This document shows positions 1-64,000 of a stretch of 64,000 nucleotides of DNA, piece after piece. The notes below the pieces were generated by a model, which was not told the DNA's origin, made no database searches, and saw only the letters and a list, made by a program, of their open reading frames with translations. Numbering within the stretch: position 1 is the stretch's first letter; every line of letters begins with the position of its first letter. This stretch comes from Siphonobacter aquaeclarae. GTDB lineage: Bacteria > Bacteroidota > Bacteroidia > Cytophagales > Spirosomataceae. A program made the translations under genes and the position numbers. Where the stretch lies: assembly GCF_900103285.1 (NCBI RefSeq), contig NZ_FNGS01000004.1, positions 62,001-126,000 of the forward strand. The letters run 5' to 3'.

Positions 1-1699
1 AAGCGCTGTGCTGCCAGGCATCGTTCCATGTCGCTTTGAAAAATGCGTCGTATGCTTCGTCGTACCGATGCTGAAAGAACAGGGATACGCCGAGGAGGTA
101 GTATGGCTCGCCGTCGTACGGGTTCGGATTCCGTCGGGTGAGGGTTTTTACTGCCGTTTCGAAGTAGGGTTGCGCCTTCGCAAACTGGCCCCGGCGCAGG
201 AGCAGCAGACCCATCGCGTTGTTGCAGCGGACGTCGTCCGGACTGCGGCGAAGGCCTTCTTCGTAATAATCTTCCGGACGGAAGGTCGCATGGCGGTACT
301 GCTCCAGGTGCAACCCGTTGAGGTACAGGTCTTCGATCTGCTCAATCTCTGCCGGAGGAAGCGCCGCGACAGCCGCCGGGGGGATTTCCTTCGGTTCATC
401 CGTTACTTCCGGCTCCCAGCTGACCAGCTCCTGCCCGACCGCGTCTGAAACAAGTACACGGGTTACTTTTCCCGGAAAAATCTCTTCGAAAACATCGGCG
501 GGCGAAAGCCGGCGGGTATAGATGGCGACGGTCCTGTCTCCCTCGAACAGGTGAACAACCGCGTCGTTATAAACCGCTGTTGCATAGACTTTTACCTCAG
601 TACCTTCCGGTACTTCCTCTACATTCACAAGCGCCTCCTTCGTTGCGTTTTTCACCGCGCCGATGCGGGAATAAGGCATGAAGTACTGCTCGAACGACTT
701 GCTTTCGTTGGGCTGTATCCAGGAAAAATCGGGCTGGTTGTCGGTAAACATACCCGTCATCAGTTCGATGTAGGGGCCGTCTTCGTCGGTCAGGTTGCGG
801 TCCCAGGCAAAGCCGAACTCCCCTTTTCCCCAGGTCCATTGTTTTTTACCCGGTGAAACGTGGTGATCGGCTACGTGCAGCATACCGGCCTGGGTATCAT
901 GCTCATAGCAGCCGATGAAATCGTACTTCGAGCGAATAGCCATGTACGAGGTCGGTACCGGAATATTCTTGTATCTCGAAATATCGGTACCCGGAGAGTA
1001 GTCGACTTTGTAGTAGGTTCCGGTTGCGATCGGGAAATCGGATACGTCCCGTTTTCCGTGATCAAAAACGGCGAATACATCGGGCGGGAATACCGACTGG
1101 TAATCGTCGTTGACCTTCACCGCCGGATTCGCCCACCAAAGAAAGGTTTGGGAGAAGGGCGTGGGGTTATAGAGCCGCCCCCGGATTTCGAGGTAGGCTT
1201 TGTCCGGGTACAAGGTAAACCCGGCCATGCCTTTCGTCCGGAACATGATTTCCGTTTCGGACACCCAGACGGTTTTACTGCCATCGGCATGTTCTTCAAC
1301 CGAAAAATCAACCGGACTGAACGTACTCGGCCGGTGGTGCTGGGGCCAGTTGAATTCGATCCCGCCGGAGATCCACGGCCCGGCCAGCCCGACGAGCGCC
1401 GGCTTCACCACCTGATTATAATAGACAAAATCCCGCTGCTGCACCTTGTCGTACGCCCGCTGAATACGGCCGCCGATTTCGGGCAGAATCATGATTTTGA
1501 GGTAGTCGTTTTCGAGGAAGACGGCGGTATATTCCTCATCTGTTTTTTCGTCAGACAGGCTTTCGATGACCGGATGCGGGTATACGACTCCGCTGCTGCC
1601 CTGGTAGACCCGCTTTTCGAGAAACATCGGGTTTTTCTCCGGCTCACCGGCTTTGTACGTCGGAAGGGTGACTTTTTCGACCCATGCAGTTACGTTCAT
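1..1699 (-). CDS. DUF5107 domain protein with C-terminal TPRs (3' end beyond window)
   Basis: Read on the minus strand from the ATG at 1699, the frame stays open to the window edge (566 codons), so the C-terminus is missing. It starts MNVTAWVEKVTLPTYKAGEP and continues with blocks such as ILPEIGGRIQRAYDK, GGIEFNWPQHHRPS and FLWWANPAV, which I recognise as the DUF5107 (galactose-mutarotase-like beta-sandwich) family. The last ~100 visible residues look like tetratricopeptide repeats (CNNAMGLLLLRRGQFAKAQPYFETA, then YYLLGVSLFFQHRYDEAYDAF, cited in part). No signal peptide is apparent. It starts 12 bp after the alpha-galactosidase stop, so the two are probably co-transcribed. Family members often sit beside glycosidase genes; a role in carbohydrate binding or metabolism is inference. 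Confidence 0.85.
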   Translation of the reverse strand, partial: MNVTAWVEKVTLPTYKAGEPEKNPMFLEKRVYQGSSGVVYPHPVIESLSDEKTDEEYTAVFLENDYLKIMILPEIGGRIQRAYDKVQQRDFVYYNQVVKPALVGLAGPWISGGIEFNWPQHHRPSTFSPVDFSVEEHADGSKTVWVSETEIMFRTKGMAGFTLYPDKAYLEIRGRLYNPTPFSQTFLWWANPAVKVNDDYQSVFPPDVFAVFDHGKRDVSDFPIATGTYYKVDYSPGTDISRYKNIPVPTSYMAIRSKYDFIGCYEHDTQAGMLHVADHHVSPGKKQWTWGKGEFGFAWDRNLTDEDGPYIELMTGMFTDNQPDFSWIQPNESKSFEQYFMPYSRIGAVKNATKEALVNVEEVPEGTEVKVYATAVYNDAVVHLFEGDRTVAIYTRRLSPADVFEEIFPGKVTRVLVSDAVGQELVSWEPEVTDEPKEIPPAAVAALPPAEIEQIEDLYLNGLHLEQYRHATFRPEDYYEEGLRRSPDDVRCNNAMGLLLLRRGQFAKAQPYFETAVKTLTRRNPNPYDGEPYYLLGVSLFFQHRYDEAYDAFFKATWNDAWQHSA

Positions 1700-1711
1700 G
1701 ATTGATTTTCT

Positions 1712-3883
1712 TTATTGGAGCGAAAGGACAAAAGCGGCACTCTCAAATTCGTTGTATAGCGTAAAAGGCAGGCCCTGCGTCATCAGAAACTCGCCGGTGA
1801 AGGTCTTGCCTTCGTAATCGCCCAGGCGGGTAAACGAGCCTTTGTTGATCTCAGTCAGTTTGTAGACGCCGTCTTTTTTCAGGCCTTTGAGGCGGACGGT
1901 CGATTTATCCCCGTAAATCGCTTTTTTCAGCAGGTAATGAAAGACCACCACGCTGTCCTGCCGTTCAGAAACGTAGGAAATAGCGGCGCGGTCGTGCGTG
2001 TAGGGCGACTGCAACCGGTACAAATCTCCGTGGAGTACCGTTCCGCGGATTTGCTTGTACGTCTGAATTGCCTTTTGAGAGAATGCTTTTTCGTCGGGAG
2101 ACATCTGTCCCGGCTGAAGATCCATACCCAGTTTCCCGGACATGGCGACGTCGAAACGGAACTTCAGCGGCGTAGCCCGGCCGGTGATGTGGTTCGGCGT
2201 CACCGACACGTGCGAGGCCAGGCCGATGGCCGGGAAGAAGTGCGTTACGCCCCATTGGATACGGATGCGGTCGAGGGCATCGGTATTATCGCTCGACCAA
2301 TATTCCTGAAAATAAGGCATCGTGCCGTAGTCCATCCGCCCGCCGCCGCCGGAGCAGACCATCGCGGTAATGTCCGGGAATTTCTTCCGGAAACGCTCCA
2401 GTACCTTCATCAGTCCGCGGGAATACTCCACAAATAAATGCGACTGTTTGTCAGCCCCGAGGTAACTCGATCCGGGGTTGGTGAGGTAGCGGTTGCAGTC
2501 CCACTTGAGGTAGCTGATACCTTTGTTTTCGGTAACGGTTTTTTCGAGGACGGAATAGACATACTCCTGGACAGCCGGGTTGGTCAGGTCGAGAATGAGC
2601 TGATTCCGCTGGAGATCCAGCTCACGGTTTGCTGCCGTCAGGACCCATTCCGGGTGTTTTTCATATAGTTCGCTCTTGGGATTCACCATCTCCGGCTCCA
2701 CCCAGATACCGAATTTCAGGTTGCGTTTGCGGCACTCTTCAGCGAGGTAAGACAGGCCATGCGGGAGTTTTTTCGGGTTGACGGTCCAGTCGCCCAACCC
2801 GGCGTCGTCGTTATTGCGGGGGTATTTGGTCCCAAACCAGCCGTCGTCGAGCAGAAAGAGCTCAAACCCCATGCTGGCGGCGTCTTTGATAATAGCCGAC
2901 AGCTTCGTCTCGTCGAAATCGAAGTAGGTTGCCTCCCAATTATTGAGGAGGATATCGCGGGATGCCTGGCCGTCGCGCAGGCCATACGTCCGCGCCCAGC
3001 GGTGAAAACGGCGGGATACTTCTCCGCTGCCGCCGTCACTCCAGGTATAGAGGAAAGAGGGTGTTTTGAAAACGGTCTTCGGCGCGAGTTTGTACTCGGC
3101 GGCAAACGGGTTGGCGCCGGCGGTAAGCTGGAGTTTTTTTGTGCGGTCGAGCTCGAAGCGGAACTGCCAGTTACCCGGCCAGGCGAGGGTACCGCCGACG
3201 ACCTCGCCGGTGTCTTCCTGTAGTTTGCCGTTGACCGACAACAGGAAGGACGGATTACTCATCTGATTCGAACGAACGGTGAGTTTCGAGTCGACAATCT
3301 TCGTACCCTCCGTCAGTTCTGTTTCGACGAGGTTAAATTCATTTGCCCAATCCCCGTAGAAATAGCTCAGGAAATACGGGGCAGACCGGAAACCGAGCGC
3401 TGCAGATGCGTAGTTATGCAGGGTAATAGCGCTTTTTTCAGTGTGTTCGATCTCCGTCCACTGTTCGATAACGTCCTGTTTGCGGTAGGTTTTGTAGCAA
3501 ATCCGGACTTCGTCGGGGTAGTGGCTGTCTTTGAGATAGATAGTGGTGAGGGTGCTGTTGGCGTCGACCACCATTTCGGTGTGGCGGGAGTAGACCAGGC
3601 GGGTGGTGAGGTTGCCGTCGGCGTGGGTGATACGCAGGGCCGCGTCGGAAATATCCGTACCGTAGGCGGGATAGGCGGGGGTACCGTCGCCCGTCGGCGC
3701 GGCGGTCATCGCCTTACCGAAATAGACCTGGGTCAGTTGTTTTTTGCCGTCTACGCTGAGAACCAGCTGGGTATGCTCTGTACCGACGCGGATGAGCGGG
3801 TTCTGGGCGAAGGCCGTACTGCCGAGCAGCCAGCCGGCCGCGAGGGCGATCCATCGGACGTTTTTTCCGGGAAATACCTGCAT
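1712..3883 (-). CDS. Exported alpha-galactosidase, GH36 family
   Basis: A 723-residue protein with an N-terminal Sec signal (hydrophobic WIALAAGWLLGSTAFAQ, cleavage near 26), an N-terminal beta-sandwich (~30-300) and a TIM barrel. Diagnostic GH36 segments are visible: LLDDGWFG (~344), FGIWVEPEMVNPKSELY (~391), YLKWDCNR with the expected nucleophile Asp462, CSGGGGRMDYG (~510) and SSDNTDALDR with the expected acid/base Asp532. Length matches full-size bacterial GH36 alpha-galactosidases. It would release terminal alpha-galactosyl residues from melibiose- or raffinose-type oligosaccharides in the periplasm or outside. It is the first gene of a two-gene unit with the DUF5107 gene downstream. Catalytic class is confident; the natural substrate is not known from sequence. 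Confidence 0.93.
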   Translation of the reverse strand: MQVFPGKNVRWIALAAGWLLGSTAFAQNPLIRVGTEHTQLVLSVDGKKQLTQVYFGKAMTAAPTGDGTPAYPAYGTDISDAALRITHADGNLTTRLVYSRHTEMVVDANSTLTTIYLKDSHYPDEVRICYKTYRKQDVIEQWTEIEHTEKSAITLHNYASAALGFRSAPYFLSYFYGDWANEFNLVETELTEGTKIVDSKLTVRSNQMSNPSFLLSVNGKLQEDTGEVVGGTLAWPGNWQFRFELDRTKKLQLTAGANPFAAEYKLAPKTVFKTPSFLYTWSDGGSGEVSRRFHRWARTYGLRDGQASRDILLNNWEATYFDFDETKLSAIIKDAASMGFELFLLDDGWFGTKYPRNNDDAGLGDWTVNPKKLPHGLSYLAEECRKRNLKFGIWVEPEMVNPKSELYEKHPEWVLTAANRELDLQRNQLILDLTNPAVQEYVYSVLEKTVTENKGISYLKWDCNRYLTNPGSSYLGADKQSHLFVEYSRGLMKVLERFRKKFPDITAMVCSGGGGRMDYGTMPYFQEYWSSDNTDALDRIRIQWGVTHFFPAIGLASHVSVTPNHITGRATPLKFRFDVAMSGKLGMDLQPGQMSPDEKAFSQKAIQTYKQIRGTVLHGDLYRLQSPYTHDRAAISYVSERQDSVVVFHYLLKKAIYGDKSTVRLKGLKKDGVYKLTEINKGSFTRLGDYEGKTFTGEFLMTQGLPFTLYNEFESAAFVLSLQ

Positions 3884-4282
3884 AAAGATAGTGTTACAAA
3901 ATCTTCAAAAAGTACAGGCAAAATTGAATAGGAAAAGGCGTCCCGGAAATGGGGGTTTTTATGGGAATGATGGACTATTTTATGGTAGGATTGGTGTTGA
4001 GGATGGGTACTTTGTTTTCGGTTTTCGGTCTTCTGTTTTCGGTTGGTGTGACGGGAATCGCGGTGTATGGCATTAACCAGGGAGCGGGCTGGCTTCATCG
4101 CAAAGACTGAGGCCTCTCCCGCCGTGCGTAGCATCCGCTACGCACTTTTTACTTGGCAGGCTGTGCCTGCCGCAGCTATTGTACTCACCATCAGCCTATC
4201 CGGAAGAAATTAACAATTCTCAAAAGGTTTTAAAATATTCAGCAGAGAAAAACGTCTTTTCTCTAACCAACCAACTCTATTC
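3884..4282. other. Intergenic region between divergent genes
   Basis: About 400 bp between the alpha-galactosidase (minus) and the secreted protein at 4283 (plus). It holds a short TTTTCGG-type heptad run (about 4012-4050) and one copy of the two-hairpin GTAGC repeat (4110-4176). No convincing ORF was found. The promoters of the flanking genes should lie at its two ends; a clean TAnnTTTG box was not found for either. Confidence 0.5.
4110..4176 (+). repeat. Two-hairpin GTAGC intergenic repeat, copy 1
   Basis: The element contains TGCGTAGC-atcc-GCTACGCA and then GGCAGGC-tgt-GCCTGCC, two short perfect palindromes separated by a T-rich spacer, ending in CGCAG. The same arrangement recurs at 11268-11336 (degenerate), 11409-11463 (opposite orientation) and 46778-46838. 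Copies lie only between genes. The paired hairpins resemble REP/BIME-like elements; no function can be read from sequence. Confidence 0.6.
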
Positions 4283-4810
4283 ATGCATTTTTTTCCTTCC
4301 CTTCTATTGCTTGCTGTTCTCACAACTACCGCCGTTTTTTCTCAGACCCCGTTACCGAACGTCCGCACTGATACCATCAACGTATTTCCGGCACAGCGCG
4401 CGCTCAAAGGCGTTTGGGAATGGTCAAAAGGAAACGAAAAACTGACCTTCTACATCGATACGGATGTGGTAACCCACGCCGGAAACATCCGGGTTGAACA
4501 CCTCTTCGGTAATCATGTATACGAAAGAGACGGAAAAAGGATCGACCCTTTGCGCGGAGTTTCAGACAAGCCGACCGGGAAAGACTTCACCATCATAATG
4601 GGGCCCAGTAGACCTGAACCGGACACCCGCATGTATAGCGGATCTGTCCGGGAGGAATCGCTCGGAAAATCTTCGGAGATGACTATCGACTACGATCCGA
4701 TTTTAAAGATTATGAAGGTTCAACTATCGGATCAACGGGGAATTTTCCTCAGCAAACCGATTGAAGGTCATGTCCTTCCTGTATCCTTTGAACTGAAGAA
4801 GATCAAATAA
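4283..4810 (+). CDS. Small secreted protein, DUF6705-like (tentative)
   Basis: A 175-residue protein with a signal peptide (MHFFPSLLLLAVLTTTAVFSQ, shown in part). After it comes FPAQRALKGVWEWSKGNEKLTFYI, whose pattern L-K-G-x-W-x-W-x-x-G-N-E is typical of a lipocalin-like secreted family in Bacteroidota that I associate with DUF6705. The remainder is predicted beta-rich with no catalytic motif. A second protein of similar length and the same W-x-W-x-x-G-[ND] start is encoded at 10319-10843. It stands alone, divergent from the alpha-galactosidase and followed by a heptad-repeat hairpin. The start at 4283 gives the complete signal peptide; longer upstream reading adds no signal. Function unknown. 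Confidence 0.7.
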   Translation: MHFFPSLLLLAVLTTTAVFSQTPLPNVRTDTINVFPAQRALKGVWEWSKGNEKLTFYIDTDVVTHAGNIRVEHLFGNHVYERDGKRIDPLRGVSDKPTGKDFTIIMGPSRPEPDTRMYSGSVREESLGKSSEMTIDYDPILKIMKVQLSDQRGIFLSKPIEGHVLPVSFELKKIK

Positions 4811-4819
4811 GGAACGGCG

Positions 4820-4988
4820 GTTCAGTTTTCAGTTTTCAGTTTTCAGTTTTCAGTTTCCAGTTTTCAGTTTTCAGTTTTCAGTTTTCAGTTTTCAGTTTTC
4901 GAGGGATTGTCTGATCCTCCATGAACCCCTAAAAACAGCAAACCCGTCTGCCCACCCAACTGAAAACAGAAAACCGCAAACTGAAAAC
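4820..4988. repeat. Inverted heptad repeat (TTTTCAG)n
   Basis: About eleven near-perfect copies of TTTTCAG run from 4820 to 4900. A ~58-bp unique spacer follows, and then the complementary motif (CTGAAAA/CAGAAAA/CTGAAAA) occupies 4957-4988. Transcribed, the region could fold into a long A/U-rich hairpin. It fills the gap between convergent genes (secreted protein, and the DeoR regulator at 4997). Confidence 0.85.
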
Positions 4989-4996
4989 CCCCAGGC

Positions 4997-5746
4997 TCAA
5001 ACCAACTCCACCCCCCCCGCCCGGTACCCGTCCAATCGCGGGTCGTCGCTGGGTAATTCAGTAATCAAACCGTCAATCGCCGCGAGCTCACATACCCGGA
5101 AAAAATCAACGGTATTCAGTTTCTCATGGTTGACGAGGGCGAGGGTTTTCAGAGACGACGCAAGCACGGCCTTCTTGACTTCTCCGTCTGCTGCCACAGC
5201 CGCCGTAATACCGGCAGCCGGATCAGCGGAGCAGACGCCCATCAGGTATAAATCGGCCTGATAACGAGCCGCTTCCAGGCAGGTTTGTACGCCCAGATTG
5301 GTTTGTGTGGCACGGTCGTACTGACCGCCGAGTACGATCAACTCCACTCCCGGATGTGCGCCCAACACAGGCACAAGGGCCATGTTATGGGTAATGACGC
5401 GGAGGCGGGTATCTGCCGGGAGACTTGCCGCAACCGCCAGCATCGTCGTTCCTCCGTCCATGAATACCGTCCGGCAGCCGGCCAACTGCTGCAGCGCCTT
5501 CAGTGCGATGACTTTCTTGGCGTCGGAAAATAGTTCTTCCCGGTCCTGAAAAAGCAGCGGGTTGGCCGAAGGCGCCATCGCTCCGCCGCGTACTTTCACC
5601 AGCAAGCCATTCTTACTCAGGGCGTCGATATCCCGGCGGGCGGTATCTTCCGATACCTGCAACTGGGACGCTACCGCTTCGAAGGATACCTTCCCCGATG
5701 CCTTTAACTCCTTCAGGATCAACCCGAAGCGTTCTTCTTTCGTCAT
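4997..5746 (-). CDS. DeoR/GlpR-family transcriptional regulator
   Basis: 249 residues. The N-terminal winged helix-turn-helix (~5-57) contains the DeoR-family signature VSEDTARRDIDALSKNGLLVKVRGGA. It is followed by the sugar-phosphate sensor domain (MDGGTTMLAVAASLP, THNMALVPVL, LGVCSADPAAGI-like segments). The start overlaps the MFS transporter stop by 4 bp, so both are on one transcript, a common arrangement for a regulator and the transporter it controls. A likely target is the divergent region 6931-7047, which carries three TTTGCAA boxes. Such proteins are usually repressors released by a phosphorylated sugar; the effector here is unknown. Confidence 0.9.
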   Translation of the reverse strand: MTKEERFGLILKELKASGKVSFEAVASQLQVSEDTARRDIDALSKNGLLVKVRGGAMAPSANPLLFQDREELFSDAKKVIALKALQQLAGCRTVFMDGGTTMLAVAASLPADTRLRVITHNMALVPVLGAHPGVELIVLGGQYDRATQTNLGVQTCLEAARYQADLYLMGVCSADPAAGITAAVAADGEVKKAVLASSLKTLALVNHEKLNTVDFFRVCELAAIDGLITELPSDDPRLDGYRAGGVELV

Positions 5747-6930
5747 GATTTTTTGAACAGATAGGAAATACCCACCAGCGCCATCAGCAGGGCCGTAAAC
5801 CCGAAAGCTACTTCCAGGGAAGTATGCTCGGCAATGAAGCCCAGCAGTGCCGGCCCGGCGAGTTGCCCGGTATATCCCAGTGTTGTAATGGCCGGAATCG
5901 CGACGGCGCTCGGTACATTACGCAGTCGCCCGCCTTCCGAAAAGAATACCGGCACGATATTGGCCGCGCCGATGCCGACGAGGACAAAACCCGACAAGTT
6001 TCCGAACAATACCGGACTGAAGATGATCAGCGCAAAACCCAGTACGGAAACAAACGCTCCGCCGACTACCACCCAGCGCTCCGCCATGCGGGAGACGACG
6101 CGGTCGCCCACGAGCCGCATCGCTGCCATCGCAATCGAAAACGCGGCGTAACCGGCGCCCGCGAGAGCCTCTTCCACACCTTTTGCGTCGCGCAGGTACA
6201 GCGCGCTCCAGTCCAGAATCGCGCCTTCCGACAAAAAAGAAGCGAAGCACATCGCGCCAAGAAAGAAAACCGAGCCGGTCATCCAGGAAACACGACCGGA
6301 TTTTCCGGAAGGAATATCAGGTGAAAAGCGTAGCATAACCGTCCGCTCCGTCTCCGCATCCATCAGAAAACCGGCCTGGCTGAAGGTCAGCAGCAATAGT
6401 AAAACCGACACACACAAAGCTGCATACAACGGATCCAGCCCTGTTTTCATCAGGAAACCGATGGCGAGTGGCCCGCAGAGTCCGCCGACGCTGAACAACC
6501 CGTGCAGGGAAGACATGATCGGTCGGCCCGCTAGGTTTTGTACCTGCACGGCGTGCGCGTTCATGGCCACGTCGATACTGCCCACCCCTGCGCCGAAGAT
6601 AAACAGCATCACCGCCATGAGCGGAGCCGTGTGCATCACCAGCAGCAACGGCAGGGAGAGGGCGATGAGCACGCCCGCGCCGGTCATCACCCGGCGGGAA
6701 CCCACGCGATTGATGAGCCAGCCCGTGACGGGCATCATCAGAATTGCACCGGCGCCAAGGCAGAGCAGCAGCAGGCCGACCTGGCTGTCGTCCAGACCCA
6801 GGCGATCTTTCACATATGGCACCATCGGTGCCCAGCTCGAGATCCCGAAACCGCATACGAGGAAGAAGGCCGCTGTCGCAAACCGGGTCTTTTTCAGGTC
6901 TAATGCCAATCCTTCTGCTGTCATTTTCAT
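5743..6930 (-). CDS. MFS transporter
   Basis: A hydrophobic protein of 395 residues when started at MKMTAEGLALDLKK. An earlier in-frame ATG (7005) would add 25 polar residues covering the TTTGCAA operator-like boxes and is less likely. About twelve membrane segments can be seen. The loop GWLINRVGSRRVMTGAG after the second/third segment is the classic MFS loop 2-3 motif. The sequence resembles the FucP-like/YbjJ-type subgroup that imports sugars or exports metabolites. It is the first gene of a two-gene operon with the DeoR regulator and is divergent from the sugar isomerase-like gene at 7048, suggesting a carbohydrate substrate (inference). Confidence 0.88.
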   Translation of the reverse strand: MKMTAEGLALDLKKTRFATAAFFLVCGFGISSWAPMVPYVKDRLGLDDSQVGLLLLCLGAGAILMMPVTGWLINRVGSRRVMTGAGVLIALSLPLLLVMHTAPLMAVMLFIFGAGVGSIDVAMNAHAVQVQNLAGRPIMSSLHGLFSVGGLCGPLAIGFLMKTGLDPLYAALCVSVLLLLLTFSQAGFLMDAETERTVMLRFSPDIPSGKSGRVSWMTGSVFFLGAMCFASFLSEGAILDWSALYLRDAKGVEEALAGAGYAAFSIAMAAMRLVGDRVVSRMAERWVVVGGAFVSVLGFALIIFSPVLFGNLSGFVLVGIGAANIVPVFFSEGGRLRNVPSAVAIPAITTLGYTGQLAGPALLGFIAEHTSLEVAFGFTALLMALVGISYLFKKS

Positions 6931-6970
6931 GTTTCCACTATTTTCGTGTCCCGGATGATTCGACCAAGAC

Positions 6971-7005
6971 TTTGCAATATTCAGCAAATTTGCAAAACTT
7001 TGCAA
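6971..7005. promoter_or_regulatory. Three TTTGCAA boxes, probable operator
   Basis: TTTGCAA occurs at 6971-6977, 6989-6995 and 6999-7005 in the 117-bp divergent region between the MFS-DeoR operon and the isomerase-like gene. The starts are 18 and 10 bp apart. The heptamer is a palindromic half-pair (TTTGCAA/TTGCAAA). Direct repeats of this sort are typical of DeoR-family operators, and a DeoR regulator is encoded next door. Assignment to that regulator is inference. Confidence 0.5.
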
Positions 7006-7047
7006 AAATCTTAATCAAGCCCGGGTTACTCTTTCCATTTTTCTCAC

Positions 7048-7917
7048 ATGCAACGACGCGAATTTCTCAAGCAATCTGGTCTCCTCGCAGCGGGAGCCGC
7101 CGCCTTTACCTCCCTCGACGCCTTCGCCGCGCCGCACAAACTCATCAAGCCTTTCGGCGTACAGCTGTATAGTGCACGGGATATCCTGCCGAAAGATCCG
7201 AAAGGCGTGATGACCGAACTGGCTAAAATGGGATACCAGCAGTTCGAAAGCTACTCCGGCCCCAAGGGTTTTCTCTGGGGTATGGAGGCGAAAGAAGCCA
7301 AGTCTTTCCTCGATGGCCTGGGCGTGAAGATGGTTTCGACCCACTTCGATTTCGGCTCAGCCGCCAAGAGCGACGACGTACTGAAAAAGCAGATCGAAAT
7401 GGCACAGGGAGCAGGGCTGACGTACCTGTTCTGCCCGTACATCGGTGCGCAGAAATCCTGGGATGCCTGGAAGAAAATCGCGGATAACTTCAACCGCGTC
7501 GGCGAAGAAGTGGCCAAAGCCGGCCTGAAATTCGGCTACCACAACCACGATTACTCCTTCCGCCCCCTCGAAGGCAAGCTCCCGCAGGAGTACCTCCTCG
7601 AAAACACCGATCCGAAGCACGTATCCTTTGAGCTGGATCTCTGCTGGATCGACGTCGCAGGTGTCAACACGGCCGAGCACCTCAAAAAGTACGGTAAGCG
7701 CTATGTGGCCTGCCACATCAAGGATTATAACAAGGAGAACGGTCGCCCGGTACAAAACGACCTCGGCAAAGGCTCTGTTGATTTCAAGAAAACCCTGAGC
7801 GACGCCCGCAAGGCCGGTATCAAGCTTTTCATCGTGGAGCAGGAAGAATATCCGACGAAATCTCCGCTGGAAAGCCTGAAAAACGACGCGGAATACATGA
7901 AAACGCTCTCGGTATAA
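7048..7917 (+). CDS. Tat-exported sugar phosphate isomerase/epimerase-family protein
   Basis: 289 residues beginning MQRREFLKQSGLLAAGAAAF, a twin-arginine signal (RREFLK) followed by a hydrophobic stretch and an AFAA cleavage region (~27). The mature part is a xylose-isomerase-like TIM barrel: FGVQLYSARDILPKD, MGYQQFESYSG, KFGYHNHDYSF, FELDLCWIDVAGVN, VACHIKDYN and FIVEQEEYP carry the acidic and histidine metal-ligand positions typical of this family. Bacteroidota have many such exported paralogs; the substrate is generally unknown. It is transcribed away from the MFS-DeoR operon and followed 20 bp later by a strong terminator, so it is probably a single-gene transcript. Confidence 0.9.
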   Translation: MQRREFLKQSGLLAAGAAAFTSLDAFAAPHKLIKPFGVQLYSARDILPKDPKGVMTELAKMGYQQFESYSGPKGFLWGMEAKEAKSFLDGLGVKMVSTHFDFGSAAKSDDVLKKQIEMAQGAGLTYLFCPYIGAQKSWDAWKKIADNFNRVGEEVAKAGLKFGYHNHDYSFRPLEGKLPQEYLLENTDPKHVSFELDLCWIDVAGVNTAEHLKKYGKRYVACHIKDYNKENGRPVQNDLGKGSVDFKKTLSDARKAGIKLFIVEQEEYPTKSPLESLKNDAEYMKTLSV

Positions 7918-7937
7918 TCACCTGACACTCACCCCTT

Positions 7938-7970
7938 AAGGAGCGGAGGCTGACCTCCGCTCCTTTTTTT
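7938..7970 (+). terminator. Rho-independent terminator
   Basis: A 12-bp perfect stem (AAGGAGCGGAGG / CCTCCGCTCCTT) with a CTGA loop is followed by a T run to 7970. It ends the transcript of the isomerase-like gene. Confidence 0.92.
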
Positions 7971-8352
7971 GTGAAAATCGAACACCTGGCTATCTGGGGT
8001 ACCAGCCTGGAGCAGGCCAAAACCTTTTATGAGCGGAATATCGACGCCGTTTCGGGAGAAAAATACGAGAACAGCGCGAGGCAGTCGTATTTCCTTCGGT
8101 TTGGCGACGGTTGCCGCCTGGGATCGCCCGGCCGGATGTGGCTGACGTACCGAAAAAGTATGACCAACCCCAAACGGACCTCGCCCACTTTGCCCTGTCG
8201 GTTGATAGCAAAGATGCGCTGAATACCCGGACGGAGCGCCTCCGGGCAGACGGGGCATACTATTGTCGGGGAGCCACGCACCACCGGAGACCGATACTTA
8301 CGAAAGCGTGGCACTCGACCCGGAAGGGAATGTGGTGGAGATCACGGCATAG
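7971..8352 (+). pseudogene. Decayed glyoxalase/VOC-family gene
   Basis: Three fragments of one VOC-family protein occur in consecutive, different frames. MKIEHLAIWGTSLEQAKTFY to SYFLRFGDGCRL reads from about 7971. RPDVADVPKKYDQPQTDLAH to the LRADG segment reads in a second frame (~8130-8250). TYESVALDPEGNVVEITA then a TAG stop reads in a third frame ending at 8352. The order and spacing match an intact ~125-residue glyoxalase/bleomycin-resistance protein, so at least two frameshifts separate the parts. It begins immediately after the terminator's T run, without clear room for a promoter. Sequencing error is possible but would require more than one indel. Confidence 0.75.
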
Positions 8353-8480
8353 CAGCTCCCTGGCAGTATTTAGTGAAATCGCAATGGTATTTTCTCCACC
8401 TGTTGTTGGCGCGGCAAACACGATTGCAAACCTGCCTTCGCGGCGCTTACTTGGGCCGTCGTTCGCTAACCTCTCCTATC

Positions 8481-9527
8481 ATGCGCTTCTGGCTTACCCT
8501 GGGCATCGCGGTTTCTCTTTCAGCCGGCCGGCCGCATTCCTCCGTTACCCTGCTCGGCAAAGGACAGCTACCCGTAATCACTGCCGATAGCCGTGGCACG
8601 ATTCACCTCGTCTTCGGTCGGGAGGATACGTTGTTTTATGCTTCCTCTGCGGACCTGGGAAAGACATTTTCGAAGCCTTTGGCGGTGACGCGACTGCCAG
8701 AGCTCGTTCTGATTGCGACACGAGGCCCTCAGATTGCTGCCGGCGACAAGCAACTGCTTATAACAGCCAGTGACAAGGCAGGAAACGTGTGGGCATGGTC
8801 GCGGCCCCGGCGCGGCGGGGAGTGGTCGCACGCGGTCCGTATCAACGATCAGCCGGATATAGGAAGGGAAGGGTTTCAGGCTGTAACTGCCCTGTCCGAC
8901 AACCGCTTTTTTGCCGCCTGGCTAGACCTTCGGGGAAATAAGCGCAACAAAATTGTCGGGGCTCTTTCGGTCGACGGCGGACGCACCTGGAATCCGAACC
9001 AGCTTATTTACCAGTCGCCGGATGAAACCGTCTGCGAATGCTGCCGGGTTTCGGTGGCCGCGTCAGGAAACAACATAGCGGTCCTCTTCCGGAATTGGCT
9101 CAATGGTTCCCGGGATCTGTACCTGTCACAATCCCGGAACGGGGGACAGTCGTTTTCCTCTGCCGAAAAACTGGGGCTGGGCACCTGGAAACTGAATGCC
9201 TGCCCGATGGACGGGGGAGGTCTGGCCGTGACCGGACCGGCATCGTTCCTCACGGCCTGGCGGCGGGAAAGTTCGCTCTATCTCTGCCGTCCGGGGCAGC
9301 CGGAAGCGTTGCTCGGTCCCGGACGTCAGGTCGCACTCGCGGCCGACAAGAAGCATTGGGTGGCTGCATTCCAGCAGGGCGGCTCCATTCGCCTGCAAAC
9401 GGATCTCGGAGAAGCAACCGAATTCGGCCCCGGACAAACACCGAGTGTGACGATCTCCCGGGGCGAGGCCATCTGCGTATGGGAAAACGAACGGAGCATC
9501 AGCACGGCGGTCCTGCCGCTGCACTGA
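8481..9527 (+). CDS. Secreted BNR-repeat (sialidase-like) beta-propeller protein
   Basis: 348 residues from MRFWLTLGIAVSLSAG, which supplies a signal peptide; an upstream in-frame start would add 36 unrelated residues. Three Asp-box (BNR) motifs are visible: SSADLGKTF (~55), SVDGGRTW (~163) and SRNGGQSF (~218), as expected for a six-bladed sialidase-type propeller. The conserved cysteine clusters CECCR (~185) and CPMDGG (~241) mark a Bacteroidota subgroup usually labelled exo-alpha-sialidase. I do not see the arginine triad and FRIP motif of true sialidases, so sialidase activity is doubtful; a structural or redox/metal-binding exported role is possible. It stands alone and is convergent with the thioesterase. 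Confidence 0.75.
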   Translation: MRFWLTLGIAVSLSAGRPHSSVTLLGKGQLPVITADSRGTIHLVFGREDTLFYASSADLGKTFSKPLAVTRLPELVLIATRGPQIAAGDKQLLITASDKAGNVWAWSRPRRGGEWSHAVRINDQPDIGREGFQAVTALSDNRFFAAWLDLRGNKRNKIVGALSVDGGRTWNPNQLIYQSPDETVCECCRVSVAASGNNIAVLFRNWLNGSRDLYLSQSRNGGQSFSSAEKLGLGTWKLNACPMDGGGLAVTGPASFLTAWRRESSLYLCRPGQPEALLGPGRQVALAADKKHWVAAFQQGGSIRLQTDLGEATEFGPGQTPSVTISRGEAICVWENERSISTAVLPLH

Positions 9528-9553
9528 AGTTGGTCACACGGCATTCTGAATAC

Positions 9554-9955
9554 TCAACCCAGCACCCGCACCGGTTTTTTGTGTTCATCCACCGCGACGA
9601 ACGTAAAAGAACCATGAATAGCCCGATGCCGCTCTGCCGCGTACATTTCTTCCACAAAGATCTCCACGCCCACCCGCAGGCTGGTATTTCCGACATGCTC
9701 GATCTTGCCGACGAGCTCGATGATCGTGCCGGCCGGGATCGGTTGTGTAAAGTTGATTTTGTCGGAGGACACGGTTACCATCCGTTTCCGGGAGAAGCGG
9801 GTGGCGGTGATGAAGGCCACTTCGTCCATCAGTTGCATGGCCGTCCCACCGAAGAGCGTGTCGTAGTGGTTGGTCGTATTCGGGAAAACGGCCTTAAAGA
9901 TGCTGGTTTCCGCCGCGGCGATACGCGCGTCGATGCTTGGCTGATCGGTATTCAT
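9554..9955 (-). CDS. Acyl-CoA thioesterase, hotdog fold (YciA/BFIT-like)
   Basis: 133 residues beginning MNTDQPSIDARIAAAE. The core FPNTTNHYDTLFGGTAMQLMDEVAFITATRFS is the hotdog helix with the N-x-x-G-x-x-[FL]GG-type signature of acyl-CoA thioesterases. VTVSSDKINFTQPIPAGTIIEL is the following beta segment, and the remainder matches a single hotdog domain. It hydrolyses acyl-CoA to free acid and CoA in the cytoplasm; chain length is not predictable. Its start overlaps by 4 bp the stop of the small cysteine-rich CWC gene, so the two are translationally coupled. The 17-residue upstream extension to 10006 overlaps that gene more deeply and was not used. Confidence 0.88.
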   Translation of the reverse strand: MNTDQPSIDARIAAAETSIFKAVFPNTTNHYDTLFGGTAMQLMDEVAFITATRFSRKRMVTVSSDKINFTQPIPAGTIIELVGKIEHVGNTSLRVGVEIFVEEMYAAERHRAIHGSFTFVAVDEHKKPVRVLG

Positions 9956-10149
9956 GTTGATTGGGAAAAGACCGGGGCGGTCGTCGCGCCGAGTGCCGTC
10001 AGGCACGCCGGGCAGAGGCAGCCCACGTACTGAGATTGTATAAAGCGCTGCTGCTCAGGCGTGAGCGTCACTTTCACACAGGGGCATACGCCGATCTGAT
10101 CGGCCCGGCAGTCAAACAATTTGCGGCAGCGGGGGCAGGTATGTTCCAT
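9952..10149 (-). CDS. Cysteine-rich CWC family protein
   Basis: A 65-residue protein with paired cysteines: CPRC near the N-terminus, a CPC in the middle and CLCPACL near the C-terminus. The spacing matches the small Cys_rich_CWC family, where CPxC..CxC..GCLCxxCL binds a metal, probably zinc. No other domain is present. It overlaps the downstream thioesterase start by 4 bp, forming a two-gene unit. A possible -7 box (TATCTTTA on the minus strand, 10258-10265) lies ~110 bp upstream. The function of the family is not established. Confidence 0.75.
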   Translation of the reverse strand: MEHTCPRCRKLFDCRADQIGVCPCVKVTLTPEQQRFIQSQYVGCLCPACLTALGATTAPVFSQST

Positions 10150-10318
10150 GCAAAAGCGAAGCAGGCGCCAAAGGCGGTTTCCGGTACAATCGGGCGATTC
10201 GGAGAAGGCGGGATGAGGGAAACCGGCCGCGGAGCAGAAGCCGTAAGGATGTGCCCGTAAAGATAGCGGGGAGACGAAGGATTTGGAGGATAAAAGTAAA
10301 AAGGGAATTCTGTTCCAA

Positions 10319-10843
10319 TCACCCGATACGCCGAAACCTCAGCTTATTCGGGATGATTTCATGCAGGGAACCATCCGTAGCCAGATACATCTCCGGCGGA
10401 AGCAGGTACACAACAAACGATTGACGCCACGCATCCGCCACGCAGGTAATCCGGGCGTGGGCGGGGCTGTTTTTCCGGGAAACAGTACCCTTCAGGTTTC
10501 CCTGGGAAGCAGACAGGTAAAAGGTATAGTGATGATCTGTCTCGGGCGTATGCCGGTACTGATACGTATCCGCCACCACAGAGTCGCCGCGGGTATGCCG
10601 GTAATAGCCCAGCAACACATCCAGCTTCATATCCAGAGGCTTCACATAGACCGTCTCGGTACGCAGGAAAATGCGGATGGAGTCTCCGTTTTCGGTCCAG
10701 AGCCAGTCGCCGGTGAAAAGGGCATTATCGGGGCGGCGGATATGGCTGCCGCGTTCCGGTAGCGAAGTTTTGTCGGAACGGCGTTTTTTCTGGGCGGAAG
10801 CGGGGATGGTGAGGAGGAGCAGGAGGAAGCAGAGGAGTTTCAT
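10319..10843 (-). CDS. Small secreted protein, relative of the 4283 protein
   Basis: 174 residues with a signal peptide (MKLLCFLLLLLTIPASAQ) followed by a basic stretch (KKRRSDK). The segment ALFTGDWLWTENGDSIRIFL parallels ALKGVWEWSKGNEKLTFYI in the 4283 protein: G-x-W-x-W followed by x-x-G-[ND]. Both are ~175 residues and beta-rich, which suggests one lipocalin-like family (DUF6705-like, tentative). Later segments (LLGYYRHTRGDSVVAD, HHYTFYLSASQGNLKGTVSR) are consistent with antiparallel strands. No catalytic motif is visible and function is unknown. Gene order with its neighbours gives no hint. Confidence 0.7.
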   Translation of the reverse strand: MKLLCFLLLLLTIPASAQKKRRSDKTSLPERGSHIRRPDNALFTGDWLWTENGDSIRIFLRTETVYVKPLDMKLDVLLGYYRHTRGDSVVADTYQYRHTPETDHHYTFYLSASQGNLKGTVSRKNSPAHARITCVADAWRQSFVVYLLPPEMYLATDGSLHEIIPNKLRFRRIG

Positions 10844-10873
10844 GGTGGGTGGGGTGAAATGAGTATTTCTGAA

Positions 10874-11182
10874 CTAAAAGCCGATCAGGGTAAACTTCCG
10901 CGTAGCAATTGATAGCAGCAAGCTATAGAGCAAATAAAAAAAGCTAAACGTCAATACGGCAGTAAGCAATGTTGTACCAATTGTCCGGACAGAGGTACTC
11001 CGCTTCCGCAGCAGCACCGTCAACCAGGTTAATGCTATCATTACAATCCAGATCGGAATACCCAGCCAGCGGGTTTTCACAAGTGATAGATTGAAGAATG
11101 TAGGTAATAGCAGAAAAGCGGGAATTAAAGCAATTCCGAGGTAGTAGCCTAGGAGATAGCGGATGCGAAAAGGGATTTGCAT
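10874..11182 (-). CDS. Small membrane protein of unknown function
   Basis: 102 residues from MQIPFRIRYLLGYYLGIALIP, with three likely membrane segments (about residues 9-28, 36-55 and 70-92) separated by short basic loops (RKRSTS). I do not recognise a family. An in-frame start 15 codons upstream exists, but those residues are polar and not needed. It lies 30 bp upstream of the secreted-protein gene on the same strand and may share its transcript. Confidence 0.55.
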   Translation of the reverse strand: MQIPFRIRYLLGYYLGIALIPAFLLLPTFFNLSLVKTRWLGIPIWIVMIALTWLTVLLRKRSTSVRTIGTTLLTAVLTFSFFYLLYSLLLSIATRKFTLIGF

Positions 11183-11267
11183 GGTTTGGAGGGGTTGGAT
11201 GAAGGAAATATCTTGCGTTTCAGGCAAAGTTGCAGGGTTTTGGAATACCTCTTCCTTACAAGCAAAT

Positions 11268-11463
11268 CGGGTCGCCCGCCATTCCTAGCACCTGCTACGA
11301 ATTTTTTAACGGGCAGGCTTTGTCTTCCGCAGTCAGGCCATCAGAGGAACAGATATTAGCCAAAGCCTCCTCTGTCGCATTAATCATAAATGCGTTGCTC
11401 ATATAAGTGTGCGATAGGCACAGCCCATCCATTAAAAATGTCCGTAGTGAATGCTACGGACGG
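11268..11463. repeat. Two facing copies of the GTAGC two-hairpin repeat
   Basis: Copy 2 (11268-11336, plus orientation) is degenerate: CCCGCCATTCCTAGCACCTG..., then a T run, then GGGCAGGCTTTG..CCGCAG. Copy 3 (11409-11463) lies in the opposite orientation: GCGATAGGCACAGCCC..., then GTCCGTAG-tgaat-GCTACGGAC and GGCGG. Together they fill most of the ~300-bp gene-free stretch 11183-11486, in which no gene is evident. Confidence 0.55.
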
Positions 11464-11486
11464 CGGCCAGACGAACTTGCCAGAGT

Positions 11487-11693
11487 CTATCTCGTCCCCC
11501 ACAGCAACGCCCTTATATCCACATCCAGTACTTCCGCCATCCTCCGCAGCACCTCCAAATTCGGCTGCGTTTTGTTGTTGCAATAGTTCGTTACAACAAC
11601 ATAGCTCTTACCAATTCTCTCAGCCAGCCAGGTTTGGGTACGCCCCTGCTCTTTTAGTACTTCTTTGATTCGATTGATGGGTATACCAGCCAT
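11487..11693 (-). CDS. XRE-family helix-turn-helix protein
   Basis: A 68-residue single-domain protein. RIKEVLKEQGRTQTWLAERIGKSYVVVTNYCNNKTQPNLEVL (cited in part) is a complete Cro/CI-type helix-turn-helix, with recognition helix around SYVVVTNYCNN and the following P-x-x-x-x-L. A short C-terminal tail (DVDIRALLWGTR) is typical of Bacteroidota stand-alone XRE proteins. It lies 16 bp downstream of a second XRE gene on the same strand. The target is unknown. No toxin-like partner of recognisable family is adjacent. Confidence 0.85.
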   Translation of the reverse strand: MAGIPINRIKEVLKEQGRTQTWLAERIGKSYVVVTNYCNNKTQPNLEVLRRMAEVLDVDIRALLWGTR

Positions 11694-11709
11694 TTGCAGA
11701 AATCAAAAG

Positions 11710-11976
11710 CTATTCATCTGACTTAGCAAGCCCCAAATGACCGCATACTTCCCGCAATACCTCACAGGGATCTGCTGAAATCGCCAATGCGATCAAGTAT
11801 AGCTCGTCCGCCCGGAGGTGCGTGGCGGTGTTGTTGCATAGCTCGCTCAAACGGGTTTTGTTGATACCCGTGCGCCGGGATACTTCGGCACGGTTGATGG
11901 ATCTGCGTGATAGGTAGAGACCGAGGGGTGTCATGGGTTGCGGTTTTCTGAACCTAAACATATTGACTCCGGACAT
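11710..11976 (-). CDS. XRE-family helix-turn-helix protein
   Basis: 88 residues, or 83 if started at the internal MFRFRKPQP. The helix-turn-helix is RRSINRAEVSRRTGINKTRLSELCNN, with the S-x-R-T-G-[IV] turn, followed by a helical tail ending DPCEVLREVCGHLGLAKSDE. It is paired with the downstream 68-residue XRE gene and divergent from the small coiled-coil gene at 12071. The two proteins share only the fold, so they are probably not a recent duplication. They may regulate the intervening promoter region; this is inference. Confidence 0.8.
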   Translation of the reverse strand: MSGVNMFRFRKPQPMTPLGLYLSRRSINRAEVSRRTGINKTRLSELCNNTATHLRADELYLIALAISADPCEVLREVCGHLGLAKSDE

Positions 11977-12001
11977 CTTTTCCGAAAAGAAGTAAATACC
12001 A

Positions 12002-12033
12002 TTTGTTAATTAATCAGAATTTCGGTACATTTG
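12002..12033 (+). promoter_or_regulatory. Bacteroidota-type promoter
   Basis: TACATTTG at 12026-12033 matches the -7 consensus TAnnTTTG exactly. TTTG at 12002-12005, 20 bp upstream, fits the -33 box. Transcription would start near 12040, about 30 bp before the small ORF at 12071. Confidence 0.6.
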
Positions 12034-12070
12034 TTTCGATTATAGGAACAATCTTCTATCCAACCCAACC

Positions 12071-12268
12071 ATGCTCAACTACACCAAACCCCAACTTGAA
12101 CGCATCATCGCCGTTCAGCTCGAACACATCGACTCCCTTCAGGACCTCCTCTCCCTCGTCAAAGAACAAAACACCCTCATCGCCAAAGTCAACGAACGGC
12201 TCCGGCGGAAACTCTCCGATCAGACGCCCGTCAAACCCTATCCCAAAGCCAGCCGCAAACCAGCCTGA
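12071..12268 (+). CDS. Small helical/coiled-coil protein, unknown
   Basis: A 65-residue ORF. PQLERIIAVQLEHIDSLQDLLSLVKEQNTLIAKVNERLRRKL has leucine/isoleucine at heptad-like positions and is predicted to be one long amphipathic helix; the tail is basic and proline-rich (PVKPYPKASRKPA). Support for its being real is a well-formed TAnnTTTG promoter about 40 bp upstream and a sensible helical pattern. No family is recognised. It is divergent from the XRE pair. Confidence 0.5.
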   Translation: MLNYTKPQLERIIAVQLEHIDSLQDLLSLVKEQNTLIAKVNERLRRKLSDQTPVKPYPKASRKPA

Positions 12269-12400
12269 ACATTTCTGTGCTTTCTGTGTTTTCTGTGAGA
12301 AAAAAACAAAAGTGTCTCACAGAAAGCACAGAAGACACAGAAGATTTTTTGCGATCTCACCGTCTGTGAAGTCCGTGTAGTCTGTGAGAAAAAGAAACAC
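12264..12400. repeat. Inverted nonamer repeat (TTTCTGTGN)n
   Basis: TTTCTGTG recurs every 9 bp at about 12270-12297. After a short A-rich loop the complement (CACAGAAAG CACAGAAGA) follows at about 12317-12345, and a third run (TCTGTGAAG TCCGTGTAG TCTGTGAGA) at 12362-12389. The gene-free stretch 12269-12568 consists of this element plus ~170 bp in which I see nothing further. Confidence 0.75.
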
Positions 12401-12568
12401 GCCTCCTGACGCCTGGCGCAACGACATTTCCCGCTGTACATACCAGATGGCGCCTTCCCCAACGAATCAGGCAGCAGACCGTTCACAGATTTTAAGGCTT
12501 TGTTTTCGAGATTCATTGGAGAAAACCAGCCGACGGCATTAGCTTGGATACCGGTAACGATTCCAACC

Positions 12569-13801
12569 ATGAAACACTTCCTTCTCGCTTTCTTTCTCTC
12601 TCTTCCGGCCGCTGCCCAAATGAAACCGGCGTATTTCTATCAGTCGATTGATGTATCGGCTTATCCCGGCGCTTCTTTCACCTTTGAAATGCAGGTTTAC
12701 GGCGAGCGGGAGGACGAGGAATCCCGAACGGCTCTTACCGTCATCGAATATGCCGGCAACAGATCAGTTGGCAGCGCCCAGGGAGGCGTCACGATGGACC
12801 ATTTCCGGGAAAACGAGTGGAACCGACTGAGCCTCAGCGGCACGATCGACAAGCGCTGCACCCGGCTCGAAGTGGGCGCGGTTTTCGACGGTCGTGCAGT
12901 GTTTTATTACGATGATATTGTGCTGAAAATACAGGACAAGTCCGGAACCCATGTCCTTCCGCTTGAAAACACCGGATTTGAAGGCCCGGATATAAAGCCC
13001 TGGCAATTAGGCAATACGCCCAAAGGCACACAGGTTTCCGTAACCAATCTGCAAGCCGCCACTGGCAAACAATCTTTGATGGCGGACGGCATGACGGATA
13101 GCCCGTCCGGCCAATTCGCCGACGTCAATGGTGTGAAGATCTATTACGAGATTTCCGGAGAAGGCGCGCCGGTGCTCCTGCTTCACGGTGCGCTGGAAAA
13201 TCACCACCGGTTCGAGCACCAGATTCACGTGTGGACAAAAAACCGGAAAGTCATCGCTGTCGACACCCGCGGGCACGGCAAATCCACCCTCGATACCACT
13301 ACCCTGACCTATGAGCTGTATGCCAAAGACATGAGTGCCTTGCTCGATCTGCTCCAAACGGGCCCGGTGGACATTGTCGGTTGGAGTGACGGTGGCATCA
13401 CGGGCATCCTGATGGCCCGTGATTATCCCGAGAAAGTGAAGAGTGTCGTCGCGATGGGTGCCAACCTCTCCAACGACGGCATCGTCGATTCGCTCAACAA
13501 AGAAATGCGCTTCCGGCTGCGGCAACTCGAAAAAACCGATCCGAACGGACTGGAAGCACGGGTCAACCGCTGCATGCTGACAGAGCCGAATATCGATCCT
13601 GCCTCTCTTTCAAAAATCCATTGCCCTGTTTTGGTCATCGCCGGAGAAAAAGATGTGATTCTAGAGTCTCACACGCGCCTGATCGCCGCCAGTATTCCCG
13701 GATCACGGTTGCTCATTCTCAAAGGCCAAACCCACGACGCGCCCATCGAAGCCCCTTACGTCTTCATCAAAGCCGTGGAAGATTTCTGGAAACAGAAATA
13801 A
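12569..13801 (+). CDS. Exported alpha/beta hydrolase with N-terminal beta-sandwich domain
   Basis: 410 residues from MKHFLLAFFLSLPAAAQ, a signal peptide. Residues ~20-175 form a carbohydrate-binding-module-like jelly roll (YFYQSIDVSAYPGASFTFE, NEWNRLSLSGTID, FYYDDIVLKI). Residues ~185-410 are an alpha/beta hydrolase: LLHGALENHHRFE (oxyanion HG), VDTRGHGKS, nucleophile Ser273 in GWSDGG, Asp about 362 in AGEKDVI and His about 389 in GQTHDAP. It is probably an esterase acting outside the cytoplasm; the added domain may bind a polymer or membrane. The upstream 23-codon extension lacks a signal sequence, so 12569 was chosen. It has no operon partner. Confidence 0.88.
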   Translation: MKHFLLAFFLSLPAAAQMKPAYFYQSIDVSAYPGASFTFEMQVYGEREDEESRTALTVIEYAGNRSVGSAQGGVTMDHFRENEWNRLSLSGTIDKRCTRLEVGAVFDGRAVFYYDDIVLKIQDKSGTHVLPLENTGFEGPDIKPWQLGNTPKGTQVSVTNLQAATGKQSLMADGMTDSPSGQFADVNGVKIYYEISGEGAPVLLLHGALENHHRFEHQIHVWTKNRKVIAVDTRGHGKSTLDTTTLTYELYAKDMSALLDLLQTGPVDIVGWSDGGITGILMARDYPEKVKSVVAMGANLSNDGIVDSLNKEMRFRLRQLEKTDPNGLEARVNRCMLTEPNIDPASLSKIHCPVLVIAGEKDVILESHTRLIAASIPGSRLLILKGQTHDAPIEAPYVFIKAVEDFWKQK

Positions 13802-13852
13802 GGCGCGAATAGGCGTCATCCAAACATGGCCAACCCTCATTCTCTCCATCAA

Positions 13853-13910
13853 CCGAAAACTGAAAACCGTCAACCGAAAACAACTCTCAACTCAAAACCC
13901 TCAAACAACA
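13853..13910. repeat. Heptad-type repeat arm
   Basis: Copies of CCGAAAA/CTGAAAA/CCGTCAA-type heptads, then CTCAAAA/CCCTCAA, fill the gap after the hydrolase gene. It corresponds to the right-hand (A-rich) arm of the inverted heptad elements seen elsewhere; no clear left arm is present here. Confidence 0.6.
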
Positions 13911-13945
13911 AAAAAGCCTGACAACTCTCGTTATCAGGCTTTTTG
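13911..13945 (-). terminator. Rho-independent terminator of tRNA-Asp
   Basis: The stem AAAAAGCCTGA / TCAGGCTTTTT has a 12-nt loop and T/A runs on both sides, so it could work in both directions. It lies directly 3' of the minus-strand tRNA and also faces the hydrolase transcript. Confidence 0.8.
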
Positions 13946-14019
13946 CGGTCCGGACGGGACTCGAACCCGCGACCCCCTGCGTGACAGGCAGGTATTCTAA
14001 CCGGCTGAACTACCGGACC
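13946..14019 (-). tRNA. tRNA-Asp (GTC)
   Basis: Minus-strand sequence folds as a complete cloverleaf: acceptor arms GGTCCGG/CCGGACC with discriminator G, D-arm TAGTTCAGCCGGTTAGAA, anticodon stem-loop CCTGC-CTGTCAC-GCAGG with GTC anticodon, and T-loop GGTTCGAGTCC. The CCA end is not encoded. Confidence 0.97.
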
Positions 14020-14059
14020 GTTTCCTTTGTTCTCTCGGCTTATCCGTCGAACTGGGTTG

Positions 14060-14091
14060 CAAATATACGGGCCTCAAACCCCGTTTGGCAA
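14060..14091 (-). promoter_or_regulatory. Promoter of tRNA-Asp
   Basis: On the minus strand TATATTTG (14067-14060) is a perfect -7 box, with TTG (14091-14089) 21 bp upstream as a -33 box. The mature tRNA begins about 40 bp downstream. Confidence 0.6.
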
Positions 14092-14180
14092 GCGTTAGGC
14101 GAACAAAATTTCAGCTTTTTTATTGAAAAAGGTACTTTGTTTTGATAACCAGCGGATTAGGAACGAGAAAAATACTGAGA

Positions 14181-14435
14181 AGGCTTTAAGCCACAGGCAG
14201 TAAGCCCTAAGCAGTAAGACAGCGATCAACTCCCCATGCCCTCTGCTCCAGGCCCCATGCCGCAGTAGCCGGTGGTTGAGCCCGGTCGAAACCTGCGCAG
14301 TGAATCGATTTGCCTTCTTTTTTTTCGGAAAACTATTCCGCCGGGTGGTTTCGACGGGGCTCAACCACCCCGGGAGAGACGACCGCGTCACCACACCAGC
14401 CAACCACCCCATGCTCCCTGCCCTCTGCCCCATGC
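14181..14435. repeat. Mixed repeat block: heptads plus a 23-bp inverted repeat
   Basis: The gene-free stretch 14020-14435 holds three elements. GGCTTTA/GGCAGTA/AGCCCTA-type heptads are at 14181-14218, and CCCCATG/CCCTCTG-type heptads at 14232-14265 and 14406-14437. A 23-bp inverted repeat has arms 14271-14293 (starting GGTGGTTGAGCCCGGTCG) and 14347-14369, with one mismatch and a 53-bp loop. The same inverted repeat occurs at 46961-47049. No gene is seen. Confidence 0.7.
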
Positions 14436-15407
14436 CTAATCCCCCGGATACCTCACCCCCATCTGCTTTCTCACATTCTCCATACTTTCCATGAGTTCGA
14501 TACTGAAAGAATGCGGCAGCAGCGCACTTTCAATCAGCCCTTCGCGGAGGCATTCCTCCACATGGCGGGCTTCGTAAGCATACCCAAACCCGATGCGCTC
14601 AACGGATAAGCTCTCCGGCTCTCCGTCTTCGGGAATGATCGTCAGCCCCGTCGTTTCCTGAAAACGGCTCTGGAGGAAGAGTTTTCCCTTCGACCCGTAG
14701 ATCGTGCAGCTGGTGTCGGTTTTGGCGGCAAACGTGGAGAACAACGTAGCCGTCGCCCCGCCCGCAAACCGCAGCGCCATCGAACAGTTCATGTCTACGC
14801 CGGTTTCGGTAAGGGTACCCACCGCCCGGATCTCTTCCGGTACGCCGAGCACGAGTTTGCTGATCAGCAATGGGTACAGCCCGATGTCATACAGCGATCC
14901 GCCGGCCAGGCCGGGGTCAAACAGCCGGGAAGAAGGATTGTAGTCGGCCCGGAAGCCAAAATCAGCCGTCAGGTGCACCACATCCCCGATCACCCCCGCT
15001 TCAATCAGTTCCAGTGCTTTCAGCGTTCCCGGGTTCAGGCGGGTCCAGAGCGCTTCCATCAGAAAAACACCCTGCTCGCGGGCGAACGCCGTCATCTCCC
15101 GTACTTGCCGGGTATTGAAAGCAAACGCCTTTTCACAGAGAACGGGCTTACCGGCCTCCAGGCACAACATGACATGCTCAAAATGTTCGGAATGCGGCGA
15201 GGCGATGTAGATGACGTCTACGGCCGGATCGGCTACGAGCTCGGCATAGCTGCCGTATGCGTTTGGAACGCCGAATTCGGAGGCAAAAGCCAGTGCACGC
15301 TCATGACTGCGGGAGCCTACGGCGATCAGTCGCGCGCCCGGTACATGTTTCAGATCAGCGGTGAATTTCCGGGCGATGCGGCCCGGTGCAAGAATACCCC
15401 AGTTCAT
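14436..15407 (-). CDS. Gfo/Idh/MocA family oxidoreductase
   Basis: 323 residues. The N-terminal Rossmann fold begins WGILAPGRIARKFTADL, with GxGxxA-type binding degenerate to A-P-G-R-I-A. The family signature VLCEKAFAFN contains the E-K catalytic lysine motif, and YIASPHSEHFEH is the conserved strand/helix of this family. The C-terminal half carries GGSLYDIGLYPL, where the D-I-G-x-Y-P-L motif lies in the substrate pocket. It is probably an NAD(P)-dependent dehydrogenase of a sugar, polyol or trans-dihydrodiol type. It is cytoplasmic, with no signal peptide. It lies downstream of serC on the same strand, but a terminator separates them. Confidence 0.92.
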   Translation of the reverse strand: MNWGILAPGRIARKFTADLKHVPGARLIAVGSRSHERALAFASEFGVPNAYGSYAELVADPAVDVIYIASPHSEHFEHVMLCLEAGKPVLCEKAFAFNTRQVREMTAFAREQGVFLMEALWTRLNPGTLKALELIEAGVIGDVVHLTADFGFRADYNPSSRLFDPGLAGGSLYDIGLYPLLISKLVLGVPEEIRAVGTLTETGVDMNCSMALRFAGGATATLFSTFAAKTDTSCTIYGSKGKLFLQSRFQETTGLTIIPEDGEPESLSVERIGFGYAYEARHVEECLREGLIESALLPHSFSIELMESMENVRKQMGVRYPGD

Positions 15408-15420
15408 GATGGTTTGAGAG

Positions 15421-15456
15421 GAAAATAAAAAACGGGTGAGCTTCCACCCACCCGTT
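15421..15456 (-). terminator. Rho-independent terminator downstream of serC
   Basis: AACGGGTG / CACCCGTT (8-bp stem, 10-nt loop) is followed on the minus strand by a T-rich run (TTTTTTATTTTC). It should separate the serC transcript from the oxidoreductase gene. Confidence 0.75.
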
Positions 15457-15461
15457 CCGGT

Positions 15462-16586
15462 TTATTTCAAGGCGTCGAGCAGGCGCTCGACCTGCTCCAT
15501 CGACACCGCCGGGAAGTTGGCGATGCGGAGCTGGTTATCTTTCGCTTTGCCATATCCGCTGCCGATCAGCATACCCTGCGCCTTCACCCGCTCAATAATC
15601 TCTTTGGCGGGCTCTTTGGTATTGGCGACGGCGACCGTCGGACTACGGTGTTCGGTATTTTTCACAAACGGCTCGAACCCATCGGCCTTTTCCAGAAAAT
15701 CATAAATCTTCCGGGCCTTGGCATCGGTATCTTTCCGGATATGATCCACACCGAGGCGGTTCATGTCTTCGGCGACTTTCCCAAGGAGGTAAATATTCCA
15801 GACGTTGGGCGTCTCCGGCGTTTCAAAATTCTTGTAATTTTTCCAGAGACTGGGCAGGCTGTGGTAGGAGCCGATCACCGTCTCCTGTTTCTTCAGCTGT
15901 TCGGCCCGCGCAAGGCATTTTTCGTTGACAATCCATACGCCCAGACCTGCCGGCAGACCAAAGGATTTCTGCACCGAGAAAAAGGCAGAATCCACTTCTT
16001 CGAAATCCAGGGAATGGTAGGGAGCTGAAGACACCATGTCGACGCAAAACAGCTTGGACCGGTGGCTGCGCTTCAGCTTGTTGATATCCACGCCCCGCAT
16101 CTGCACACCGGTGGAGGTTTCGTTGGCCGTCAGGCAGACCAGCTCAGCATACTCCGGAATCCGGATTTTGTCTCCGGTTTCCTCGGCTTTTTTGGGCGAA
16201 CCTTCCGTCACCTTCGAAAATTCCTCATAGTCAAAGCCCTGCCCCAGCGGTTTTTCGACGAGGTGGGCAAACTTTTTCAGGTCCACCGCCGTATCGTAAA
16301 ACTTCCGGGAAAACGATCCGTTCACGCAGTGAAAGCTTTCAAATTCCACGCAGTTCTGCAGCATCCGTTCCCAGATTTCCGTGGCAGAACCGGTAAACAG
16401 GATGGCATGGGTAGACGGGACATTCAGCAAAGCCCGGAGCTGCTCGTCTGTATGCTGGTAAATACGCCGGAACTGCGCAGAACGGTGCGAAATCGACCCG
16501 ATCTGCTCAGCGAGTGCCGACTGAATATGGTTCGCGACGGTCGGATACAATTCCGCCGGCCCGGGAGTGAAGAAAGTAAGAGACAT
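15462..16586 (-). CDS. serC: Phosphoserine aminotransferase-type class V aminotransferase
   Basis: 374 residues starting MSLTFFTPGPAELYP, with the F-x-P-G-P-x-x-[LM] start typical of SerC-like class V aminotransferases. The PLP-lysine is expected at Lys207 in FFSVQKSFGLPAGLG; TANETSTGVQMRG and FCVDMVSSAPY hold the cofactor phosphate and ring-contacting residues. It would convert 3-phosphohydroxypyruvate and glutamate to phosphoserine. It resembles the archaeal/Bacteroidota branch related to alanine-glyoxylate aminotransferase rather than the E. coli branch. The assignment to serine synthesis is strengthened by its position 128 bp downstream of a SerB-SerA fusion gene on the same strand; a heptad hairpin lies in between. 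Confidence 0.88.
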   Translation of the reverse strand: MSLTFFTPGPAELYPTVANHIQSALAEQIGSISHRSAQFRRIYQHTDEQLRALLNVPSTHAILFTGSATEIWERMLQNCVEFESFHCVNGSFSRKFYDTAVDLKKFAHLVEKPLGQGFDYEEFSKVTEGSPKKAEETGDKIRIPEYAELVCLTANETSTGVQMRGVDINKLKRSHRSKLFCVDMVSSAPYHSLDFEEVDSAFFSVQKSFGLPAGLGVWIVNEKCLARAEQLKKQETVIGSYHSLPSLWKNYKNFETPETPNVWNIYLLGKVAEDMNRLGVDHIRKDTDAKARKIYDFLEKADGFEPFVKNTEHRSPTVAVANTKEPAKEIIERVKAQGMLIGSGYGKAKDNQLRIANFPAVSMEQVERLLDALK

Positions 16587-16609
16587 AGTAAAAGGGGTGA
16601 ACCTGTATA

Positions 16610-16712
16610 GGGAGTTAGTTTTTAAGTTTAGAGTTTGAAGTTTAGAGTTGGCATAGTAAAAGCATTTCCCTACCCATAACTCTAAACTTCAAACCCTAAA
16701 CTCAAAACACCC
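16610..16712. repeat. Inverted heptad repeat (AGTTTRR)n
   Basis: Left arm AGTTTAG-AGTTTGA-AGTTTAG-AG (about 16625-16648) and right arm ACTCTAAACTTCAAACCCTA (about 16679-16698) are complementary, with a ~30-bp loop. The element fills the gap between the two serine-pathway genes. Confidence 0.8.
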
Positions 16713-16714
16713 TC

Positions 16715-18625
16715 TTAATACAGCATCCGAAACTTAATCGTCTGCTCAATATCCCGCAGTTCCTGGATCATTTCGTTGGAGTAGTTCTTGGCAATGTCGG
16801 TGATGACATAGCCGATTTTGTCCGACGTCTTGAGGTACTGTCCGGTAATGTTGACGTTGTATTTCGCGAAAATGCCGTTGATTTTGGACATCACGCCCGG
16901 AACGTTGGCGTGAATATGCAGCAAACGGTGCGCGTCGTGCAGCGGCGGGAGCGTCACTTCGGGGAAGTTCACACTGCCGAACGTACTGCCGGTATTCACG
17001 TAGTTGAGCAGTTTATTCGGCACAAACTCGCCGATGCTTGCCTGCGCTTCTTCCGTACTTCCGCCGATATGCGGCGTCAGGATTACGTTCGGAAGGCCCC
17101 TGAGTTCGCTTTCAAAGGCTTCATCGTTGGTCTTAGGCTCAGACGGGAATACATCCACCGCCGCGCCGCGGATCTTGCCTGATTTGAGGGCTGCGGCGAG
17201 GGCTTTGACATCGACCACATGCCCGCGGGACAGGTTCAGGAAGACCACGCCGTCTTTCATCAGCGCGAATTCCTTCTCACCGATGATATTGGCGTTGGAT
17301 TTCCGTCCATCCACGTGGAGGGAAATCACGTCCGACTCCTGCAACAATTCTTCCAGGGTATGGCACTGACGGGCGTTGGAAAGCGGCAGTTTTTCGACCA
17401 GATCGTAGAACAATACTTCCATCCCGAGCGCTTCAGCTACGACAGAAAGCTGGATACCGATGTTTCCATATCCAATCATGCCGAGTTTTTTACCGCGGAC
17501 TTCGTTGGAGTTTTTGGCCGACTTGTCCCACTCGCCTTCGTGCATCTTCACCGATTTCTGGTAGATGCCGCGCATGAGGAGGATCATCTCGCCCACCGCC
17601 ATTTCTACTACCGAACGGGTATTGGAATAGGGCGCGTTGAAGACAGCAACGCCTTTTTCTTCGGCCGTCGCCAGATCAATCTGGTTGGTTCCGATACAGA
17701 ACGCACCGATAACCATCAAACGGGGAGCATTTTCGAGTACCCGTTTGGTAACCATCGTCTTCGAACGAATCCCGAGAATGGCAACGTCCTTGACTTTTTC
17801 GATCAGTTCGTCTTCGTCGAGCGCGCCCTTCAGCAGCTCTACCTGAAATCCTTCCCGGCGGAACAGCTCCACAGCCCGGGCGTGTACGTTTTCGAGCAGG
17901 AGTACCTTCAGCCGGCTTTTCGGATACGACTGACTGCGGCTTAATTTATTGATATACAGGAAGTCATCAAGCGAAGTAACAATATGATCGGCTTTCTCGA
18001 TCACGCGTTGCCGCTCGATGTTTTCCGTAAAGGCAAAGAATTTGTTGGCCAGGCCCGACTCCCGGAGTTCGTAGTCGGTGTACCCGTCGCCGATGACATA
18101 TACATCCCCCGGCAGGCTCAGCTGGCGGAGCAACTGTACTTTGCCGCCGTTCTGGGAAAGCACGTTGGTTTCGTCGTATCCGGTGATGGTACCATCCTCG
18201 CCGAACCGGAAGGTATTGGCAAAAACATGGTCTTCGCGAACGCCCATCTCCGTCACAATCGGGAGGATGAATTCCCGGAACCCGCTGGAAACGATGAAAA
18301 TCTGGTCGCGGTACTCGCTGATAAACTGTTTATTCCGACTGAACGAGTCCGAAATCTTGCCTCTCAGGAATTCCACGAGTGTCTCGAGGTGATCGCGGTG
18401 CGCACGGAGGAGTTCGATCCGCTGCTGAAGGGCCTGTTCGAACGACAGTTCGCCCGCCATGCCCCGATCCGTCATGTCCTTGATTTTTGCGACGACCTCG
18501 TCGCGGTCTTTCTGACCTGCCAGGCTGATGGCGGCCAGTTCGTCGAGACCTTCCACCTTCGTAAACGTCGAATCGAAGTCGATGACGAAGTAGGTTTGTT
18601 CCAGGGTTTTTGTCAACATACTCAA
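16715..18625 (-). CDS. Phosphoserine phosphatase-phosphoglycerate dehydrogenase fusion (SerB-SerA)
   Basis: A 636-residue bifunctional protein. Residues ~10-230 are a SerB-type HAD phosphatase: motif I DFDST (Asp16 nucleophile, Asp18), motif II SSG (~113), motif III Lys162 and motif IV GDGYTD (179-184). Residues ~237-550 are D-3-phosphoglycerate dehydrogenase: GAFCIGTNQIDLATA, NAD site GMIGYGNIG, LNLSRGHVVDV, and the catalytic His in PHIGGSTEEAQ. Residues ~555-636 form a C-terminal ACT domain (HIHANVPGVMSKINGIFAK). With SerC next door, all three steps from 3-phosphoglycerate to serine are covered by two genes. The ACT domain suggests feedback by serine (family knowledge, not shown here). Confidence 0.93.
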   Translation of the reverse strand: MSMLTKTLEQTYFVIDFDSTFTKVEGLDELAAISLAGQKDRDEVVAKIKDMTDRGMAGELSFEQALQQRIELLRAHRDHLETLVEFLRGKISDSFSRNKQFISEYRDQIFIVSSGFREFILPIVTEMGVREDHVFANTFRFGEDGTITGYDETNVLSQNGGKVQLLRQLSLPGDVYVIGDGYTDYELRESGLANKFFAFTENIERQRVIEKADHIVTSLDDFLYINKLSRSQSYPKSRLKVLLLENVHARAVELFRREGFQVELLKGALDEDELIEKVKDVAILGIRSKTMVTKRVLENAPRLMVIGAFCIGTNQIDLATAEEKGVAVFNAPYSNTRSVVEMAVGEMILLMRGIYQKSVKMHEGEWDKSAKNSNEVRGKKLGMIGYGNIGIQLSVVAEALGMEVLFYDLVEKLPLSNARQCHTLEELLQESDVISLHVDGRKSNANIIGEKEFALMKDGVVFLNLSRGHVVDVKALAAALKSGKIRGAAVDVFPSEPKTNDEAFESELRGLPNVILTPHIGGSTEEAQASIGEFVPNKLLNYVNTGSTFGSVNFPEVTLPPLHDAHRLLHIHANVPGVMSKINGIFAKYNVNITGQYLKTSDKIGYVITDIAKNYSNEMIQELRDIEQTIKFRMLY

Positions 18626-18641
18626 TCTGAATAGATGGGAT

Positions 18642-18765
18642 TCGGCGTTTTTAGTTTGGGGTTCAGGGTTTTGAGTTTAGGGCTATACTGGACAGATCCT
18701 CCGTCACAACTGAAAACCCAAAACGGCAAACCGATAACTAAACTCTCAACTTAAAAACCCTAAAC
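18642..18765. repeat. Inverted heptad repeat
   Basis: TTTAGTTTGGGGTTCAGGGT-type heptads on the left (18650-18686) face ACTGAAAACCCAAAAC and CTAAACTC/AACTTAAAAACCCTAAA on the right (18710-18772). It lies between the YheT-type gene and serBA, reaching into the last codons of the former. Confidence 0.7.
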
Positions 18766-19785
18766 TCAAAACACTTTCTTACGTTGGGGGAGTTCGTCCG
18801 ATTCCAGGAAGCGGAGCGCCCGTTGTTCCGACCAAACGGCGCCGCGGTACCCTGAGGGATAGAATCCGCAGTGTCCTCCCTGAAGAGGATACTCGAAGGC
18901 GACGAAGGTCAATTGTTTCATGAATTCCAGCGGATAACATCGGTCCGACAGAAACGGATCGTTCTGCGCGTTGACGATCAGGGTTGGCAGGCGGATTTTA
19001 TCCACGAAATACAACGATGAGTTGTGTTCGTAGTAATCTTCGGCGTCCCTGTATCCGTGTAGTTGTGAAGTGTAAAGATTGTCGAAATCCCGGATGGTAC
19101 GGACCTCGTCTATCCGCCCGGCGTTGATCAGATCGGGCATGAGGCGGGCTTTTTCCCGGATTTTCCTTTTCAGCGACCGGTTAAACCGCTCCGTATAAAT
19201 CCAGGCCTGCCAGCGCTCCAGGTAGGTACTTCCGCTCGACAGGTGCAAAGGTACGGAGAAGACGACGGCTTTCCGGATTTCAGGAGGCGCATTTTCCCCG
19301 GTCTCGCCTAAATATTTCAGGGTCAGATTCGCGCCGAGGCTGAATCCGGCCAGGTAAATCTCCGTGTATCCGCGGCTGATGGCGTGGCGGACGACCAAGT
19401 CCAGGTCTTCCGTCGCTCCGCTGTGGTAAAAGCGCCGTTGCCGGTTCATCTCGCCGGAGCAGCTGCGGTAATTCCACGCCAGGCAATCGTATCCGTGCCG
19501 GCGCAGATGGCGGACCATGCCGAGAATGTATCCGGCCTGTGAATTGCCTTCCAGCCCGTGGCTGAGAATAACAAGCCGTTGTTGCGCCGGGTAGGCCGCG
19601 CACCAGTCCAGGTCCAGGAAGTCGTGGTCGGGAGTAAAAATCCGTTCGCGCAGGTAGCTCACGCCCGTCACTTTGCGAAATAAAGCGGGGTAAATGCTCT
19701 GCGCATGCCCGTCCGGAAGCCAGAGCGGAGGGCGATAATCGGATCGTTCAATCAGCACCAGATGGGAATCAGTAACCGGGGGCAA
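18766..19785 (-). CDS. YheT-family alpha/beta hydrolase
   Basis: 339 residues. The start region YRPPLWLPDGHAQSIYPALF is the hallmark of the YheT/ABHD1-like family (P-x-W-L-x-[GN]-x-H-x-Q-[ST]). The hydrolase core shows LVILSHGLEGNS (oxyanion loop), nucleophile Ser in LAGFSLGAN, Asp in NAQNDPFL and His in QGGHCGF. There is no signal peptide, so it is cytoplasmic or membrane-associated. Family members are thought to be esterases acting on lipids; the physiological substrate is not known. It is divergent from the TRIC-type channel gene, with heptad DNA and a promoter between them. Confidence 0.88.
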   Translation of the reverse strand: MPPVTDSHLVLIERSDYRPPLWLPDGHAQSIYPALFRKVTGVSYLRERIFTPDHDFLDLDWCAAYPAQQRLVILSHGLEGNSQAGYILGMVRHLRRHGYDCLAWNYRSCSGEMNRQRRFYHSGATEDLDLVVRHAISRGYTEIYLAGFSLGANLTLKYLGETGENAPPEIRKAVVFSVPLHLSSGSTYLERWQAWIYTERFNRSLKRKIREKARLMPDLINAGRIDEVRTIRDFDNLYTSQLHGYRDAEDYYEHNSSLYFVDKIRLPTLIVNAQNDPFLSDRCYPLEFMKQLTFVAFEYPLQGGHCGFYPSGYRGAVWSEQRALRFLESDELPQRKKVF

Positions 19786-19802
19786 AGGTAAGAATAGTTT
19801 TG

Positions 19803-19908
19803 GAAAAGGCTTTAAGCATAGGCTACAACAGCACCTGGTCAGCGTGTACAGCCGGCCAATAGCTTATAGCTTATTGCCTAAAGCCTATTGCCCTAAACAC
19901 TACCTTTG
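19803..19908. promoter_or_regulatory. Divergent region: heptad arm and TAnnTTTG promoter of the TRIC gene
   Basis: Heptads of the GCTTTAA/GCATAGG and AGCTTAT/TGCCTAA/AGCCTAT type occupy about 19810-19896. They are followed directly by TACCTTTG at 19901-19908, a perfect -7 box. Transcription would start near 19915, about 10 bp before the TRIC gene ATG at 19925, giving a very short leader. The usual -33 TTG is not clear because the repeat occupies that position. Confidence 0.5.
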
Positions 19909-19924
19909 CACACCTTTTATTTCT

Positions 19925-20536
19925 ATGGAAGAAAACATCAATTCCTTTATTGAAGTCAGCGGGACGATTGCGTTCGCGATTTCGGGGTCGTTTGCAGCTA
20001 TGCGGAAACGCCTGGATCCTTTTGGCGTGCTGATTATTGCGTTTGTTACGTCCGTCGGCGGCGGTACCATCCGGGATTTGCTGCTGGGACATACGCCGGT
20101 CATGTGGCTCAGGACTACCACGACTCCTCTGCTGATTCTCGGCGCCACGCTGGTTTCCATGGCACTGCGGAGGCATACCAAGCACCTCGAACGACCGCTG
20201 CTGCTGTTCGACTCCCTTGGTTTGGGGCTGTTTACGATTGTCGGACTGGAGCTGGCTTCCCGCTTCGGTATCCACCCGGGCCTGTGTGTCGCGCTGGGGA
20301 CGGTGACGGGCTGTTTCGGCGGTGTTTTGCGGGATACCTTTCTGAATGATATCCCCGTCGTCTTCCGCCAGGAAATCTATGCGTCAGCGAGCATTCTGGG
20401 GGGATTGCTATACTATGGATTACACGCCTTTCCCGTTGCTGCACCCTGGGCACGGCTCGCGGCTGTAGGTTTTATCTTCCTTTTCCGTCTGTTGGTGGTG
20501 CGCTATAAGTTGTCGCTGCCGCGCTTTTACGAGTAA
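19925..20536 (+). CDS. TRIC cation channel family (YicG/YadS-type) membrane protein
   Basis: 203 residues, nearly all membrane: seven likely helices in two similar halves. The signature SGTIAFAISGSFAAMRKRLDPFGV and VTSVGGGTIRDLLLG in the first half are echoed by GLGLFTIVGLELASRFGI and GTVTGCFGGVLRDTFLND in the second. GGG-T-[IV]-R-D is diagnostic of the UPF0126/TRIC fold. Prokaryotic members form trimeric cation channels. The start at MEENINSF removes 27 codons that translate repeat DNA. Its stop codon directly abuts the stop codon of the opposite-strand kinase gene. Confidence 0.92.
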   Translation: MEENINSFIEVSGTIAFAISGSFAAMRKRLDPFGVLIIAFVTSVGGGTIRDLLLGHTPVMWLRTTTTPLLILGATLVSMALRRHTKHLERPLLLFDSLGLGLFTIVGLELASRFGIHPGLCVALGTVTGCFGGVLRDTFLNDIPVVFRQEIYASASILGGLLYYGLHAFPVAAPWARLAAVGFIFLFRLLVVRYKLSLPRFYE

Positions 20537-21874
20537 TCAGAACCGCAGGGTAAATACCGTCTTCACGCCCGGCTCCGATTCCACCCGCAGTATACCCCTG
20601 TGTTGCAGCATAATCTGCCGGGAAAGGCTCAGGCCGATACCCGAACCACCCTGCTTCGTCGAAAAGAAGGGGACAAAAATCTTGTCAATCGCTTCAGGGA
20701 TAATACCCTTGCCGGTATCCGAGACCTGAATGATGACGCGTTGACTCTTGTCGTACTGGCCGATGAGTTCGAGGCGGGGCTCGGCTACTCCTTCCATCGC
20801 CTGAATGGCATTTTTGGTAAGGTTAATCAGCACAAACTCAATCAGTTGGGGATCTGCCGTCATTTCCAGCGTTTCCGGTTCCACGCGCATGACCATCGGA
20901 ATACCTTTATCGGCGGCTTCGGTCCGGTACAGGCTCATGACGTTGTTGAGTACCGTTTGTACGGGCACAACCTTGAAGTCGGGCTTGGGCAGGCGGGAGA
21001 ACCGGCGGTAGGCGTCGATCAGCTCCATGAGGCTCTCGCTGCGCCGCTCCATGACCGAAAGTGAGTCGAGGAGGTCGGAATAAGTCTCGTCGGTCAGCCG
21101 GTGGTCGTTTTCCCATTCGCTTTCAATCAGTCCTTTGAGTGATCCCGAAAGCGAGTGAATCGGCGTAATAGAGTTGACAATTTCATGGGTAAGCACCCGC
21201 GTCAGGTTGCGCCAGGCGTCAAATTCCTGGTTTTGCAGCTCGGATTGAATGTCCTTGAGCGATACCAGTTTCAGCTTCTGGTCTTTCCGGATAAACTCCG
21301 TCACGGCATAGGCCAGGGTCCGTTCTTCGCCGCCGAGGGTAAGGCGCAGCAGCCCGGTATCGCCGGAGGAAGCCGTTTCCAGTGCCTCCACCAACGCCGG
21401 CGTACCCGCCTGGAGATCTTTGATGTTGCGGAGTACGATGACGTTGAGCAGCCGCTTTGTGGCGGTATTGACGGTTTCAATGTGACCGTCGTGCCCGAAA
21501 ACCACCAGTCCGACGCTCAGGTGCTGTACAATTGTCTCGAGGTAGCGGACGAGTTCCTCCTTCTCCGAACGGTTTTTCCGGTAAGAGTCAATGACTTCCT
21601 GAACCAGAAAGTCGTATTCCGGCGATCCGCCAAGGTACCGGGTGGTATAGTTGCGGGTGAAGTCGGCGTAGCGAATGGCTTCAAACAGGTCCATCACCCG
21701 CCGGTTGGCCTTTTTGAGGTAGTTGACGAGGTCAAAACTCAGGTATACCAGCAGCAGCACGAGTACGCCCTTCGTCACGATCAGCCGTGAATTGAACCAC
21801 AGGTACGACAGAAGGATACTCACCAGCACGATGATGGCCACCCGGAGATAGATCTGGAAGGTGAAGTTGCGCAT
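20537..21874 (-). CDS. Membrane sensor histidine kinase (NtrB-like)
   Basis: 445 residues. Two N-terminal membrane segments (~10-27 and 32-50) are separated by only a few residues, so there is almost no periplasmic sensor. A PAS-like domain (~115-200, GLVVFGHDGHIETVNTATKRLL) is followed by the phosphoacceptor His230 in VLTHEIVNSITPI. The HATPase domain shows N-box LTKNAIQAM, DTGKGI, FFSTKQGGSGIGLSLS. It is encoded downstream of a sigma54-activating response regulator on the same strand and should phosphorylate it. The signal is probably sensed in the membrane or cytoplasm, as in other intramembrane-sensing kinases beside ABC transporters (inference). Confidence 0.93.
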   Translation of the reverse strand: MRNFTFQIYLRVAIIVLVSILLSYLWFNSRLIVTKGVLVLLLVYLSFDLVNYLKKANRRVMDLFEAIRYADFTRNYTTRYLGGSPEYDFLVQEVIDSYRKNRSEKEELVRYLETIVQHLSVGLVVFGHDGHIETVNTATKRLLNVIVLRNIKDLQAGTPALVEALETASSGDTGLLRLTLGGEERTLAYAVTEFIRKDQKLKLVSLKDIQSELQNQEFDAWRNLTRVLTHEIVNSITPIHSLSGSLKGLIESEWENDHRLTDETYSDLLDSLSVMERRSESLMELIDAYRRFSRLPKPDFKVVPVQTVLNNVMSLYRTEAADKGIPMVMRVEPETLEMTADPQLIEFVLINLTKNAIQAMEGVAEPRLELIGQYDKSQRVIIQVSDTGKGIIPEAIDKIFVPFFSTKQGGSGIGLSLSRQIMLQHRGILRVESEPGVKTVFTLRF

Positions 21875-21885
21875 GGGCGGGAATC

Positions 21886-22080
21886 AGTTTTCGGTTTTCA
21901 GTTTTGAGGTTTTCAGTTTGTTGAACGTCGAGCGTTTAAGGCTTAGCATGCTTCATCCAAAGAGACAAGATGGTTTGATGACTAGGAAAGAAGGCAGGTC
22001 TCAGAACTGAAAACAGAAAACCAAAAACTGAAAACCGCCTCCAGCCACCCAACCCTAAACTCCAAACACTAAACTTCCGA
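21886..22080. repeat. Inverted heptad repeat between kinase and regulator genes
   Basis: TTTTCGG/TTTTCAG/TTTTGAG/TTTTCAG heptads at 21890-21918 face CTGAAAA/CAGAAAA/CCAAAAA/CTGAAAA at 22005-22032; further CCCTAAA/CTCCAAA/CACTAAA heptads run to 22076. The unique loop is ~85 bp. A transcript from the regulator into the kinase gene would pass through this hairpin. Confidence 0.8.
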
Positions 22081-22083
22081 ACA

Positions 22084-23478
22084 CTATAGCCCATACTTCT
22101 CCAACCTCCGGTACAACGACGCCCGCGTCAGGCCCAGTTCGGTGGCGGCTTTGGAGATATTGCCGCTGTGTTTGTTGAGTACTTTACGGATAATGGCCTT
22201 TTCGAGTTCGTCGAGGTTGAACTGATCCAGGGACAGGGTATCTCCATTTACCTGTTTTTCAGGCGTTTTCTGGGCGTTGGACAGGAACAGATCCTCGGGC
22301 TGGAGGGTCTCCCGCTCGCAGAGGATAACCGCCCGTTCCATCGCGTGCTGCAACTCCCGGACGTTCCCGGGCCAGCCGTACTTCGTCATCCGCTGGATCG
22401 CCATCGGGCTGACGTCGCGGATGCGTTTCCGGTACTTCTGGGTATAAACGCGCAGGTAGTGATGTGCCAGCAGTTCGATATCTTCCGGGCGCTCGCGCAG
22501 CGCTGGCAGCCGTACTTCGATGGTATTGATCCGGTACAGCAAATCCTGCCGGAATTCGTTTCGTGCGATCATTTCCGCCAATGGCATATTGGTCGCGCAG
22601 ATGAGACGGATATCTACTGATTTCGGCCGGTTCGAGCCGACACGGGTTACCTGCCGGCTCTGGAGGACGGTCAGCAGCTTGGACTGCATCGGCATGGACA
22701 GGTTCCCGATTTCGTCGAGAAAGAGGGTACCGCCGTCGGCCGCTTCGAAGCGACCGGCCCGGTCTTCCCGCGCGTCGGTAAAGGCGCCTTTGACATGCCC
22801 GAACAGCTCGCTTTCAAAGAGATTTTCGCTCAGCGCGCCCAGGTCGACACTGATAAACGCCTGCCGGGCGCGGTTGGAATGCTGGTGCAGCGACCGGGCA
22901 ATGAGCTCCTTTCCGGTACCGTTTTCTCCAAGAATCAGCACGTTGGCGTCCGTCGCGGCTACCTTCTGAATCGTGGCGAATACCTCCCGCATGGCAGGAC
23001 TGACGCCGACCATCTCGCCGAAACGCGCCTGCTGGTCCCGCGCAATGATCGCGTTCTGGGACTTGAGCTTCTCCACTTCGAGCTTGGATTTCCGGAGCGA
23101 CAAGGCCGACAACAGCGTCGCCAGCAGTTTTTCATTGCTCCACGGCTTCAGAATGAAGTCGGTAGCGCCGGATTTGACGGCGCGGACGGCCATTTCAACA
23201 TCGCCATAGGCCGTAATAAGCAGCACAATCGCCGCGGGATCGATCTGCAGAATTTTATCGAGCCAGAAAAACCCCTCGGTACCCGACGTCACGTCATGCG
23301 TGAAATTCATGTCGAGCATGATTACGTCATACCCTTCCTGACGGAGGAGATTGGGAAGATTTTCCGGATTTTTCTCGGTGTCGACCCGGGTAAAGTGCTG
23401 TTTGAGCAGCAGCCGGGCGGCTTTGAGCAGGTCTTCGTTGTCGTCAACTACCAGAATGCGGGCCGGAGTCAGAGCCAT
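22084..23478 (-). CDS. Sigma54-dependent response regulator (NtrC/AtoC type)
   Basis: 464 residues from MALTPARILVVDDNED; a longer start (23526) would add 16 unconserved residues. The receiver domain (1-~125) has Asp12/Asp13, phosphoacceptor Asp56 in VIMLDMNF and Lys in ILKPW. The AAA+ domain (~150-385) has Walker A GENGTGKE, the sigma54-contact loop GAFTDA (variant of GAFTGA), Walker B GGTLFLDEIG and WPGNVREL. The C-terminal Fis-type helix-turn-helix ends SKAATELGLTRASLYRRLEKYG. It should activate sigma54 promoters once phosphorylated by the kinase encoded downstream. The paired dyads at 23620-23656 and 38606-38642 are the best candidates for its binding sites. Confidence 0.95.
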   Translation of the reverse strand: MALTPARILVVDDNEDLLKAARLLLKQHFTRVDTEKNPENLPNLLRQEGYDVIMLDMNFTHDVTSGTEGFFWLDKILQIDPAAIVLLITAYGDVEMAVRAVKSGATDFILKPWSNEKLLATLLSALSLRKSKLEVEKLKSQNAIIARDQQARFGEMVGVSPAMREVFATIQKVAATDANVLILGENGTGKELIARSLHQHSNRARQAFISVDLGALSENLFESELFGHVKGAFTDAREDRAGRFEAADGGTLFLDEIGNLSMPMQSKLLTVLQSRQVTRVGSNRPKSVDIRLICATNMPLAEMIARNEFRQDLLYRINTIEVRLPALRERPEDIELLAHHYLRVYTQKYRKRIRDVSPMAIQRMTKYGWPGNVRELQHAMERAVILCERETLQPEDLFLSNAQKTPEKQVNGDTLSLDQFNLDELEKAIIRKVLNKHSGNISKAATELGLTRASLYRRLEKYGL

Positions 23479-23561
23479 GGGCGAAACAAAATAGGGATGT
23501 ACGGAAACAGGGGGATTCGTCGGCATACCGGCCGGAGTACCTCCGGTTCAGCGCGTATCCG

Positions 23562-23575
23562 GCAGATCTTTCTCC
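23562..23575 (-). promoter_or_regulatory. Weak sigma54-like element facing the regulator gene
   Basis: On the minus strand TTGGAGAAAGATCTGCC contains GG-N10-GC (GG at 23575-23574, GC at 23563-23562), the minimal sigma54 -24/-12 spacing, about 85 bp upstream of the regulator start. The flanking bases match the consensus poorly, so this is tentative. Confidence 0.3.
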
Positions 23576-23588
23576 AAAATCATACCAC

Positions 23589-23656
23589 GGAACGATTCCG
23601 GTAGAAAGCTACCAAAAACTGTCCGGATTCGTACAGTCCCTGTTCGCAGGCGTACA
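23589..23656. promoter_or_regulatory. Paired dyad operators (probable enhancer sites)
   Basis: TGTCCGGATTCGTACA (23620-23635) and TGTTCGCAGGCGTACA (23641-23656) share the symmetric pattern TGTNCG-N4-CGNACA and are exactly 21 bp apart, two DNA turns. A weaker match (GGAACGATTCCGGTAG, 23589-23604) lies 31 bp further out. The same pair with the same spacing occurs at 38606-38642. Sites of this form near a sigma54 promoter fit an NtrC-family activator. Confidence 0.7.
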
Positions 23657-23709
23657 CCTTTTCCTAAAAAAAGGCCATTTCCAGCGAATTGAGAGGGTTT
23701 TTCAAAATG

Positions 23710-23725
23710 TGGCACGCGTTTGGAA
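23710..23725 (+). promoter_or_regulatory. Sigma54-like promoter of the ECF sigma/ABC cluster
   Basis: TGGCACGCGTTTGGAA matches the sigma54 consensus TGGCACGNNNNTTGCW fully in the -24 half and partly in the -12 half (GA instead of GC after the 10-bp spacer). It lies 55 bp downstream of the paired dyads. The predicted start is near 23736, about 110 bp before the ECF sigma gene. Confidence 0.5.
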
Positions 23726-23844
23726 GTTGAGGGGGCAAGGGTTTAGTATCGGGCCGGGTTCCCGGAGAATTGTCACCGGGAACCTGCTGACCCGAACCGG
23801 AAACAGAAACCTGCTTCCGTCCCCTGTCAAACCATCGAAAAGAA

Positions 23845-24375
23845 ATGGAAACGCTTTGCCGAACAGATCGTACTGCCTTAGTGGAAGCCTGCCAGCGTGG
23901 TGAGCGCTCCGCTCAGTATGAGCTTTACCGGCTGTATTCCAAGTCGATGTACAACGTCGCCTTTCGTATTCTCAACCACACCGCTGAAGCCGAAGACGTG
24001 CTGCAGGACGCCTTCGTCAAGTTTTTCCAGCGGCTGAGCGATTTTCGCCAGGAAAGCACCGTCGGCGCCTACCTGAAACAGATTGTGGTGAACGAAGCCC
24101 TGAACCGTCTGCGCCAGCGCCGGGTGAAATGGGCGGAAGTAGAAGAAGGCTACGAAGTGGCTCAGGAACCCGCACATGAGCCGGACGAGTGGGAAGTATC
24201 CCGCGTCCGTGCAGCGATGATGCGCCTCCCGGATGGTTTCCGGACGGTCCTGACCTTGCATCTGCTGGAAGACTATAGTCACGACGAAATTGCCGAAATG
24301 CTCCAGATTTCTGCCTCTACTTCCCGTACACAATACATGCGGGCGAAGAATAAGTTGAGGGAAATACTGAGCTGA
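23845..24375 (+). CDS. ECF-family RNA polymerase sigma factor
   Basis: 176 residues. Region 2 includes YRLYSKSMYNVAFRILNHTAEAEDVLQDAFVKFFQRL (cited in part), with the D-[AV]-L-Q-[DE]-[AT]-F motif. Region 4 includes MRLPDGFRTVLTLHLLEDYSHDEIAEMLQISASTSRTQYMRAK (cited in part), with the helix-turn-helix of RpoE-like sigma factors. No anti-sigma factor gene follows; instead come the HlyD-type adaptor and ABC genes on the same strand. It may be the output of the sigma54-type promoter upstream, giving a two-layer control of the cluster (inference). The start at METLCRTD is the only ATG with the full region 2. Confidence 0.92.
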   Translation: METLCRTDRTALVEACQRGERSAQYELYRLYSKSMYNVAFRILNHTAEAEDVLQDAFVKFFQRLSDFRQESTVGAYLKQIVVNEALNRLRQRRVKWAEVEEGYEVAQEPAHEPDEWEVSRVRAAMMRLPDGFRTVLTLHLLEDYSHDEIAEMLQISASTSRTQYMRAKNKLREILS

Positions 24376-24475
24376 CGCCGTTTTCGGTTTACAGTTTTCT
24401 GTTTTCCGTTCTGTCTCCGGAAAGCAAAACTGAAAACCGAAAACAAAAAACCGAAAACCTTAAAAGAACCCGTAA
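24376..24475. repeat. Inverted heptad repeat between sigma factor and adaptor genes
   Basis: TTTTCGG/TTTACAG/TTTTCTG/TTTTCCG at 24380-24408 faces CTGAAAA/CCGAAAA/CAAAAAA/CCGAAAA at 24430-24458, with a short unique loop. It lies a few bases after the sigma factor stop and ends ~15 bp before the adaptor GTG start. Confidence 0.85.
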
Positions 24476-24488
24476 CCCCCTATTACCC

Positions 24489-25754
24489 GTGGATAAGAAA
24501 ATTGAAAAAAAGTTCTGGAATAAGAAGCGTATCCTGGTTATCACCGGCGGATTACTGCTCGTGTCGATTGCCTGCTGGGCGATTTTCCTGCGGGATACCC
24601 GCACCCAGCTCCGCGTCGAAACGGAAAAGCTGACGGTCTCGACTGTTTCCCAGGGTGCTTTCAACGAATTCATTCCGGTAAACGGGACGGTTATTCCCAT
24701 CCAGAGCGTGCAGCTCGACGCCGTTGAAGGCGGGTCGATCGAAAAAATCTTCAAACAATCCGGCGACATGGTAAAGGCCGGAGATGTCATCCTTCAACTG
24801 TCCAATACCGAACTGAAACTCAACGTACTCACGCGGGAAACGGCGCTGTATGACCAGCTCAACAACGCCCGGACGTCCCGCCTGCAACTCCAGCAGAATA
24901 CCCTGACCCTGCAGAATACGATTGCCGAAATCGACTACCAGGTCAAAATCAAGGAGCAGCAGCTCGACCGGAACGACAAGGCCTCGAAGTATCTTTCCGA
25001 AAAAGAAAAGCAGGATCTGCGGGAGGAATTGCAGTACCAGCGCCGGCGGCGGACCGTCACCCTGCGTTCCTACGTACAGGATTCCCTCATCCGGATTCAG
25101 CAGAATACCCAGCTGAACCAGTCGGAAAAGCGGATTTGGGAAAGTATCCAGGGCGTTGGCACCATGCTCGACAACCTCCTCGTGAAGGCGCCTATTTCCG
25201 GACAGCTTTCCACGGCTACCGACCTTCAGATCGGGCAGCTCATTACCCGGGGAACGCGTATCGGGCAGGTCGATATCCTCGATAAATTCAAAATCCGGGT
25301 ACCGATCGACGAACTTTACCTCCCCCGTATCATCAAGGGACTGGAAGGCTTCGCCGACCTGGACGGCAAGGAATACCGCATGACGGTCGACAAGGTGTTC
25401 CCTACCGTCACCAACGGCCGCTTCGAAGTGGATATGCTCTTTGCTGAAGCTGCGCCGAAGGATATCCGCCGCGGCCAGACGCTCCGCATCCGCCTCGAAC
25501 TCGGCAAGCCTGAGCAGGCTACCCTGCTGCCCACGGGCGGTTTCTATCAGCAATCCGGCGGCAACTGGGTGTATGTAGTCGAGCCGGGAGGACAGAAGGC
25601 CGTTCGCCGCACGATCCAGCTTGGACGTAAAAACCCCAGCTATTACGAAGTCCTGGAAGGCCTGAAACCCGGCGAGCAGGTCATCACCTCGAGCTATGAA
25701 TTTTTCGGGGACAACCAGGTCCTCAACCTCAACGAAGCTACCAAACCGAAATAA
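24489..25754 (+). CDS. HlyD/MacA-type periplasmic adaptor protein
   Basis: 421 residues from a GTG start. A single N-terminal membrane segment (~17-37: RILVITGGLLLVSIACWAIF) anchors it. Then come the first lipoyl half (GTVIPIQSVQLDAVEGGSIEKI, cited in part), a long helical hairpin (~100-215, rich in Q/L/R heptads), the second lipoyl half (LLVKAPISGQLSTATDLQIGQ, in part), a beta-barrel (~265-335) and a membrane-proximal domain. It would link the inner-membrane ABC permeases to an outer-membrane channel; no TolC-type gene is in the window. It is followed 45 bp later by the ABC ATPase gene, as in macAB-like operons. The substrate is unknown. Confidence 0.9.
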   Translation: MDKKIEKKFWNKKRILVITGGLLLVSIACWAIFLRDTRTQLRVETEKLTVSTVSQGAFNEFIPVNGTVIPIQSVQLDAVEGGSIEKIFKQSGDMVKAGDVILQLSNTELKLNVLTRETALYDQLNNARTSRLQLQQNTLTLQNTIAEIDYQVKIKEQQLDRNDKASKYLSEKEKQDLREELQYQRRRRTVTLRSYVQDSLIRIQQNTQLNQSEKRIWESIQGVGTMLDNLLVKAPISGQLSTATDLQIGQLITRGTRIGQVDILDKFKIRVPIDELYLPRIIKGLEGFADLDGKEYRMTVDKVFPTVTNGRFEVDMLFAEAAPKDIRRGQTLRIRLELGKPEQATLLPTGGFYQQSGGNWVYVVEPGGQKAVRRTIQLGRKNPSYYEVLEGLKPGEQVITSSYEFFGDNQVLNLNEATKPK

Positions 25755-25799
25755 CCCCGGCCGGACCTGCGCCTGCCTTGACCTCAATCCCAACGCCCA

Positions 25800-26489
25800 A
25801 TGATTCAGATCAAAAATCTCAAGAAAGTCTACCGGACCGAAGAAATCGAAACGACGGCCCTCGATCACGTAAACGTCGAAATCGCGAACGGTGAGTTCGT
25901 GGCCATCATGGGTCCGTCGGGTTGCGGCAAGTCGACCCTGCTCAACGTCCTCGGTATGCTCGACAACCCGTCGACAGGAGAATACCACTTCTGGGGCGAG
26001 GAAATCTCCAAATACTCCGAGCGTCAGCGGGCGAAGCTCCGCAAGGGGAATATCGGCTTTGTCTTCCAGAGCTTTAACCTGATCGACGAACTGACGGTTT
26101 ATGAAAACGTCGAACTTCCCCTTCTCTACCTCGGCAAGTCGGCCTCGGAGCGCAAGGAACTGGTAGACGTTGTTCTCAACCGCATGAACATCATGCACCG
26201 GAAAGACCACTTTCCCCAGCAGCTTTCAGGCGGTCAGCAGCAGCGTGTGGCCATCGCACGGGCGGTTGTCGCGAAACCGAAGCTGATCCTCGCCGATGAG
26301 CCGACGGGTAACCTCGACTCCACCAACGGAGAAGAGGTAATGAAGCTCCTCCAGCAGCTCAACGAGGAAGGTACCACCATCATCATGGTAACGCACTCCC
26401 CGCACGACGCCAACTACAGCCACCGCGTCATCAACCTCTTTGACGGGCATGTGGTGACGGAGAATATTAATGCGAAGTTTCATATTTAG
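25800..26489 (+). CDS. ABC transporter ATPase, MacB/LolD type
   Basis: A 229-residue nucleotide-binding subunit. It has Walker [10 protein letters not shown] (38-46), Q-loop FVFQSFNL, signature LSGGQQQR (142-149), Walker B LILADEP (162-168), D-loop LDS and H-loop His in VTHSP. It is of the LolD/MacB/FtsE class that drives FtsX-like permeases by mechanotransmission. It is the only ATPase gene of this class near eight permease genes that follow on the same strand, so it is the likely shared motor for all of them. The C-terminus is slightly extended (NINAKFHI). A heptad hairpin starts right after its stop. Confidence 0.95.
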
Positions 26490-26573
26490 GCTTTAGGCAG
26501 TAAGCTTTAGGCTGTAAGCAGTATGCTGCAAGCCTATCGCTTATAGCCTAAAGCTTATAGCCTAAAGCCCCTC
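26490..26573. repeat. Inverted heptad repeat (GCTTTAG/GCAGTAA)n before permease 1
   Basis: Heptads GCTTTAG-GCAGTAA-GCTTTAG-GCTGTAA-GCAGTAT form the left arm. CGCTTAT-AGCCTAA-AGCTTAT-AGCCTAA form the right arm, with a short loop. It ends about 3 bp before the start codon of the first permease. Confidence 0.85.
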
Positions 26574-26576
26574 AAC

Positions 26577-28949
26577 ATGTTCTCCAACTACCTCAAAATC
26601 GCCTTCCGGAACCTCTGGAGAAACGGCGTGTTCTCCGTGATCAACGTCGTAGGGCTGGCGCTGGGTATTACCTGTGCGCTGCTGATAGGCCTGTGGGTCA
26701 AGAGCGAGCTTTCGATGGATAATTACCACGAAAAAGGCCCGCAGCTGTACCGTGTGATGCAGCGGCAGACCTTCAACGGCGAAACCAACGCCGGCCCGCA
26801 CACCCCCGGCATGCTCAGCTATGAGCTCAAGAAGAAGTTTCCGGAGGTTGTCTACGCGGCAGGCTTTACGTGGTATAACGAGCTGAATTTTACGGTTGGA
26901 AACAAGTTCAACAAGCAGAAAGCGCGCTGGGCGGGGGCCGACTGGTTCAAGATGTTCTCCATCCCGCTGCTGGAAGGCACGGCGGAAACGGCCCTGAAGA
27001 CGCCGGAGAGTATCGCCATTTCCCGCAAGCTGGCCGACAGCTATTTCGGCAGCCCGGCTGCCGCGTTCGGGAAAACGGTGGAAGTAGCCGGCAGCGACCG
27101 TCCCTACAAAGTCACGGCGGTATTTGAAGACTTGCCTTCGGAAGCGTCCGAGCCCTATGATTTTCTGCTTTCCTGGGATGATTTCGCCATCCGCAGCCCC
27201 TGGATCAAGGAATGGGGGAACAACGGCCCGCGGTGTTTCTTCGAAGTACGGCCGGATGCGAACATCGCTTCCGTCGAAAAACGCCTCAAGAAATTTCTCA
27301 ATAAGTACCGCAAGGAAGAATTCCCCAATGAACTTTTCCTGCAACGGGTAGGCGAATCATACCTCTACAACGACTGGCGGGGCGGCATTCAGAACGGCGG
27401 GCGGATCGAGTATGTCCGGCTGTTCAGTATCGTCGCGGTATTCATCCTTCTTATTGCCTGTATCAATTTCATGAACCTGGCTACGGCCCGCTCCGAACGC
27501 CGGAGCCGGGAAGTAGGCGTTCGGAAAGTAATGGGCGCTGTGCGGGAATCGCTCATCGGGCAGTTTCTCGCCGAGTCCTTCCTGATTACCTTTCTCGCGA
27601 TCCTGTTCGCGATCGGTCTGGTGGAGATACTGATGCCGTTTTTCAATGAACTGACAGAAAAACACCTTTCTTTCTCCCTGACGGATCCGTTTACCTACCT
27701 GATTCTCCTGGCCGTCGGCCTGCTGACGGGCCTCCTGGCAGGCAGCTATCCGGCCTTCTACCTCTCGGGTTTCAACCCTGCGCGGGTACTGAAAGGGCGA
27801 CTGAAATTCTCCCGCGGGAGCAAGCTCTTTCGGCAGGGGCTGGTCGTATTCCAGTTTACGCTGTCGATCCTGCTGATCGTGGGTACGCTGATTATTTACC
27901 GGCAGATCAGTTTTATCCGGACTAAAAACGTCGGGTACGACCGCGAAAACCTGATCTATGTCCCGATGGAAGGCGAGCTGACCACAAAATACGAGACCCT
28001 GATTACCGAACTCTCCCGCAAACCCGGTGTCGCTTCTGTCAGTACCATCGGTCAGGCCCCGGGCGAATTCGGCAGCAATACCATCAGTGTGGAATGGCCG
28101 GGAAAAGATCCATCCAGTCGCCCGCTTTTCGAAAACGCCAGTATCGGCTACAACGGCCTCAAGACACTGGGTATCAAACTATTGGCAGGACGCGAGTTTT
28201 CGCCGAAATACGCCACCGACTCTTCCGGCTACCTCATCAACCGGGCGGCGCTCAAACTGATCGGCTACAAAGATCCCATCGGGCAGCCGCTCAAGTTCTG
28301 GGGCCGGCAGGGTACAATTGTCGGTTTGGTAGATGACTTTCACTTCCATTCGCTTCACGAACAGATCAAACCGTTGATTCTGCGGCTCGACCGCGGGTGG
28401 GACAAAAACCTCGACGGCCTCCTCATGGTCCGGACCGAAGCCGGCCAGACCGAAAAAGCCATCGCCGGTATTGAAGAAATCTGCAAGCGTCTGAATCCGA
28501 AGTTTCCGTTCAACTACAAATTTGCCGACGTTGAATACGGCCGGATGTACCGCTCCGAACAGGTAGTCGGTACCCTCGCGGAGGTCTTCGCCGTACTCGG
28601 TATTTTCATTTCCTGCCTCGGACTGCTGGGCCTCGCGGCCTTCACCGCCGAGCAGCGCACAAAGGAAATCGGCATTCGCAAAGTACTGGGCGCCAGCGTA
28701 TTCAGCGTCATGACGCTGCTCTCGCGGGATTTTGTCAAGCTGGTGGGTATCGCCTTTGTCATCGCCTCGCCGATTGCGTGGTGGGCGCTGCAGGACTACC
28801 TCCGCAAATTCTATTACCACATCGCGATCAGCTGGTGGATTTTCGCCGCCGCCGGCCTGCTTGCGTTGATCGTCGCCGTCCTGACGGTCAGTTCCCAGGC
28901 CTTCCGCGCCGCTACGGCGAATCCGGTGAAGAGTCTCAAATCCGAGTAA
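26577..28949 (+). CDS. FtsX/MacB-like ABC permease 1
   Basis: 790 residues: MFSNYLKIAFRNLWRNGVFS leads into membrane helix 1 (~18-41). A MacB-type periplasmic domain (~45-280) follows, then three helices around LLIACINFMNLATARS (~290) with the coupling motif REVGVRKVMGA (~311). A fifth helix lies near 435, then a second periplasmic domain containing IVGLVDDFHFHSLHEQIKPL, and three final helices with the second coupling motif KEIGIRKVLGAS (~695). It ends NPVKSLKSE. Thus two FtsX units are fused in one chain. It directly follows the ATPase gene and is the most likely cognate partner. Putative efflux or lipoprotein/peptide mechanotransmission; substrate unknown. Confidence 0.93.
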   Translation: MFSNYLKIAFRNLWRNGVFSVINVVGLALGITCALLIGLWVKSELSMDNYHEKGPQLYRVMQRQTFNGETNAGPHTPGMLSYELKKKFPEVVYAAGFTWYNELNFTVGNKFNKQKARWAGADWFKMFSIPLLEGTAETALKTPESIAISRKLADSYFGSPAAAFGKTVEVAGSDRPYKVTAVFEDLPSEASEPYDFLLSWDDFAIRSPWIKEWGNNGPRCFFEVRPDANIASVEKRLKKFLNKYRKEEFPNELFLQRVGESYLYNDWRGGIQNGGRIEYVRLFSIVAVFILLIACINFMNLATARSERRSREVGVRKVMGAVRESLIGQFLAESFLITFLAILFAIGLVEILMPFFNELTEKHLSFSLTDPFTYLILLAVGLLTGLLAGSYPAFYLSGFNPARVLKGRLKFSRGSKLFRQGLVVFQFTLSILLIVGTLIIYRQISFIRTKNVGYDRENLIYVPMEGELTTKYETLITELSRKPGVASVSTIGQAPGEFGSNTISVEWPGKDPSSRPLFENASIGYNGLKTLGIKLLAGREFSPKYATDSSGYLINRAALKLIGYKDPIGQPLKFWGRQGTIVGLVDDFHFHSLHEQIKPLILRLDRGWDKNLDGLLMVRTEAGQTEKAIAGIEEICKRLNPKFPFNYKFADVEYGRMYRSEQVVGTLAEVFAVLGIFISCLGLLGLAAFTAEQRTKEIGIRKVLGASVFSVMTLLSRDFVKLVGIAFVIASPIAWWALQDYLRKFYYHIAISWWIFAAAGLLALIVAVLTVSSQAFRAATANPVKSLKSE

Positions 28950-28952
28950 TTC

Positions 28953-29007
28953 AGCATGGGGCATGGGGCAGAGGGCCCTTTGCCCCATGCCCTTTGCCCC
29001 ATGCCCT
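28953..29007. repeat. Inverted heptad repeat (GGCATGG/GGCAGAG) before permease 2
   Basis: Left arm GCATGGGGCATGGGGCAG and right arm CCCTTTGCCCCATGCCC(TTTGCCCCATGCCCT) form a G/C-rich hairpin with almost no loop. The 3' edge touches the ATG at 29008. Confidence 0.85.
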
Positions 29008-31416
29008 ATGCTCTCCAACTACCTCAAGATCGCCTGCCGCAACCTCCTTCGCCACCGGAGTTTTACGGTATTGAACCTCACCGGGCTGGCACTGGGCATG
29101 GCCAGTTTCTGGCTTATTCTCCAGTATGTCCGGTTCGAAGAAAGCTATGACCGGATTCACGCCGACCGCATTTACCGTGTAGAAAGCCTCTTTTCAAAAG
29201 GCGGATCGACGACAGATCATTGGGCAACAAGCTCCAACGGATACGCGTCGGCCATGAAAAACCACCTGCCCGAGGTCGAAGATTTCACCCGGATCAGCTG
29301 GCGGAACTCCAACCGCATCGTCCGCTACCAAAACATCAAGTTCCGGGAGAATCACGTCTGCTTCGCCGATTCCAACTTCTTCCGCTTCTTTTCGTATCCG
29401 GTGATTTCGGGGGATAAACGAACATTTCTGAATGAACCCAACACCGTCGTCATTTCCGAAACGATGGCCGCCAAATACTTCGGCCGTGCCAATCCGATCG
29501 GTAAACAACTGGATATCAGTACGACCGGCGACATTTACAAGTGCCAGGTAACGGGCGTCTTCGCCGACCTGCCCGTCAACTCCGGCATGCAGTTTGACAT
29601 GCTGATGTCGTGGCGGACTTCCCCCTCCTGGACCTGGAACTTCTGGTACCAGCACGAGAGCTACAGCTTTGTCCGGCTGAGCCCCAATACCTCTCCCGAA
29701 GCCGTCGAAGCCAAGTTTCCGGCCCTTTCCCAACGATACAAAACCGCCGAAGCCCTGCGGGATATGACCTGGGGCGTGCGGCTCGTTCCGCTGGCAGATA
29801 TTCACCTTAATGCCGGCCTTCCGAATGAAATCGAGGCGAAAGGAAGCCGTCTATCCGTCCGTTTTTTGTGGGCTACCGGCATTATTCTCCTGCTCATCAG
29901 CTGGATCAACTACAGCAACCTCGCCACGGTACGCAACCTGTTCCGGGCGAAGGAAATGGGCATCCGGCGGACCATCGGTTCCTCCCGGAAGCAACTCATT
30001 GTCCAGTTTCTGTTTGAATCGCTGCTGCTCCACCTTCTGGCACTGTGCCTGGCTGTTCTGCTGGCGGAAGCGGCAGTTTCCGTACTGCCCTCCTCGCTCC
30101 ATCTGACGGCCGTACCGGGTCAGATACGGCCGCTTCTTGAATTCGCCGCGCTGTTTCTGACGGGTGTCGCGTTGACGGCCGTCTACCCTGCCGTAGCCCT
30201 GCTTCGCGCCAATCCGATGGCGGTACTCAAAGGAAAGTATGTGTTTTCGCCAGCCGATCTGTTTTTGCGTAAGTCCCTGATTGTCGCACAGTTCTCCATC
30301 GCTATTCTGCTCATCGCCGGAACGGTGGTCGTATACCGGCAGATGGCTTTCATGCTGGAACAAGACCCCGGCATCCGGACCACGCAGGTATTGTCGCTCA
30401 AGCTGCCGGCAAAAACGGAACAGTATGCCGATCGGACGCGGCATTTCAAGGAACAGCTCCGCAGCCTGGCAGGCGTCCATTCCGTCAGTGAATCGGGCGC
30501 AGTTCCGGGCCGGGAAGTCGGGCAGGTACTGGCTAACCGGCCGTGGTCGGCGGCACCGTCGTCCAATAAACCGTATGAAATGCTGACGGTCGACTATGAT
30601 TTCGGAAAGACGTTTGACCTTCAACTCCTCGCCGGTCATTACTTTGACCGGTCCCGACCGGCTGATACCCAGGGCCTTATTCTGAATGAATCGGCTATGA
30701 AACAATTCGGGTTTGCTACACCCGAGCAGGCGATCGGCCAGAAAATCGCACTGGAAACGACGGGCAACCGGCCCAACGAAGTCATCGGCGTCATCAGAGA
30801 CTACCACCAGCGGTCGCTCCGCCATCCGTTTACACCTATCATTCTGTTTATGGATCCGGATTACCGGTGGATTCCGACCGAGTACTATTCGATCCGGGTG
30901 GATACCGGAAACCCCGGCCGGCTCATCCGCGCGGTGCAGCAGCTATGGGACGCGCACTTTCCGGAGTCGTCGATGGATTACTTCTTCCTCGATCAGTTTT
31001 ACCAGCAACAGTATGAGCAGGATGCACAATTCCGCCTGCTCTTCAGCGTATTCTCCGGATTATCCATTTTCGTCGCCTGCCTCGGTCTACTCGGACTATC
31101 GGCCTTCACCGCCCAGCAGCGCATCCGCGAAATCGGCATCCGGAAAGTACTGGGCGCCAGCCTGGGAAGTATCGTGGTATTGCTCTCCGAAGATTTTGTC
31201 AAGTTGATTCTGATCGCGATCCTCATCGCTTCGCCCCTGGCGTGGTGGTGCATGGATCAGTGGCTGGCAGGATTTGCCTACCGTATTTCCCTCAGTACCT
31301 GGCTGTTTGCAGCGTCCGGAGCGGTCGTCATGCTCGTCGCACTGCTCACCGTTGGCAGTCAGACCCTCCGCGCCGCACGGATGGATCCGGCAAAAAGTTT
31401 GAAAACAGACGTTTAA
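29008..31416 (+). CDS. FtsX/MacB-like ABC permease 2
   Basis: 802 residues from MLSNYLKIACRNLLRHRSF. A start 15 codons upstream exists only because the repeat DNA is open in this frame. It is the most divergent of the set in the first half: the usual ACINFMNLATARS helix reads SWINYSNLATVRN, and the first coupling motif reads KEMGIRRTIGSSRKQLI. The second half is canonical (REIGIRKVLGASLGSIVVLLSEDF), as is VIGVIRDYHQRSL in the second periplasmic domain. It ends DPAKSLKTDV instead of NPVKSLKSE. The N-terminal periplasmic domain (F-E-E-S-Y-D-R-I-H-A-D-R-I-Y-R-V) resembles that of permease 5, suggesting a separate subgroup. Confidence 0.92.
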   Translation: MLSNYLKIACRNLLRHRSFTVLNLTGLALGMASFWLILQYVRFEESYDRIHADRIYRVESLFSKGGSTTDHWATSSNGYASAMKNHLPEVEDFTRISWRNSNRIVRYQNIKFRENHVCFADSNFFRFFSYPVISGDKRTFLNEPNTVVISETMAAKYFGRANPIGKQLDISTTGDIYKCQVTGVFADLPVNSGMQFDMLMSWRTSPSWTWNFWYQHESYSFVRLSPNTSPEAVEAKFPALSQRYKTAEALRDMTWGVRLVPLADIHLNAGLPNEIEAKGSRLSVRFLWATGIILLLISWINYSNLATVRNLFRAKEMGIRRTIGSSRKQLIVQFLFESLLLHLLALCLAVLLAEAAVSVLPSSLHLTAVPGQIRPLLEFAALFLTGVALTAVYPAVALLRANPMAVLKGKYVFSPADLFLRKSLIVAQFSIAILLIAGTVVVYRQMAFMLEQDPGIRTTQVLSLKLPAKTEQYADRTRHFKEQLRSLAGVHSVSESGAVPGREVGQVLANRPWSAAPSSNKPYEMLTVDYDFGKTFDLQLLAGHYFDRSRPADTQGLILNESAMKQFGFATPEQAIGQKIALETTGNRPNEVIGVIRDYHQRSLRHPFTPIILFMDPDYRWIPTEYYSIRVDTGNPGRLIRAVQQLWDAHFPESSMDYFFLDQFYQQQYEQDAQFRLLFSVFSGLSIFVACLGLLGLSAFTAQQRIREIGIRKVLGASLGSIVVLLSEDFVKLILIAILIASPLAWWCMDQWLAGFAYRISLSTWLFAASGAVVMLVALLTVGSQTLRAARMDPAKSLKTDV

Positions 31417-31464
31417 TGGCAGAGGGCAGAGGCCTCGTGCTCCATGCCCTCTGCCCTCTGCCCC
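31417..31464. repeat. Inverted heptad repeat (GGCAGAG)n before permease 3
   Basis: GGCAGAGGGCAGAGGC and GCCCTCTGCCCTCTGCC are complementary arms separated by about 12 bp. The element occupies the whole gap between the stop of permease 2 and the start of permease 3. Confidence 0.85.
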
Positions 31465-33903
31465 ATGCTCAAAAACTACTTCCTCATCGCCCTGCGCAAT
31501 CTGTGGAAAAACAAGGTTTTTTCGCTGATCAACGTCGTTGGCCTCGCCGTCGGCATGGCCTGCTGCCTGCTCATCCTGCTGTACGTGCAGCGGGAGCTGA
31601 GCTATGACAAACAGCACGATCATGCGTCGGACCTGTACCGGCTCGTGACCGAATTTGTATCGGAGGAGAAGACCGACCGGTCACCCACGGCGGCGGCCCC
31701 GGTGGGCCCGGCCCTGAAGCAGGAATTTCCTGAAATAGCCGAGATGGCCCGGGTATTCGTGCCATTTTTCGAAGATGCCGCGATCCTGAAACGCATGGAA
31801 GGCGGCAGGACTGTTCAGTCGTTTTACGAAACGAAAGGATGCCTCGCCGACTCCACCTACTTCCGCGTTTTTTCCTATGATTTTCTGGAAGGGAATCCGG
31901 CAAAAGCGCTCGACAAGCCTAACTCCGTCGTCCTGACAGAGGCGATTGCCCGGCGGCTTTACGGAGACGCGCCGGCGTTGAACCGGATCGTCCGCATCAG
32001 CAGCAACAACGGAGATATCGACTTCAAGGTAACGGGCGTGGTACGCCCCAAAGGCCTCTCCCACCTCGACAATACCTATATCATGTCGCTGTCGAGCGGG
32101 AATATCGGAGAGTTTGTCCGGTCGGTGCGGAATTTCGCCGTCAACAACATGTTTTACACCTACGTCAAGCTCCGGCCCGGCGCTTCGGCAAAAGCCCTGG
32201 AAGCGAAGTTTCCGGCGTTTATCCGGAAGTACATGGGCGAAGACCTGAAGCGCGTAGCCTTCAAAAAGAACCAGTACCTGGAATCTGTCCCCCGTATTCA
32301 CCTGTATTCAGATACCGGCGCGCAGTTCGGCATCCGGGGCAGTATTCAGTATGTATACATTTTCGCGACGGTGGCGCTGTTTACCCTGCTCATCGCGTGT
32401 ATCAACTTCATGAACCTCAGTACCGCCCGCTCCGGCCGCCGCGCGGCAGAAGTCGGCGTCCGGAAGGTCATGGGCGCGGGCAGGGAATCGCTGATCGGGC
32501 AGTTTCTGGGAGAATCGATGGTTATCAGCTTCCTGGCGTTGCTGATTGCGGTATTTCTGGTGGAACTCACCCTGCCGGCGTTTAACCGGGTAGCCGGTAC
32601 TGATCTCTCGGTTTCCATCCTGCGGGACTACGACAAGCTCCTCATTTTTGTGGGACTGGCCTTTCTGACCGGTATACTCGCCGGCAGCTATCCGGCTTTT
32701 TACCTGTCGTCGTTCAACCCGGTACAGGTATTAAAGGGCAAGGGACGCAATACGCTGTCGGCGGCGCGTTTACGCCGCGCGCTGGTGGTGTTCCAGTTTG
32801 CGCTGTCGATCATGCTGATTGTCGGGTCGATGGTCATCTGGCGGCAGATGCAGTACCTGCGCGACAAAGACCTGGGTTTCGTGAAAGATCACCAGCTTGT
32901 CATACCGCTGCGAACCAGCCAGGCACAGGGGCACTACGAAGCGCTCAAACAGGCCAGCCTCCGGAATACCGGCATTGTATCTGCCTCGGCAGCAAGCAGT
33001 TATCCGGGTATTTTCACGCCGGGAGATCAGAATTTCTTCCGGGAAGGAAGAACGGTCGAGCAGAGCGTCAACGTCAAGATGAACCACGTCAACTTTGATT
33101 TTCTGGAGACGATGGGCTTCCATCTGCTGGCGGGGCGGTTTTTCTCTCCCCGCTTCCCGGCGGATACGGCGCAGCGGCTGGTACTCAACGAAGAAGCGGT
33201 ATCCCGGCTGGGTTATACGCCGCAGAACATCGTCGGGCAGCGCCTGTACTGGCAGGGCAGCGACGGCAAAGTTCCGTACTATGTCGTCGGCGTCGTCCGG
33301 GATTTTCACTTCATGGGTTTGCAGCAGCCTATCAACCCTTTCGGATTTGTACTGGCGCCGTGGGGCCTGAACTACATGGTATTACGGGTCAGGACGGATA
33401 GACCGTCGGGTATTCTGAAAACGCTGGAAGCCTCCTGGAAAACCCTCAACCCCGACGAACCGTTTGAATACCGCTTCCTCGACCAGGATTTTCAGAAGAA
33501 CTATCAGTCGGAAGAAAAAATGGGTACCGTCGTCGGATACTTCACTTTCATTGCCATTCTGATTGCGAGTCTCGGTTTGTACGGCCTGGCCGCCTTTACC
33601 GCCGAGCAGAAAGTCAAGGAAATCGGCGTCCGGAAGGTACTCGGAGCCAGCGTCGGTAGCCTGGTAGCGCTGCTTTCGAAAGACTTCCTGAAGCTGGTAC
33701 TCGCCGCTTTTGTCGTTGCCGTACCGCTTTCCTGGTATGCGATGGATAGCTGGTTGCAGGAATTCGCCTTCCGGACATCGCTGAGCTGGTGGCTCTTTGC
33801 CATCGCCGGGTGCGTCGCGCTGTTTATTGCCTTGCTGACGATCAGCAGTCAGACGCTGCGGGCCGCCCGTGTCAACCCGGTTAAAAGCCTGAAATCAGAA
33901 TAA
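31465..33903 (+). CDS. FtsX/MacB-like ABC permease 3
   Basis: 812 residues from MLKNYFLIALRNLWKNKVF; the seven codons upstream (from 31444) translate the repeat. Helix 1 covers VFSLINVVGLAVGMACCLLILLYV. The first unit has LLIACINFMNLSTARSGRRAAEVGVRKVMGA, the second AEQKVKEIGVRKVLGASVGSL (each cited as seen). VVGVVRDFHFMGLQQPINP marks the second periplasmic domain. The end NPVKSLKSE is standard. The stop is followed after one base by the ATG of permease 4, so translation of the two is probably coupled. Confidence 0.93.
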   Translation: MLKNYFLIALRNLWKNKVFSLINVVGLAVGMACCLLILLYVQRELSYDKQHDHASDLYRLVTEFVSEEKTDRSPTAAAPVGPALKQEFPEIAEMARVFVPFFEDAAILKRMEGGRTVQSFYETKGCLADSTYFRVFSYDFLEGNPAKALDKPNSVVLTEAIARRLYGDAPALNRIVRISSNNGDIDFKVTGVVRPKGLSHLDNTYIMSLSSGNIGEFVRSVRNFAVNNMFYTYVKLRPGASAKALEAKFPAFIRKYMGEDLKRVAFKKNQYLESVPRIHLYSDTGAQFGIRGSIQYVYIFATVALFTLLIACINFMNLSTARSGRRAAEVGVRKVMGAGRESLIGQFLGESMVISFLALLIAVFLVELTLPAFNRVAGTDLSVSILRDYDKLLIFVGLAFLTGILAGSYPAFYLSSFNPVQVLKGKGRNTLSAARLRRALVVFQFALSIMLIVGSMVIWRQMQYLRDKDLGFVKDHQLVIPLRTSQAQGHYEALKQASLRNTGIVSASAASSYPGIFTPGDQNFFREGRTVEQSVNVKMNHVNFDFLETMGFHLLAGRFFSPRFPADTAQRLVLNEEAVSRLGYTPQNIVGQRLYWQGSDGKVPYYVVGVVRDFHFMGLQQPINPFGFVLAPWGLNYMVLRVRTDRPSGILKTLEASWKTLNPDEPFEYRFLDQDFQKNYQSEEKMGTVVGYFTFIAILIASLGLYGLAAFTAEQKVKEIGVRKVLGASVGSLVALLSKDFLKLVLAAFVVAVPLSWYAMDSWLQEFAFRTSLSWWLFAIAGCVALFIALLTISSQTLRAARVNPVKSLKSE

Positions 33904-33904
33904 C

Positions 33905-36241
33905 ATGCTTGCTATCCGACTCGCCTGGAGAAGCCTGTGGAAAAACAGGCTCTTCACGGCTATTAACCTCACCGGCCTGGCGCTCGGTATTTCCTGCAGC
34001 CTGATTATCTGGATGTGGGTGAAAGACGAGTTGCGCTACGATGCCTTTTACCCCGAAAAGGAAGACCTTTACCTGGTCCGGCCCGTCACCAACCGGCAGG
34101 GAGATATCCAAACCGGTTTCATGACGCCCGGTCCGTTGCTGCCGGCGATTCAGAAGGACATTCCGGAAGCGGCTTACGTAGCCCGGATCGGCTATGCACC
34201 TCCGCTCCTCGTGAGTGCCGGTCCTGTGGCGCAGAAGGAAGATGGGTTTTATGTCACAGACGATTTCTTCGGTGTCTTCCGGCTGCCGGCCCTGGCCGGA
34301 GATCCGGCAAAGGCGCTCACCGCTCCCGGTACCATCGTCATTTCCCGGAAACTGGCGGAGAAGTATTTCGGTACCTGGAATGCTGTTGGGCGACGTCTCA
34401 ACCTCGACCGCAAAACAGACTACCTCGTCGGGGCGGTTGTCGAAAACGTGCCGATGCATTCGTCCATCCGGTTTGACTGGGTGGTGAATTTCCGCGTACA
34501 GGAGCAGGAATGGATGAAGCGCTGGGGTAATACGTCGTTCCGGACCTACGTACGCCTGCGTCCCGATGCCGAGCGGGCGCTCGTTGCCCGGAAACTCCGG
34601 AGTGTATTTTCCCGCAATGGCGGCGACGGGGATACGTATGCCTTGCTACAGCCGGTATCCGACCTGTACCTCTACGGCAAGTATGAAAAAGACATTCCGA
34701 CGGGCGGCCGGATTACGTATGTGCGGATTTTTTCCCTCGTGGCCGTTTTTATTCTGCTCATCGCCTGTATCAATTTCATGAACCTGGCGACGGCCCGGTC
34801 GGGGCAGCGGGCGCGGGAAATCGGCGTCCGGAAGGCCATCGGCGCAACCCGCTTTACGCTGATCCGGCAGTTTCTGAGTGAATCGGTGCTGACAAGCGCG
34901 CTGGCAGCGGTAATCGCCCTGTTGCTGGCAGACCTATCCCTTCCGACTTTCAACAACCTCTTTCACAAGGACTTAACCTTTGATTTAGTATCAACCGAAA
35001 ACCTGCTCACTTTTGCCGGTATCGTGGTGGTGACGGGCGTGCTGGCGGGTAGTTATCCGGCTCTTTTTCTGTCGTCGCTTCTGCCTGCACGGGTATTGAA
35101 AGGGACGTTTACGGTCGGAAAGCGAACGCTGTCGTTCCGGAAATCGCTCGTTGTTTTTCAGTTCGCGATTTCGACGTTTCTATTGATCGGTGTCGCAGTC
35201 GTATCCCGCCAGATGAGCTACATTCAACATCAGCCGCCGGGGTATGACAAGGCACACCTGGTGTATGTTCCGCTGGAAAATCAGACCTACGACAAGCTGG
35301 AAACCTATCGCCAGGAAATACTCCGCTCGCCGGATGTGGTTGCGGCCAGCCCGACGCAGGCGCTGCTGATGAACATCGAAAGCTATTCCGGCGATCTCGA
35401 ATGGCCCGGACGGAAGCCAGGCCGGGAGGTACTTGTCTCCGCTGCCTGTACCGGCGCCGATTTTGCCCGGACGGCGGGTATTCCGCTTGTCGCGGGCCGC
35501 GACTTTTCCACCGCGCCCGGCGACTCCAACGCCTACCTCATCAACGAATCCGCCGCGCGCCTCATGGGCATGAAAGACGCAGTGGGTCAGCAGGTTTCGT
35601 TCTGGAACGGAAAAGGACCTGTTGTCGGCGTGATGAAGGACTTCCACCTGCAATCGTTTCACTCTCCGATCAAACCGCTGATTCTGGTGCGGCTGCCGGA
35701 AAATTCTTCGTACCTCTTTGTCCGCATACAGCCCGGCAAAACCCGGGAGGCGCTGGCGCATATCCAGGCTGTTACGAAGCGGTTTAATCCGGATTATCCG
35801 GCTGATTATCATTTTGTGGACGAGGAATTCGGGCGGATGTATGAAAGTGAATTACAGGTACATATGCTCGTCCGGTACTTCGGGGGGATGGCTATCTTTA
35901 TTTCCTGCCTGGGGCTTTTTGCACTCGCGGCCTTTTCGACGGAGCAGCGTACCAAGGAAATCGGTATCCGCAAAGTCATGGGCGCGGGTGTCGGGCAGAT
36001 TGTCCTGCTGCTCTCGGGAGACTTCCTTCGGCTGGTATTCTTCGCGCTGGTACTGGCGGTGCCGGCGGCATGGTGGACATTTTCCCGCTGGCTCGAAACG
36101 TTTCAGTACCGTGTTCCGCTTGATGGGTGGATCGTCTTCGCCGGGTGTTTTGCGGCGCTGTCCATTGCGTTTGTCACCGTCAGCAGCCATACCTTGCGGG
36201 CCGCCCGCGTCAACCCCGTCAAAAGCCTGAAATCAGAATAA
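33905..36241 (+). CDS. FtsX/MacB-like ABC permease 4
   Basis: 778 residues, the shortest of the set. The start MLAIRLAWRSLWKNRLFTAI lacks the N-Y-L-K-I-A motif of most others. First coupling motif REIGVRKAIGATRFTLI, second KEIGIRKVMGAGVGQIVLLLSGDF; VVGVMKDFHLQSFHSPIKPL lies in the second periplasmic domain. It sits 1 bp after permease 3 and its stop is 1 bp before the ATG of permease 5, so 3, 4 and 5 form a tightly packed block without repeat DNA. This contrasts with the spaced genes before and after and hints that the block moved or duplicated as a unit (inference). Confidence 0.93.
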   Translation: MLAIRLAWRSLWKNRLFTAINLTGLALGISCSLIIWMWVKDELRYDAFYPEKEDLYLVRPVTNRQGDIQTGFMTPGPLLPAIQKDIPEAAYVARIGYAPPLLVSAGPVAQKEDGFYVTDDFFGVFRLPALAGDPAKALTAPGTIVISRKLAEKYFGTWNAVGRRLNLDRKTDYLVGAVVENVPMHSSIRFDWVVNFRVQEQEWMKRWGNTSFRTYVRLRPDAERALVARKLRSVFSRNGGDGDTYALLQPVSDLYLYGKYEKDIPTGGRITYVRIFSLVAVFILLIACINFMNLATARSGQRAREIGVRKAIGATRFTLIRQFLSESVLTSALAAVIALLLADLSLPTFNNLFHKDLTFDLVSTENLLTFAGIVVVTGVLAGSYPALFLSSLLPARVLKGTFTVGKRTLSFRKSLVVFQFAISTFLLIGVAVVSRQMSYIQHQPPGYDKAHLVYVPLENQTYDKLETYRQEILRSPDVVAASPTQALLMNIESYSGDLEWPGRKPGREVLVSAACTGADFARTAGIPLVAGRDFSTAPGDSNAYLINESAARLMGMKDAVGQQVSFWNGKGPVVGVMKDFHLQSFHSPIKPLILVRLPENSSYLFVRIQPGKTREALAHIQAVTKRFNPDYPADYHFVDEEFGRMYESELQVHMLVRYFGGMAIFISCLGLFALAAFSTEQRTKEIGIRKVMGAGVGQIVLLLSGDFLRLVFFALVLAVPAAWWTFSRWLETFQYRVPLDGWIVFAGCFAALSIAFVTVSSHTLRAARVNPVKSLKSE

Positions 36242-36242
36242 C

Positions 36243-38600
36243 ATGGAACAGCTCCGCTCCGCCTGGAGGAGTATCCTCAAAAACAGGACCTTTTCGCTGA
36301 TCAACGTCACCGGCCTTGCGCTTGGGACAGGAATCGCGCTGACGGTCTTCTGGATCGTCCGGTTCGAGACGGGCTTCGATACCTTCCGGCCGCATGCGGA
36401 GCGGTTCTACCGGCTGCGCAGCCATCAGAAAACCGGCGAATACAACTCGCACATTCCACAGGGGGTTATCCTCGCGCTCAATACCCGCATCGCCGGCGTC
36501 GAGAAGGCGGCCAACGCCTACAAACGGGGAAACGCCACGATCCGCGTCGGACAGCAGGTATTCCTGGAGAAACGCTGCTACTTTGCGGACCCGGTTTTCG
36601 CCGGACTGATCGGAATGAGCTGGGTATCCGGATCTCCGCAGACTTCGCTTTCCCGGCCGGATCAGGTAGTTCTGGACGAACGGACGGCACAGCGGCTCTT
36701 CCGGGGCAATGCCCTCGGAAAAACGCTCCGGTTTAACAACGAACGCGATCTGACGGTATCCGGTATTGTCCGCGCGGCGCCGGCCAATTCGGAGTTTCAG
36801 ATGGGGATAGTCATTTCCCGGGAAACCCTGAAACGTATGGACGCCGGGTATCAGCACGAAGGATATTGGGACGGCGGCGACTCCGGGCATCAGGGCTTTG
36901 TCCTCCTGAAAGAAGGAGCAAGCCCGAAGACCGTTGAAACCCTGCTCAACCGCTTCACCCGACAGCGGAAAGACACGCAGTATGACTCGTTTGAGCTGAT
37001 TCCCATTGCCGACTCACACTTTGATTCCCAGGCTGATACCTTCAGCTACTACCTGCCAAAATGGATGATCTATGCGCTGATCAGCACGGGGATTTTCCTG
37101 ATACTGATTGCCTGTATCAATTTCATCAACCTCGCGACGGTTCAGGCCCTGCAAAAAAGCCGGGAAATGGCCATTCGCAAGCTGCTCGGCAGCAGCCGCA
37201 GTCGCCTGATGGCCCGGCAGCTGGTGGAAACCGGATTGCTGACGGCTGTCTCTATTCTGCTGGGCTGCCTCCTGGCGGAATGGCTGCTGTCTTGGTCGGA
37301 TCAGCTGCTGAACACGGAAGTACGCCTCGCCCCGGTGTGGAACGGCGGTACCCTGCTCTTTCTGCTTTGCCTGGGCGTAGGGGTTACCCTGCTGGCAGGC
37401 CTGTATCCGGCGCTTCTTGCCTCCGGTACAGCACCGGTGGCCATTCTGCGGAGTTCGTTCCAGCGGCTGTCTATCGGCGGGGTTTCGCTACGTAAAACGC
37501 TGATTGTCGGGCAATTCGCAGTCGCGCAAATCCTTGTGGTCTGTACGCTGGCAGGACTGCAACAGTTGAACTACATCCGGAAGAAAGACCTGGGCTTTTT
37601 CCGGGAAGGTATCCTGACAGTCGAAATACCCGACCGGAAACCCGGACTCCGTGCCGGTTTGCGGGAGGAACTGCTGGCCAATCCACATATTCAGGAAGTT
37701 ACCTATGGGTTGTCGACGCCGTCGAGCCCGACCAACAACTGGTGGACCAACGTTGAATCGCCTCTGTTACAGGGCGGAAAGGAGCTTTTCCAGGTCCAGC
37801 ACACGGATACAAACTACCTGTCTTTCTTCCATATTCCGCTGCTGGCGGGGCGGGGACTGACAACAGCGGATAGCAATCAGGTCGTCCTCGTCAATGAAAA
37901 AACAGTCCGGCAGCTGGGATTGAAACAGCCGGAGCAGGCGTTGGGCCGCTCACTGACTTTCTGGAACAGGACCTGGACAATTGTGGGCGTGGTGAAAGAC
38001 TACCATTCCCAGGACCTGAAACAGGGTATTCAGCCGCACGTGATCTGGTATGCGCCGTGGAATTTCCAGCAGGCCAGCCTGCGGGTCGACGGCCGTGATC
38101 TTTCCGGTACGCTTGCGACGGTCGAAAAGGCCTGGAAGCGCCGCTTTCCGGACTATGCATTCCGCTATTCCTTTCTGGATCAGTCACTTGGCGAATTTTA
38201 TGCGAACGATGAAAAAATGACGCGGTTTCTGACGCTCTTCGCCTGCGTCGGGATACTCATCGGCTGCCTGGGCCTGTACGGGCTGGTATCCTTCGTTTGC
38301 GTGCAGCGCACGAAAGAAATCGGTATTCGGAAAGTACTGGGCGCCAGCGTACCGGGAATACTACTGCTATTGTCGAAAGACTTCGTAAAGCTCGTCCTCG
38401 TAGCGGCGGTTATCGCGACGCCGGCAGCCTGGTATATCCTCGATCGCTGGCTGAGCGAGTTTGTATACCACGTCCCGGTTGAGGCATGGGTATTTGCGGC
38501 GACGGGTCTGCTGTCGGTGGTCGTGGCGCTTGGCGCGGTATCTTTTCAATCGGTGCGCGTCGCGCTGCTCAATCCCGTCCGGAGTCTCAAATCGGAATAG
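36243..38600 (+). CDS. FtsX/MacB-like ABC permease 5
   Basis: 785 residues from MEQLRSAWRSILKNRTFSL, again without N-Y-L-K-I-A. The first coupling motif is the most altered of the set (REMAIRKLLGSSRSRLMARQ), and the first-unit helix reads LIACINFINLATVQA. The second unit is canonical (QRTKEIGIRKVLGASVPGILLLLSKDF). The first periplasmic domain begins FETGFDTFRPHAERFYRLRS. The end is NPVRSLKSE. It begins 1 bp after permease 4 and closes the packed block; after it comes a 144-bp gap containing the internal sigma54-type promoter. Confidence 0.93.
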   Translation: MEQLRSAWRSILKNRTFSLINVTGLALGTGIALTVFWIVRFETGFDTFRPHAERFYRLRSHQKTGEYNSHIPQGVILALNTRIAGVEKAANAYKRGNATIRVGQQVFLEKRCYFADPVFAGLIGMSWVSGSPQTSLSRPDQVVLDERTAQRLFRGNALGKTLRFNNERDLTVSGIVRAAPANSEFQMGIVISRETLKRMDAGYQHEGYWDGGDSGHQGFVLLKEGASPKTVETLLNRFTRQRKDTQYDSFELIPIADSHFDSQADTFSYYLPKWMIYALISTGIFLILIACINFINLATVQALQKSREMAIRKLLGSSRSRLMARQLVETGLLTAVSILLGCLLAEWLLSWSDQLLNTEVRLAPVWNGGTLLFLLCLGVGVTLLAGLYPALLASGTAPVAILRSSFQRLSIGGVSLRKTLIVGQFAVAQILVVCTLAGLQQLNYIRKKDLGFFREGILTVEIPDRKPGLRAGLREELLANPHIQEVTYGLSTPSSPTNNWWTNVESPLLQGGKELFQVQHTDTNYLSFFHIPLLAGRGLTTADSNQVVLVNEKTVRQLGLKQPEQALGRSLTFWNRTWTIVGVVKDYHSQDLKQGIQPHVIWYAPWNFQQASLRVDGRDLSGTLATVEKAWKRRFPDYAFRYSFLDQSLGEFYANDEKMTRFLTLFACVGILIGCLGLYGLVSFVCVQRTKEIGIRKVLGASVPGILLLLSKDFVKLVLVAAVIATPAAWYILDRWLSEFVYHVPVEAWVFAATGLLSVVVALGAVSFQSVRVALLNPVRSLKSE

Positions 38601-38605
38601 TCTTT

Positions 38606-38642
38606 TGTCCGGAATCGTACAAGAACCGTACGGTTCCGGACA
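38606..38642. promoter_or_regulatory. Paired dyad operators inside the permease array
   Basis: TGTCCGGAATCGTACA (38606-38621) and CGTACGGTTCCGGACA (38627-38642) both match TGTNCG-N4-CGNACA or its near-symmetric complement and start 21 bp apart, as at 23620-23656. Because the two copies are mutually complementary, they can also be drawn as one 14-bp hairpin; the matching pair elsewhere, which is not a hairpin, favours protein binding. Confidence 0.72.
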
Positions 38643-38697
38643 GGTTTCTGCAAACAACATACTGTTTTTCAGTAGATTACTATTCCTGATTTTCAGG

Positions 38698-38713
38698 CGG
38701 CATGCTTTTTGCG
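38698..38713 (+). promoter_or_regulatory. Sigma54-type promoter of permease 6
   Basis: CGGCATGCTTTTTGCG has GG (38699-38700), a 10-bp spacer and GC (38711-38712), and matches TGGCACGNNNNTTGCW closely. It lies 56 bp downstream of the paired dyads. The predicted transcription start near 38724 is about 20 bp before the ATG at 38745. Confidence 0.68.
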
Positions 38714-38744
38714 AACAGTCCGAAAACGTGACCCTTCCCTTGCT

Positions 38745-41189
38745 ATGTTCGCCAATTACCTGAAAATCGCCTTCCGGAATTTGCTGCGGCACCGGTTCTT
38801 TTCGTTCATCAATGTCGTCGGACTGACATTGGGCATGACCTGTTGTTTCCTGATCATGCTTTTTGTCCGCAGCGAGTTGAGTTACGATCGGTTTCAGGAA
38901 AAATTCGACCGGCTGTACCGGGTGACGTACCTTCCGAAATTTGCGGGCATGCCGAAGGGTTTGCACGTCATCCCGCCGGTTGCCGCTCCGCTGATGACGT
39001 CGTACTTCCCTGAAATGGAGGCTGTTGCGCGCCTGTTCAACCGCAGCGCATCCCTGGAAGCAACACGCCCGGAAGGGCCTGTCCGGTTTGAAGAGGAGCG
39101 TTTTTTCTTCGCCGATCCGGACGTGCTGAAGCTGTTTTCCTTTCATTTTCTGGAAGGAAATCCGGCCAAAGCGCTCACCAATAACTTTTCGGTTGTGCTG
39201 ACAGACAAGGCGGCCAAACGCTTTTTCGGAGACGGCCCGGCACTCGGTAAAACCCTGCTGATGAGCGGAAAGTATCCGCTTACCGTTTCAGGCGTGATCG
39301 AAGAGCTGCCCGCCAACTCGCACATCCACATCGATGCGATGGCCAATTACGAGACCATGTTCTCGACGATGAGTAAGGAAGGGAAGGAAAACCTGCATCA
39401 GAACTGGATCATCAGTCATTCGTCGACCTACGTACTGCTCAAGCCCGGCCAGGATCCTGCCCGGATCAATGCCCGCTTCCCGCAGTTTCTGCAGACGCAT
39501 GCCTGGAAGGAATTCGCGAAAGACATTGAATACAAGCTCCAGCCGCTGGGGGATATTCACCTCCGGTCTGACCTGATGTCGGAAGTGGAGCCGGTCGGCA
39601 ATCAGAATACGGTGTATATTTTCATCGGCATCGCCGCGATCACGCTGCTGATCGCCGGTATCAATTTCGTGAACCTGGCGACGGCGCGCTCCCTGCGCCG
39701 CGCGAAGGAAGTAGGCATGCGGAAGGTACTCGGCGCCGACCGCAAGCAACTGATCGGGCAGTTTCTGGGCGAATCACTTTTGCTGAGTTTGTTGGCGTTT
39801 CTCTTTTCCATTTTGCTGACGGAAGCCCTTTTCCCCGTCTTCAATGAACTGACACAGAAGGATTTCTCTTTCCGCAGTAGTTTCGGAGACCTGCCTTTGC
39901 TGGCGGGTATGGTCGGGTTATTTCTGCTGGTGGGCGTCCTCGCCGGCCTGTATCCGGCCTTCTTTATCTCCGGCTTCAAGCCTGTCGAAACACTGAAGGG
40001 GCAGTTTTCCAGCGGCAAGGCAAAAGGTGGTATTCTGCGGCAAAGTCTGCTTGTGTTTCAGTTTACTGCCTCCGTGGCGCTGATGATTGGCACGCTGGTT
40101 GCCTACCGGCAGCTGGCCTACATCCGGAATCAGGAGCTGGGCTTTGTTAAGGATCATGTGGTGACGGTTCCGTTCAAGAGCCAGGATCTCAACGCGATTT
40201 TCGATCAGCCGGACGACAGCCTCGCTACCCGCCTGCAAACGTTCCGGAATATCCTGCTGCGGAACCCGGCGGTCCGGGAGGTAACCCTGGCCAACCAGCG
40301 CATCGGCGTCGGCGGAACCCGGCGGGGTGTTGTTCCGGAAGGTTTTACCGGGAAAGACAAGCTGTTTGCGATGAGCATGACGGTCGACTACCACTTCATC
40401 CCCGCGATGGGCCTGCAGGTAATCGCCGGACGGCCTTTCTCCGAAAAATATGGCACCGATCTGAAAGAAGGCTTCATCGTGAATGAAACGGCCGTGAAGC
40501 GGTACAAATGGGGTACGCCGGCAGAAGCCATCGGCCGGAAGTTTAACCTCGAAGGCAAACACGGAAAGATCATCGGCGTGGTGAAAGACTTCCATGCGGA
40601 ATCGCTTTTTCTGCCGATCGATGTCCTGGTTATGGACCTCAATCCCCGGATACTGAACGTCTTCACGATGAAAATCAGCCCGGAGAATACGGCGCAGACC
40701 ATCGACTTTATCCGCCGGGAATGGAATACCAACTTCCCGCAAAAGGTATTTCAATATGAATTTCTGGACCGGGACCTGTCCCGTGCCTACGACGCCGAGC
40801 AGCGACTGAGCAGCATCATCGGATACTTTGCCGGGCTGGCGGTATTCATTTCCTGCCTGGGGCTGTTCGGACTGATTGCGCTCGCGGCCCAGCAACGGAC
40901 GAAAGAAATCGGTATCCGGAAAGTACTGGGAGCATCGATCAGTCAGATCGTCGTGCTTTTGTCGAAAGATTTCCTGCGGCTGGTCCTGCTGTCGATTCTG
41001 ATTGCCGGTCCGATTGCCTGGTATTTCATGGACAAATGGCTGCAGGCGTTCGCCTACCGCATCGATATCGCCTGGTGGATGTATGCTGCGGCCGGCCTGG
41101 CAGCTCTGACCATCGCCTTTGCGACGGTCGGTTTTCACAGTGTCAAAGCCGCCGTGGTGAATCCGTCGAAGAGTTTGAAGTCGGAGTAG
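38745..41189 (+). CDS. FtsX/MacB-like ABC permease 6
   Basis: 814 residues from MFANYLKIAFRNLLRHRFFS. A start 12 codons upstream (38709) lies on the -12 element of the sigma54-type promoter and would precede the predicted transcript, so it was rejected. First coupling motif KEVGMRKVLGADRKQLIGQF; second KEIGIRKVLGASISQIVVLLSKDF; IIGVVKDFHAESLFLPIDVL in the second periplasmic domain. The end is NPSKSLKSE. It is the first gene of the second half of the array and probably heads its own transcript. Confidence 0.93.
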   Translation: MFANYLKIAFRNLLRHRFFSFINVVGLTLGMTCCFLIMLFVRSELSYDRFQEKFDRLYRVTYLPKFAGMPKGLHVIPPVAAPLMTSYFPEMEAVARLFNRSASLEATRPEGPVRFEEERFFFADPDVLKLFSFHFLEGNPAKALTNNFSVVLTDKAAKRFFGDGPALGKTLLMSGKYPLTVSGVIEELPANSHIHIDAMANYETMFSTMSKEGKENLHQNWIISHSSTYVLLKPGQDPARINARFPQFLQTHAWKEFAKDIEYKLQPLGDIHLRSDLMSEVEPVGNQNTVYIFIGIAAITLLIAGINFVNLATARSLRRAKEVGMRKVLGADRKQLIGQFLGESLLLSLLAFLFSILLTEALFPVFNELTQKDFSFRSSFGDLPLLAGMVGLFLLVGVLAGLYPAFFISGFKPVETLKGQFSSGKAKGGILRQSLLVFQFTASVALMIGTLVAYRQLAYIRNQELGFVKDHVVTVPFKSQDLNAIFDQPDDSLATRLQTFRNILLRNPAVREVTLANQRIGVGGTRRGVVPEGFTGKDKLFAMSMTVDYHFIPAMGLQVIAGRPFSEKYGTDLKEGFIVNETAVKRYKWGTPAEAIGRKFNLEGKHGKIIGVVKDFHAESLFLPIDVLVMDLNPRILNVFTMKISPENTAQTIDFIRREWNTNFPQKVFQYEFLDRDLSRAYDAEQRLSSIIGYFAGLAVFISCLGLFGLIALAAQQRTKEIGIRKVLGASISQIVVLLSKDFLRLVLLSILIAGPIAWYFMDKWLQAFAYRIDIAWWMYAAAGLAALTIAFATVGFHSVKAAVVNPSKSLKSE

Positions 41190-41375
41190 GAAGGGCTGTA
41201 AGCTTTAGGCAGTAAGCTGCCCTTTCGTCCAGCCGTATCGTCAACCCGGCCTAATGCTTAAAGCCTATAGCTTACAGCCTAAAGCCCGTTAATCTCCCAA
41301 ACCAATGCCATTCATCGCCATATCCACTCCCCTATGATGGGGAAAACAGAAATAAGGAGTAAGGCAGGGATTAAG
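41190..41375. repeat. Upstream copy of a ~190-bp tandem duplication (gene-start remnant)
   Basis: This stretch repeats the DNA at 41376-41562 with ~15-20% differences by eye: heptads GCTGTAA-GCTTTAG-GCAGTAA-GCTGCCC, a shared middle (CCCGGCCTAA), right-arm heptads, then AATCTCC-AAACCAATG. The ATG at 41305 opens MPFIAISTPL and stops after ten codons, mirroring MSFIAVPIPQ of the intact gene at 41510. It is therefore a remnant of the start of that gene plus its repeat leader. With the second copy it accounts for the gene-free stretch 41190-41509. Confidence 0.8.
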
Positions 41376-41495
41376 CTGCTGTAAGCTATAGGCAGTAAGC
41401 TGCCCCCTTCCTTCCAACCATATCGCTAACCCGGCCTAACGCTTAAAGCTTATAGCCTATAGCTTATAGCCTACCGCTTAAAGCCCAAAGCCGCT
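41376..41495. repeat. Heptad repeat leader of the small gene (second copy)
   Basis: GCTGTAA-GCTATAG-GCAGTAA-GCTGCCC (left) faces GCTTAAA-GCTTATA-GCCTATA-GCTTATA-GCCTACC-GCTTAAA (right). It is the downstream member of the duplication and ends ~15 bp before the ATG at 41510. Confidence 0.8.
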
Positions 41496-41509
41496 AATCT
41501 CCTAAACCA

Positions 41510-41800
41510 ATGTCATTCATCGCCGTACCCATCCCCCAACTACCTGGAAAACAGGAAATTGAGATCAACGTGGTCATCAACGGGCAGAAGCAGGACCTGC
41601 ATTACCGGGTGGAGCTGTTTCGTTGGGACGAATGCTCTACGCCGTCCTTCAACCGGGTGGAGTGCCTGCGGGAAATGCTCTCCACGTATGACAAGGAGTG
41701 GACGTTGTACTACATCGGCTCTCCGTCGGACGACTTCGTCCCTATTACGTTCGTTAAAAAAGAAGACCTCGTCAAGCAACGTGAGATGTTAACGGCATAG
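41510..41800 (+). CDS. Small protein inside the permease array, unknown function
   Basis: 96 residues with no signal peptide or membrane segment. The sequence alternates hydrophobic and charged residues (QEIEINVVINGQKQDLHYRVELFRW, cited in part), suggesting beta-strands, then a helix (VECLREMLSTYDKEW), then WTLYYIGSPSDDFVPITFVKKEDL. I do not recognise a family. It is almost certainly translated: it carries its own leader, and the ten N-terminal codons are preserved in similar form in the duplicated remnant upstream. Its place between permeases 6 and 7 suggests a cytoplasmic accessory or an unrelated insertion. A methionine at 41789 marks only the end (REMLTA). Confidence 0.65.
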   Translation: MSFIAVPIPQLPGKQEIEINVVINGQKQDLHYRVELFRWDECSTPSFNRVECLREMLSTYDKEWTLYYIGSPSDDFVPITFVKKEDLVKQREMLTA

Positions 41801-41863
41801 GGCCAGGGGCATGGAGCATGGGGTAATCCTGCTCTCCGCCCCATGCCCCATGCCCCCTGCCCT
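41801..41863. repeat. Inverted heptad repeat (GGGCATG/GAGCATG) before permease 7
   Basis: GGGGCATGGAGCATGGGG (left) and CCCCATGCCCCATGCCCC (right) are complementary, separated by about 20 bp. The right arm ends at the ATG of permease 7. Confidence 0.85.
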
Positions 41864-44281
41864 ATGCTCAGAAACTACCTGAAAATCGCCCTCCGGAACC
41901 TCTGGAGGAACAAGACCTATTCGGCCATCAATTTGGCGGGGTTGGCTTTGGGACTGGCTTCGTGCCTGCTCATTACCTTTTACGTCATCGACGAGCTGAG
42001 CTTCGACCGGTTCTATGGCAATGCCGACCGCGTCTTTCGCCTGAATGCCGACATCCGTTTCGGTGGCGCCGACGCCCATTACGCGACCACCCCTGTACCG
42101 ATGGGTCCGGCGGCGGTGCTGACCTACCCGCAGATTGAGCGCATGGCGCGTATCCGCGATGAGTCGCCGGGTATGATCTGGAAAGGCCAGGAAAAAATCC
42201 AGGAGCGACAGGTTTATGCAGACTCTACCCTTTTTGAGGTACTGGGACTTCCGCTGCTGCACGGCAATACGGCCAAAGCACTGACGCAACCGGGATCGGT
42301 CGTCATCACCGAAAAAATGGCGAAGAAGTACTTCGGCGTTTCGGATGCTACCGGGAAATCGCTGCTTGTCGGCGGCACGAAGCATTACCAGGTAACAGGC
42401 GTGCTGCCTGATTTCCCGGAAAATTCCCACCTGCGGGCAGATGTTTTTTACAGCATGACCGACTATCCGGATAACCTGTCGGACAACTGGCTCAGCAATA
42501 ACTACCTGACCTACTTTCTGTTACGCCCCGGTGCTTCGCCTGTAGAAGTAGAGCGTCAGCTCAATGAGCTATACCGGAAATATGCCGGTCCCCAGGCGCT
42601 GAAAACCCTCGGGGCTACTTTTGCCGACCTGGAAAAAGCAGGTAATTCTGTCAAGTATAGTCTGATTGCCCTGACCGATATCCACCTTCACTCCGGCCGG
42701 GAAGCGGAGCTCTCGCCTAACGGCAGCATTCAGTATGTCTATATCTTTTCGGCCATTGCGCTGTTCATATTGATCATTGCCTGTATCAATTTCATGAACC
42801 TGGCTACTGCCCGCTCCGCCCACCGGGCCCGGGAGGTAGGAGTCCGGAAAGTACTGGGGTCGATGAGCCGGGATCTGATCGGGCAGTTTCTGACGGAGTC
42901 TATCCTCCTCAGCCTGATGGCCTGTACCATCGCCGTACTGCTGGTGGAAATGGCGCTGCCGACGTTCAACAACCTGGCAGATAAGCACCTGACGCTCGGC
43001 CTGTTGCAGAGTTTCTACGTATTCCCTTTCCTGATTGGTATTGCCCTCTTCACGGGACTGCTGGCGGGAAGCTATCCGGCGTTCTACCTGTCTTCGTTTC
43101 AACCGGCGGCGGTACTCAAGGGCAAGCTGACAGCCGGTATGCGCAGCGGCCGGCTGCGCAGTTCGCTGGTGGTATTTCAGTTTTTTGCCTCGGTTTTTCT
43201 GGTGATGTGTACGCTGGTGATCTACCGTCAGCTCCGGTTTATCCAGGAAAAACAGGTGGGTTTCGACCGGGAGCAGGTCGTCATTCTCAACGACACCTAC
43301 GGCGCTCCCGCCAAACAGCTGAAGGAAGAGCTGAGCCGCATCAGCGGCGTGGAAAGTACCACGGTGGGCGGGTACCTGCCGGTACCGTCGTGGCGCAGCA
43401 ACGATACCTTCTTCCCCGAAGGTGAAATCAACCAGGAAAAAGCCGTGACGATGCAAAGCTGGGACATCGACACCGACTACCTCCGCACAATGGGTATGCA
43501 ATTGCTGAGCGGCCGCGGTTTCCGGGCGGATATGGCGACGGATTCGAACGCTGTCATTCTCAACGAATCCGCTGTCCGGCTTTTTCGTCTCCAAAAGCCC
43601 GTCGGCAGTCATATCGCGGAAATTTCTGACCGGAAAACCGGCAAAACCCGGGAACTGACCGTCATCGGAGTCGTCCGCAATTTCAATTATGAATCGTTGC
43701 GGGAACAAGTCGGCGCACTCTCCTTCCGGCTGGGGAAAGTACCCCAGGGCAGTACCTCGCTTCGCCTGCGGGCCGGAGAAATCCCGGCGACGCTCGATCA
43801 GGTAAAGCAGGTCTGGAACCGGCTGATGCCCGGCCAGCCCTTCGCCCCGAAGTTTATGGATGAAGCGTTTGACGGAATTTACCGGTCCGAGCAACGCATC
43901 GGTACTGTTTTTCTGTCCTTCGCCCTGATGGCGATTTTCATAGCCTGCCTCGGGCTCTTCGGGCTGTCGGCCTTTACCGCTGAGCAACGGACCAAGGAGA
44001 TCGGCATCCGGAAAGTACTCGGGGCGAGTATCACGCAGATCCTGTTGCTTTTGTCGAAAGATTTCGCCCGGCTGGTCATTATCGCGGCACTGCTGGCCTT
44101 CCCGCTCGGTTGGCTGGCGATGGACAACTGGCTGCAGGGTTTTGCCTTCCGCGTCGGTATTTCCTGGTGGATTTATGCAGTAGCAGGCCTGCTTGCCCTG
44201 TCTATTGCGCTGCTTACGATTGCCTCCCAGTCGATCCGGGCGGCGTCTGTCAACCCTGTTAAGAGTTTGAAATCGGAGTAA
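41864..44281 (+). CDS. FtsX/MacB-like ABC permease 7
   Basis: 805 residues from MLRNYLKIALRNLWRNKTYS; seven upstream codons (from 41843) translate repeat DNA. First coupling motif REVGVRKVLGSMSRDLIGQF after IIACINFMNLATARS; second KEIGIRKVLGASITQILLLLSKDF. In the second periplasmic domain the usual V-K-D-[FY]-H reads VIGVVRNFNYESLREQ, so the conserved Asp and His are replaced by Asn. The end is NPVKSLKSE. It is separated from permease 8 by 25 bp without repeat DNA. Confidence 0.93.
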   Translation: MLRNYLKIALRNLWRNKTYSAINLAGLALGLASCLLITFYVIDELSFDRFYGNADRVFRLNADIRFGGADAHYATTPVPMGPAAVLTYPQIERMARIRDESPGMIWKGQEKIQERQVYADSTLFEVLGLPLLHGNTAKALTQPGSVVITEKMAKKYFGVSDATGKSLLVGGTKHYQVTGVLPDFPENSHLRADVFYSMTDYPDNLSDNWLSNNYLTYFLLRPGASPVEVERQLNELYRKYAGPQALKTLGATFADLEKAGNSVKYSLIALTDIHLHSGREAELSPNGSIQYVYIFSAIALFILIIACINFMNLATARSAHRAREVGVRKVLGSMSRDLIGQFLTESILLSLMACTIAVLLVEMALPTFNNLADKHLTLGLLQSFYVFPFLIGIALFTGLLAGSYPAFYLSSFQPAAVLKGKLTAGMRSGRLRSSLVVFQFFASVFLVMCTLVIYRQLRFIQEKQVGFDREQVVILNDTYGAPAKQLKEELSRISGVESTTVGGYLPVPSWRSNDTFFPEGEINQEKAVTMQSWDIDTDYLRTMGMQLLSGRGFRADMATDSNAVILNESAVRLFRLQKPVGSHIAEISDRKTGKTRELTVIGVVRNFNYESLREQVGALSFRLGKVPQGSTSLRLRAGEIPATLDQVKQVWNRLMPGQPFAPKFMDEAFDGIYRSEQRIGTVFLSFALMAIFIACLGLFGLSAFTAEQRTKEIGIRKVLGASITQILLLLSKDFARLVIIAALLAFPLGWLAMDNWLQGFAFRVGISWWIYAVAGLLALSIALLTIASQSIRAASVNPVKSLKSE

Positions 44282-44306
44282 TTTCCTAACCTCTAAACCT
44301 TATCCC

Positions 44307-46724
44307 ATGTTTTCGAACTACCTGAAAATCGCGTGGCGAAACCTGGTCAAAAATCCGGTGTTTTCGCTGATCAATATTGTCGGGCTGACACTCGGACTCA
44401 CGGTTGTGATGCTGATCCTGCTGTTTGTGCGGGATGAAGTTTCGTACGACCAGTTTCATGAAAAAGGAGACCGGCTGTACCGGCTGGTGTCGACCTACAA
44501 AGCTCCCGACGGAAAGGAATTTCACAGCAGCATTACCGGCACGCCGCACGGCCCCGGTTTTCAGCGGGAGATCCCGGCTATCGAATCCATCTGCCGGGTC
44601 AAGGGCTGGGATATGCTGGTCAAGAAAGGTTCAGAAGGAATAAAGGAAAAAGTCGTCTACGTCGACTCCACTTTTTTCCATTGTTTTTCCTTCTCCCTGC
44701 TGAAAGGAAACCCGGAGAAAGTGCTGAGCGGACTGTCGTCGGCCGTCATCACCAATGAAATGGCCATGCGTCAGTTCGGGACGACAGACGTACTGGGTAA
44801 AACCCTCGAAATTGACCTGGACGGTAAGTTCGAGACGTTTTATATCTCCGGCCTGGCAGCGGCGTCGCCCATGAACTCTTCCCTGCGGTTCGACGTCCTG
44901 ATCCCCTTCGCGAAGTCCCTGCCGACCAGCGCCGAAGAACGGGCCAAGTCGGAAACCGACTGGATGAGCAGCCACCTCAATACCTTTGTTCTGCTGCATG
45001 AAAAGGCCTCTCCCGCGCAGGTACGGGCGCAGTTCCCCCGGGTATTCCAGAAATACGCCGGCGAGCAGCTCGCCAAACTCCGGAAAGACTACGGCATGAA
45101 GGAGTCGGTGGCTTATGACATCCAGCCGTACCCGGAAATCCACCTCAACAACCGGTATGGAATGGGCAACGGGCTGTCGGATGGTTCGAACGTAACCTAT
45201 TCCTATATCCTCCTGGGTATCGCCGGACTGATCCTGTTTATTGCGAGCGTGAATTTTGTGAACCTGACGCTGGCCCGGTCGCTCCGCCGGGGCAAGGAAA
45301 TCGGCATCCGGAAAGTAACCGGAAGTACCCGGGGACAATTGATTTCCCAGTTTCTAGGGGAATCGTTCCTGCTGACGCTGCTGGCGTTCTTCCCGGCGTT
45401 CGGATTGGTGGAACTGCTTCTTCCCTACTTCTCGGAATTATCGAATAAGACACTGAAAACCAGCTTCCTCGCTAATCCGGAAACCATATTGGGCTTCGCC
45501 GGGCTGTTGTTGCTGGTTTCTTTCCTGGCGGGCGCCTATCCGGCAATGGTCCTCTCGCGCTTCAAACCCGTCGATACGCTGTACGGGCGGTTCCGGCTGG
45601 GCGGGAAAAACCTCCTGGGCAAAACGCTGGTATGCGTGCAGTTTTCCATTGCTATTTTCCTGCTGATCGGCACGTTCGTGCTGCACAGTCAGTTCCGCTA
45701 CATCGCCGCTACGCCGGCCGGCTACCGGTCTGAAGGTATTCTCCGGGTCAGTATGCCCTGGGGCCGCGGGAATGCCACTGCTTTCCGGGATAAGGTAGTC
45801 CGGATACCAGGGGTCGAGAAAGTATCGCAGCGTTCGGGTGGCTGGAAATCGGCTTCCGGTTTTCACGTCAATCACAAACGCATTGATGAATCCATCTACT
45901 TTGAAGACATCGACGCGAACCACCTGCCGCTGCTCGAAGTGCCGATCGTAGCCGGGCGGAATTTTGACGCGGGCGTTCCGTCGGATTCCCTGAATAAGAT
46001 TCTGGTGAATGAGTCGTTCGTGAAAGCCTATTTCAAACCGGGTCAACCGGTCGTCGGACAATCCATCGAACGGCTGAGAGACGGCAATATCCTTGTCTCT
46101 CAGGAAATCATCGGCGTTGTGAAAGACTACCACCTGGGTTCACTCCGGGAAAAAATCCGCCCGATGGTCTGGTACCTGGGTAATCCGGCGAAAATGACGG
46201 GAGTATACCTGCAGGCAAAGCCGGGGTATACCGTTCTGCCGGCGATCGAGCGCGCCTTTCACCAGGCGGCACCCTACTCTACCTTCTCCTACACATTTCT
46301 GGAGGACGACCGGATGAGCGCCTATGGAGACGACACGCGCTGGCGGAAGATCATCACGTATGTATCAGCCATTTCGATCCTCATTTCGCTGCTGGGGCTT
46401 TTCGGACTGACGTCTCTCAGCCTCGAACAGCGCACCAAGGAAATCGGTATCCGGAAAGTACTCGGCGCGGGTGTCGGGCAGATTGCGCGGCTCGTGACGG
46501 TCGACTTCCTCCGGCTGATCCTCATCGCCGGCGTTCTGGCGATGCCGCTCGGCTATTATGCCTCGCAGCAGTGGCTGGAAGGGTTTGCCTACCGTATTTC
46601 GCTCGGCTGGGGCATTTTTGCCGGCGCCGGGCTGCTGGTGCTGGCCATTGCTATCCTTACTATCGGCAGCCAGGCGATCAAGGCCGCGCTGGTCAATCCG
46701 GTGAAGAGTTTGAAGGCGGAATAG
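44307..46724 (+). CDS. FtsX/MacB-like ABC permease 8
   Basis: 805 residues from MFSNYLKIAWRNLVKNPVFS. First-unit helix LFIASVNFVNLTLARS with coupling motif KEIGIRKVTGSTRGQLI; second unit EQRTKEIGIRKVLGAGVGQIARLVTVDF, where the L-L-L-S-K-D of the others is changed to R-L-V-T-V-D. IIGVVKDYHLGSLREKIRPM lies in the second periplasmic domain. The end is NPVKSLKAE. It is the last gene of the array; repeat DNA and a strong terminator follow before the SusC gene. Confidence 0.93.
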   Translation: MFSNYLKIAWRNLVKNPVFSLINIVGLTLGLTVVMLILLFVRDEVSYDQFHEKGDRLYRLVSTYKAPDGKEFHSSITGTPHGPGFQREIPAIESICRVKGWDMLVKKGSEGIKEKVVYVDSTFFHCFSFSLLKGNPEKVLSGLSSAVITNEMAMRQFGTTDVLGKTLEIDLDGKFETFYISGLAAASPMNSSLRFDVLIPFAKSLPTSAEERAKSETDWMSSHLNTFVLLHEKASPAQVRAQFPRVFQKYAGEQLAKLRKDYGMKESVAYDIQPYPEIHLNNRYGMGNGLSDGSNVTYSYILLGIAGLILFIASVNFVNLTLARSLRRGKEIGIRKVTGSTRGQLISQFLGESFLLTLLAFFPAFGLVELLLPYFSELSNKTLKTSFLANPETILGFAGLLLLVSFLAGAYPAMVLSRFKPVDTLYGRFRLGGKNLLGKTLVCVQFSIAIFLLIGTFVLHSQFRYIAATPAGYRSEGILRVSMPWGRGNATAFRDKVVRIPGVEKVSQRSGGWKSASGFHVNHKRIDESIYFEDIDANHLPLLEVPIVAGRNFDAGVPSDSLNKILVNESFVKAYFKPGQPVVGQSIERLRDGNILVSQEIIGVVKDYHLGSLREKIRPMVWYLGNPAKMTGVYLQAKPGYTVLPAIERAFHQAAPYSTFSYTFLEDDRMSAYGDDTRWRKIITYVSAISILISLLGLFGLTSLSLEQRTKEIGIRKVLGAGVGQIARLVTVDFLRLILIAGVLAMPLGYYASQQWLEGFAYRISLGWGIFAGAGLLVLAIAILTIGSQAIKAALVNPVKSLKAE

Positions 46725-47112
46725 GGATGGCAGGGGGCAGAGGGCACGGGGTTACCCTTCGCAACGGCGAACCTCTCCCCCCGCCGTTCGTAGCATCTGC
46801 TACGAACCCTGTAATTGGCAGGCTGTGCCTACCGCAGCAGAGAGCATCAGATGGAGAGCCCGATGAGGGAATTGGGAGGATAGGTTTTTGAGTCCTGGGG
46901 TTCGGCAAAGTCCGGAGCGCAGTTGGCATGAGCAAGTGCTATGCCCGGAGCTTTTCTCCCGGTGGTTGAGCCCCGTCGAAACCTCCGGCAGCCGTATTTT
47001 CCCATTTCCAACACACCCGCCACGCTGGTTTCGACGGAGCTCAACCACCCGCTATTGCGCAAAGAGCATGGGAAATCCCGCCGTTCGTAGCACTGTTTTC
47101 GTTCCTCACCTC
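46725..47112. repeat. Repeat-filled region after the permease array
   Basis: The 681-bp gene-free stretch 46725-47405 begins with GGCAGGG/GGCAGAG heptads (to ~46755). A GTAGC two-hairpin repeat follows (46778-46838, GTTCGTAGC-atct-GCTACGAAC then GGCAGGC-tgt-GCCTACC). Then comes the GGTGGTTGAG inverted repeat (arms 46961-46983 and 47027-47049) and a fragment of the GTAGC repeat (about 47078-47092). No gene is seen. Confidence 0.7.
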
Positions 47113-47139
47113 AAGGCCGGGCTTTCCCGGCCTTTTTTT
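47113..47139 (+). terminator. Rho-independent terminator
   Basis: AAGGCCGGG-cttt-CCCGGCCTT with a run of seven T's (47133-47139) is a textbook terminator. It probably ends read-through from the permease array and insulates the SusC promoter. Confidence 0.93.
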
Positions 47140-47405
47140 GTCTACGCTATTTTGTGACTTGCCGATAAATTTCACTTTACTCTATAGGTTTACTTGGTTT
47201 TTAAAATTTGCTTTCTCTATTTTGCATACAGATTCTATAGATAAAATAGAATCATGCCTTCACCGGTAGATGTATTGCACACCGAGCCTTGATGAATATG
47301 ACGCGTTTTTTTCTTTCCTGTTGTCGCTGACCTTCCCGCACCGGGCCTTGCAGGCGTGATCCTCCGGCCTGAACCCTTTTTCTCACTTTCATTCCCTTTC
47401 TTCAC
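47140..47405 (+). promoter_or_regulatory. Upstream region of susC with an AT-rich dyad
   Basis: An unusually A/T-rich stretch (47160-47255) precedes the SusC gene. It contains TATTTTGC near 47218 (one base short of TAnnTTTG) and the dyad ATTCTAT-N7-ATAGAAT at 47232-47252, which could bind a regulator. The remaining ~150 bp to the ATG would be a long leader. No regulator gene lies within this locus. Confidence 0.45.
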
Positions 47406-50400
47406 ATGCATACTCCTTTACCTGCCGGTCGCCCGGCCTGGTGGCTCATCGCTTTGCTCTTTCTTTCTGTACCGGGCTTCGCACAGACCATCCGGGGAAC
47501 CGTCTCCTCCGATCAGCATACCCTGCCCGGCATCAGCGTCCGGGTAAAAAATACCAACCGCGGTACGGTCACCCAGCCCGACGGGCGCTATGAAATTCAG
47601 GCTTCGTCCGATGCTGTTCTCGTCTTTTCCGGCGTCGGTTATCAGACCCAGGAAGTATCCGCCGGCGGTCGTACGCTCCTTGATGTGCTCCTCGCGGCAT
47701 CTACGAGCGATCTCAACGAGGTTGTCGTCATCGGCTACGGTACCCAGAAAAAGAGCGACCTGACCGGGTCCATTTCGTCCATTTCGGAAGCGCAGTTCAA
47801 GCGGGTACCCATTGCCTCTCTCGACAACGGCCTTCGGGGCCGCGCCGCCGGGGTGCAGGTCACTACCACCTCCAACCAGCCCGGCGGCGCTACCAGCATC
47901 CGGATACGGGGCAGTAACTCCGTCAATACCGGCAGCGAGCCGCTGTATGTCATCGACGGGTTTCCGGTGTACAACGACAACAGCTCGGCCGGCGCCGGCG
48001 CGACGGTCGGACCGAAACTCAACGCCCTTTCCCTCATCAACCCGAACGATATCGTGTCGGTGGAAGTACTGAAAGATGCCTCAGCAGCCGCTATTTACGG
48101 CGCACGGGGCGCCAACGGGGTCGTTCTCATCACCACCAAAAAAGGAAAAGAAGGCCCGACGCAGTTTGATTTCAACGCCTACTACGGCGTCCAGAGCGTC
48201 ACGAAGAAACTTCCTCTCCTGAACGCCACCGAGTTCGCCCAGCTCGTCAACGACGCCAACGGCAAAGCCGTTTATACGCCCGACCAGATCGCTTCTTTCG
48301 GAAAAGGTACCGACTGGCAAAACCTGATTTTCCGGGATGCGCCCGTTGCCAACTACCAGCTGACCGCTTCCGGCGGAGACGTCAAAACAAAGTACTCCCT
48401 GTCTCTCAACTACTTCGATCAGAAAGGCGTCATCATCAACTCCGGTTTCAAGCGGTATTCAGCACGGTTCAATTTTGAGAAAAAAGCAACCGACCGCCTG
48501 ACATTCGGTACCAACCTGACCGTCGCGAGTACCAACGCCAACCAGGCGCTGACCAATACCGGCGGCGGCGAAGGCACGCAGGGGGTAGTGGTATCGGCTC
48601 TGGACTTCTCTCCTATCCTGAACGTTCGCAACAGCAGCGGCGCCTATACGCTTGAAAATGACCGGGGTATCCCCATCGGGAACCCCGTAGCAACAGCTCT
48701 GGAACTCACCAACAAGAGCGTCAGCAACCGGGTACTTGGCACGCTGTTTGCCAACTACAAAATCATCGACGGGCTTGACTTCCGGACCAGTGTAGGCGTC
48801 GACGTCATCAATACCCGCGAAAAGTACTACGCTCCCCGTACCATTCTGGCCGGATACAGCCTCCAGGGCGTGGGTACTGTTTCATCGGCGAACTCCGCTT
48901 CCTGGCTGAATGAGAACACGCTGACGTATTCCAAAACCTTCGGTCAGCATAGTCTGACGGCCCTGGCCGGTTTTAGTGCCCAGCATTTTCAACGAAATCT
49001 GGTAACTTCCTCTGCTTCAGGCTTTGTAAACGACCTGCTCGGTGCGGACAACCTCGGCTCGGGTTCGATTATCAATACGCCGACGACAAATACGCTGGAC
49101 TGGAGCCTGGTCTCCTACATCGGCCGGATCAATTACTCTTTCCGAAACCGCTACCTGGTTACACTGACCGGGCGCGCCGACGGCTCCTCCAAATTCGGAG
49201 ATAACAACAAGTATGGCTTCTTCCCGTCCGGCTCCGTCGCCTGGAAGCTTTCCGAAGAAGATTTCATCAAAAACCTGAATGCCTTCGACGAGCTCAAACT
49301 TCGCGTCAGCTACGGGAAGATTGGAAATCAGGAAATCAGCCCCTACCAATCCCTCGCCGGTTTGTCGAATATGAGCTACATCATCGGTGATAAAGTCTAC
49401 AAAGGCTTTGCGCCGTCGAACATTCCGAACAAAGACCTGAAATGGGAAACCACCGCGCAAACCGACGTAGGACTTGATTTTTCTCTCTTCAACGGTCGCC
49501 TGAACGGTACCATCGATGCGTATTACAAGAAAACCACCGACATGCTGCTGTGGATCAACGTACCCTGGTCGACCGGCTTCGCCTCCGCTATCCGCAACAT
49601 CGGCAGCATGGAGAACAAAGGACTGGAACTGAGCCTCTCCGCGCCGATTCTGACGGGAGATTTCAAGTGGAACGCCTCGGTCAATATCTCGGCCAACCGG
49701 AATAAAGTACTGGATCTCGGGCCCGTCAGCCAGATCCTGACCGGCGAAATCAACGGGTATCTCAAGATTTCCGATCCGGTCATCATCCGGCCGGGCGTGG
49801 CGCTCAACGGGTTTTATGGGTATGTGAGCGATGGAATTTTCCAGAGCGGGGATAATATCGCCGGCAGTGCGCAGCCGACGGCTGTCGCCGGCGACCGCCG
49901 GTACAAAGACATCAACGGCGATGGCAAAATCGACGCTTCTGACCGCAAGTACATCGGCTTCGCACAGCCAAAACACTACGGCGGGATGACGCACGATTTC
50001 TCCTACAAAGGCTTCGAACTCAGCGCAACCTTCAACTGGGTGTATGGAAATACCATTCTGAACGGTACCCGTGCGGACCTGGACCTGCCCACCGGGCAGA
50101 AAAACAGTTCGGCGCGTGTGAAAGACCGCTGGACGCCGACCAACCCGAGCAATACCATTCCGCGGGCAAGCCTCAACCGGGCCTTCCTCTTCTCGGATGC
50201 GCAGCTGGAAGACGGCTCCTACCTCCGCCTCGGTGCGGCTACGCTCGGATACCACCTTCCGACAAACTGGCTCAAACAAGTAGGCTTGTCTTCGGCGAAA
50301 ATCTATGTTACCGGTCAAAACCTCTGGACGTGGACCAACTACACCGGCTATGATCCGGAGACGAACCAGTCGGGCCAGAACAACATCCTCCGCGGCATCG

Positions 50401-50459
50401 ATTCCGACGCCTACCCGCTCGCCAAAACCTGGCTGGCAGGTATTCAAATCCGTTTTTGA
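47406..50459 (+). CDS. SusC/RagA-family TonB-linked outer membrane receptor
   Basis: 1017 residues. After a signal peptide (WWLIALLFLSVPGFAQ) comes a carboxypeptidase-regulatory-like domain (~28-105: IRGTVSSDQHTLPGISVRVK, TQPDGRYEI). The SusC-specific segment LNEVVVIGYGTQKKSDLTGS precedes the plug domain (~115-235, with GVQVTTTSNQPGGATSIRIR and PLYVIDGFPV). A beta-barrel follows, ending in aromatic IQIRF as expected for BAM recognition. It imports glycan fragments or other large ligands with the SusD partner encoded immediately downstream. The coupled sulfatase and FGE genes point to a sulfated glycan (inference). No dedicated sensor (ECF/FecR, HTCS) is adjacent. Confidence 0.96.
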   Translation: MHTPLPAGRPAWWLIALLFLSVPGFAQTIRGTVSSDQHTLPGISVRVKNTNRGTVTQPDGRYEIQASSDAVLVFSGVGYQTQEVSAGGRTLLDVLLAASTSDLNEVVVIGYGTQKKSDLTGSISSISEAQFKRVPIASLDNGLRGRAAGVQVTTTSNQPGGATSIRIRGSNSVNTGSEPLYVIDGFPVYNDNSSAGAGATVGPKLNALSLINPNDIVSVEVLKDASAAAIYGARGANGVVLITTKKGKEGPTQFDFNAYYGVQSVTKKLPLLNATEFAQLVNDANGKAVYTPDQIASFGKGTDWQNLIFRDAPVANYQLTASGGDVKTKYSLSLNYFDQKGVIINSGFKRYSARFNFEKKATDRLTFGTNLTVASTNANQALTNTGGGEGTQGVVVSALDFSPILNVRNSSGAYTLENDRGIPIGNPVATALELTNKSVSNRVLGTLFANYKIIDGLDFRTSVGVDVINTREKYYAPRTILAGYSLQGVGTVSSANSASWLNENTLTYSKTFGQHSLTALAGFSAQHFQRNLVTSSASGFVNDLLGADNLGSGSIINTPTTNTLDWSLVSYIGRINYSFRNRYLVTLTGRADGSSKFGDNNKYGFFPSGSVAWKLSEEDFIKNLNAFDELKLRVSYGKIGNQEISPYQSLAGLSNMSYIIGDKVYKGFAPSNIPNKDLKWETTAQTDVGLDFSLFNGRLNGTIDAYYKKTTDMLLWINVPWSTGFASAIRNIGSMENKGLELSLSAPILTGDFKWNASVNISANRNKVLDLGPVSQILTGEINGYLKISDPVIIRPGVALNGFYGYVSDGIFQSGDNIAGSAQPTAVAGDRRYKDINGDGKIDASDRKYIGFAQPKHYGGMTHDFSYKGFELSATFNWVYGNTILNGTRADLDLPTGQKNSSARVKDRWTPTNPSNTIPRASLNRAFLFSDAQLEDGSYLRLGAATLGYHLPTNWLKQVGLSSAKIYVTGQNLWTWTNYTGYDPETNQSGQNNILRGIDSDAYPLAKTWLAGIQIRF

Positions 50460-50479
50460 TCTTCTATTGCTACCGAACG

Positions 50480-51943
50480 ATGACGAAGAAATTCATACCC
50501 GCTCTCCTCGCCCTGAGTCTGCTGACGACCTCCTGCCAGGATTTTCTGAAGGAAAGTCCGGACTCCCTGATGGTGGAAGGCAACTTCTATAAAACCGAAG
50601 CCGACGCCGAAGCGGCCATCACGGCGGCCTACGACGTACTCAACAACCAATGGGACATCTACTACCGCGGCATTTACCTGCTCGCGGAGCTACCCACGGA
50701 TAATGCCGAATGCGGTCAGGGTGTCGCGAACTCTTACATTTTCGCACTGAAAGATTACACCACCGGCCCCGTAAACGACCGGATCTACACCCTGTATACG
50801 GCGTTATACAAAGCAATCGCAAACGCCAATGTGGCGCTCGACAAGATTCCCGCGATTTCCTTCACGGACGAAACGAAGAAAAACCGCCTCCTGGCTGAGG
50901 CCCGGTTTATCCGCGGGCTATTGTATTTCAACCTCGTACGCCTTTTCGGAGACGTGCCGCTGGTTGTACACCAGACCACTTCTCTGGGCGACGTAAATGC
51001 ACCACGGGCCAAAGCGGAAGATGTTTACAAGCAAATCGTCGAAGATTTTACCTTCGGAGAGAAAAACCTGGACGCTACGGCCACCGCAGCTACAGCCGGC
51101 CGGCCTACCCGTACGGCCGCGACGGGCCTGCTCGCCAAGGTATACCTCACCCTGAAAGACTACCCCAATGCCCGCGACAAGGCCAAAGCGGCCCTCGGCG
51201 ACGCGCAGTATGGCCTCTTTGCCAGCTATTTTGACCTGTTTGCACCGGCCAACAAGATCAACAAAGAGTTCATCTTCGCAATCCAGAACAAGGGAGGTAC
51301 GGGTACCGGCAACGGCTTCGGCATGGCGCTTTACCTGCCCCGGGCGACGATCGCCCTTCCGGGTGGAGGTACCGTCGCCGGCAACAGTGCCGACGTACCT
51401 ACCCAGGAATTTTACGACAGCTTCAAAGCGGGCGATTTACGGAGAGACCGTACGTTTTTCACGAAGTACGACGCAGGCGCAGGCGCGGCAACCTTCCGGC
51501 CGCACTGGTACAAATTCTTCGATCCTGCCGCGATTACGACGCTCGGAGAAGGCAACCTGAACTACCCCGTTTTGCGGTATTCGGATCTGTTGCTTACCTA
51601 TGCAGAAGCGTTGAACGAAATCGGCGGTCCGACGGCCGATGCCTACCAGGCTATCAATCAGGTACGGCGCCGGGCATACGGAAAATCGGGTGCGGATGCG
51701 GCAGTGGATCTCGCCGGTTTATCTCAAAGTACCTTCCGCGACGCCGTCCTCGACGAGCGCCGCTGGGAATTCGGTTTCGAAGACCATCGCTGGTTTGACC
51801 TCGTCAGGACAGGCAAGCTTGTCAGCCTTCTCCGCGCCAAAGGCAATACCCGCATTCAGGATTACCATACCCTCTTCCCGATTCCGCAGCGGGAGCGGGA
51901 CGTCAACCCGAATCTGACCCAGAATCCCGGATATCCGAATTAA
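50480..51943 (+). CDS. SusD/RagB-family surface glycan-binding lipoprotein
   Basis: 487 residues from MTKKFIPALLALSLLTTSC, with a lipoprotein signal (lipobox L-T-T-S-C, Cys near 19). The N-terminal SusD segment FLKESPDSLMVEGNFYKTEADAEAAITAAY (cited in part) and RFIRGLLYFNLVRLFGDVPLV carry the TPR-like helices. The C-terminal FPIPQRERDVNPNLTQNPGY is the typical SusD ending. An upstream in-frame ATG at 50456 overlaps the susC stop but would bury the signal peptide, so 50480 was chosen. It forms the lid over the SusC barrel. A 28-bp perfect palindrome follows its stop. Confidence 0.96.
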   Translation: MTKKFIPALLALSLLTTSCQDFLKESPDSLMVEGNFYKTEADAEAAITAAYDVLNNQWDIYYRGIYLLAELPTDNAECGQGVANSYIFALKDYTTGPVNDRIYTLYTALYKAIANANVALDKIPAISFTDETKKNRLLAEARFIRGLLYFNLVRLFGDVPLVVHQTTSLGDVNAPRAKAEDVYKQIVEDFTFGEKNLDATATAATAGRPTRTAATGLLAKVYLTLKDYPNARDKAKAALGDAQYGLFASYFDLFAPANKINKEFIFAIQNKGGTGTGNGFGMALYLPRATIALPGGGTVAGNSADVPTQEFYDSFKAGDLRRDRTFFTKYDAGAGAATFRPHWYKFFDPAAITTLGEGNLNYPVLRYSDLLLTYAEALNEIGGPTADAYQAINQVRRRAYGKSGADAAVDLAGLSQSTFRDAVLDERRWEFGFEDHRWFDLVRTGKLVSLLRAKGNTRIQDYHTLFPIPQRERDVNPNLTQNPGYPN

Positions 51944-51950
51944 ACCAATA

Positions 51951-51978
51951 GCCTGACGGGCCGGCCGGCCCGTCAGGC
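51951..51978 (+). other. 28-bp perfect palindrome between susD and sulfatase genes
   Basis: GCCTGACGGGCCGG is followed directly by its reverse complement. In RNA it would be a very stable G/C-rich hairpin. No T run follows (ATCTTTAC), so it is more likely to stabilise the susCD mRNA end or attenuate downstream expression than to terminate fully. Confidence 0.75.
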
Positions 51979-52009
51979 ATCTTTACTAAATCTGTTTTTG
52001 TATACCACC

Positions 52010-53536
52010 ATGAAGCTATTCCCTTTTCTGGCTGCTTCGGCTCTGACAGTGGGCTCCGTTTTCGCCCAGCAGACCCGTCCGAATGTGATTTTTATCTTTT
52101 CGGACGACCACACGCACCAGACCATCAGCGCCTATGGCAGCAAGCTCGCGCGGACGCCGAACATCGACCGGATCGCCAACGAGGGCGCCATCCTGTACAA
52201 CAATATCGTGACCAACTCGATCTGCGGACCGAGCCGGGCTACGCTCCTGACCGGGAAGTTCAGCCACCAGAACGGATACAAGCTCAACGAAAAGAAGTTT
52301 GATACCAACCAGCCCGTTTTCCCCGAAAAACTTCAGGAAAACGGCTACCAGACTGCCTGGATCGGGAAAATGCACCTAAATGCGCTGCCAAACGGGTTTG
52401 ACTACCTGAATGTCCTTCCCGGACATGGTCATTACTATGGCTCTGATTTTGTCAATTCAAAAAGCGATACCGTCCGCTATCCGGGGTATGTGACGAATGT
52501 GATCACGGATCTGTCGCTCGACTGGCTCACCAAGCGGGATCAGTCCAAGCCATTTTTCCTCGTCGTCGGCCACAAGGCTACCCACCGGGAGTGGTATCCG
52601 GATGTGCAGGACCTCGGCGCATACGACAACGTGACGTTCCCCCTTCCGTCCACCTTTTACGACACCTATGAAGGACGGGAAGCGGCCGCGAAGCAGGACA
52701 TGACCATCGACAAGACCATGCGCCTCAAGGAAGACCTCAAAGTACATGCCGACTACGATACCAAAGGCCGCTGGAGTACCTTCGCCCGGATGTCTCCGGA
52801 AGAAAAGAAAGCGTTCAAAGCGTATTACGAAGGCAAGGTTTCCAAGGAATTTGACGCGAAAAACCTGAGCGGTAAAGCCCTGGTAGAGTGGAAATTCCAG
52901 CGGTACCTGAAAGATTACCTTTCCACGGCCAACTCCCTCGACCGCAACATCGGCAAGCTCCTCGACTACCTCGACAAGTCCGGTCTCGCCAAAAATACCG
53001 TTGTCATCTACGCCTCCGATCAGGGCTTTTACATGGGCGAACACGGCTGGTTCGACAAGCGGTTTATCTACGAAGAATCGCTGAAAACACCCTTTGTGAT
53101 CCGTTATCCGGGCGTAGTGAAGCCGGGGACAAAAGTCAACCAGATCGTCAGCAACATCGACTGGGCGCCGACCGTTCTCAACATTACCGGCTCAAAAATT
53201 CCGGCAGAAATCCAGGGAGAATCCTTCCTCCCACTGCTGAAAGGCGAGAAAGCGCCCTGGCGCAAGGAAGCCTACTACCACTATTACGAGTTTCCGCAGC
53301 CGCACCACGTGTACCCGCACTTCGGCGTCCGTTCGGAACAGTTTACGTTGGTGCATTTTTACGGGGAAATCAATACCTGGGAACTCTTTGATCTGAAGAA
53401 AGATCCCCAGCAGTTGCACAACCTGTACGGGCAGAAAGGATACGAAAAAATCACCGCAGAGCTGAAAGACAAACTCCGCAAACTCATGGTACAGTACAAG
53501 GATCAGGAAGCCCTTGAAATTCTGGGTAAAAACTAA
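52010..53536 (+). CDS. Exported Cys-type sulfatase (S1 family; GlcNAc-6-O-sulfatase-like)
   Basis: 508 residues from MKLFPFLAASALTVGSVFAQ, a Sec signal peptide. Metal-binding SDDH (31-34) is followed by the modification motif ICGPSRATLLTGK, in which Cys72 should be converted to formylglycine. Later motifs are the WIGKMHL block, HKATHREWYPD (H-K-x-x-H-R-x-W, reminiscent of the S1_11 N-acetylglucosamine-6-sulfatase subfamily) and YASDQGFYMGEHGWFDKR with the second metal site. It removes sulfate esters from a glycan, presumably that bound by SusCD. The subfamily call is tentative. Starting at 51998 would add four residues before the signal. The FGE gene follows 6 bp later. Confidence 0.93.
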   Translation: MKLFPFLAASALTVGSVFAQQTRPNVIFIFSDDHTHQTISAYGSKLARTPNIDRIANEGAILYNNIVTNSICGPSRATLLTGKFSHQNGYKLNEKKFDTNQPVFPEKLQENGYQTAWIGKMHLNALPNGFDYLNVLPGHGHYYGSDFVNSKSDTVRYPGYVTNVITDLSLDWLTKRDQSKPFFLVVGHKATHREWYPDVQDLGAYDNVTFPLPSTFYDTYEGREAAAKQDMTIDKTMRLKEDLKVHADYDTKGRWSTFARMSPEEKKAFKAYYEGKVSKEFDAKNLSGKALVEWKFQRYLKDYLSTANSLDRNIGKLLDYLDKSGLAKNTVVIYASDQGFYMGEHGWFDKRFIYEESLKTPFVIRYPGVVKPGTKVNQIVSNIDWAPTVLNITGSKIPAEIQGESFLPLLKGEKAPWRKEAYYHYYEFPQPHHVYPHFGVRSEQFTLVHFYGEINTWELFDLKKDPQQLHNLYGQKGYEKITAELKDKLRKLMVQYKDQEALEILGKN

Positions 53537-53542
53537 CGATTC

Positions 53543-54622
53543 ATGACAATCCGAGCATTTTCCCTCCTTGCGCTTCTGGGAAGCCTCGCGGCCTGTCAGG
53601 AGAAAAAGCCCCAGACAGCAGAGGCAGTCGACTCGGCTGCCATCTGCTCAACCGGCGTATGCAAGGTTCCCAGCCGGTTTGCTGCCCTGCGAAGCGAGGC
53701 TCCGGCCGCGGATACTGCCGGTGCGGTAGCTTCGGTCAACGGTATGGTACGTATTCCGGGCGGAGATTTCGCGATGGGTTCTGACGATTTCGAGGACACA
53801 AAACCGGTACATACCGTGCACGTAGATCCGTTCTGGATGGACGAGCACGAAGTTACCAATGCTGAGTTCGCTGCCTTTGTCAAAGCGACGAAGTATGTGA
53901 CGGTTGCCGAGCGGAAGCTGAACCCGGCAGATTATCCCGGCGTACCTGCTGATAAGCTCGTTCCCGGCTCGGCGGTTTTCACACCTCCGGCAAAGCCCGT
54001 TCCGCTCGACGATCCCCTGCAATGGTGGGAATACGTCGCCGGCGCAAACTGGCGGCATCCGAAAGGTCCGAATACCGTTGCAAAACCCAACGAACCGGTC
54101 GTGCAGGTATGCTACGAAGACGCCGCCGCCTACGCCAAATGGGCAGGCAAGCGCCTCCCTACCGAAGCCGAATGGGAATTTGCCGCCCGCGGCGGACGCA
54201 CCGGCAAGCATCCCTATTATTGGGGAGACCAGTTGAAACCCAACGGCAAGTGGGTCGCCAATATCCATCAGGGGCATTTTCCGGACCGGAACGCGAAGGA
54301 AGATGGCTTTACCGAGCTCGCGCCGGTCAAAACCTATCCGGCCAATCCCTATGGTTTGTACGACATGGACGGGAATGTATGGGAATGGTGCGCCGATTAC
54401 TACCGGCCTGATTATTACGCCAAAAGCACGAAGAATAACCCAAAGGGTCCGAACGACAGCTATGACCCGCAGGAGCCCGGGGCCGTCAAACGGGTACAGC
54501 GGGGCGGCTCCTTCCTCTGCAGCGATCAGTACTGCATCCGGTACAAGGCCGGAAGCCGCGGCAAGGGAGAAGTTTCCAGCGGATCGAATAACCTGGGATT
54601 CAGGTGTGTGAAGGGGATTTAA
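53543..54622 (+). CDS. Lipoprotein formylglycine-generating enzyme (sulfatase-modifying factor)
   Basis: 359 residues with a lipoprotein signal (LLALLGSLAAC, Cys18), then a low-complexity linker (~20-70). The FGE-sulfatase domain contains MVRIPGGDFAMGSDD, DPFWMDEHEVTNAEFAAFV, RLPTEAEWEFAARGG, DMDGNVWEWCADYY and RGGSFLCSDQYCIRYKAGSR. The last holds a cysteine pair (Cys326 and Cys331) at the positions of the two copper-binding active-site cysteines of true FGEs (Cys336/Cys341 in the human enzyme). Most FGE-like domain proteins lack this pair, so real formylglycine-forming activity is likely. Being exported, it would act on the sulfatase encoded just upstream after secretion. Confidence 0.92.
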   Translation: MTIRAFSLLALLGSLAACQEKKPQTAEAVDSAAICSTGVCKVPSRFAALRSEAPAADTAGAVASVNGMVRIPGGDFAMGSDDFEDTKPVHTVHVDPFWMDEHEVTNAEFAAFVKATKYVTVAERKLNPADYPGVPADKLVPGSAVFTPPAKPVPLDDPLQWWEYVAGANWRHPKGPNTVAKPNEPVVQVCYEDAAAYAKWAGKRLPTEAEWEFAARGGRTGKHPYYWGDQLKPNGKWVANIHQGHFPDRNAKEDGFTELAPVKTYPANPYGLYDMDGNVWEWCADYYRPDYYAKSTKNNPKGPNDSYDPQEPGAVKRVQRGGSFLCSDQYCIRYKAGSRGKGEVSSGSNNLGFRCVKGI

Positions 54623-54623
54623 A

Positions 54624-54701
54624 AAGAAGAAGGCGGCTGATGGGCCGCCTTCTTCCGTTAAATGCGTGGAATTGCGAGATTATACGAGAATCTCGCAATT
54701 T
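54624..54701. terminator. Double hairpin terminator between convergent genes
   Basis: Hairpin 1 (AAGAAGGCGGC / GCCGCCTTCTT, 54627-54654) has a T-rich tract when read on the minus strand. Hairpin 2 (AATTGCGAGATT / AATCTCGCAATT, 54670-54700) is a perfect 12-bp stem whose edge overlaps the stop codon of the threonine aldolase gene. They separate the FGE transcript from the oppositely oriented aldolase transcript. Confidence 0.8.
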
Positions 54702-55719
54702 ATACCTTCTTCCATCTCGCCCTTACCTCCGCCAACTGATCATCATCAACATCCAAATGCGTCACCAGCCGTACATTGTCTTTGCCGAACGGCGCGCAGC
54801 GAATGCCGACAGCGGCGAGTTTGGCTACGTAGTCGGTGGACAACAGTCCATCAGCCAGTTCGAAAATAACAATGTTGGTATACACAGGAAGGACGCCTGT
54901 CACCTCCGGCACTTCCCGGACAATACCTTCCAGTTCCTTGGCCCGGCGGTGATCTTCTTTCAACCGGGCTACATGGTGATCGAGTGCATAGATACCTGCT
55001 CCGGCCAGGTATCCGGCCTGTCGCCAGCCACCGCCGAAACGCTTGCGTACCCGGCGGGCCTGTTTGATGAAGGTTTTTGTACCCAGCAGCAGTGAACCAA
55101 CCGGGCATCCCAGGCCTTTCGACAAACAAATCGAGATCGAATCGAACACCTGCCCGTACTGCAGCGGCGTTTCTCCTGTTTCGACAAGGGCATTGAAGAG
55201 ACGGGCGCCGTCGAGATGCAGGCTCAGGTTGTTTTCGATGCAAACGGCTTTGATGCGCGCTATTTCCTTCAGATCATAGTAGCACCCACCTCCCTTGTTT
55301 ACCGTATTTTCGAGTGAAACCAGTCGGGAAACCGGCGCATGTATGTCGTCGGCTTTAATGGAATCCTGCACCTGCTCGGCAGAAATCCGGCCATAATCGC
55401 CCGTCAGCAGTGTCGCGGACACATGCGAATTGCTCATCATGCCGCCGCCTTCATACAGGTAAATATGCGACAGCGCGTCGCAGATGACTTCGTCGCCCGG
55501 CTGGGTATGTACCTTGATGGCAATCTGGTTGGTCATCGTGCCGGAGGGGCAGAAAAGCGCGGCTTCGTAGCCGAAGAGCGCCGCCGCTTTTTCTTCCAGG
55601 GCATTGACGGTCGGGTCATCTTGAAAGACATCGTCTCCGACAGGCGCCGAAAACATGGCGTCAAGCATGCCTTTCGTCGGCCGGGTGACGGTATCGGAAC
55701 GGAGGTCAATCGGTGTCAT
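54700..55719 (-). CDS. ltaE: Low-specificity L-threonine aldolase
   Basis: 339 residues, PLP-dependent fold type I. The start [19 protein letters not shown] is the family hallmark (L-R-S-D-T-V-T-x-P). Other blocks are [33 protein letters not shown] and the PLP lysine Lys201 in [14 protein letters not shown], followed by the G-G-G-W-R-Q-A-G segment. It cleaves threonine and allo-threonine to glycine and acetaldehyde in the cytoplasm. Its start overlaps by 4 bp the stop of purU, so the genes are co-translated; both feed glycine/one-carbon metabolism, which makes the pairing sensible. Confidence 0.95.
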
Positions 55720-56588
55720 TCGAATACGACAGTTTTATTATCCTTCACGAAAACGCGGTCTTCAAAAACCAGCTTGAGGGCCTTCGCAAGCGCGATTTTC
55801 TCTACGTCGCGGCCGGCTGCTGCCAGTTCCTGCCAGGTTTTGGAGTGATTGACGGGAATGACATCCTGCGTAATGATCGGCCCTTCGTCGAGGTGCTCGT
55901 TGACAAAGTGGGCCGTCGCCCCGATGATTTTCACGCCCCGCTCAAACGCCTGGCGGTAGGGATTGGCGCCGACAAACGCCGGCAGGAAGGAATGGTGAAT
56001 GTTGATGATACGACGGGGAAAACGGCTCTGAAACTCAGCCGACAGGATGCGCATGTACTTCGCCAGTACCAGGTAATCAGGCTGATAGCCTTCCACGACA
56101 GACAGTACGGCTGCCTCGTGCTCCACCCGGGTGAGCCCTTCCGCCGAAACGAGAAAAAACGGAATATTGAATTTCTCGACCAGCGGACGGAGCGTATCGT
56201 GGTTGGCTACTACCGCCAGAATGTCCAGATTGAGGTCTTTATAGGCGTTCCGGATGAGCAGATCACTGAGGCAATGGTGCTCCTTGGTTGCGAGTAAAAC
56301 GACTTTTTTCGGCTGCACGGTCGTCAGCGAAATCGTTACCGTATCGGGCAGGATTCCCCGCAGGGCGTTCACGACCTTTTCTTCCTGGCATTCCCCCGAA
56401 AACTCGGTACGCATGAAGAAATGACCGGAAGTACGGTCAACAAACTCGTCGTTTCGGAGGACATTCAACTCGTGGTGGTAGAGAACGCCGGTGATTTTAT
56501 GAACCAAACCCTTCTCGTCGGGGCAGTCAATGCGGAGAATGTAGGTAGACAAGGAAGCGAAACCGTTTGACAGTGAAACTTTCCACAA
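55716..56588 (-). CDS. purU: Formyltetrahydrofolate deformylase
   Basis: 290 residues. The N-terminal ACT domain ([21 protein letters not shown]) is followed by a formyltransferase-type catalytic domain. That domain contains [18 protein letters not shown], the [11 protein letters not shown] motif with catalytic Asn/His, and [16 protein letters not shown] with the catalytic Asp. It releases formate from 10-formyl-THF, balancing one-carbon pools. A start ~13 codons later (before STYILRID) cannot be excluded, since the first residues ([13 protein letters not shown]) are not part of the domain. It is the first gene of the purU-ltaE pair. Confidence 0.95.
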
Positions 56589-56628
56589 AAAACGGCAATC
56601 CCCGAACGACCTGCAAGTAGGCGGCCCC

Positions 56629-57207
56629 TTAGCCGATGGATTTACCGGTATTCTTCCGCTTCCGCAGGCGGGACAGCCGTACAGCGATGAAGTACAGCAT
56701 CGCCAGCACGATCACCGCGATGAATACCGGGAAGAACAGCCCAACGATGGAAAAGACCGTCGCCAGTCCGTTTTCAGCAGACGCGACGACCGGATTACCC
56801 AATCCGCCCGTCGTAGCCGTAGACCCTAGCCTCAGCAACGCGGTACCGGCCTGGACGAGCCCGGCAGAGCCGCCGCCGACGATCAGGCCGAGCGCCCATT
56901 TGAGTGCGGGTTCGGACGAGGGCAGTACGGACGTCATCAGCAGCGTGCCGGCAACGACCGAAGCCGGCGTCGCTACCGAATCCAGCAAATGATCGACATA
57001 CGGAAAGTAGTAGCCGACTACTTCGGCGAGGGTGGCGGAAGCGAGAATGGCAAAGGCCGTCCATCCCCCTAGCCATTCCATCCCGGCCGACGGCGTCAGG
57101 TATCCCGTCAGGAAGGCAATATTGGCCGTCAGCAGCGGAATAAACACGCGGAAGCCCGAGCAGGCCGCCAGCGCTAATCCGAGGCAAAAAGGAAGAATGT
57201 ATTCCAT
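56629..57207 (-). CDS. DUF4126 family membrane protein
   Basis: 192 residues from MEYILPFCLGLALAACSGFR; an in-frame ATG at 57270 would add 21 residues with no membrane character. It has about five membrane helices, with conserved SGFRVFIPLL near the start and WLGGWTAFAILASATLAEVVGYYFPYVDHLLD in the middle (cited in part), typical of DUF4126. The glycine-rich GLIVGGGSAGLVQAGTALLR lies in a later helix. Function is not established. It is encoded 13 bp downstream of the antiporter gene on the same strand, so the two are probably one transcript. Confidence 0.88.
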   Translation of the reverse strand: MEYILPFCLGLALAACSGFRVFIPLLTANIAFLTGYLTPSAGMEWLGGWTAFAILASATLAEVVGYYFPYVDHLLDSVATPASVVAGTLLMTSVLPSSEPALKWALGLIVGGGSAGLVQAGTALLRLGSTATTGGLGNPVVASAENGLATVFSIVGLFFPVFIAVIVLAMLYFIAVRLSRLRKRKNTGKSIG

Positions 57208-57220
57208 AGTTGGTTGAAAG

Positions 57221-58447
57221 TTAATGCCCCAGCGGCAAATCCGATGTATCCGATAATTCCGGCTGATCAATCCGCTGCCCGGTTTGCCGGGCGTAATAGA
57301 TCAGCCCGCCGGTCATGACGAGGTTGGTGACAATTACCGTAAACAGCAGCACACCGCTGAAGCCGGGCAGTACCATCGTCGACGGAATACCAAAATACAG
57401 CAATACCGTAATCAGCCCCCGCGGCGCAATGAATAGTTCAGGTACCAGCGGCAGGTTGAGTACCCATTTCAGATACATCGCCCGCATGGTATACAGGCAG
57501 AGTACCATGATCCCGCCGATCAGCCAGACCTTCATATTTACCAGCGACGCGATGTCGATCGAAAAGCCAAAAAGCACGAAAAAGTAGGTACGGATCAAAA
57601 AGGCGCTTTCCGCGGTAATGGATTTGAATACCGGTAGCTCCTCGTCCAGCTTTTCGTGTTCGAGGTATTTCCGGAGAAATTTCGGAATAACCAGGTCTAT
57701 GTTGTTCATCATCAGGCCGAAAGCCAGGATCAGGAGCAGCGGCGACAGGTGAAAGAGCTTCGCCAGCGAGTACACCAGAATCAGCAGGGCGATGATGAGG
57801 AAGAACTTCACGTGCTGGGTAATGCGGCTCATCAGGTAGACCAGCACGCAGCATCCGACCAGACACATGACCAGAATCAGAACAATCTCCCCGAAAAATG
57901 CTCCGACCGACCCCGCGGTCAGGTTATCATTCGCCAGCACAAAATTGAAAAGCATGACGCCGAGGATATCCGAAAAAGAACTTTCATAGGTGATAAACTC
58001 CCGCTTTGCCGGATCAGTCAGGTGCGCGACACTCGGTATGGCCACGGCGCTGCTGATGACCGCCAGCGGAACCGCGTTGAGCAGCCCCCGGTGAAAATCC
58101 CCGAAGGCAATAGCCAGAGGCGTCGCCATGGTGAAGGCCGTCGCTACCAGAATACCCAGGGCGGCGGCCAGCGATTGCGAAATAATCTTGCTTTTTTTAC
58201 GATCCAGCTCCAGTTCCAGCGCCCCTTCGAGGACGATCAGAATAAGCCCGACCGTTCCGAGCGCGGGCAGCGCACTCGATACCGCCGACAGATGAAAACC
58301 GCGGGAATCAGCGAAAATACGCAGGCCTACTCCCAGTCCGAGCAGCAGCAGTACCGACGGAATATTCGTTTTCTTCGTGATAAAATTGAAGAGATACGAG
58401 ACCAGAATCAGGCTGCTGCTGACAATCAAAATCCAGTTGGTATTCAT
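57221..58447 (-). CDS. CPA-type cation:proton antiporter
   Basis: 408 residues with about 11-12 membrane helices and almost no soluble tail. Segments such as PSVLLLLGLGVGLRIF, LGTVGLILIVLEGALELELD and AVISSAVAIPSVAHL correspond to the helix 2, 4 and 5 regions of monovalent cation/proton antiporters. The family's paired acidic residues are not both obvious: E-L-E-L-D and S-D-I-L-G are the acidic sites seen. It probably exchanges Na+ or K+ for H+ at the inner membrane. No C-terminal TrkA domain is present. It is divergent from the ABC exporter gene, with ~160 bp between. Confidence 0.85.
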   Translation of the reverse strand: MNTNWILIVSSSLILVSYLFNFITKKTNIPSVLLLLGLGVGLRIFADSRGFHLSAVSSALPALGTVGLILIVLEGALELELDRKKSKIISQSLAAALGILVATAFTMATPLAIAFGDFHRGLLNAVPLAVISSAVAIPSVAHLTDPAKREFITYESSFSDILGVMLFNFVLANDNLTAGSVGAFFGEIVLILVMCLVGCCVLVYLMSRITQHVKFFLIIALLILVYSLAKLFHLSPLLLILAFGLMMNNIDLVIPKFLRKYLEHEKLDEELPVFKSITAESAFLIRTYFFVLFGFSIDIASLVNMKVWLIGGIMVLCLYTMRAMYLKWVLNLPLVPELFIAPRGLITVLLYFGIPSTMVLPGFSGVLLFTVIVTNLVMTGGLIYYARQTGQRIDQPELSDTSDLPLGH

Positions 58448-58605
58448 CCTTGGAAACTTTTAGGCAGGTTATGTGCTTTCATGGAAACGGATGCTGAATT
58501 TTGCTTTCGGAGAACGAACCCATCCTTCCGGGACCGGGTCTCTTGCATACACTGAATCAGCGGTCGGTTTCCCTGAATTTCGACCGAAAATAATCTTTTC
58601 TCAAC

Positions 58606-60366
58606 GTGGCAGAAGAAAAAGTTAGCGGTAAGATCGTCGACTGGAAAATTATCCGGCGGCTGTTCCAGTTTATCCGGCCCTATAACACCCAGTTCGTCAG
58701 CCTGGTAGTCCTGATTCTGATCGGGGCCGCGCTGGCGCCTGTGATGCCGATGCTGATCCGGTATACCATCGACCGGGACGTCACCGCCGGCAATCACAAC
58801 GGGCTGACCTTCATGCTCCTTTGCATGGTGGGCGTGCTGGTACTTCAGGGGATCGTACAGTTTGCGAGCAGCTACCTGTCGGGCTGGCTCGGGCAGACCA
58901 TCATCCGGGATATCCGGGTTCAGCTATACGAGAAAATTCTCTACCTCCGCCTCAAGTTTTTTGACGATACGCCCATCGGCCGGCTGGTTACCCGGACGAT
59001 TTCCGATGTGGAAACCCTTGCCGACGTCTTTTCGGAAGGTTTGGCAAGTATTGCCGGCGATATCCTCCAGCTTATCCTGATCATCGGGGTGATGCTGTAT
59101 GCCGACTGGCGCCTGGCCCTCATCAGCCTCAGTACCATTCCGCTGATGCTGATTTCGACCTATATCTTCAAAGAGAAAGTCAAAAAGTCCTTTACTGAAG
59201 TGCGGACGGCGGTTGCCAACCTCAACTCCTTCGTTCAGGAACACATCACTGGTATGAATATCGTGCAGATATTCGGAGCCGAGAAACTGGAGCAGGACAA
59301 ATTCGACAAACTCAACCTCGACCACCGCAAGGCCAATATCCGGTCGATCCTCTACTACTCCATCTACTACCCGGTAGCGGAAGTTATTTCGGCGATGGCT
59401 ACCGGCCTGATTGTCTGGTACGGTGCGAAGGAGGTTATTTCGCTGAATACCAGCTATGGTACGATCACGGCCTTCATCATGTTTATCAACCTGTTTTTCC
59501 GGCCAATCCGGATGCTGGCCGACCGCTTCAATACCCTCCAGATGGGGGTTGTCAGCACCGACCGCATCCTCAAACTCCTCGATTCGGACGAATACACGCA
59601 GAACGAAGGTACTTACCAGCCCGAAGAGCTTCACGGCAAAGTGGAGTTCCGGAACGTCTGGTTTGCCTATAACGAGCCGGAATTTGTCCTCCGGGATATC
59701 AGTTTTCAGGTAGAAGCCGGAAAAACCATCGCGCTGGTGGGAGCAACAGGCGCCGGAAAGTCGTCTACGATCAACCTGCTGAGTCGTTTTTACGAAATCC
59801 AGAAAGGGCATATCCTGATCGACGACGTCGACCTGCTCAACTACGAACTGAGCTGGCTCCGCAGCCGGATCGGGGTAGTATTGCAGGACGTTTTCCTCTT
59901 TTCGGATACCATTGAGCGGAATATTACGCTCGGCGACCCGTCCATTACCCGGGCGCAGGTGGTGGAAGCGGCCAAGCTCGTCGGCGCGGATGACTTCATC
60001 CAGCGTCTGCCGGGTACCTATGACTACAACGTCATGGAGCGGGGCGCGACGCTCTCGGTCGGGCAGCGGCAGCTGATTTCCTTCGTCCGCGCACTCGTCC
60101 GTAACCCCCGCATCCTGATCCTGGATGAAGCAACGGCTTCCGTCGATACCGAAACGGAAGAACTCATCCAGGAAGCCATCGGTAAGCTGATGAAAGGGCG
60201 TACGGCCATCGTCATCGCGCACCGCCTGAGTACCATCCGCGAAGCCGACCAGATTCTTGTCCTCGAAAAAGGCCAGATCGTAGAATCCGGCACGCACGAG
60301 TCCCTTCTGGAGCGGGACGGCCACTATGCCAATCTGCACCGGATGCAATACAAGGAGCTGGTGTAA
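58606..60366 (+). CDS. MsbA/MdlB-like ABC exporter (fused permease-ATPase)
   Basis: 586 residues from a GTG start. The N-terminal exporter domain (~20-320, six helices) contains the typical loop RDIRVQLYEKILYLRLKFFDDTPIGRLVTR (cited in part). The ATPase domain (~345-580) has Walker A LVGATGAGKSS, Q-loop VLQDVFLFS, signature LSVGQRQ, Walker B ILILDEATASVD and H-loop AHRLST. It works as a homodimer or heterodimer exporting lipids or hydrophobic compounds across the inner membrane; the exact substrate is unknown. It is likely the first gene of a run that continues with RNase H and TrmN6, although RNase H has its own -7 box. Confidence 0.93.
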   Translation: MAEEKVSGKIVDWKIIRRLFQFIRPYNTQFVSLVVLILIGAALAPVMPMLIRYTIDRDVTAGNHNGLTFMLLCMVGVLVLQGIVQFASSYLSGWLGQTIIRDIRVQLYEKILYLRLKFFDDTPIGRLVTRTISDVETLADVFSEGLASIAGDILQLILIIGVMLYADWRLALISLSTIPLMLISTYIFKEKVKKSFTEVRTAVANLNSFVQEHITGMNIVQIFGAEKLEQDKFDKLNLDHRKANIRSILYYSIYYPVAEVISAMATGLIVWYGAKEVISLNTSYGTITAFIMFINLFFRPIRMLADRFNTLQMGVVSTDRILKLLDSDEYTQNEGTYQPEELHGKVEFRNVWFAYNEPEFVLRDISFQVEAGKTIALVGATGAGKSSTINLLSRFYEIQKGHILIDDVDLLNYELSWLRSRIGVVLQDVFLFSDTIERNITLGDPSITRAQVVEAAKLVGADDFIQRLPGTYDYNVMERGATLSVGQRQLISFVRALVRNPRILILDEATASVDTETEELIQEAIGKLMKGRTAIVIAHRLSTIREADQILVLEKGQIVESGTHESLLERDGHYANLHRMQYKELV

Positions 60367-60379
60367 GCCGGAACCTTTG

Positions 60380-60387
60380 TATTTTTG
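60380..60387 (+). promoter_or_regulatory. TAnnTTTG box directly before the RNase H gene
   Basis: TATTTTTG is a perfect -7 box only 4 bp before the GTG start at 60392. If used, the mRNA would be leaderless or nearly so. A -33 TTG is not clear (the sequence there is inside the ABC gene). Confidence 0.4.
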
Positions 60388-60391
60388 CGCC

Positions 60392-61024
60392 GTGGGTAAA
60401 AAACAGAAATACTACGTCGTCTGGGCCGGTCGCAAGCCGGGCGTTTTCGACAATTGGGAAGACGCCAAGGCGCAGATCGACGGGTTTCTCGGCGCGCAGT
60501 ACAAGTCGTTTGAGGATCAGGTAGAAGCGGCAAAGGCTTTTCGGGAAAATCCCCGGAAATACATCGGGACGGCAACGAAAAAGCCTGCACCCAAGGCGAC
60601 GCCGGCTTCAGTCGGCAAGCCGGTAACCCCGGCGCTTGCCGTGGATGCCGCCTGGAATACGGCTACCGGCGTCATGGAGTATCAGGGGGTCGAATATCCG
60701 TCTGGACGACTTATTTTCCGGATGGGTCCTTTTGACGACGGCACCAATAACGTCGGCGAGTTTCTCGCGATCGTTCATGGCCTTGCCCTGCTGCAGAAAG
60801 CCAATAGTCCGCTGCCGATTTATTCCGATTCACGCACCGCCATCAGCTGGGTCCGGAACAAACGCGCCAATACCAAACTCCCCGAAACAGCCCGGAATGA
60901 GGTATTGTTCGACCTGATCGACCGGGCCGAGCGATGGCTGCAGGAAAACACCTGGCAGACCCGCATCCTGAAATGGGAAACGGAATTCTGGGGAGAAAAC
61001 CCGGCTGATTTCGGCCGAAAATAA
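60392..61024 (+). CDS. RNase H family protein with N-terminal viroplasmin domain
   Basis: 210 residues from GTG. The first ~50 residues (KKQKYYVVWAGRKPGVFDNW, YKSFEDQVEAAKAF) are the viroplasmin/hybrid-binding domain that grips RNA-DNA duplexes. After a lysine/proline/alanine linker, the RNase HI domain (~80-210) begins VDAAWN (first catalytic Asp). It has NNVGEFLAIVHGL (Glu), IYSDSRTAISWV (Asp) and ends GENPADFGRK (fourth acidic position). It removes RNA from RNA-DNA hybrids. The GTG start removes 22 codons that overlap the ABC exporter gene and precede the domain. Confidence 0.92.
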   Translation: MGKKQKYYVVWAGRKPGVFDNWEDAKAQIDGFLGAQYKSFEDQVEAAKAFRENPRKYIGTATKKPAPKATPASVGKPVTPALAVDAAWNTATGVMEYQGVEYPSGRLIFRMGPFDDGTNNVGEFLAIVHGLALLQKANSPLPIYSDSRTAISWVRNKRANTKLPETARNEVLFDLIDRAERWLQENTWQTRILKWETEFWGENPADFGRK

Positions 61025-61033
61025 GTCCAAGCC

Positions 61034-61756
61034 TTGCCACGCCGCTCGTTTTTTCAGTTCAAGCAATTTACTGTTTACCAGGACCGTACAGCCATGAAGG
61101 TATGTACGGATGCCTGCGTATTCGGGGCGTGGGCAGACGTGGCTTCGGCCAGCCGTATCCTCGATATCGGAGCCGGCACCGGCCTGCTGGCGCTGATGGC
61201 AGCACAGCGGGCGGAGCATGCCTCTGTCGATTCTGTAGAGATCGACGACGCGGCAGCCGGGCAGGCACAGGAAAACATCGCCGGAAGTCCTTTTACGGGA
61301 CGTATCCGCATCCACCATACGGCGATTCAGCAATTTGATCCGGGAGAACGTTTTGACGCCATACTGTCGAACCCGCCGTTTTTCCAGCAGTCGCTCCGCT
61401 CGCCGGATGCGGGCCGGAACCTGTCGGCACACGACGACCGGCTTTCGCTCGCAGACCTTGCCGATCAGGTACGCCGCCTGCTGACGGAAGACGGCACTTT
61501 TTTCGTCCTCCTCCCCGTTTATGAAACGCTGGTACTGGAAAAACACCTGCCTGATTTTTCAGCTACCCGCCGTATGCTGCTGCGTCATCACCCCGGCAAA
61601 GCGCCTTTCCGGGCGCTGACGGCGTTCCGGAGAACGGAGGTCGAAAAGGAGCTACGCACTTCTCCGGCAGAAGAAATACTATCTGTCCGCGACGAACACG
61701 ACCAGTACACGCCGGAATTCGTAGCTTTGTTACGGGATTACTACACGATATTCTGA
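61034..61756 (+). CDS. tRNA1(Val) (adenine(37)-N6)-methyltransferase (TrmN6/YfiC family)
   Basis: 240 residues, apparently from a TTG start (61034). SRILDIGAGTGLLALMAAQR is the SAM-binding motif I, VDSVEIDDAAAGQAQENI is motif II and ILSNPPFFQQSL contains the N-P-P-[FY] catalytic motif of N6-adenine methyltransferases. The opening FQFKQFTVYQDRTAMKVCTDACVFGAWA is characteristic of the TrmN6 group. It modifies A37 of tRNA-Val in E. coli; the same target is assumed here. It follows the RNase H gene by 9 bp. Confidence 0.88.
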   Translation: MPRRSFFQFKQFTVYQDRTAMKVCTDACVFGAWADVASASRILDIGAGTGLLALMAAQRAEHASVDSVEIDDAAAGQAQENIAGSPFTGRIRIHHTAIQQFDPGERFDAILSNPPFFQQSLRSPDAGRNLSAHDDRLSLADLADQVRRLLTEDGTFFVLLPVYETLVLEKHLPDFSATRRMLLRHHPGKAPFRALTAFRRTEVEKELRTSPAEEILSVRDEHDQYTPEFVALLRDYYTIF

Positions 61757-61807
61757 GCAGGAAGGCTGCTCATGCGGAGCAAAGGCTCCGCGCATGCTGA
61801 GATACGA
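61757..61807 (+). other. Short hairpin between TrmN6 and glycosyltransferase genes
   Basis: CATGCGGAGC-aaag-GCTCCGCGCATG forms a stem with a 2-nt bulge (about 61779-61799) before the next start. There is no T run, so it is not a clear terminator; it may be a remnant of the CATGC/GGAGC-type intergenic repeats. Confidence 0.4.
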
Positions 61808-62815
61808 ATGCCACCCTATCTTTTTCAATTGTCCGTCGTCATTCCTCTGTACAACGAAGAGGAGTCCCTTCCGGAGCTCTGCGCCTGGATCCGGCAGGTG
61901 ATGGATACCCATCATTTTACCTATGAAGTGTTGCTGATCGACGACGGCAGCAGTGACCAGTCATGGAAAGTAATCCGTTCCCTATCAGCGGAAAATCCCC
62001 ACGTACGGGGCATCCGTTTCAGCCGGAACTATGGTAAGTCGGCCGCCCTGTACACCGGTTTTCAGGCCGCACAGGGGCAGGTCATCATCACGATGGATGC
62101 GGATTTGCAGGATAGTCCGGACGAAATACCGGAGCTGTACCGGATGATCACGGAAGACGGGTACGACCTGGTTTCCGGATGGAAGCAGAAGCGCTTTGAC
62201 CCGCTGACCAAAACGATACCGACCAAACTCTTCAACGCCGTGTCCCGTTGGGTATCAGGCGTGCAGCTGCATGATTTTAACTGCGGCCTGAAGGCATATG
62301 ATGCGCCCGTGGCCAAATCGGTTCGTCTTTACGGAGAAATGCACCGTAATATCCCCATTCTTGCCAAATGGAATGGTTTTGCCCGCATCGGTGAGAAGGT
62401 CGTTCAGCACCGCGCCCGGAAATACGGCCATACGAAATTCGGACTGGAGCGCTTTGTATACGGCTTGCTGGATATGCTGACCATCGTATTTGTCAACCGG
62501 TTCGGGAAGCGACCCATGCACCTGTTCGGAACATTCGGCGTGATTTCCTTTCTGCTGGGCCTGGTCGCGACTACGTGGCTCGGAATCGACAAGATTTACA
62601 GCATCTCCGCCGGGCACAAATTCCGTAACCTCACCGATGATCCGAAGTTCTTTCTCGCGCTGACGGCGATCGTCGTCGGCTTTCAGCTTTTTCTCGCCGG
62701 ATTTCTCGGAGAACTCATGGCTTCCAATTCCGAACGTACGACGGAATACAAAATCCGCGAAAAGGTAGGAAACGGGGAAAAAGTGGGAAGATTCGGAGAA
62801 CACGAGGCTTTTTGA
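61808..62815 (+). CDS. Family 2 glycosyltransferase, DPM1/GtrB-like
   Basis: 335 residues from MPPYLFQLSVVIPLYNEEES; the longer start at 61772 reads through the hairpin. The GT-A domain (~1-225) shows VVIPLYNEE, LLIDDGSSDQSW, the metal-binding DADLQDSPDEI and NCGLKAY. Two C-terminal membrane helices (~235-260 and 280-305) anchor it. Such enzymes transfer a sugar from a nucleotide donor to undecaprenyl or dolichyl phosphate at the inner face of the membrane, for later use in glycan or lipid modification. No partner flippase or transferase gene is adjacent, so the pathway is unknown. Confidence 0.9.
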   Translation: MPPYLFQLSVVIPLYNEEESLPELCAWIRQVMDTHHFTYEVLLIDDGSSDQSWKVIRSLSAENPHVRGIRFSRNYGKSAALYTGFQAAQGQVIITMDADLQDSPDEIPELYRMITEDGYDLVSGWKQKRFDPLTKTIPTKLFNAVSRWVSGVQLHDFNCGLKAYDAPVAKSVRLYGEMHRNIPILAKWNGFARIGEKVVQHRARKYGHTKFGLERFVYGLLDMLTIVFVNRFGKRPMHLFGTFGVISFLLGLVATTWLGIDKIYSISAGHKFRNLTDDPKFFLALTAIVVGFQLFLAGFLGELMASNSERTTEYKIREKVGNGEKVGRFGEHEAF

Positions 62816-62874
62816 AGGATACTCGTCTCTTTTTAGCCATTTTTGTTTATCAAACCGTCTAAATCGGTTCAGTT

Positions 62875-63501
62875 ATGCGTTATTCCATGCAAATCGCACA
62901 TCCCTGGCACGGGGTTCCCATTGGGGAAAATGCCCCCGAGGCAGTTACAGCCTTCATTGAAATTGTTCCTACGGACACAGTCAAGTACGAAATCGATAAA
63001 GAGACAGGCTTCCTGAAAATCGACCGTCCGCAGCTCTTTTCCAACGCAATGCCGAGCCTTTACGGCTTCATCCCCCAAACCTACTGCGGCGAAGAAATTG
63101 CCAGATATGCCACCGAGCAATCGGGTCGGGATATTCCGGAAGGCGACGGAGATCCGTTGGATATCTGCGTTCTCACCGAAAAAGAAATTCCCCACGGAAA
63201 CATCATTCTTCAGGCCATCCCCATCGGCGGTATCCGCCTGATCGACAAGGGTGAAGCCGATGACAAGATCATCGCCGTCCTGAAAAACGATGCCCTCTAC
63301 GGCAACTGGAAAGACATCGCCGATTGCCCCAAGAGCGTTCTCAACCGACTGGTTCACTACTTCCTGACATACAAGAATATTCCCGGAGAAGAAAAGGCCG
63401 TGATCGAAATCGAAAGCGTCTACGGCCGGGATATCGCACACGAAGTCATCCGGAAAAGCCGGCAGGATTACCGCTCACTGACTGCCGTTCCGACTATCTG
63501 A
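62875..63501 (+). CDS. ppa: Inorganic pyrophosphatase (soluble, family I)
   Basis: 208 residues. VPTDTVKYEIDKETGFLKID opens the catalytic barrel, and DGDPLDICVL is the family I signature with the metal-binding aspartates. Other expected segments are YGFIPQTYCG and the Lys/Asp-rich GEADDKIIAVLKND. It hydrolyses pyrophosphate to phosphate in the cytoplasm, pulling biosynthetic reactions forward. The first four codons (MRYS) could be skipped in favour of MQIAHPWHG; both starts keep the domain. A separate transcript is likely, with a terminator 80 bp after the stop. Confidence 0.95.
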   Translation: MRYSMQIAHPWHGVPIGENAPEAVTAFIEIVPTDTVKYEIDKETGFLKIDRPQLFSNAMPSLYGFIPQTYCGEEIARYATEQSGRDIPEGDGDPLDICVLTEKEIPHGNIILQAIPIGGIRLIDKGEADDKIIAVLKNDALYGNWKDIADCPKSVLNRLVHYFLTYKNIPGEEKAVIEIESVYGRDIAHEVIRKSRQDYRSLTAVPTI

Positions 63502-63582
63502 GTCGCCGGCCGGTGACCGGAAAGGACTTTCGGAATCCGGAAATCTCCTTTCATCCTCGCCTGTTCCCGTTCAGACATTTTA

Positions 63583-63612
63583 AAGCCCGTTGAAAGACGG
63601 GCTTATTATTTT
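63583..63612 (+). terminator. Rho-independent terminator of the pyrophosphatase gene
   Basis: AAGCCCGT-tgaaag-ACGGGCTT is followed by ATTATTTTT. The T run overlaps TATTTTTG (63607-63614), a TAnnTTTG box that may serve the SppA gene starting at 63653. Confidence 0.88.
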
Positions 63613-63652
63613 TGGTGCAATACCATTTTGTATCCTTTTCCAAAGCGTAAAC

Positions 63653-64000
63653 ATGTTGCAGTTTTTGAAATATGTACTGGCCACGATAGTGGGGTTGTTG
63701 CTCTTCTCGTTGGTGGCGGTTTTCGTGCTGATCGGCATCGCCTCGGTTGCCGGATCACGTGGGTCAGATGTCGTGGTGGAAGATAATTCCGTTCTCAAAC
63801 TCGATCTCAACAAGCCTTTTACGGAGTACGATAACAAGGATAATCCGCTGGCGGAGCTCGGCGGGCCGTTCGCCAAACAGTCCGTCATCGGACTGGTACA
63901 GGTAAAAGAGGCAATAGCAAACGCCAAACTCGATCCGAAAATCAAAGGTATTTACCTGGCAGCCAACCACCCGGGCGGCGGCTGGGCCGTAACCGAGGAA
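63653..64000 (+). CDS. sppA: Signal peptide peptidase SppA, N-terminal part (runs off window)
   Basis: 116 codons are visible, open to the right edge. The start MLQFLKYVLATIVGLLLFSL is a membrane anchor (~10-33). SVLKLDLNKPFTEYDNKDNP and VIGLVQVKEAIANAKLDPKIKGIYL match the N-terminal domain of the long (67-kDa type) SppA protease IV, where I-K-G-I-Y-L precedes the first half of the serine/lysine protease repeat. The catalytic residues lie beyond the window. It would digest cleaved signal peptides in the inner membrane. Transcription may start from the TATTTTTG box at 63607. Confidence 0.88.
   Translation, partial: MLQFLKYVLATIVGLLLFSLVAVFVLIGIASVAGSRGSDVVVEDNSVLKLDLNKPFTEYDNKDNPLAELGGPFAKQSVIGLVQVKEAIANAKLDPKIKGIYLAANHPGGGWAVTEE

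Follow-up and report, generated by a model that had tools for sequence, protein, structure and literature searches.

The window analyzed here, a stretch of 64,000 nucleotides, contains eight long permease genes (permeases 1–8), and between the fifth and the sixth lies a segment, 38606–38713, whose layout recurs upstream at 23620. The question raised by this segment is whether it starts a separate transcription unit and, if so, which regulator controls it. As argued below from comparison of sequences, 38606–38713 is very probably a sigma54 promoter whose tandem operator serves the regulator encoded at 22084–23526, and probably one of at least eleven modules that are switched jointly. A sequence-only reading of the locus had proposed just such a separate sigma54 unit under the regulator acting at 23620, and the comparison supports that proposal: the module heads permease runs in six genomes, a sigma54-type regulator lies beside 23620, rpoN is present, and the same module is found beside relatives of the regulator in other phyla.

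Table 1. Features of the window and positions of module copies in the same genome
Feature	Position	Strand	Remarks
Histidine kinase, predicted partner	20537..21874	-	HATPase_c match
NtrC-type response regulator	22084..23526	-	receiver, sigma54 AAA+ with GAFTDA, Fis-type HTH; predicted activator
Operator pair of main exporter operon	23620..23656	+	two perfect dyads, 21 bp apart
−24/−12 element TGGCACGCGTTTGGAA of main operon	23710..23725	+	−12 = GA
ECF sigma factor	23845..24375	+	first gene of main operon
Periplasmic adaptor, HlyD/RND_mfp type	24489..25754	+	
ABC ATPase, MacB/LolD/DarD-like	25800..26489	+	
Permeases 1–4 of main operon	26577..36241	+	
Permease 5	36243..38600	+	last gene of upstream unit
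Distal operator dyad TGTCCGGAATCGTACA	38606..38621	+	0 mismatches to TGTNCGN4CGNACA
Proximal operator dyad CGTACGGTTCCGGACA	38627..38642	+	1 mismatch; 21 bp start to start from distal dyad
Dyad pair as inverted repeat	38606..38642	+	15-nt arms, 93% complementary, 7 nt between
−24/−12 element CGGCATGCTTTTTGCG	38698..38713	+	GG-N10-GC exact; 55 bp past dyad pair
Permease 6	38745..41189	+	MacB_PCD + FtsX, 814 aa; first gene of predicted unit
Small gene	41510..41800	+	96 aa
Permease 7	41843..44281	+	
Permease 8	44307..46724	+	
Window modules	23620 and 38606		
C7 modules	822473, 841522, 856346, 879924, 881255		
C6 module	111482	-	
C14 modules	796356, 961193, 280922		

The site between permeases 5 and 6 and its probable regulator

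As shown in Table 1, the 16-mer and its near reverse complement, which had been noted 21 bp apart, were both found, as were the GG-N10-GC element (an exact match) and, after it, the ATG of permease 6. However, the two 16-mers are not one split repeat, as had been thought, because each of them is itself a TGTNCG-N4-CGNACA dyad, which makes two dimer sites; judging from the family to which the regulator belongs, each dyad could bind one Fis-type dimer. The dyad pair begins 5 bases past the stop codon of permease 5, and the transcript start belonging to the −24/−12 element is predicted, by counting, at ∼38724. For permease 6 we chose the ATG at 38745, the open reading frame list opening the frame at an upstream TTG (38709). 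The likeness to the module at 23620–23725, which had been read as equal geometry, stands for the dyad spacing, 21 bp in both, but not for the gap to the −24 box, which is 53 bp there and 55 bp here; nor do the −12 boxes agree, with GA in the 23620 module and GC in the 38606 module.

Downstream of permease 6, the small gene encodes a protein of 96 residues for which no Pfam or NCBIfam match was found. The 320-bp gap between permease 6 and this gene (41190–41510) is packed with imperfect repeats, one of which resembles a degraded duplicate of the beginning of the small gene, and a terminator scan of 41150–41900 returned no terminator-like site. Runs such as CCCCATGCCCCATGCCC, a simple repeat, lie between genes at 41805–41868 and at L003 ∼4310–4345. 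At the Rfam gathering thresholds, a tRNA was the sole match in the window.

The matrix used for scoring was built from 26 modules taken solely from other Siphonobacter genomes, several of them orthologs of one another. Within the 64-kb window, the modules at 38606 and 23620 scored 51.0 and 50.8 bits, respectively, and the next plus-strand site that is not a module scored −2.5 bits; the best score among 20 Markov-1 random sequences of 64 kb (one strand) was 7.1 bits. Two reverse-strand scores in the window, 27.5 and 22.0, are both known modules read backwards. The strict dyad occurs 14 times genome-wide (6.19 Mb) compared with 2 occurrences of a reversed control pattern. These two comparisons, of the matrix score with the random maximum and of strict dyads with the control, bear out, together with the shuffled-sequence count that follows, the earlier contention that the recurrence is hard to explain by chance. 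When one mismatch was allowed, 7 dyads were found in the window compared with 2.1 ± 1.4 in shuffled sequence (none of 100 shuffles reached 7); across the whole genome, one-mismatch dyads (216 compared with 162 in the control) are too noisy to use. Two strict dyads, at C14:401234 and C18:266256, have no partner dyad and were taken as chance occurrences, as were the weak matrix hits at L004:14151 (15.3) and L022:8623 (10.1), which lie on the minus strand and have poor dyads. In the class-wide search of 295 genomes, the rows of which were left unsummed, strict dyads and controls numbered 9 and 1 in G225, 7 and 1 in G073, 10 and 5 in G242, and 5 and 22 in G001; because the counts go either way outside the own genome, the genome-wide dyad count was rejected as a class-wide marker of the regulator.

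The −24 box at the site under study reads CGGCAT, and GGCA is present in all 36 of the genus modules counted, although the module search itself required GGCA. The full GG-N10-GC pattern is present in 4 of the 36, the element at 38698–38713 being one of the four, and TTT occupies positions 10–12 in 32 of them; the −12 box of the genus reads CTTT followed by a loose end. The genome carries two copies of rpoN (C7:887690 and C19:221127, in L004 and L099), and two rpoN genes were found in each of the five genus genomes listed. Of the two, the one on C19 has diverged (its RpoN box reads SRRTVAKYRDQLGIQ) and adjoins its own sigma54 activator. The idea that the unusual −12 box is read by a dedicated sigma54, encoded by the C7 rpoN ∼3 kb after the ATPase-TolC genes, was dropped as unsupported because the RpoN boxes and the tree (which carries long-branch warnings and leaves some forks open) place the C7 copy among the family's ordinary members and set the C19 copy apart.

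The regulator gene is divergent to 23620 and lies beside the histidine kinase gene, and its product matched Response_reg (67 bits), Sigma54_activat (231 bits), and the Fis-type HTH (52 bits), all above cut-off. Across the genome, PF00158 gave 10 matches, five of them strong (>200 bits). In 27 ortholog loci scanned, 20 regulators, the window regulator included, matched the pattern used for the activator loop, and every one of these has GAFTDA. A paralog on C13 also has GAFTDA, the C19 activator has GAFTGA, and the C18 and C7 activators fall outside the pattern. GAFTDA is listed among the variants expected to keep activity in an excerpt of PMC4641369, and an excerpt of PMC10714721 leaves open whether it does. 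The recognition helix is nearly identical among the orthologs compared. With its receiver, sigma54 AAA+ domain, and Fis-type HTH, a kinase gene nearby, and tandem dyads upstream of a −24/−12 element, the system resembles those of NtrC/AtoC/ZraR-type regulators. It differs from them in several respects: the window regulator stays under the cut-off of all 25 models listed of the 84 NCBIfam models matched, it has GAFTDA for GAFTGA, its predicted operator is TGTNCG-N4-CGNACA, and the sites are spread over at least eleven places, mostly permease arrays.

Copies of the module in Siphonobacter and beyond

The sequence-only reading counted two copies of the module, a number that proved too low: at least eleven modules, each a dyad pair followed by a −24 element, are present in the own genome (G000; Table 1). 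As ∼334 kb of G000 were scanned (the 64-kb window plus 270 kb), further modules with two weak dyads may exist. In one of the eleven, C14:280922, the gap to the −24 box is 65 bp, which is one helical turn longer. The suggestion to check whether other permease operons carry the module was fruitful, since 27 of the 28 MacB_PCD frames of at least 782 residues belong, by position, to runs of genes on one strand that begin with a module, each run presumably forming one transcript. The exception, the long permease at C14:502045, had no matrix match. None of the eight short MacB frames (414–493 residues) has such a module, and two of the eight, on C13, lie near a variant pair with d = 19 that scored 27.7; among the stretches with short frames, L022 shows one weak match, the 10.1 hit given above, which does not look related. 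The module at C7:881255 heads genes for an ABC ATPase and a TolC-like channel.

At another C7 module, 879924 (L004:7924–8130), a stem, GCCCCGGT...ACCGGGGC-TTTTATTTT, with a tail was seen by eye within ∼100 bases past the −24/−12 element. It is absent from the terminator scan, which permits short loops only, and, standing ahead of any long gene, is perhaps a small RNA or a leader.

The same design was found in stretches of five other genus genomes. Strict dyads in the six genus genomes (own genome first) number 14, 6, 5, 10, 7, and 8, compared with 2, 2, 1, 2, 1, and 4 for the control. Where the regulator was covered, the order was regulator, module, ECF sigma factor, adaptor, ATPase, and permeases; elsewhere in these relatives, more modules lie within and ahead of permease runs, and the G338 stretch holds just two modules, both within arrays of permeases. 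An ortholog of the 96-residue small gene, followed by a permease, comes directly after an internal module in G313, G364, and G373, and an internal module within an array is therefore not peculiar to the genome of the window. Across the 36 genus modules, a count that leaves out the reversed reading of C14:796356 and does not include C14:280922, the gap to the −24 box is 53–55 bp in a search covering 50–58 bp only. In the Siphonobacter loci that extend as far as the ECF sigma factor gene (L029–L031; G313, G364, G352, and G373), that gene comes first in the sigma54-type operon; beyond the genus, tblastn at E 1e-8 matched it in none of 22 regulator loci. With this ECF sigma factor encoded at the head of the main operon, a further layer of control, a sigma54-to-ECF cascade, is possible.

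Relatives of the regulator were compared at 26 loci in named genomes, four in Siphonobacter and 22 outside the genus; a large share of the 22 comes from metagenome bins and could carry mistaken taxon labels. Outside the genus, the adaptor and ATPase genes lie on the opposite strand from the regulator in 18 of the 22 loci. Between the divergent regulator and exporter genes lies the dyad: 17 strict copies were counted, distributed over 16 of the 22 loci, where 29 permuted palindromes averaged 0.2, and 15 full modules (pair plus −24/−12 element) were found on the exporter strand, in 14 of the 22 loci, and none on the other strand. One of the 15, L033:2764, is an internal module of a Nafulsella array. 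The gaps of these 15 modules cluster at 41–42, 53–54, and 62–64 bp, ∼one helical turn apart, as predicted by binding on one face of the helix. Eight of the 22 loci had no full module, five of the eight still having a strict dyad. The pairing of regulator, dyad, and exporter was found in records titled Bacteroidota, Balneolaceae/Rhodothermia, Zixiibacteriota, Aminicenantes, Cloacimonadales, and Neomarinimicrobiota. Overall, sequence and comparison show that the modules exist, how they are spaced, that they stand ahead of permease runs, and that regulator and dyad occur together across phyla.

In the mechanism that we favor, each dyad would take up one regulator dimer, the two dimers sitting on the same side of the DNA at a distance of two helical turns, the bound dimers would form an AAA+ ring, and the ring would open RNA polymerase-sigma54 held at the −24/−12 element 53–55 bp downstream. 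The promoter at 38606 would drive a second unit starting at permease 6, and a signal from the kinase would, through the regulator, activate the satellite units at the same time as the main operon. We counted against this reading the unusual −12 box of the genus, GAFTDA in place of GAFTGA, a paralogous regulator on C13 with almost the same recognition helix, the class-wide dyad counts that go either way, the uncertain labels of the metagenome bins, and the 8 of 22 distant loci without a full module.

The pair-wide palindrome and other explanations

When folded as RNA, the pair at 38606–38642 is predicted to form a stem of ∼15–16 bp (−26.7 kcal/mol, z −4.6), and in most non-regulator modules the two dyads are mutually reverse-complementary even at bases that the consensus leaves free. 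Outside the regulator locus, 61.3 of 84 free positions paired in 14 ortholog groups, compared with 34.7 ± 4.8 when partners were redealt (the largest value among 4000 redealings was 54). In an alignment of 24 modules, hand-picked from 32 non-regulator modules with near-identical orthologs omitted, 47 cells held double-sided changes (compared with 17.4 ± 3.5), and the covariation score between the dyads was 0.339 (compared with 0.148 ± 0.018); pairing within each dyad showed no covariation (0.116 compared with 0.113). In the five regulator-locus modules, a mean of 2.2 of 6 free positions paired, and the fold z scores were −1.3 for 23620, −1.5 for L030, and −5.1 for L029, the last with an open centre; no pair-wide hairpin was predicted at 23620–23656. 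As the dyads pair and covary at free bases, the element could also form a hairpin of 15–16 bp. The totals of modules behind co-directional and divergent genes (26 and 11) are unreliable because the simple gene caller misread at least two rows, placing C14:796356 on the wrong strand and, at C7:881255, preferring an overlapping minus-strand frame over a co-directional DUF4097 frame; before C7:841522 it picked a short frame.

One explanation of this palindrome, which we regard as a serious possibility with somewhat less than an even chance, is that it was not selected as a hairpin and reflects either template-switch correction of close inverted dyads or DNA-level symmetry of the complex. It is compatible with the sigma54 switch. 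Consistent with it, the departures from pairing comprise 13 G-T, 12 A-C, and 14 others, and the equality of G-T and A-C departures gives no sign that pairing was selected in RNA rather than DNA; a near-perfect stem is also present ahead of a divergent gene, at G313 3012464, where the preceding gene belongs to the Na/H exchanger family. The regulator-locus modules are harder to accommodate: they have the same dyads and spacing but pair little at free positions, so that a template-switch or symmetry process would have to spare them.

A second explanation, also compatible with the sigma54 switch and an addition to it, is that the element is doubly used, as the DNA operator of the next unit and as an RNA hairpin that ends or protects the upstream transcript and so punctuates the arrays. 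We consider this possible but doubtful. The paired free positions, double changes, and covariation outside the regulator locus are what it would lead one to expect, and the regulator-locus modules with their low average have no upstream gene reading toward them. Eight of the folded non-regulator modules reached −20.7 to −28.7 kcal/mol (z −4.6 to −9.0), and modules lie 5 (38606), 22 (C7:822473), 25 (G313 3020360), and 30 (G313 3035593) bases past a co-directional stop. The long GC-containing stem past a stop codon and the T-rich sequence after several modules are reminiscent of intrinsic terminators, from which the element nevertheless differs in that its stem is also an operator and the tail at 38606, GGTTTCTGCA, is not a U tract; the terminator scan, moreover, did not return the 38606 hairpin. 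The near-perfect stem behind the divergent exchanger gene and the balance of G-T and A-C departures also count against double use. Further, the C6 module follows a co-directional frame and yet has no long stem (z −1.8; 1 of 6 free positions paired), in C14:280922 the pairing is confined to 2 of the 6 free positions, C7:856346 forms a pair of hairpins, the C7:841522 fold is weak (z −2.2), and the regulator-locus module of L029 folds well despite its location. The more specific proposal that the 37–38-bp modules of Siphonobacter combine an enhancer with the 3′ hairpin of the preceding transcript, kept in register by compensatory changes at non-consensus bases, is a shade more doubtful still.

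It is improbable that the modules are run by another regulator, chiefly the paralog at C13:372553–373902, alone or in cross-talk. The recognition helix of the paralog, TRSSLYRRLEKFG, is close to TRASLYRRLEKYG of the window regulator, and both have GAFTDA; with so similar a helix, the paralog could bind the modules too. However, the pair found ∼6 kb ahead of the C13 regulator (L024:3514, which is C13:366514) is of another kind: it has d = 19, its inner halves read CGCGCA and CGGGCA, and its −12 box is the canonical TTGCA. The module with d = 20–22 adjoins the window regulator and its relatives instead. The d = 19 variant on C13 and the near-identical recognition helix together constitute a natural specificity comparison. 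Finally, that the site is merely a repeat or a non-functional copy within a single transcript of permeases 1–8, as the co-directional flanking genes might suggest, is very hard to credit given the matrix score, the recurrence ahead of permease runs in six genomes, the near-constant −24 spacing in the 36 genus modules, and the 144 bp that separate permeases 5 and 6 (from the ATG at 38745), compared with 1–27 bp in the other gaps of permeases 1–6.

The exporter and what the module means for it

If 38606 is a sigma54 promoter under the window regulator, as we favor, one kinase-regulator pair would control 27 long permeases along with two ATPases, an adaptor, and a TolC-like channel, their genes being dispersed over the genome, and the shared ATPases would serve many permeases. 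In its adaptor, ATPase, and MacB/FtsX-type permeases the system resembles the darobactin exporter DarBCD and MacAB-TolC, and the best-scoring NCBIfam models were DarC for the adaptor and DarD for both ATPases. All of the darobactin cut-offs were missed, however (DarC, 211 of 450 bits; DarD, 290 and 250 of 375 bits; DarB, 93–98 of 700 bits), MacB, which is also among the nearest named exporters by profile, likewise stayed below its cut-off, and, unlike in DarBCD and MacAB-TolC, many permeases go with each ATPase here. Permeases 1 and 6, the two tested, match the ADOP model TIGR03434 over their whole length, but at 317 and 293 bits they stay below its cut-off of 622.3. The system may have a role in exporting peptides or defending against them, or in envelope stress.

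Control of this permease class by sigma54 has already been inferred statistically. Excerpts of PMC12316311 describe sigma54-type promoters as enriched before ABC-type antimicrobial peptide permeases, class Bacteroidia included, and present a computed sigma54 control of COG0577/FtsX-like permeases as a statistical inference; for such permeases, these excerpts mention neither a regulator nor an operator, tandem module, or array. In the open-access literature, we recognized no paper on this regulator, this operator, or modular permease arrays. Relative to those excerpts, what is new here is the regulator, the operator, and the modular arrays, and exporters tied to sigma54 only statistically there are given a precise, testable link from regulator to operator to target. 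The modules also provide a natural set of operators for separating DNA-protein constraints from possible RNA-hairpin constraints. Overall, the results suggest how one two-component system, by the copying of one module, could unite 27 dispersed permeases and a few ATPases.
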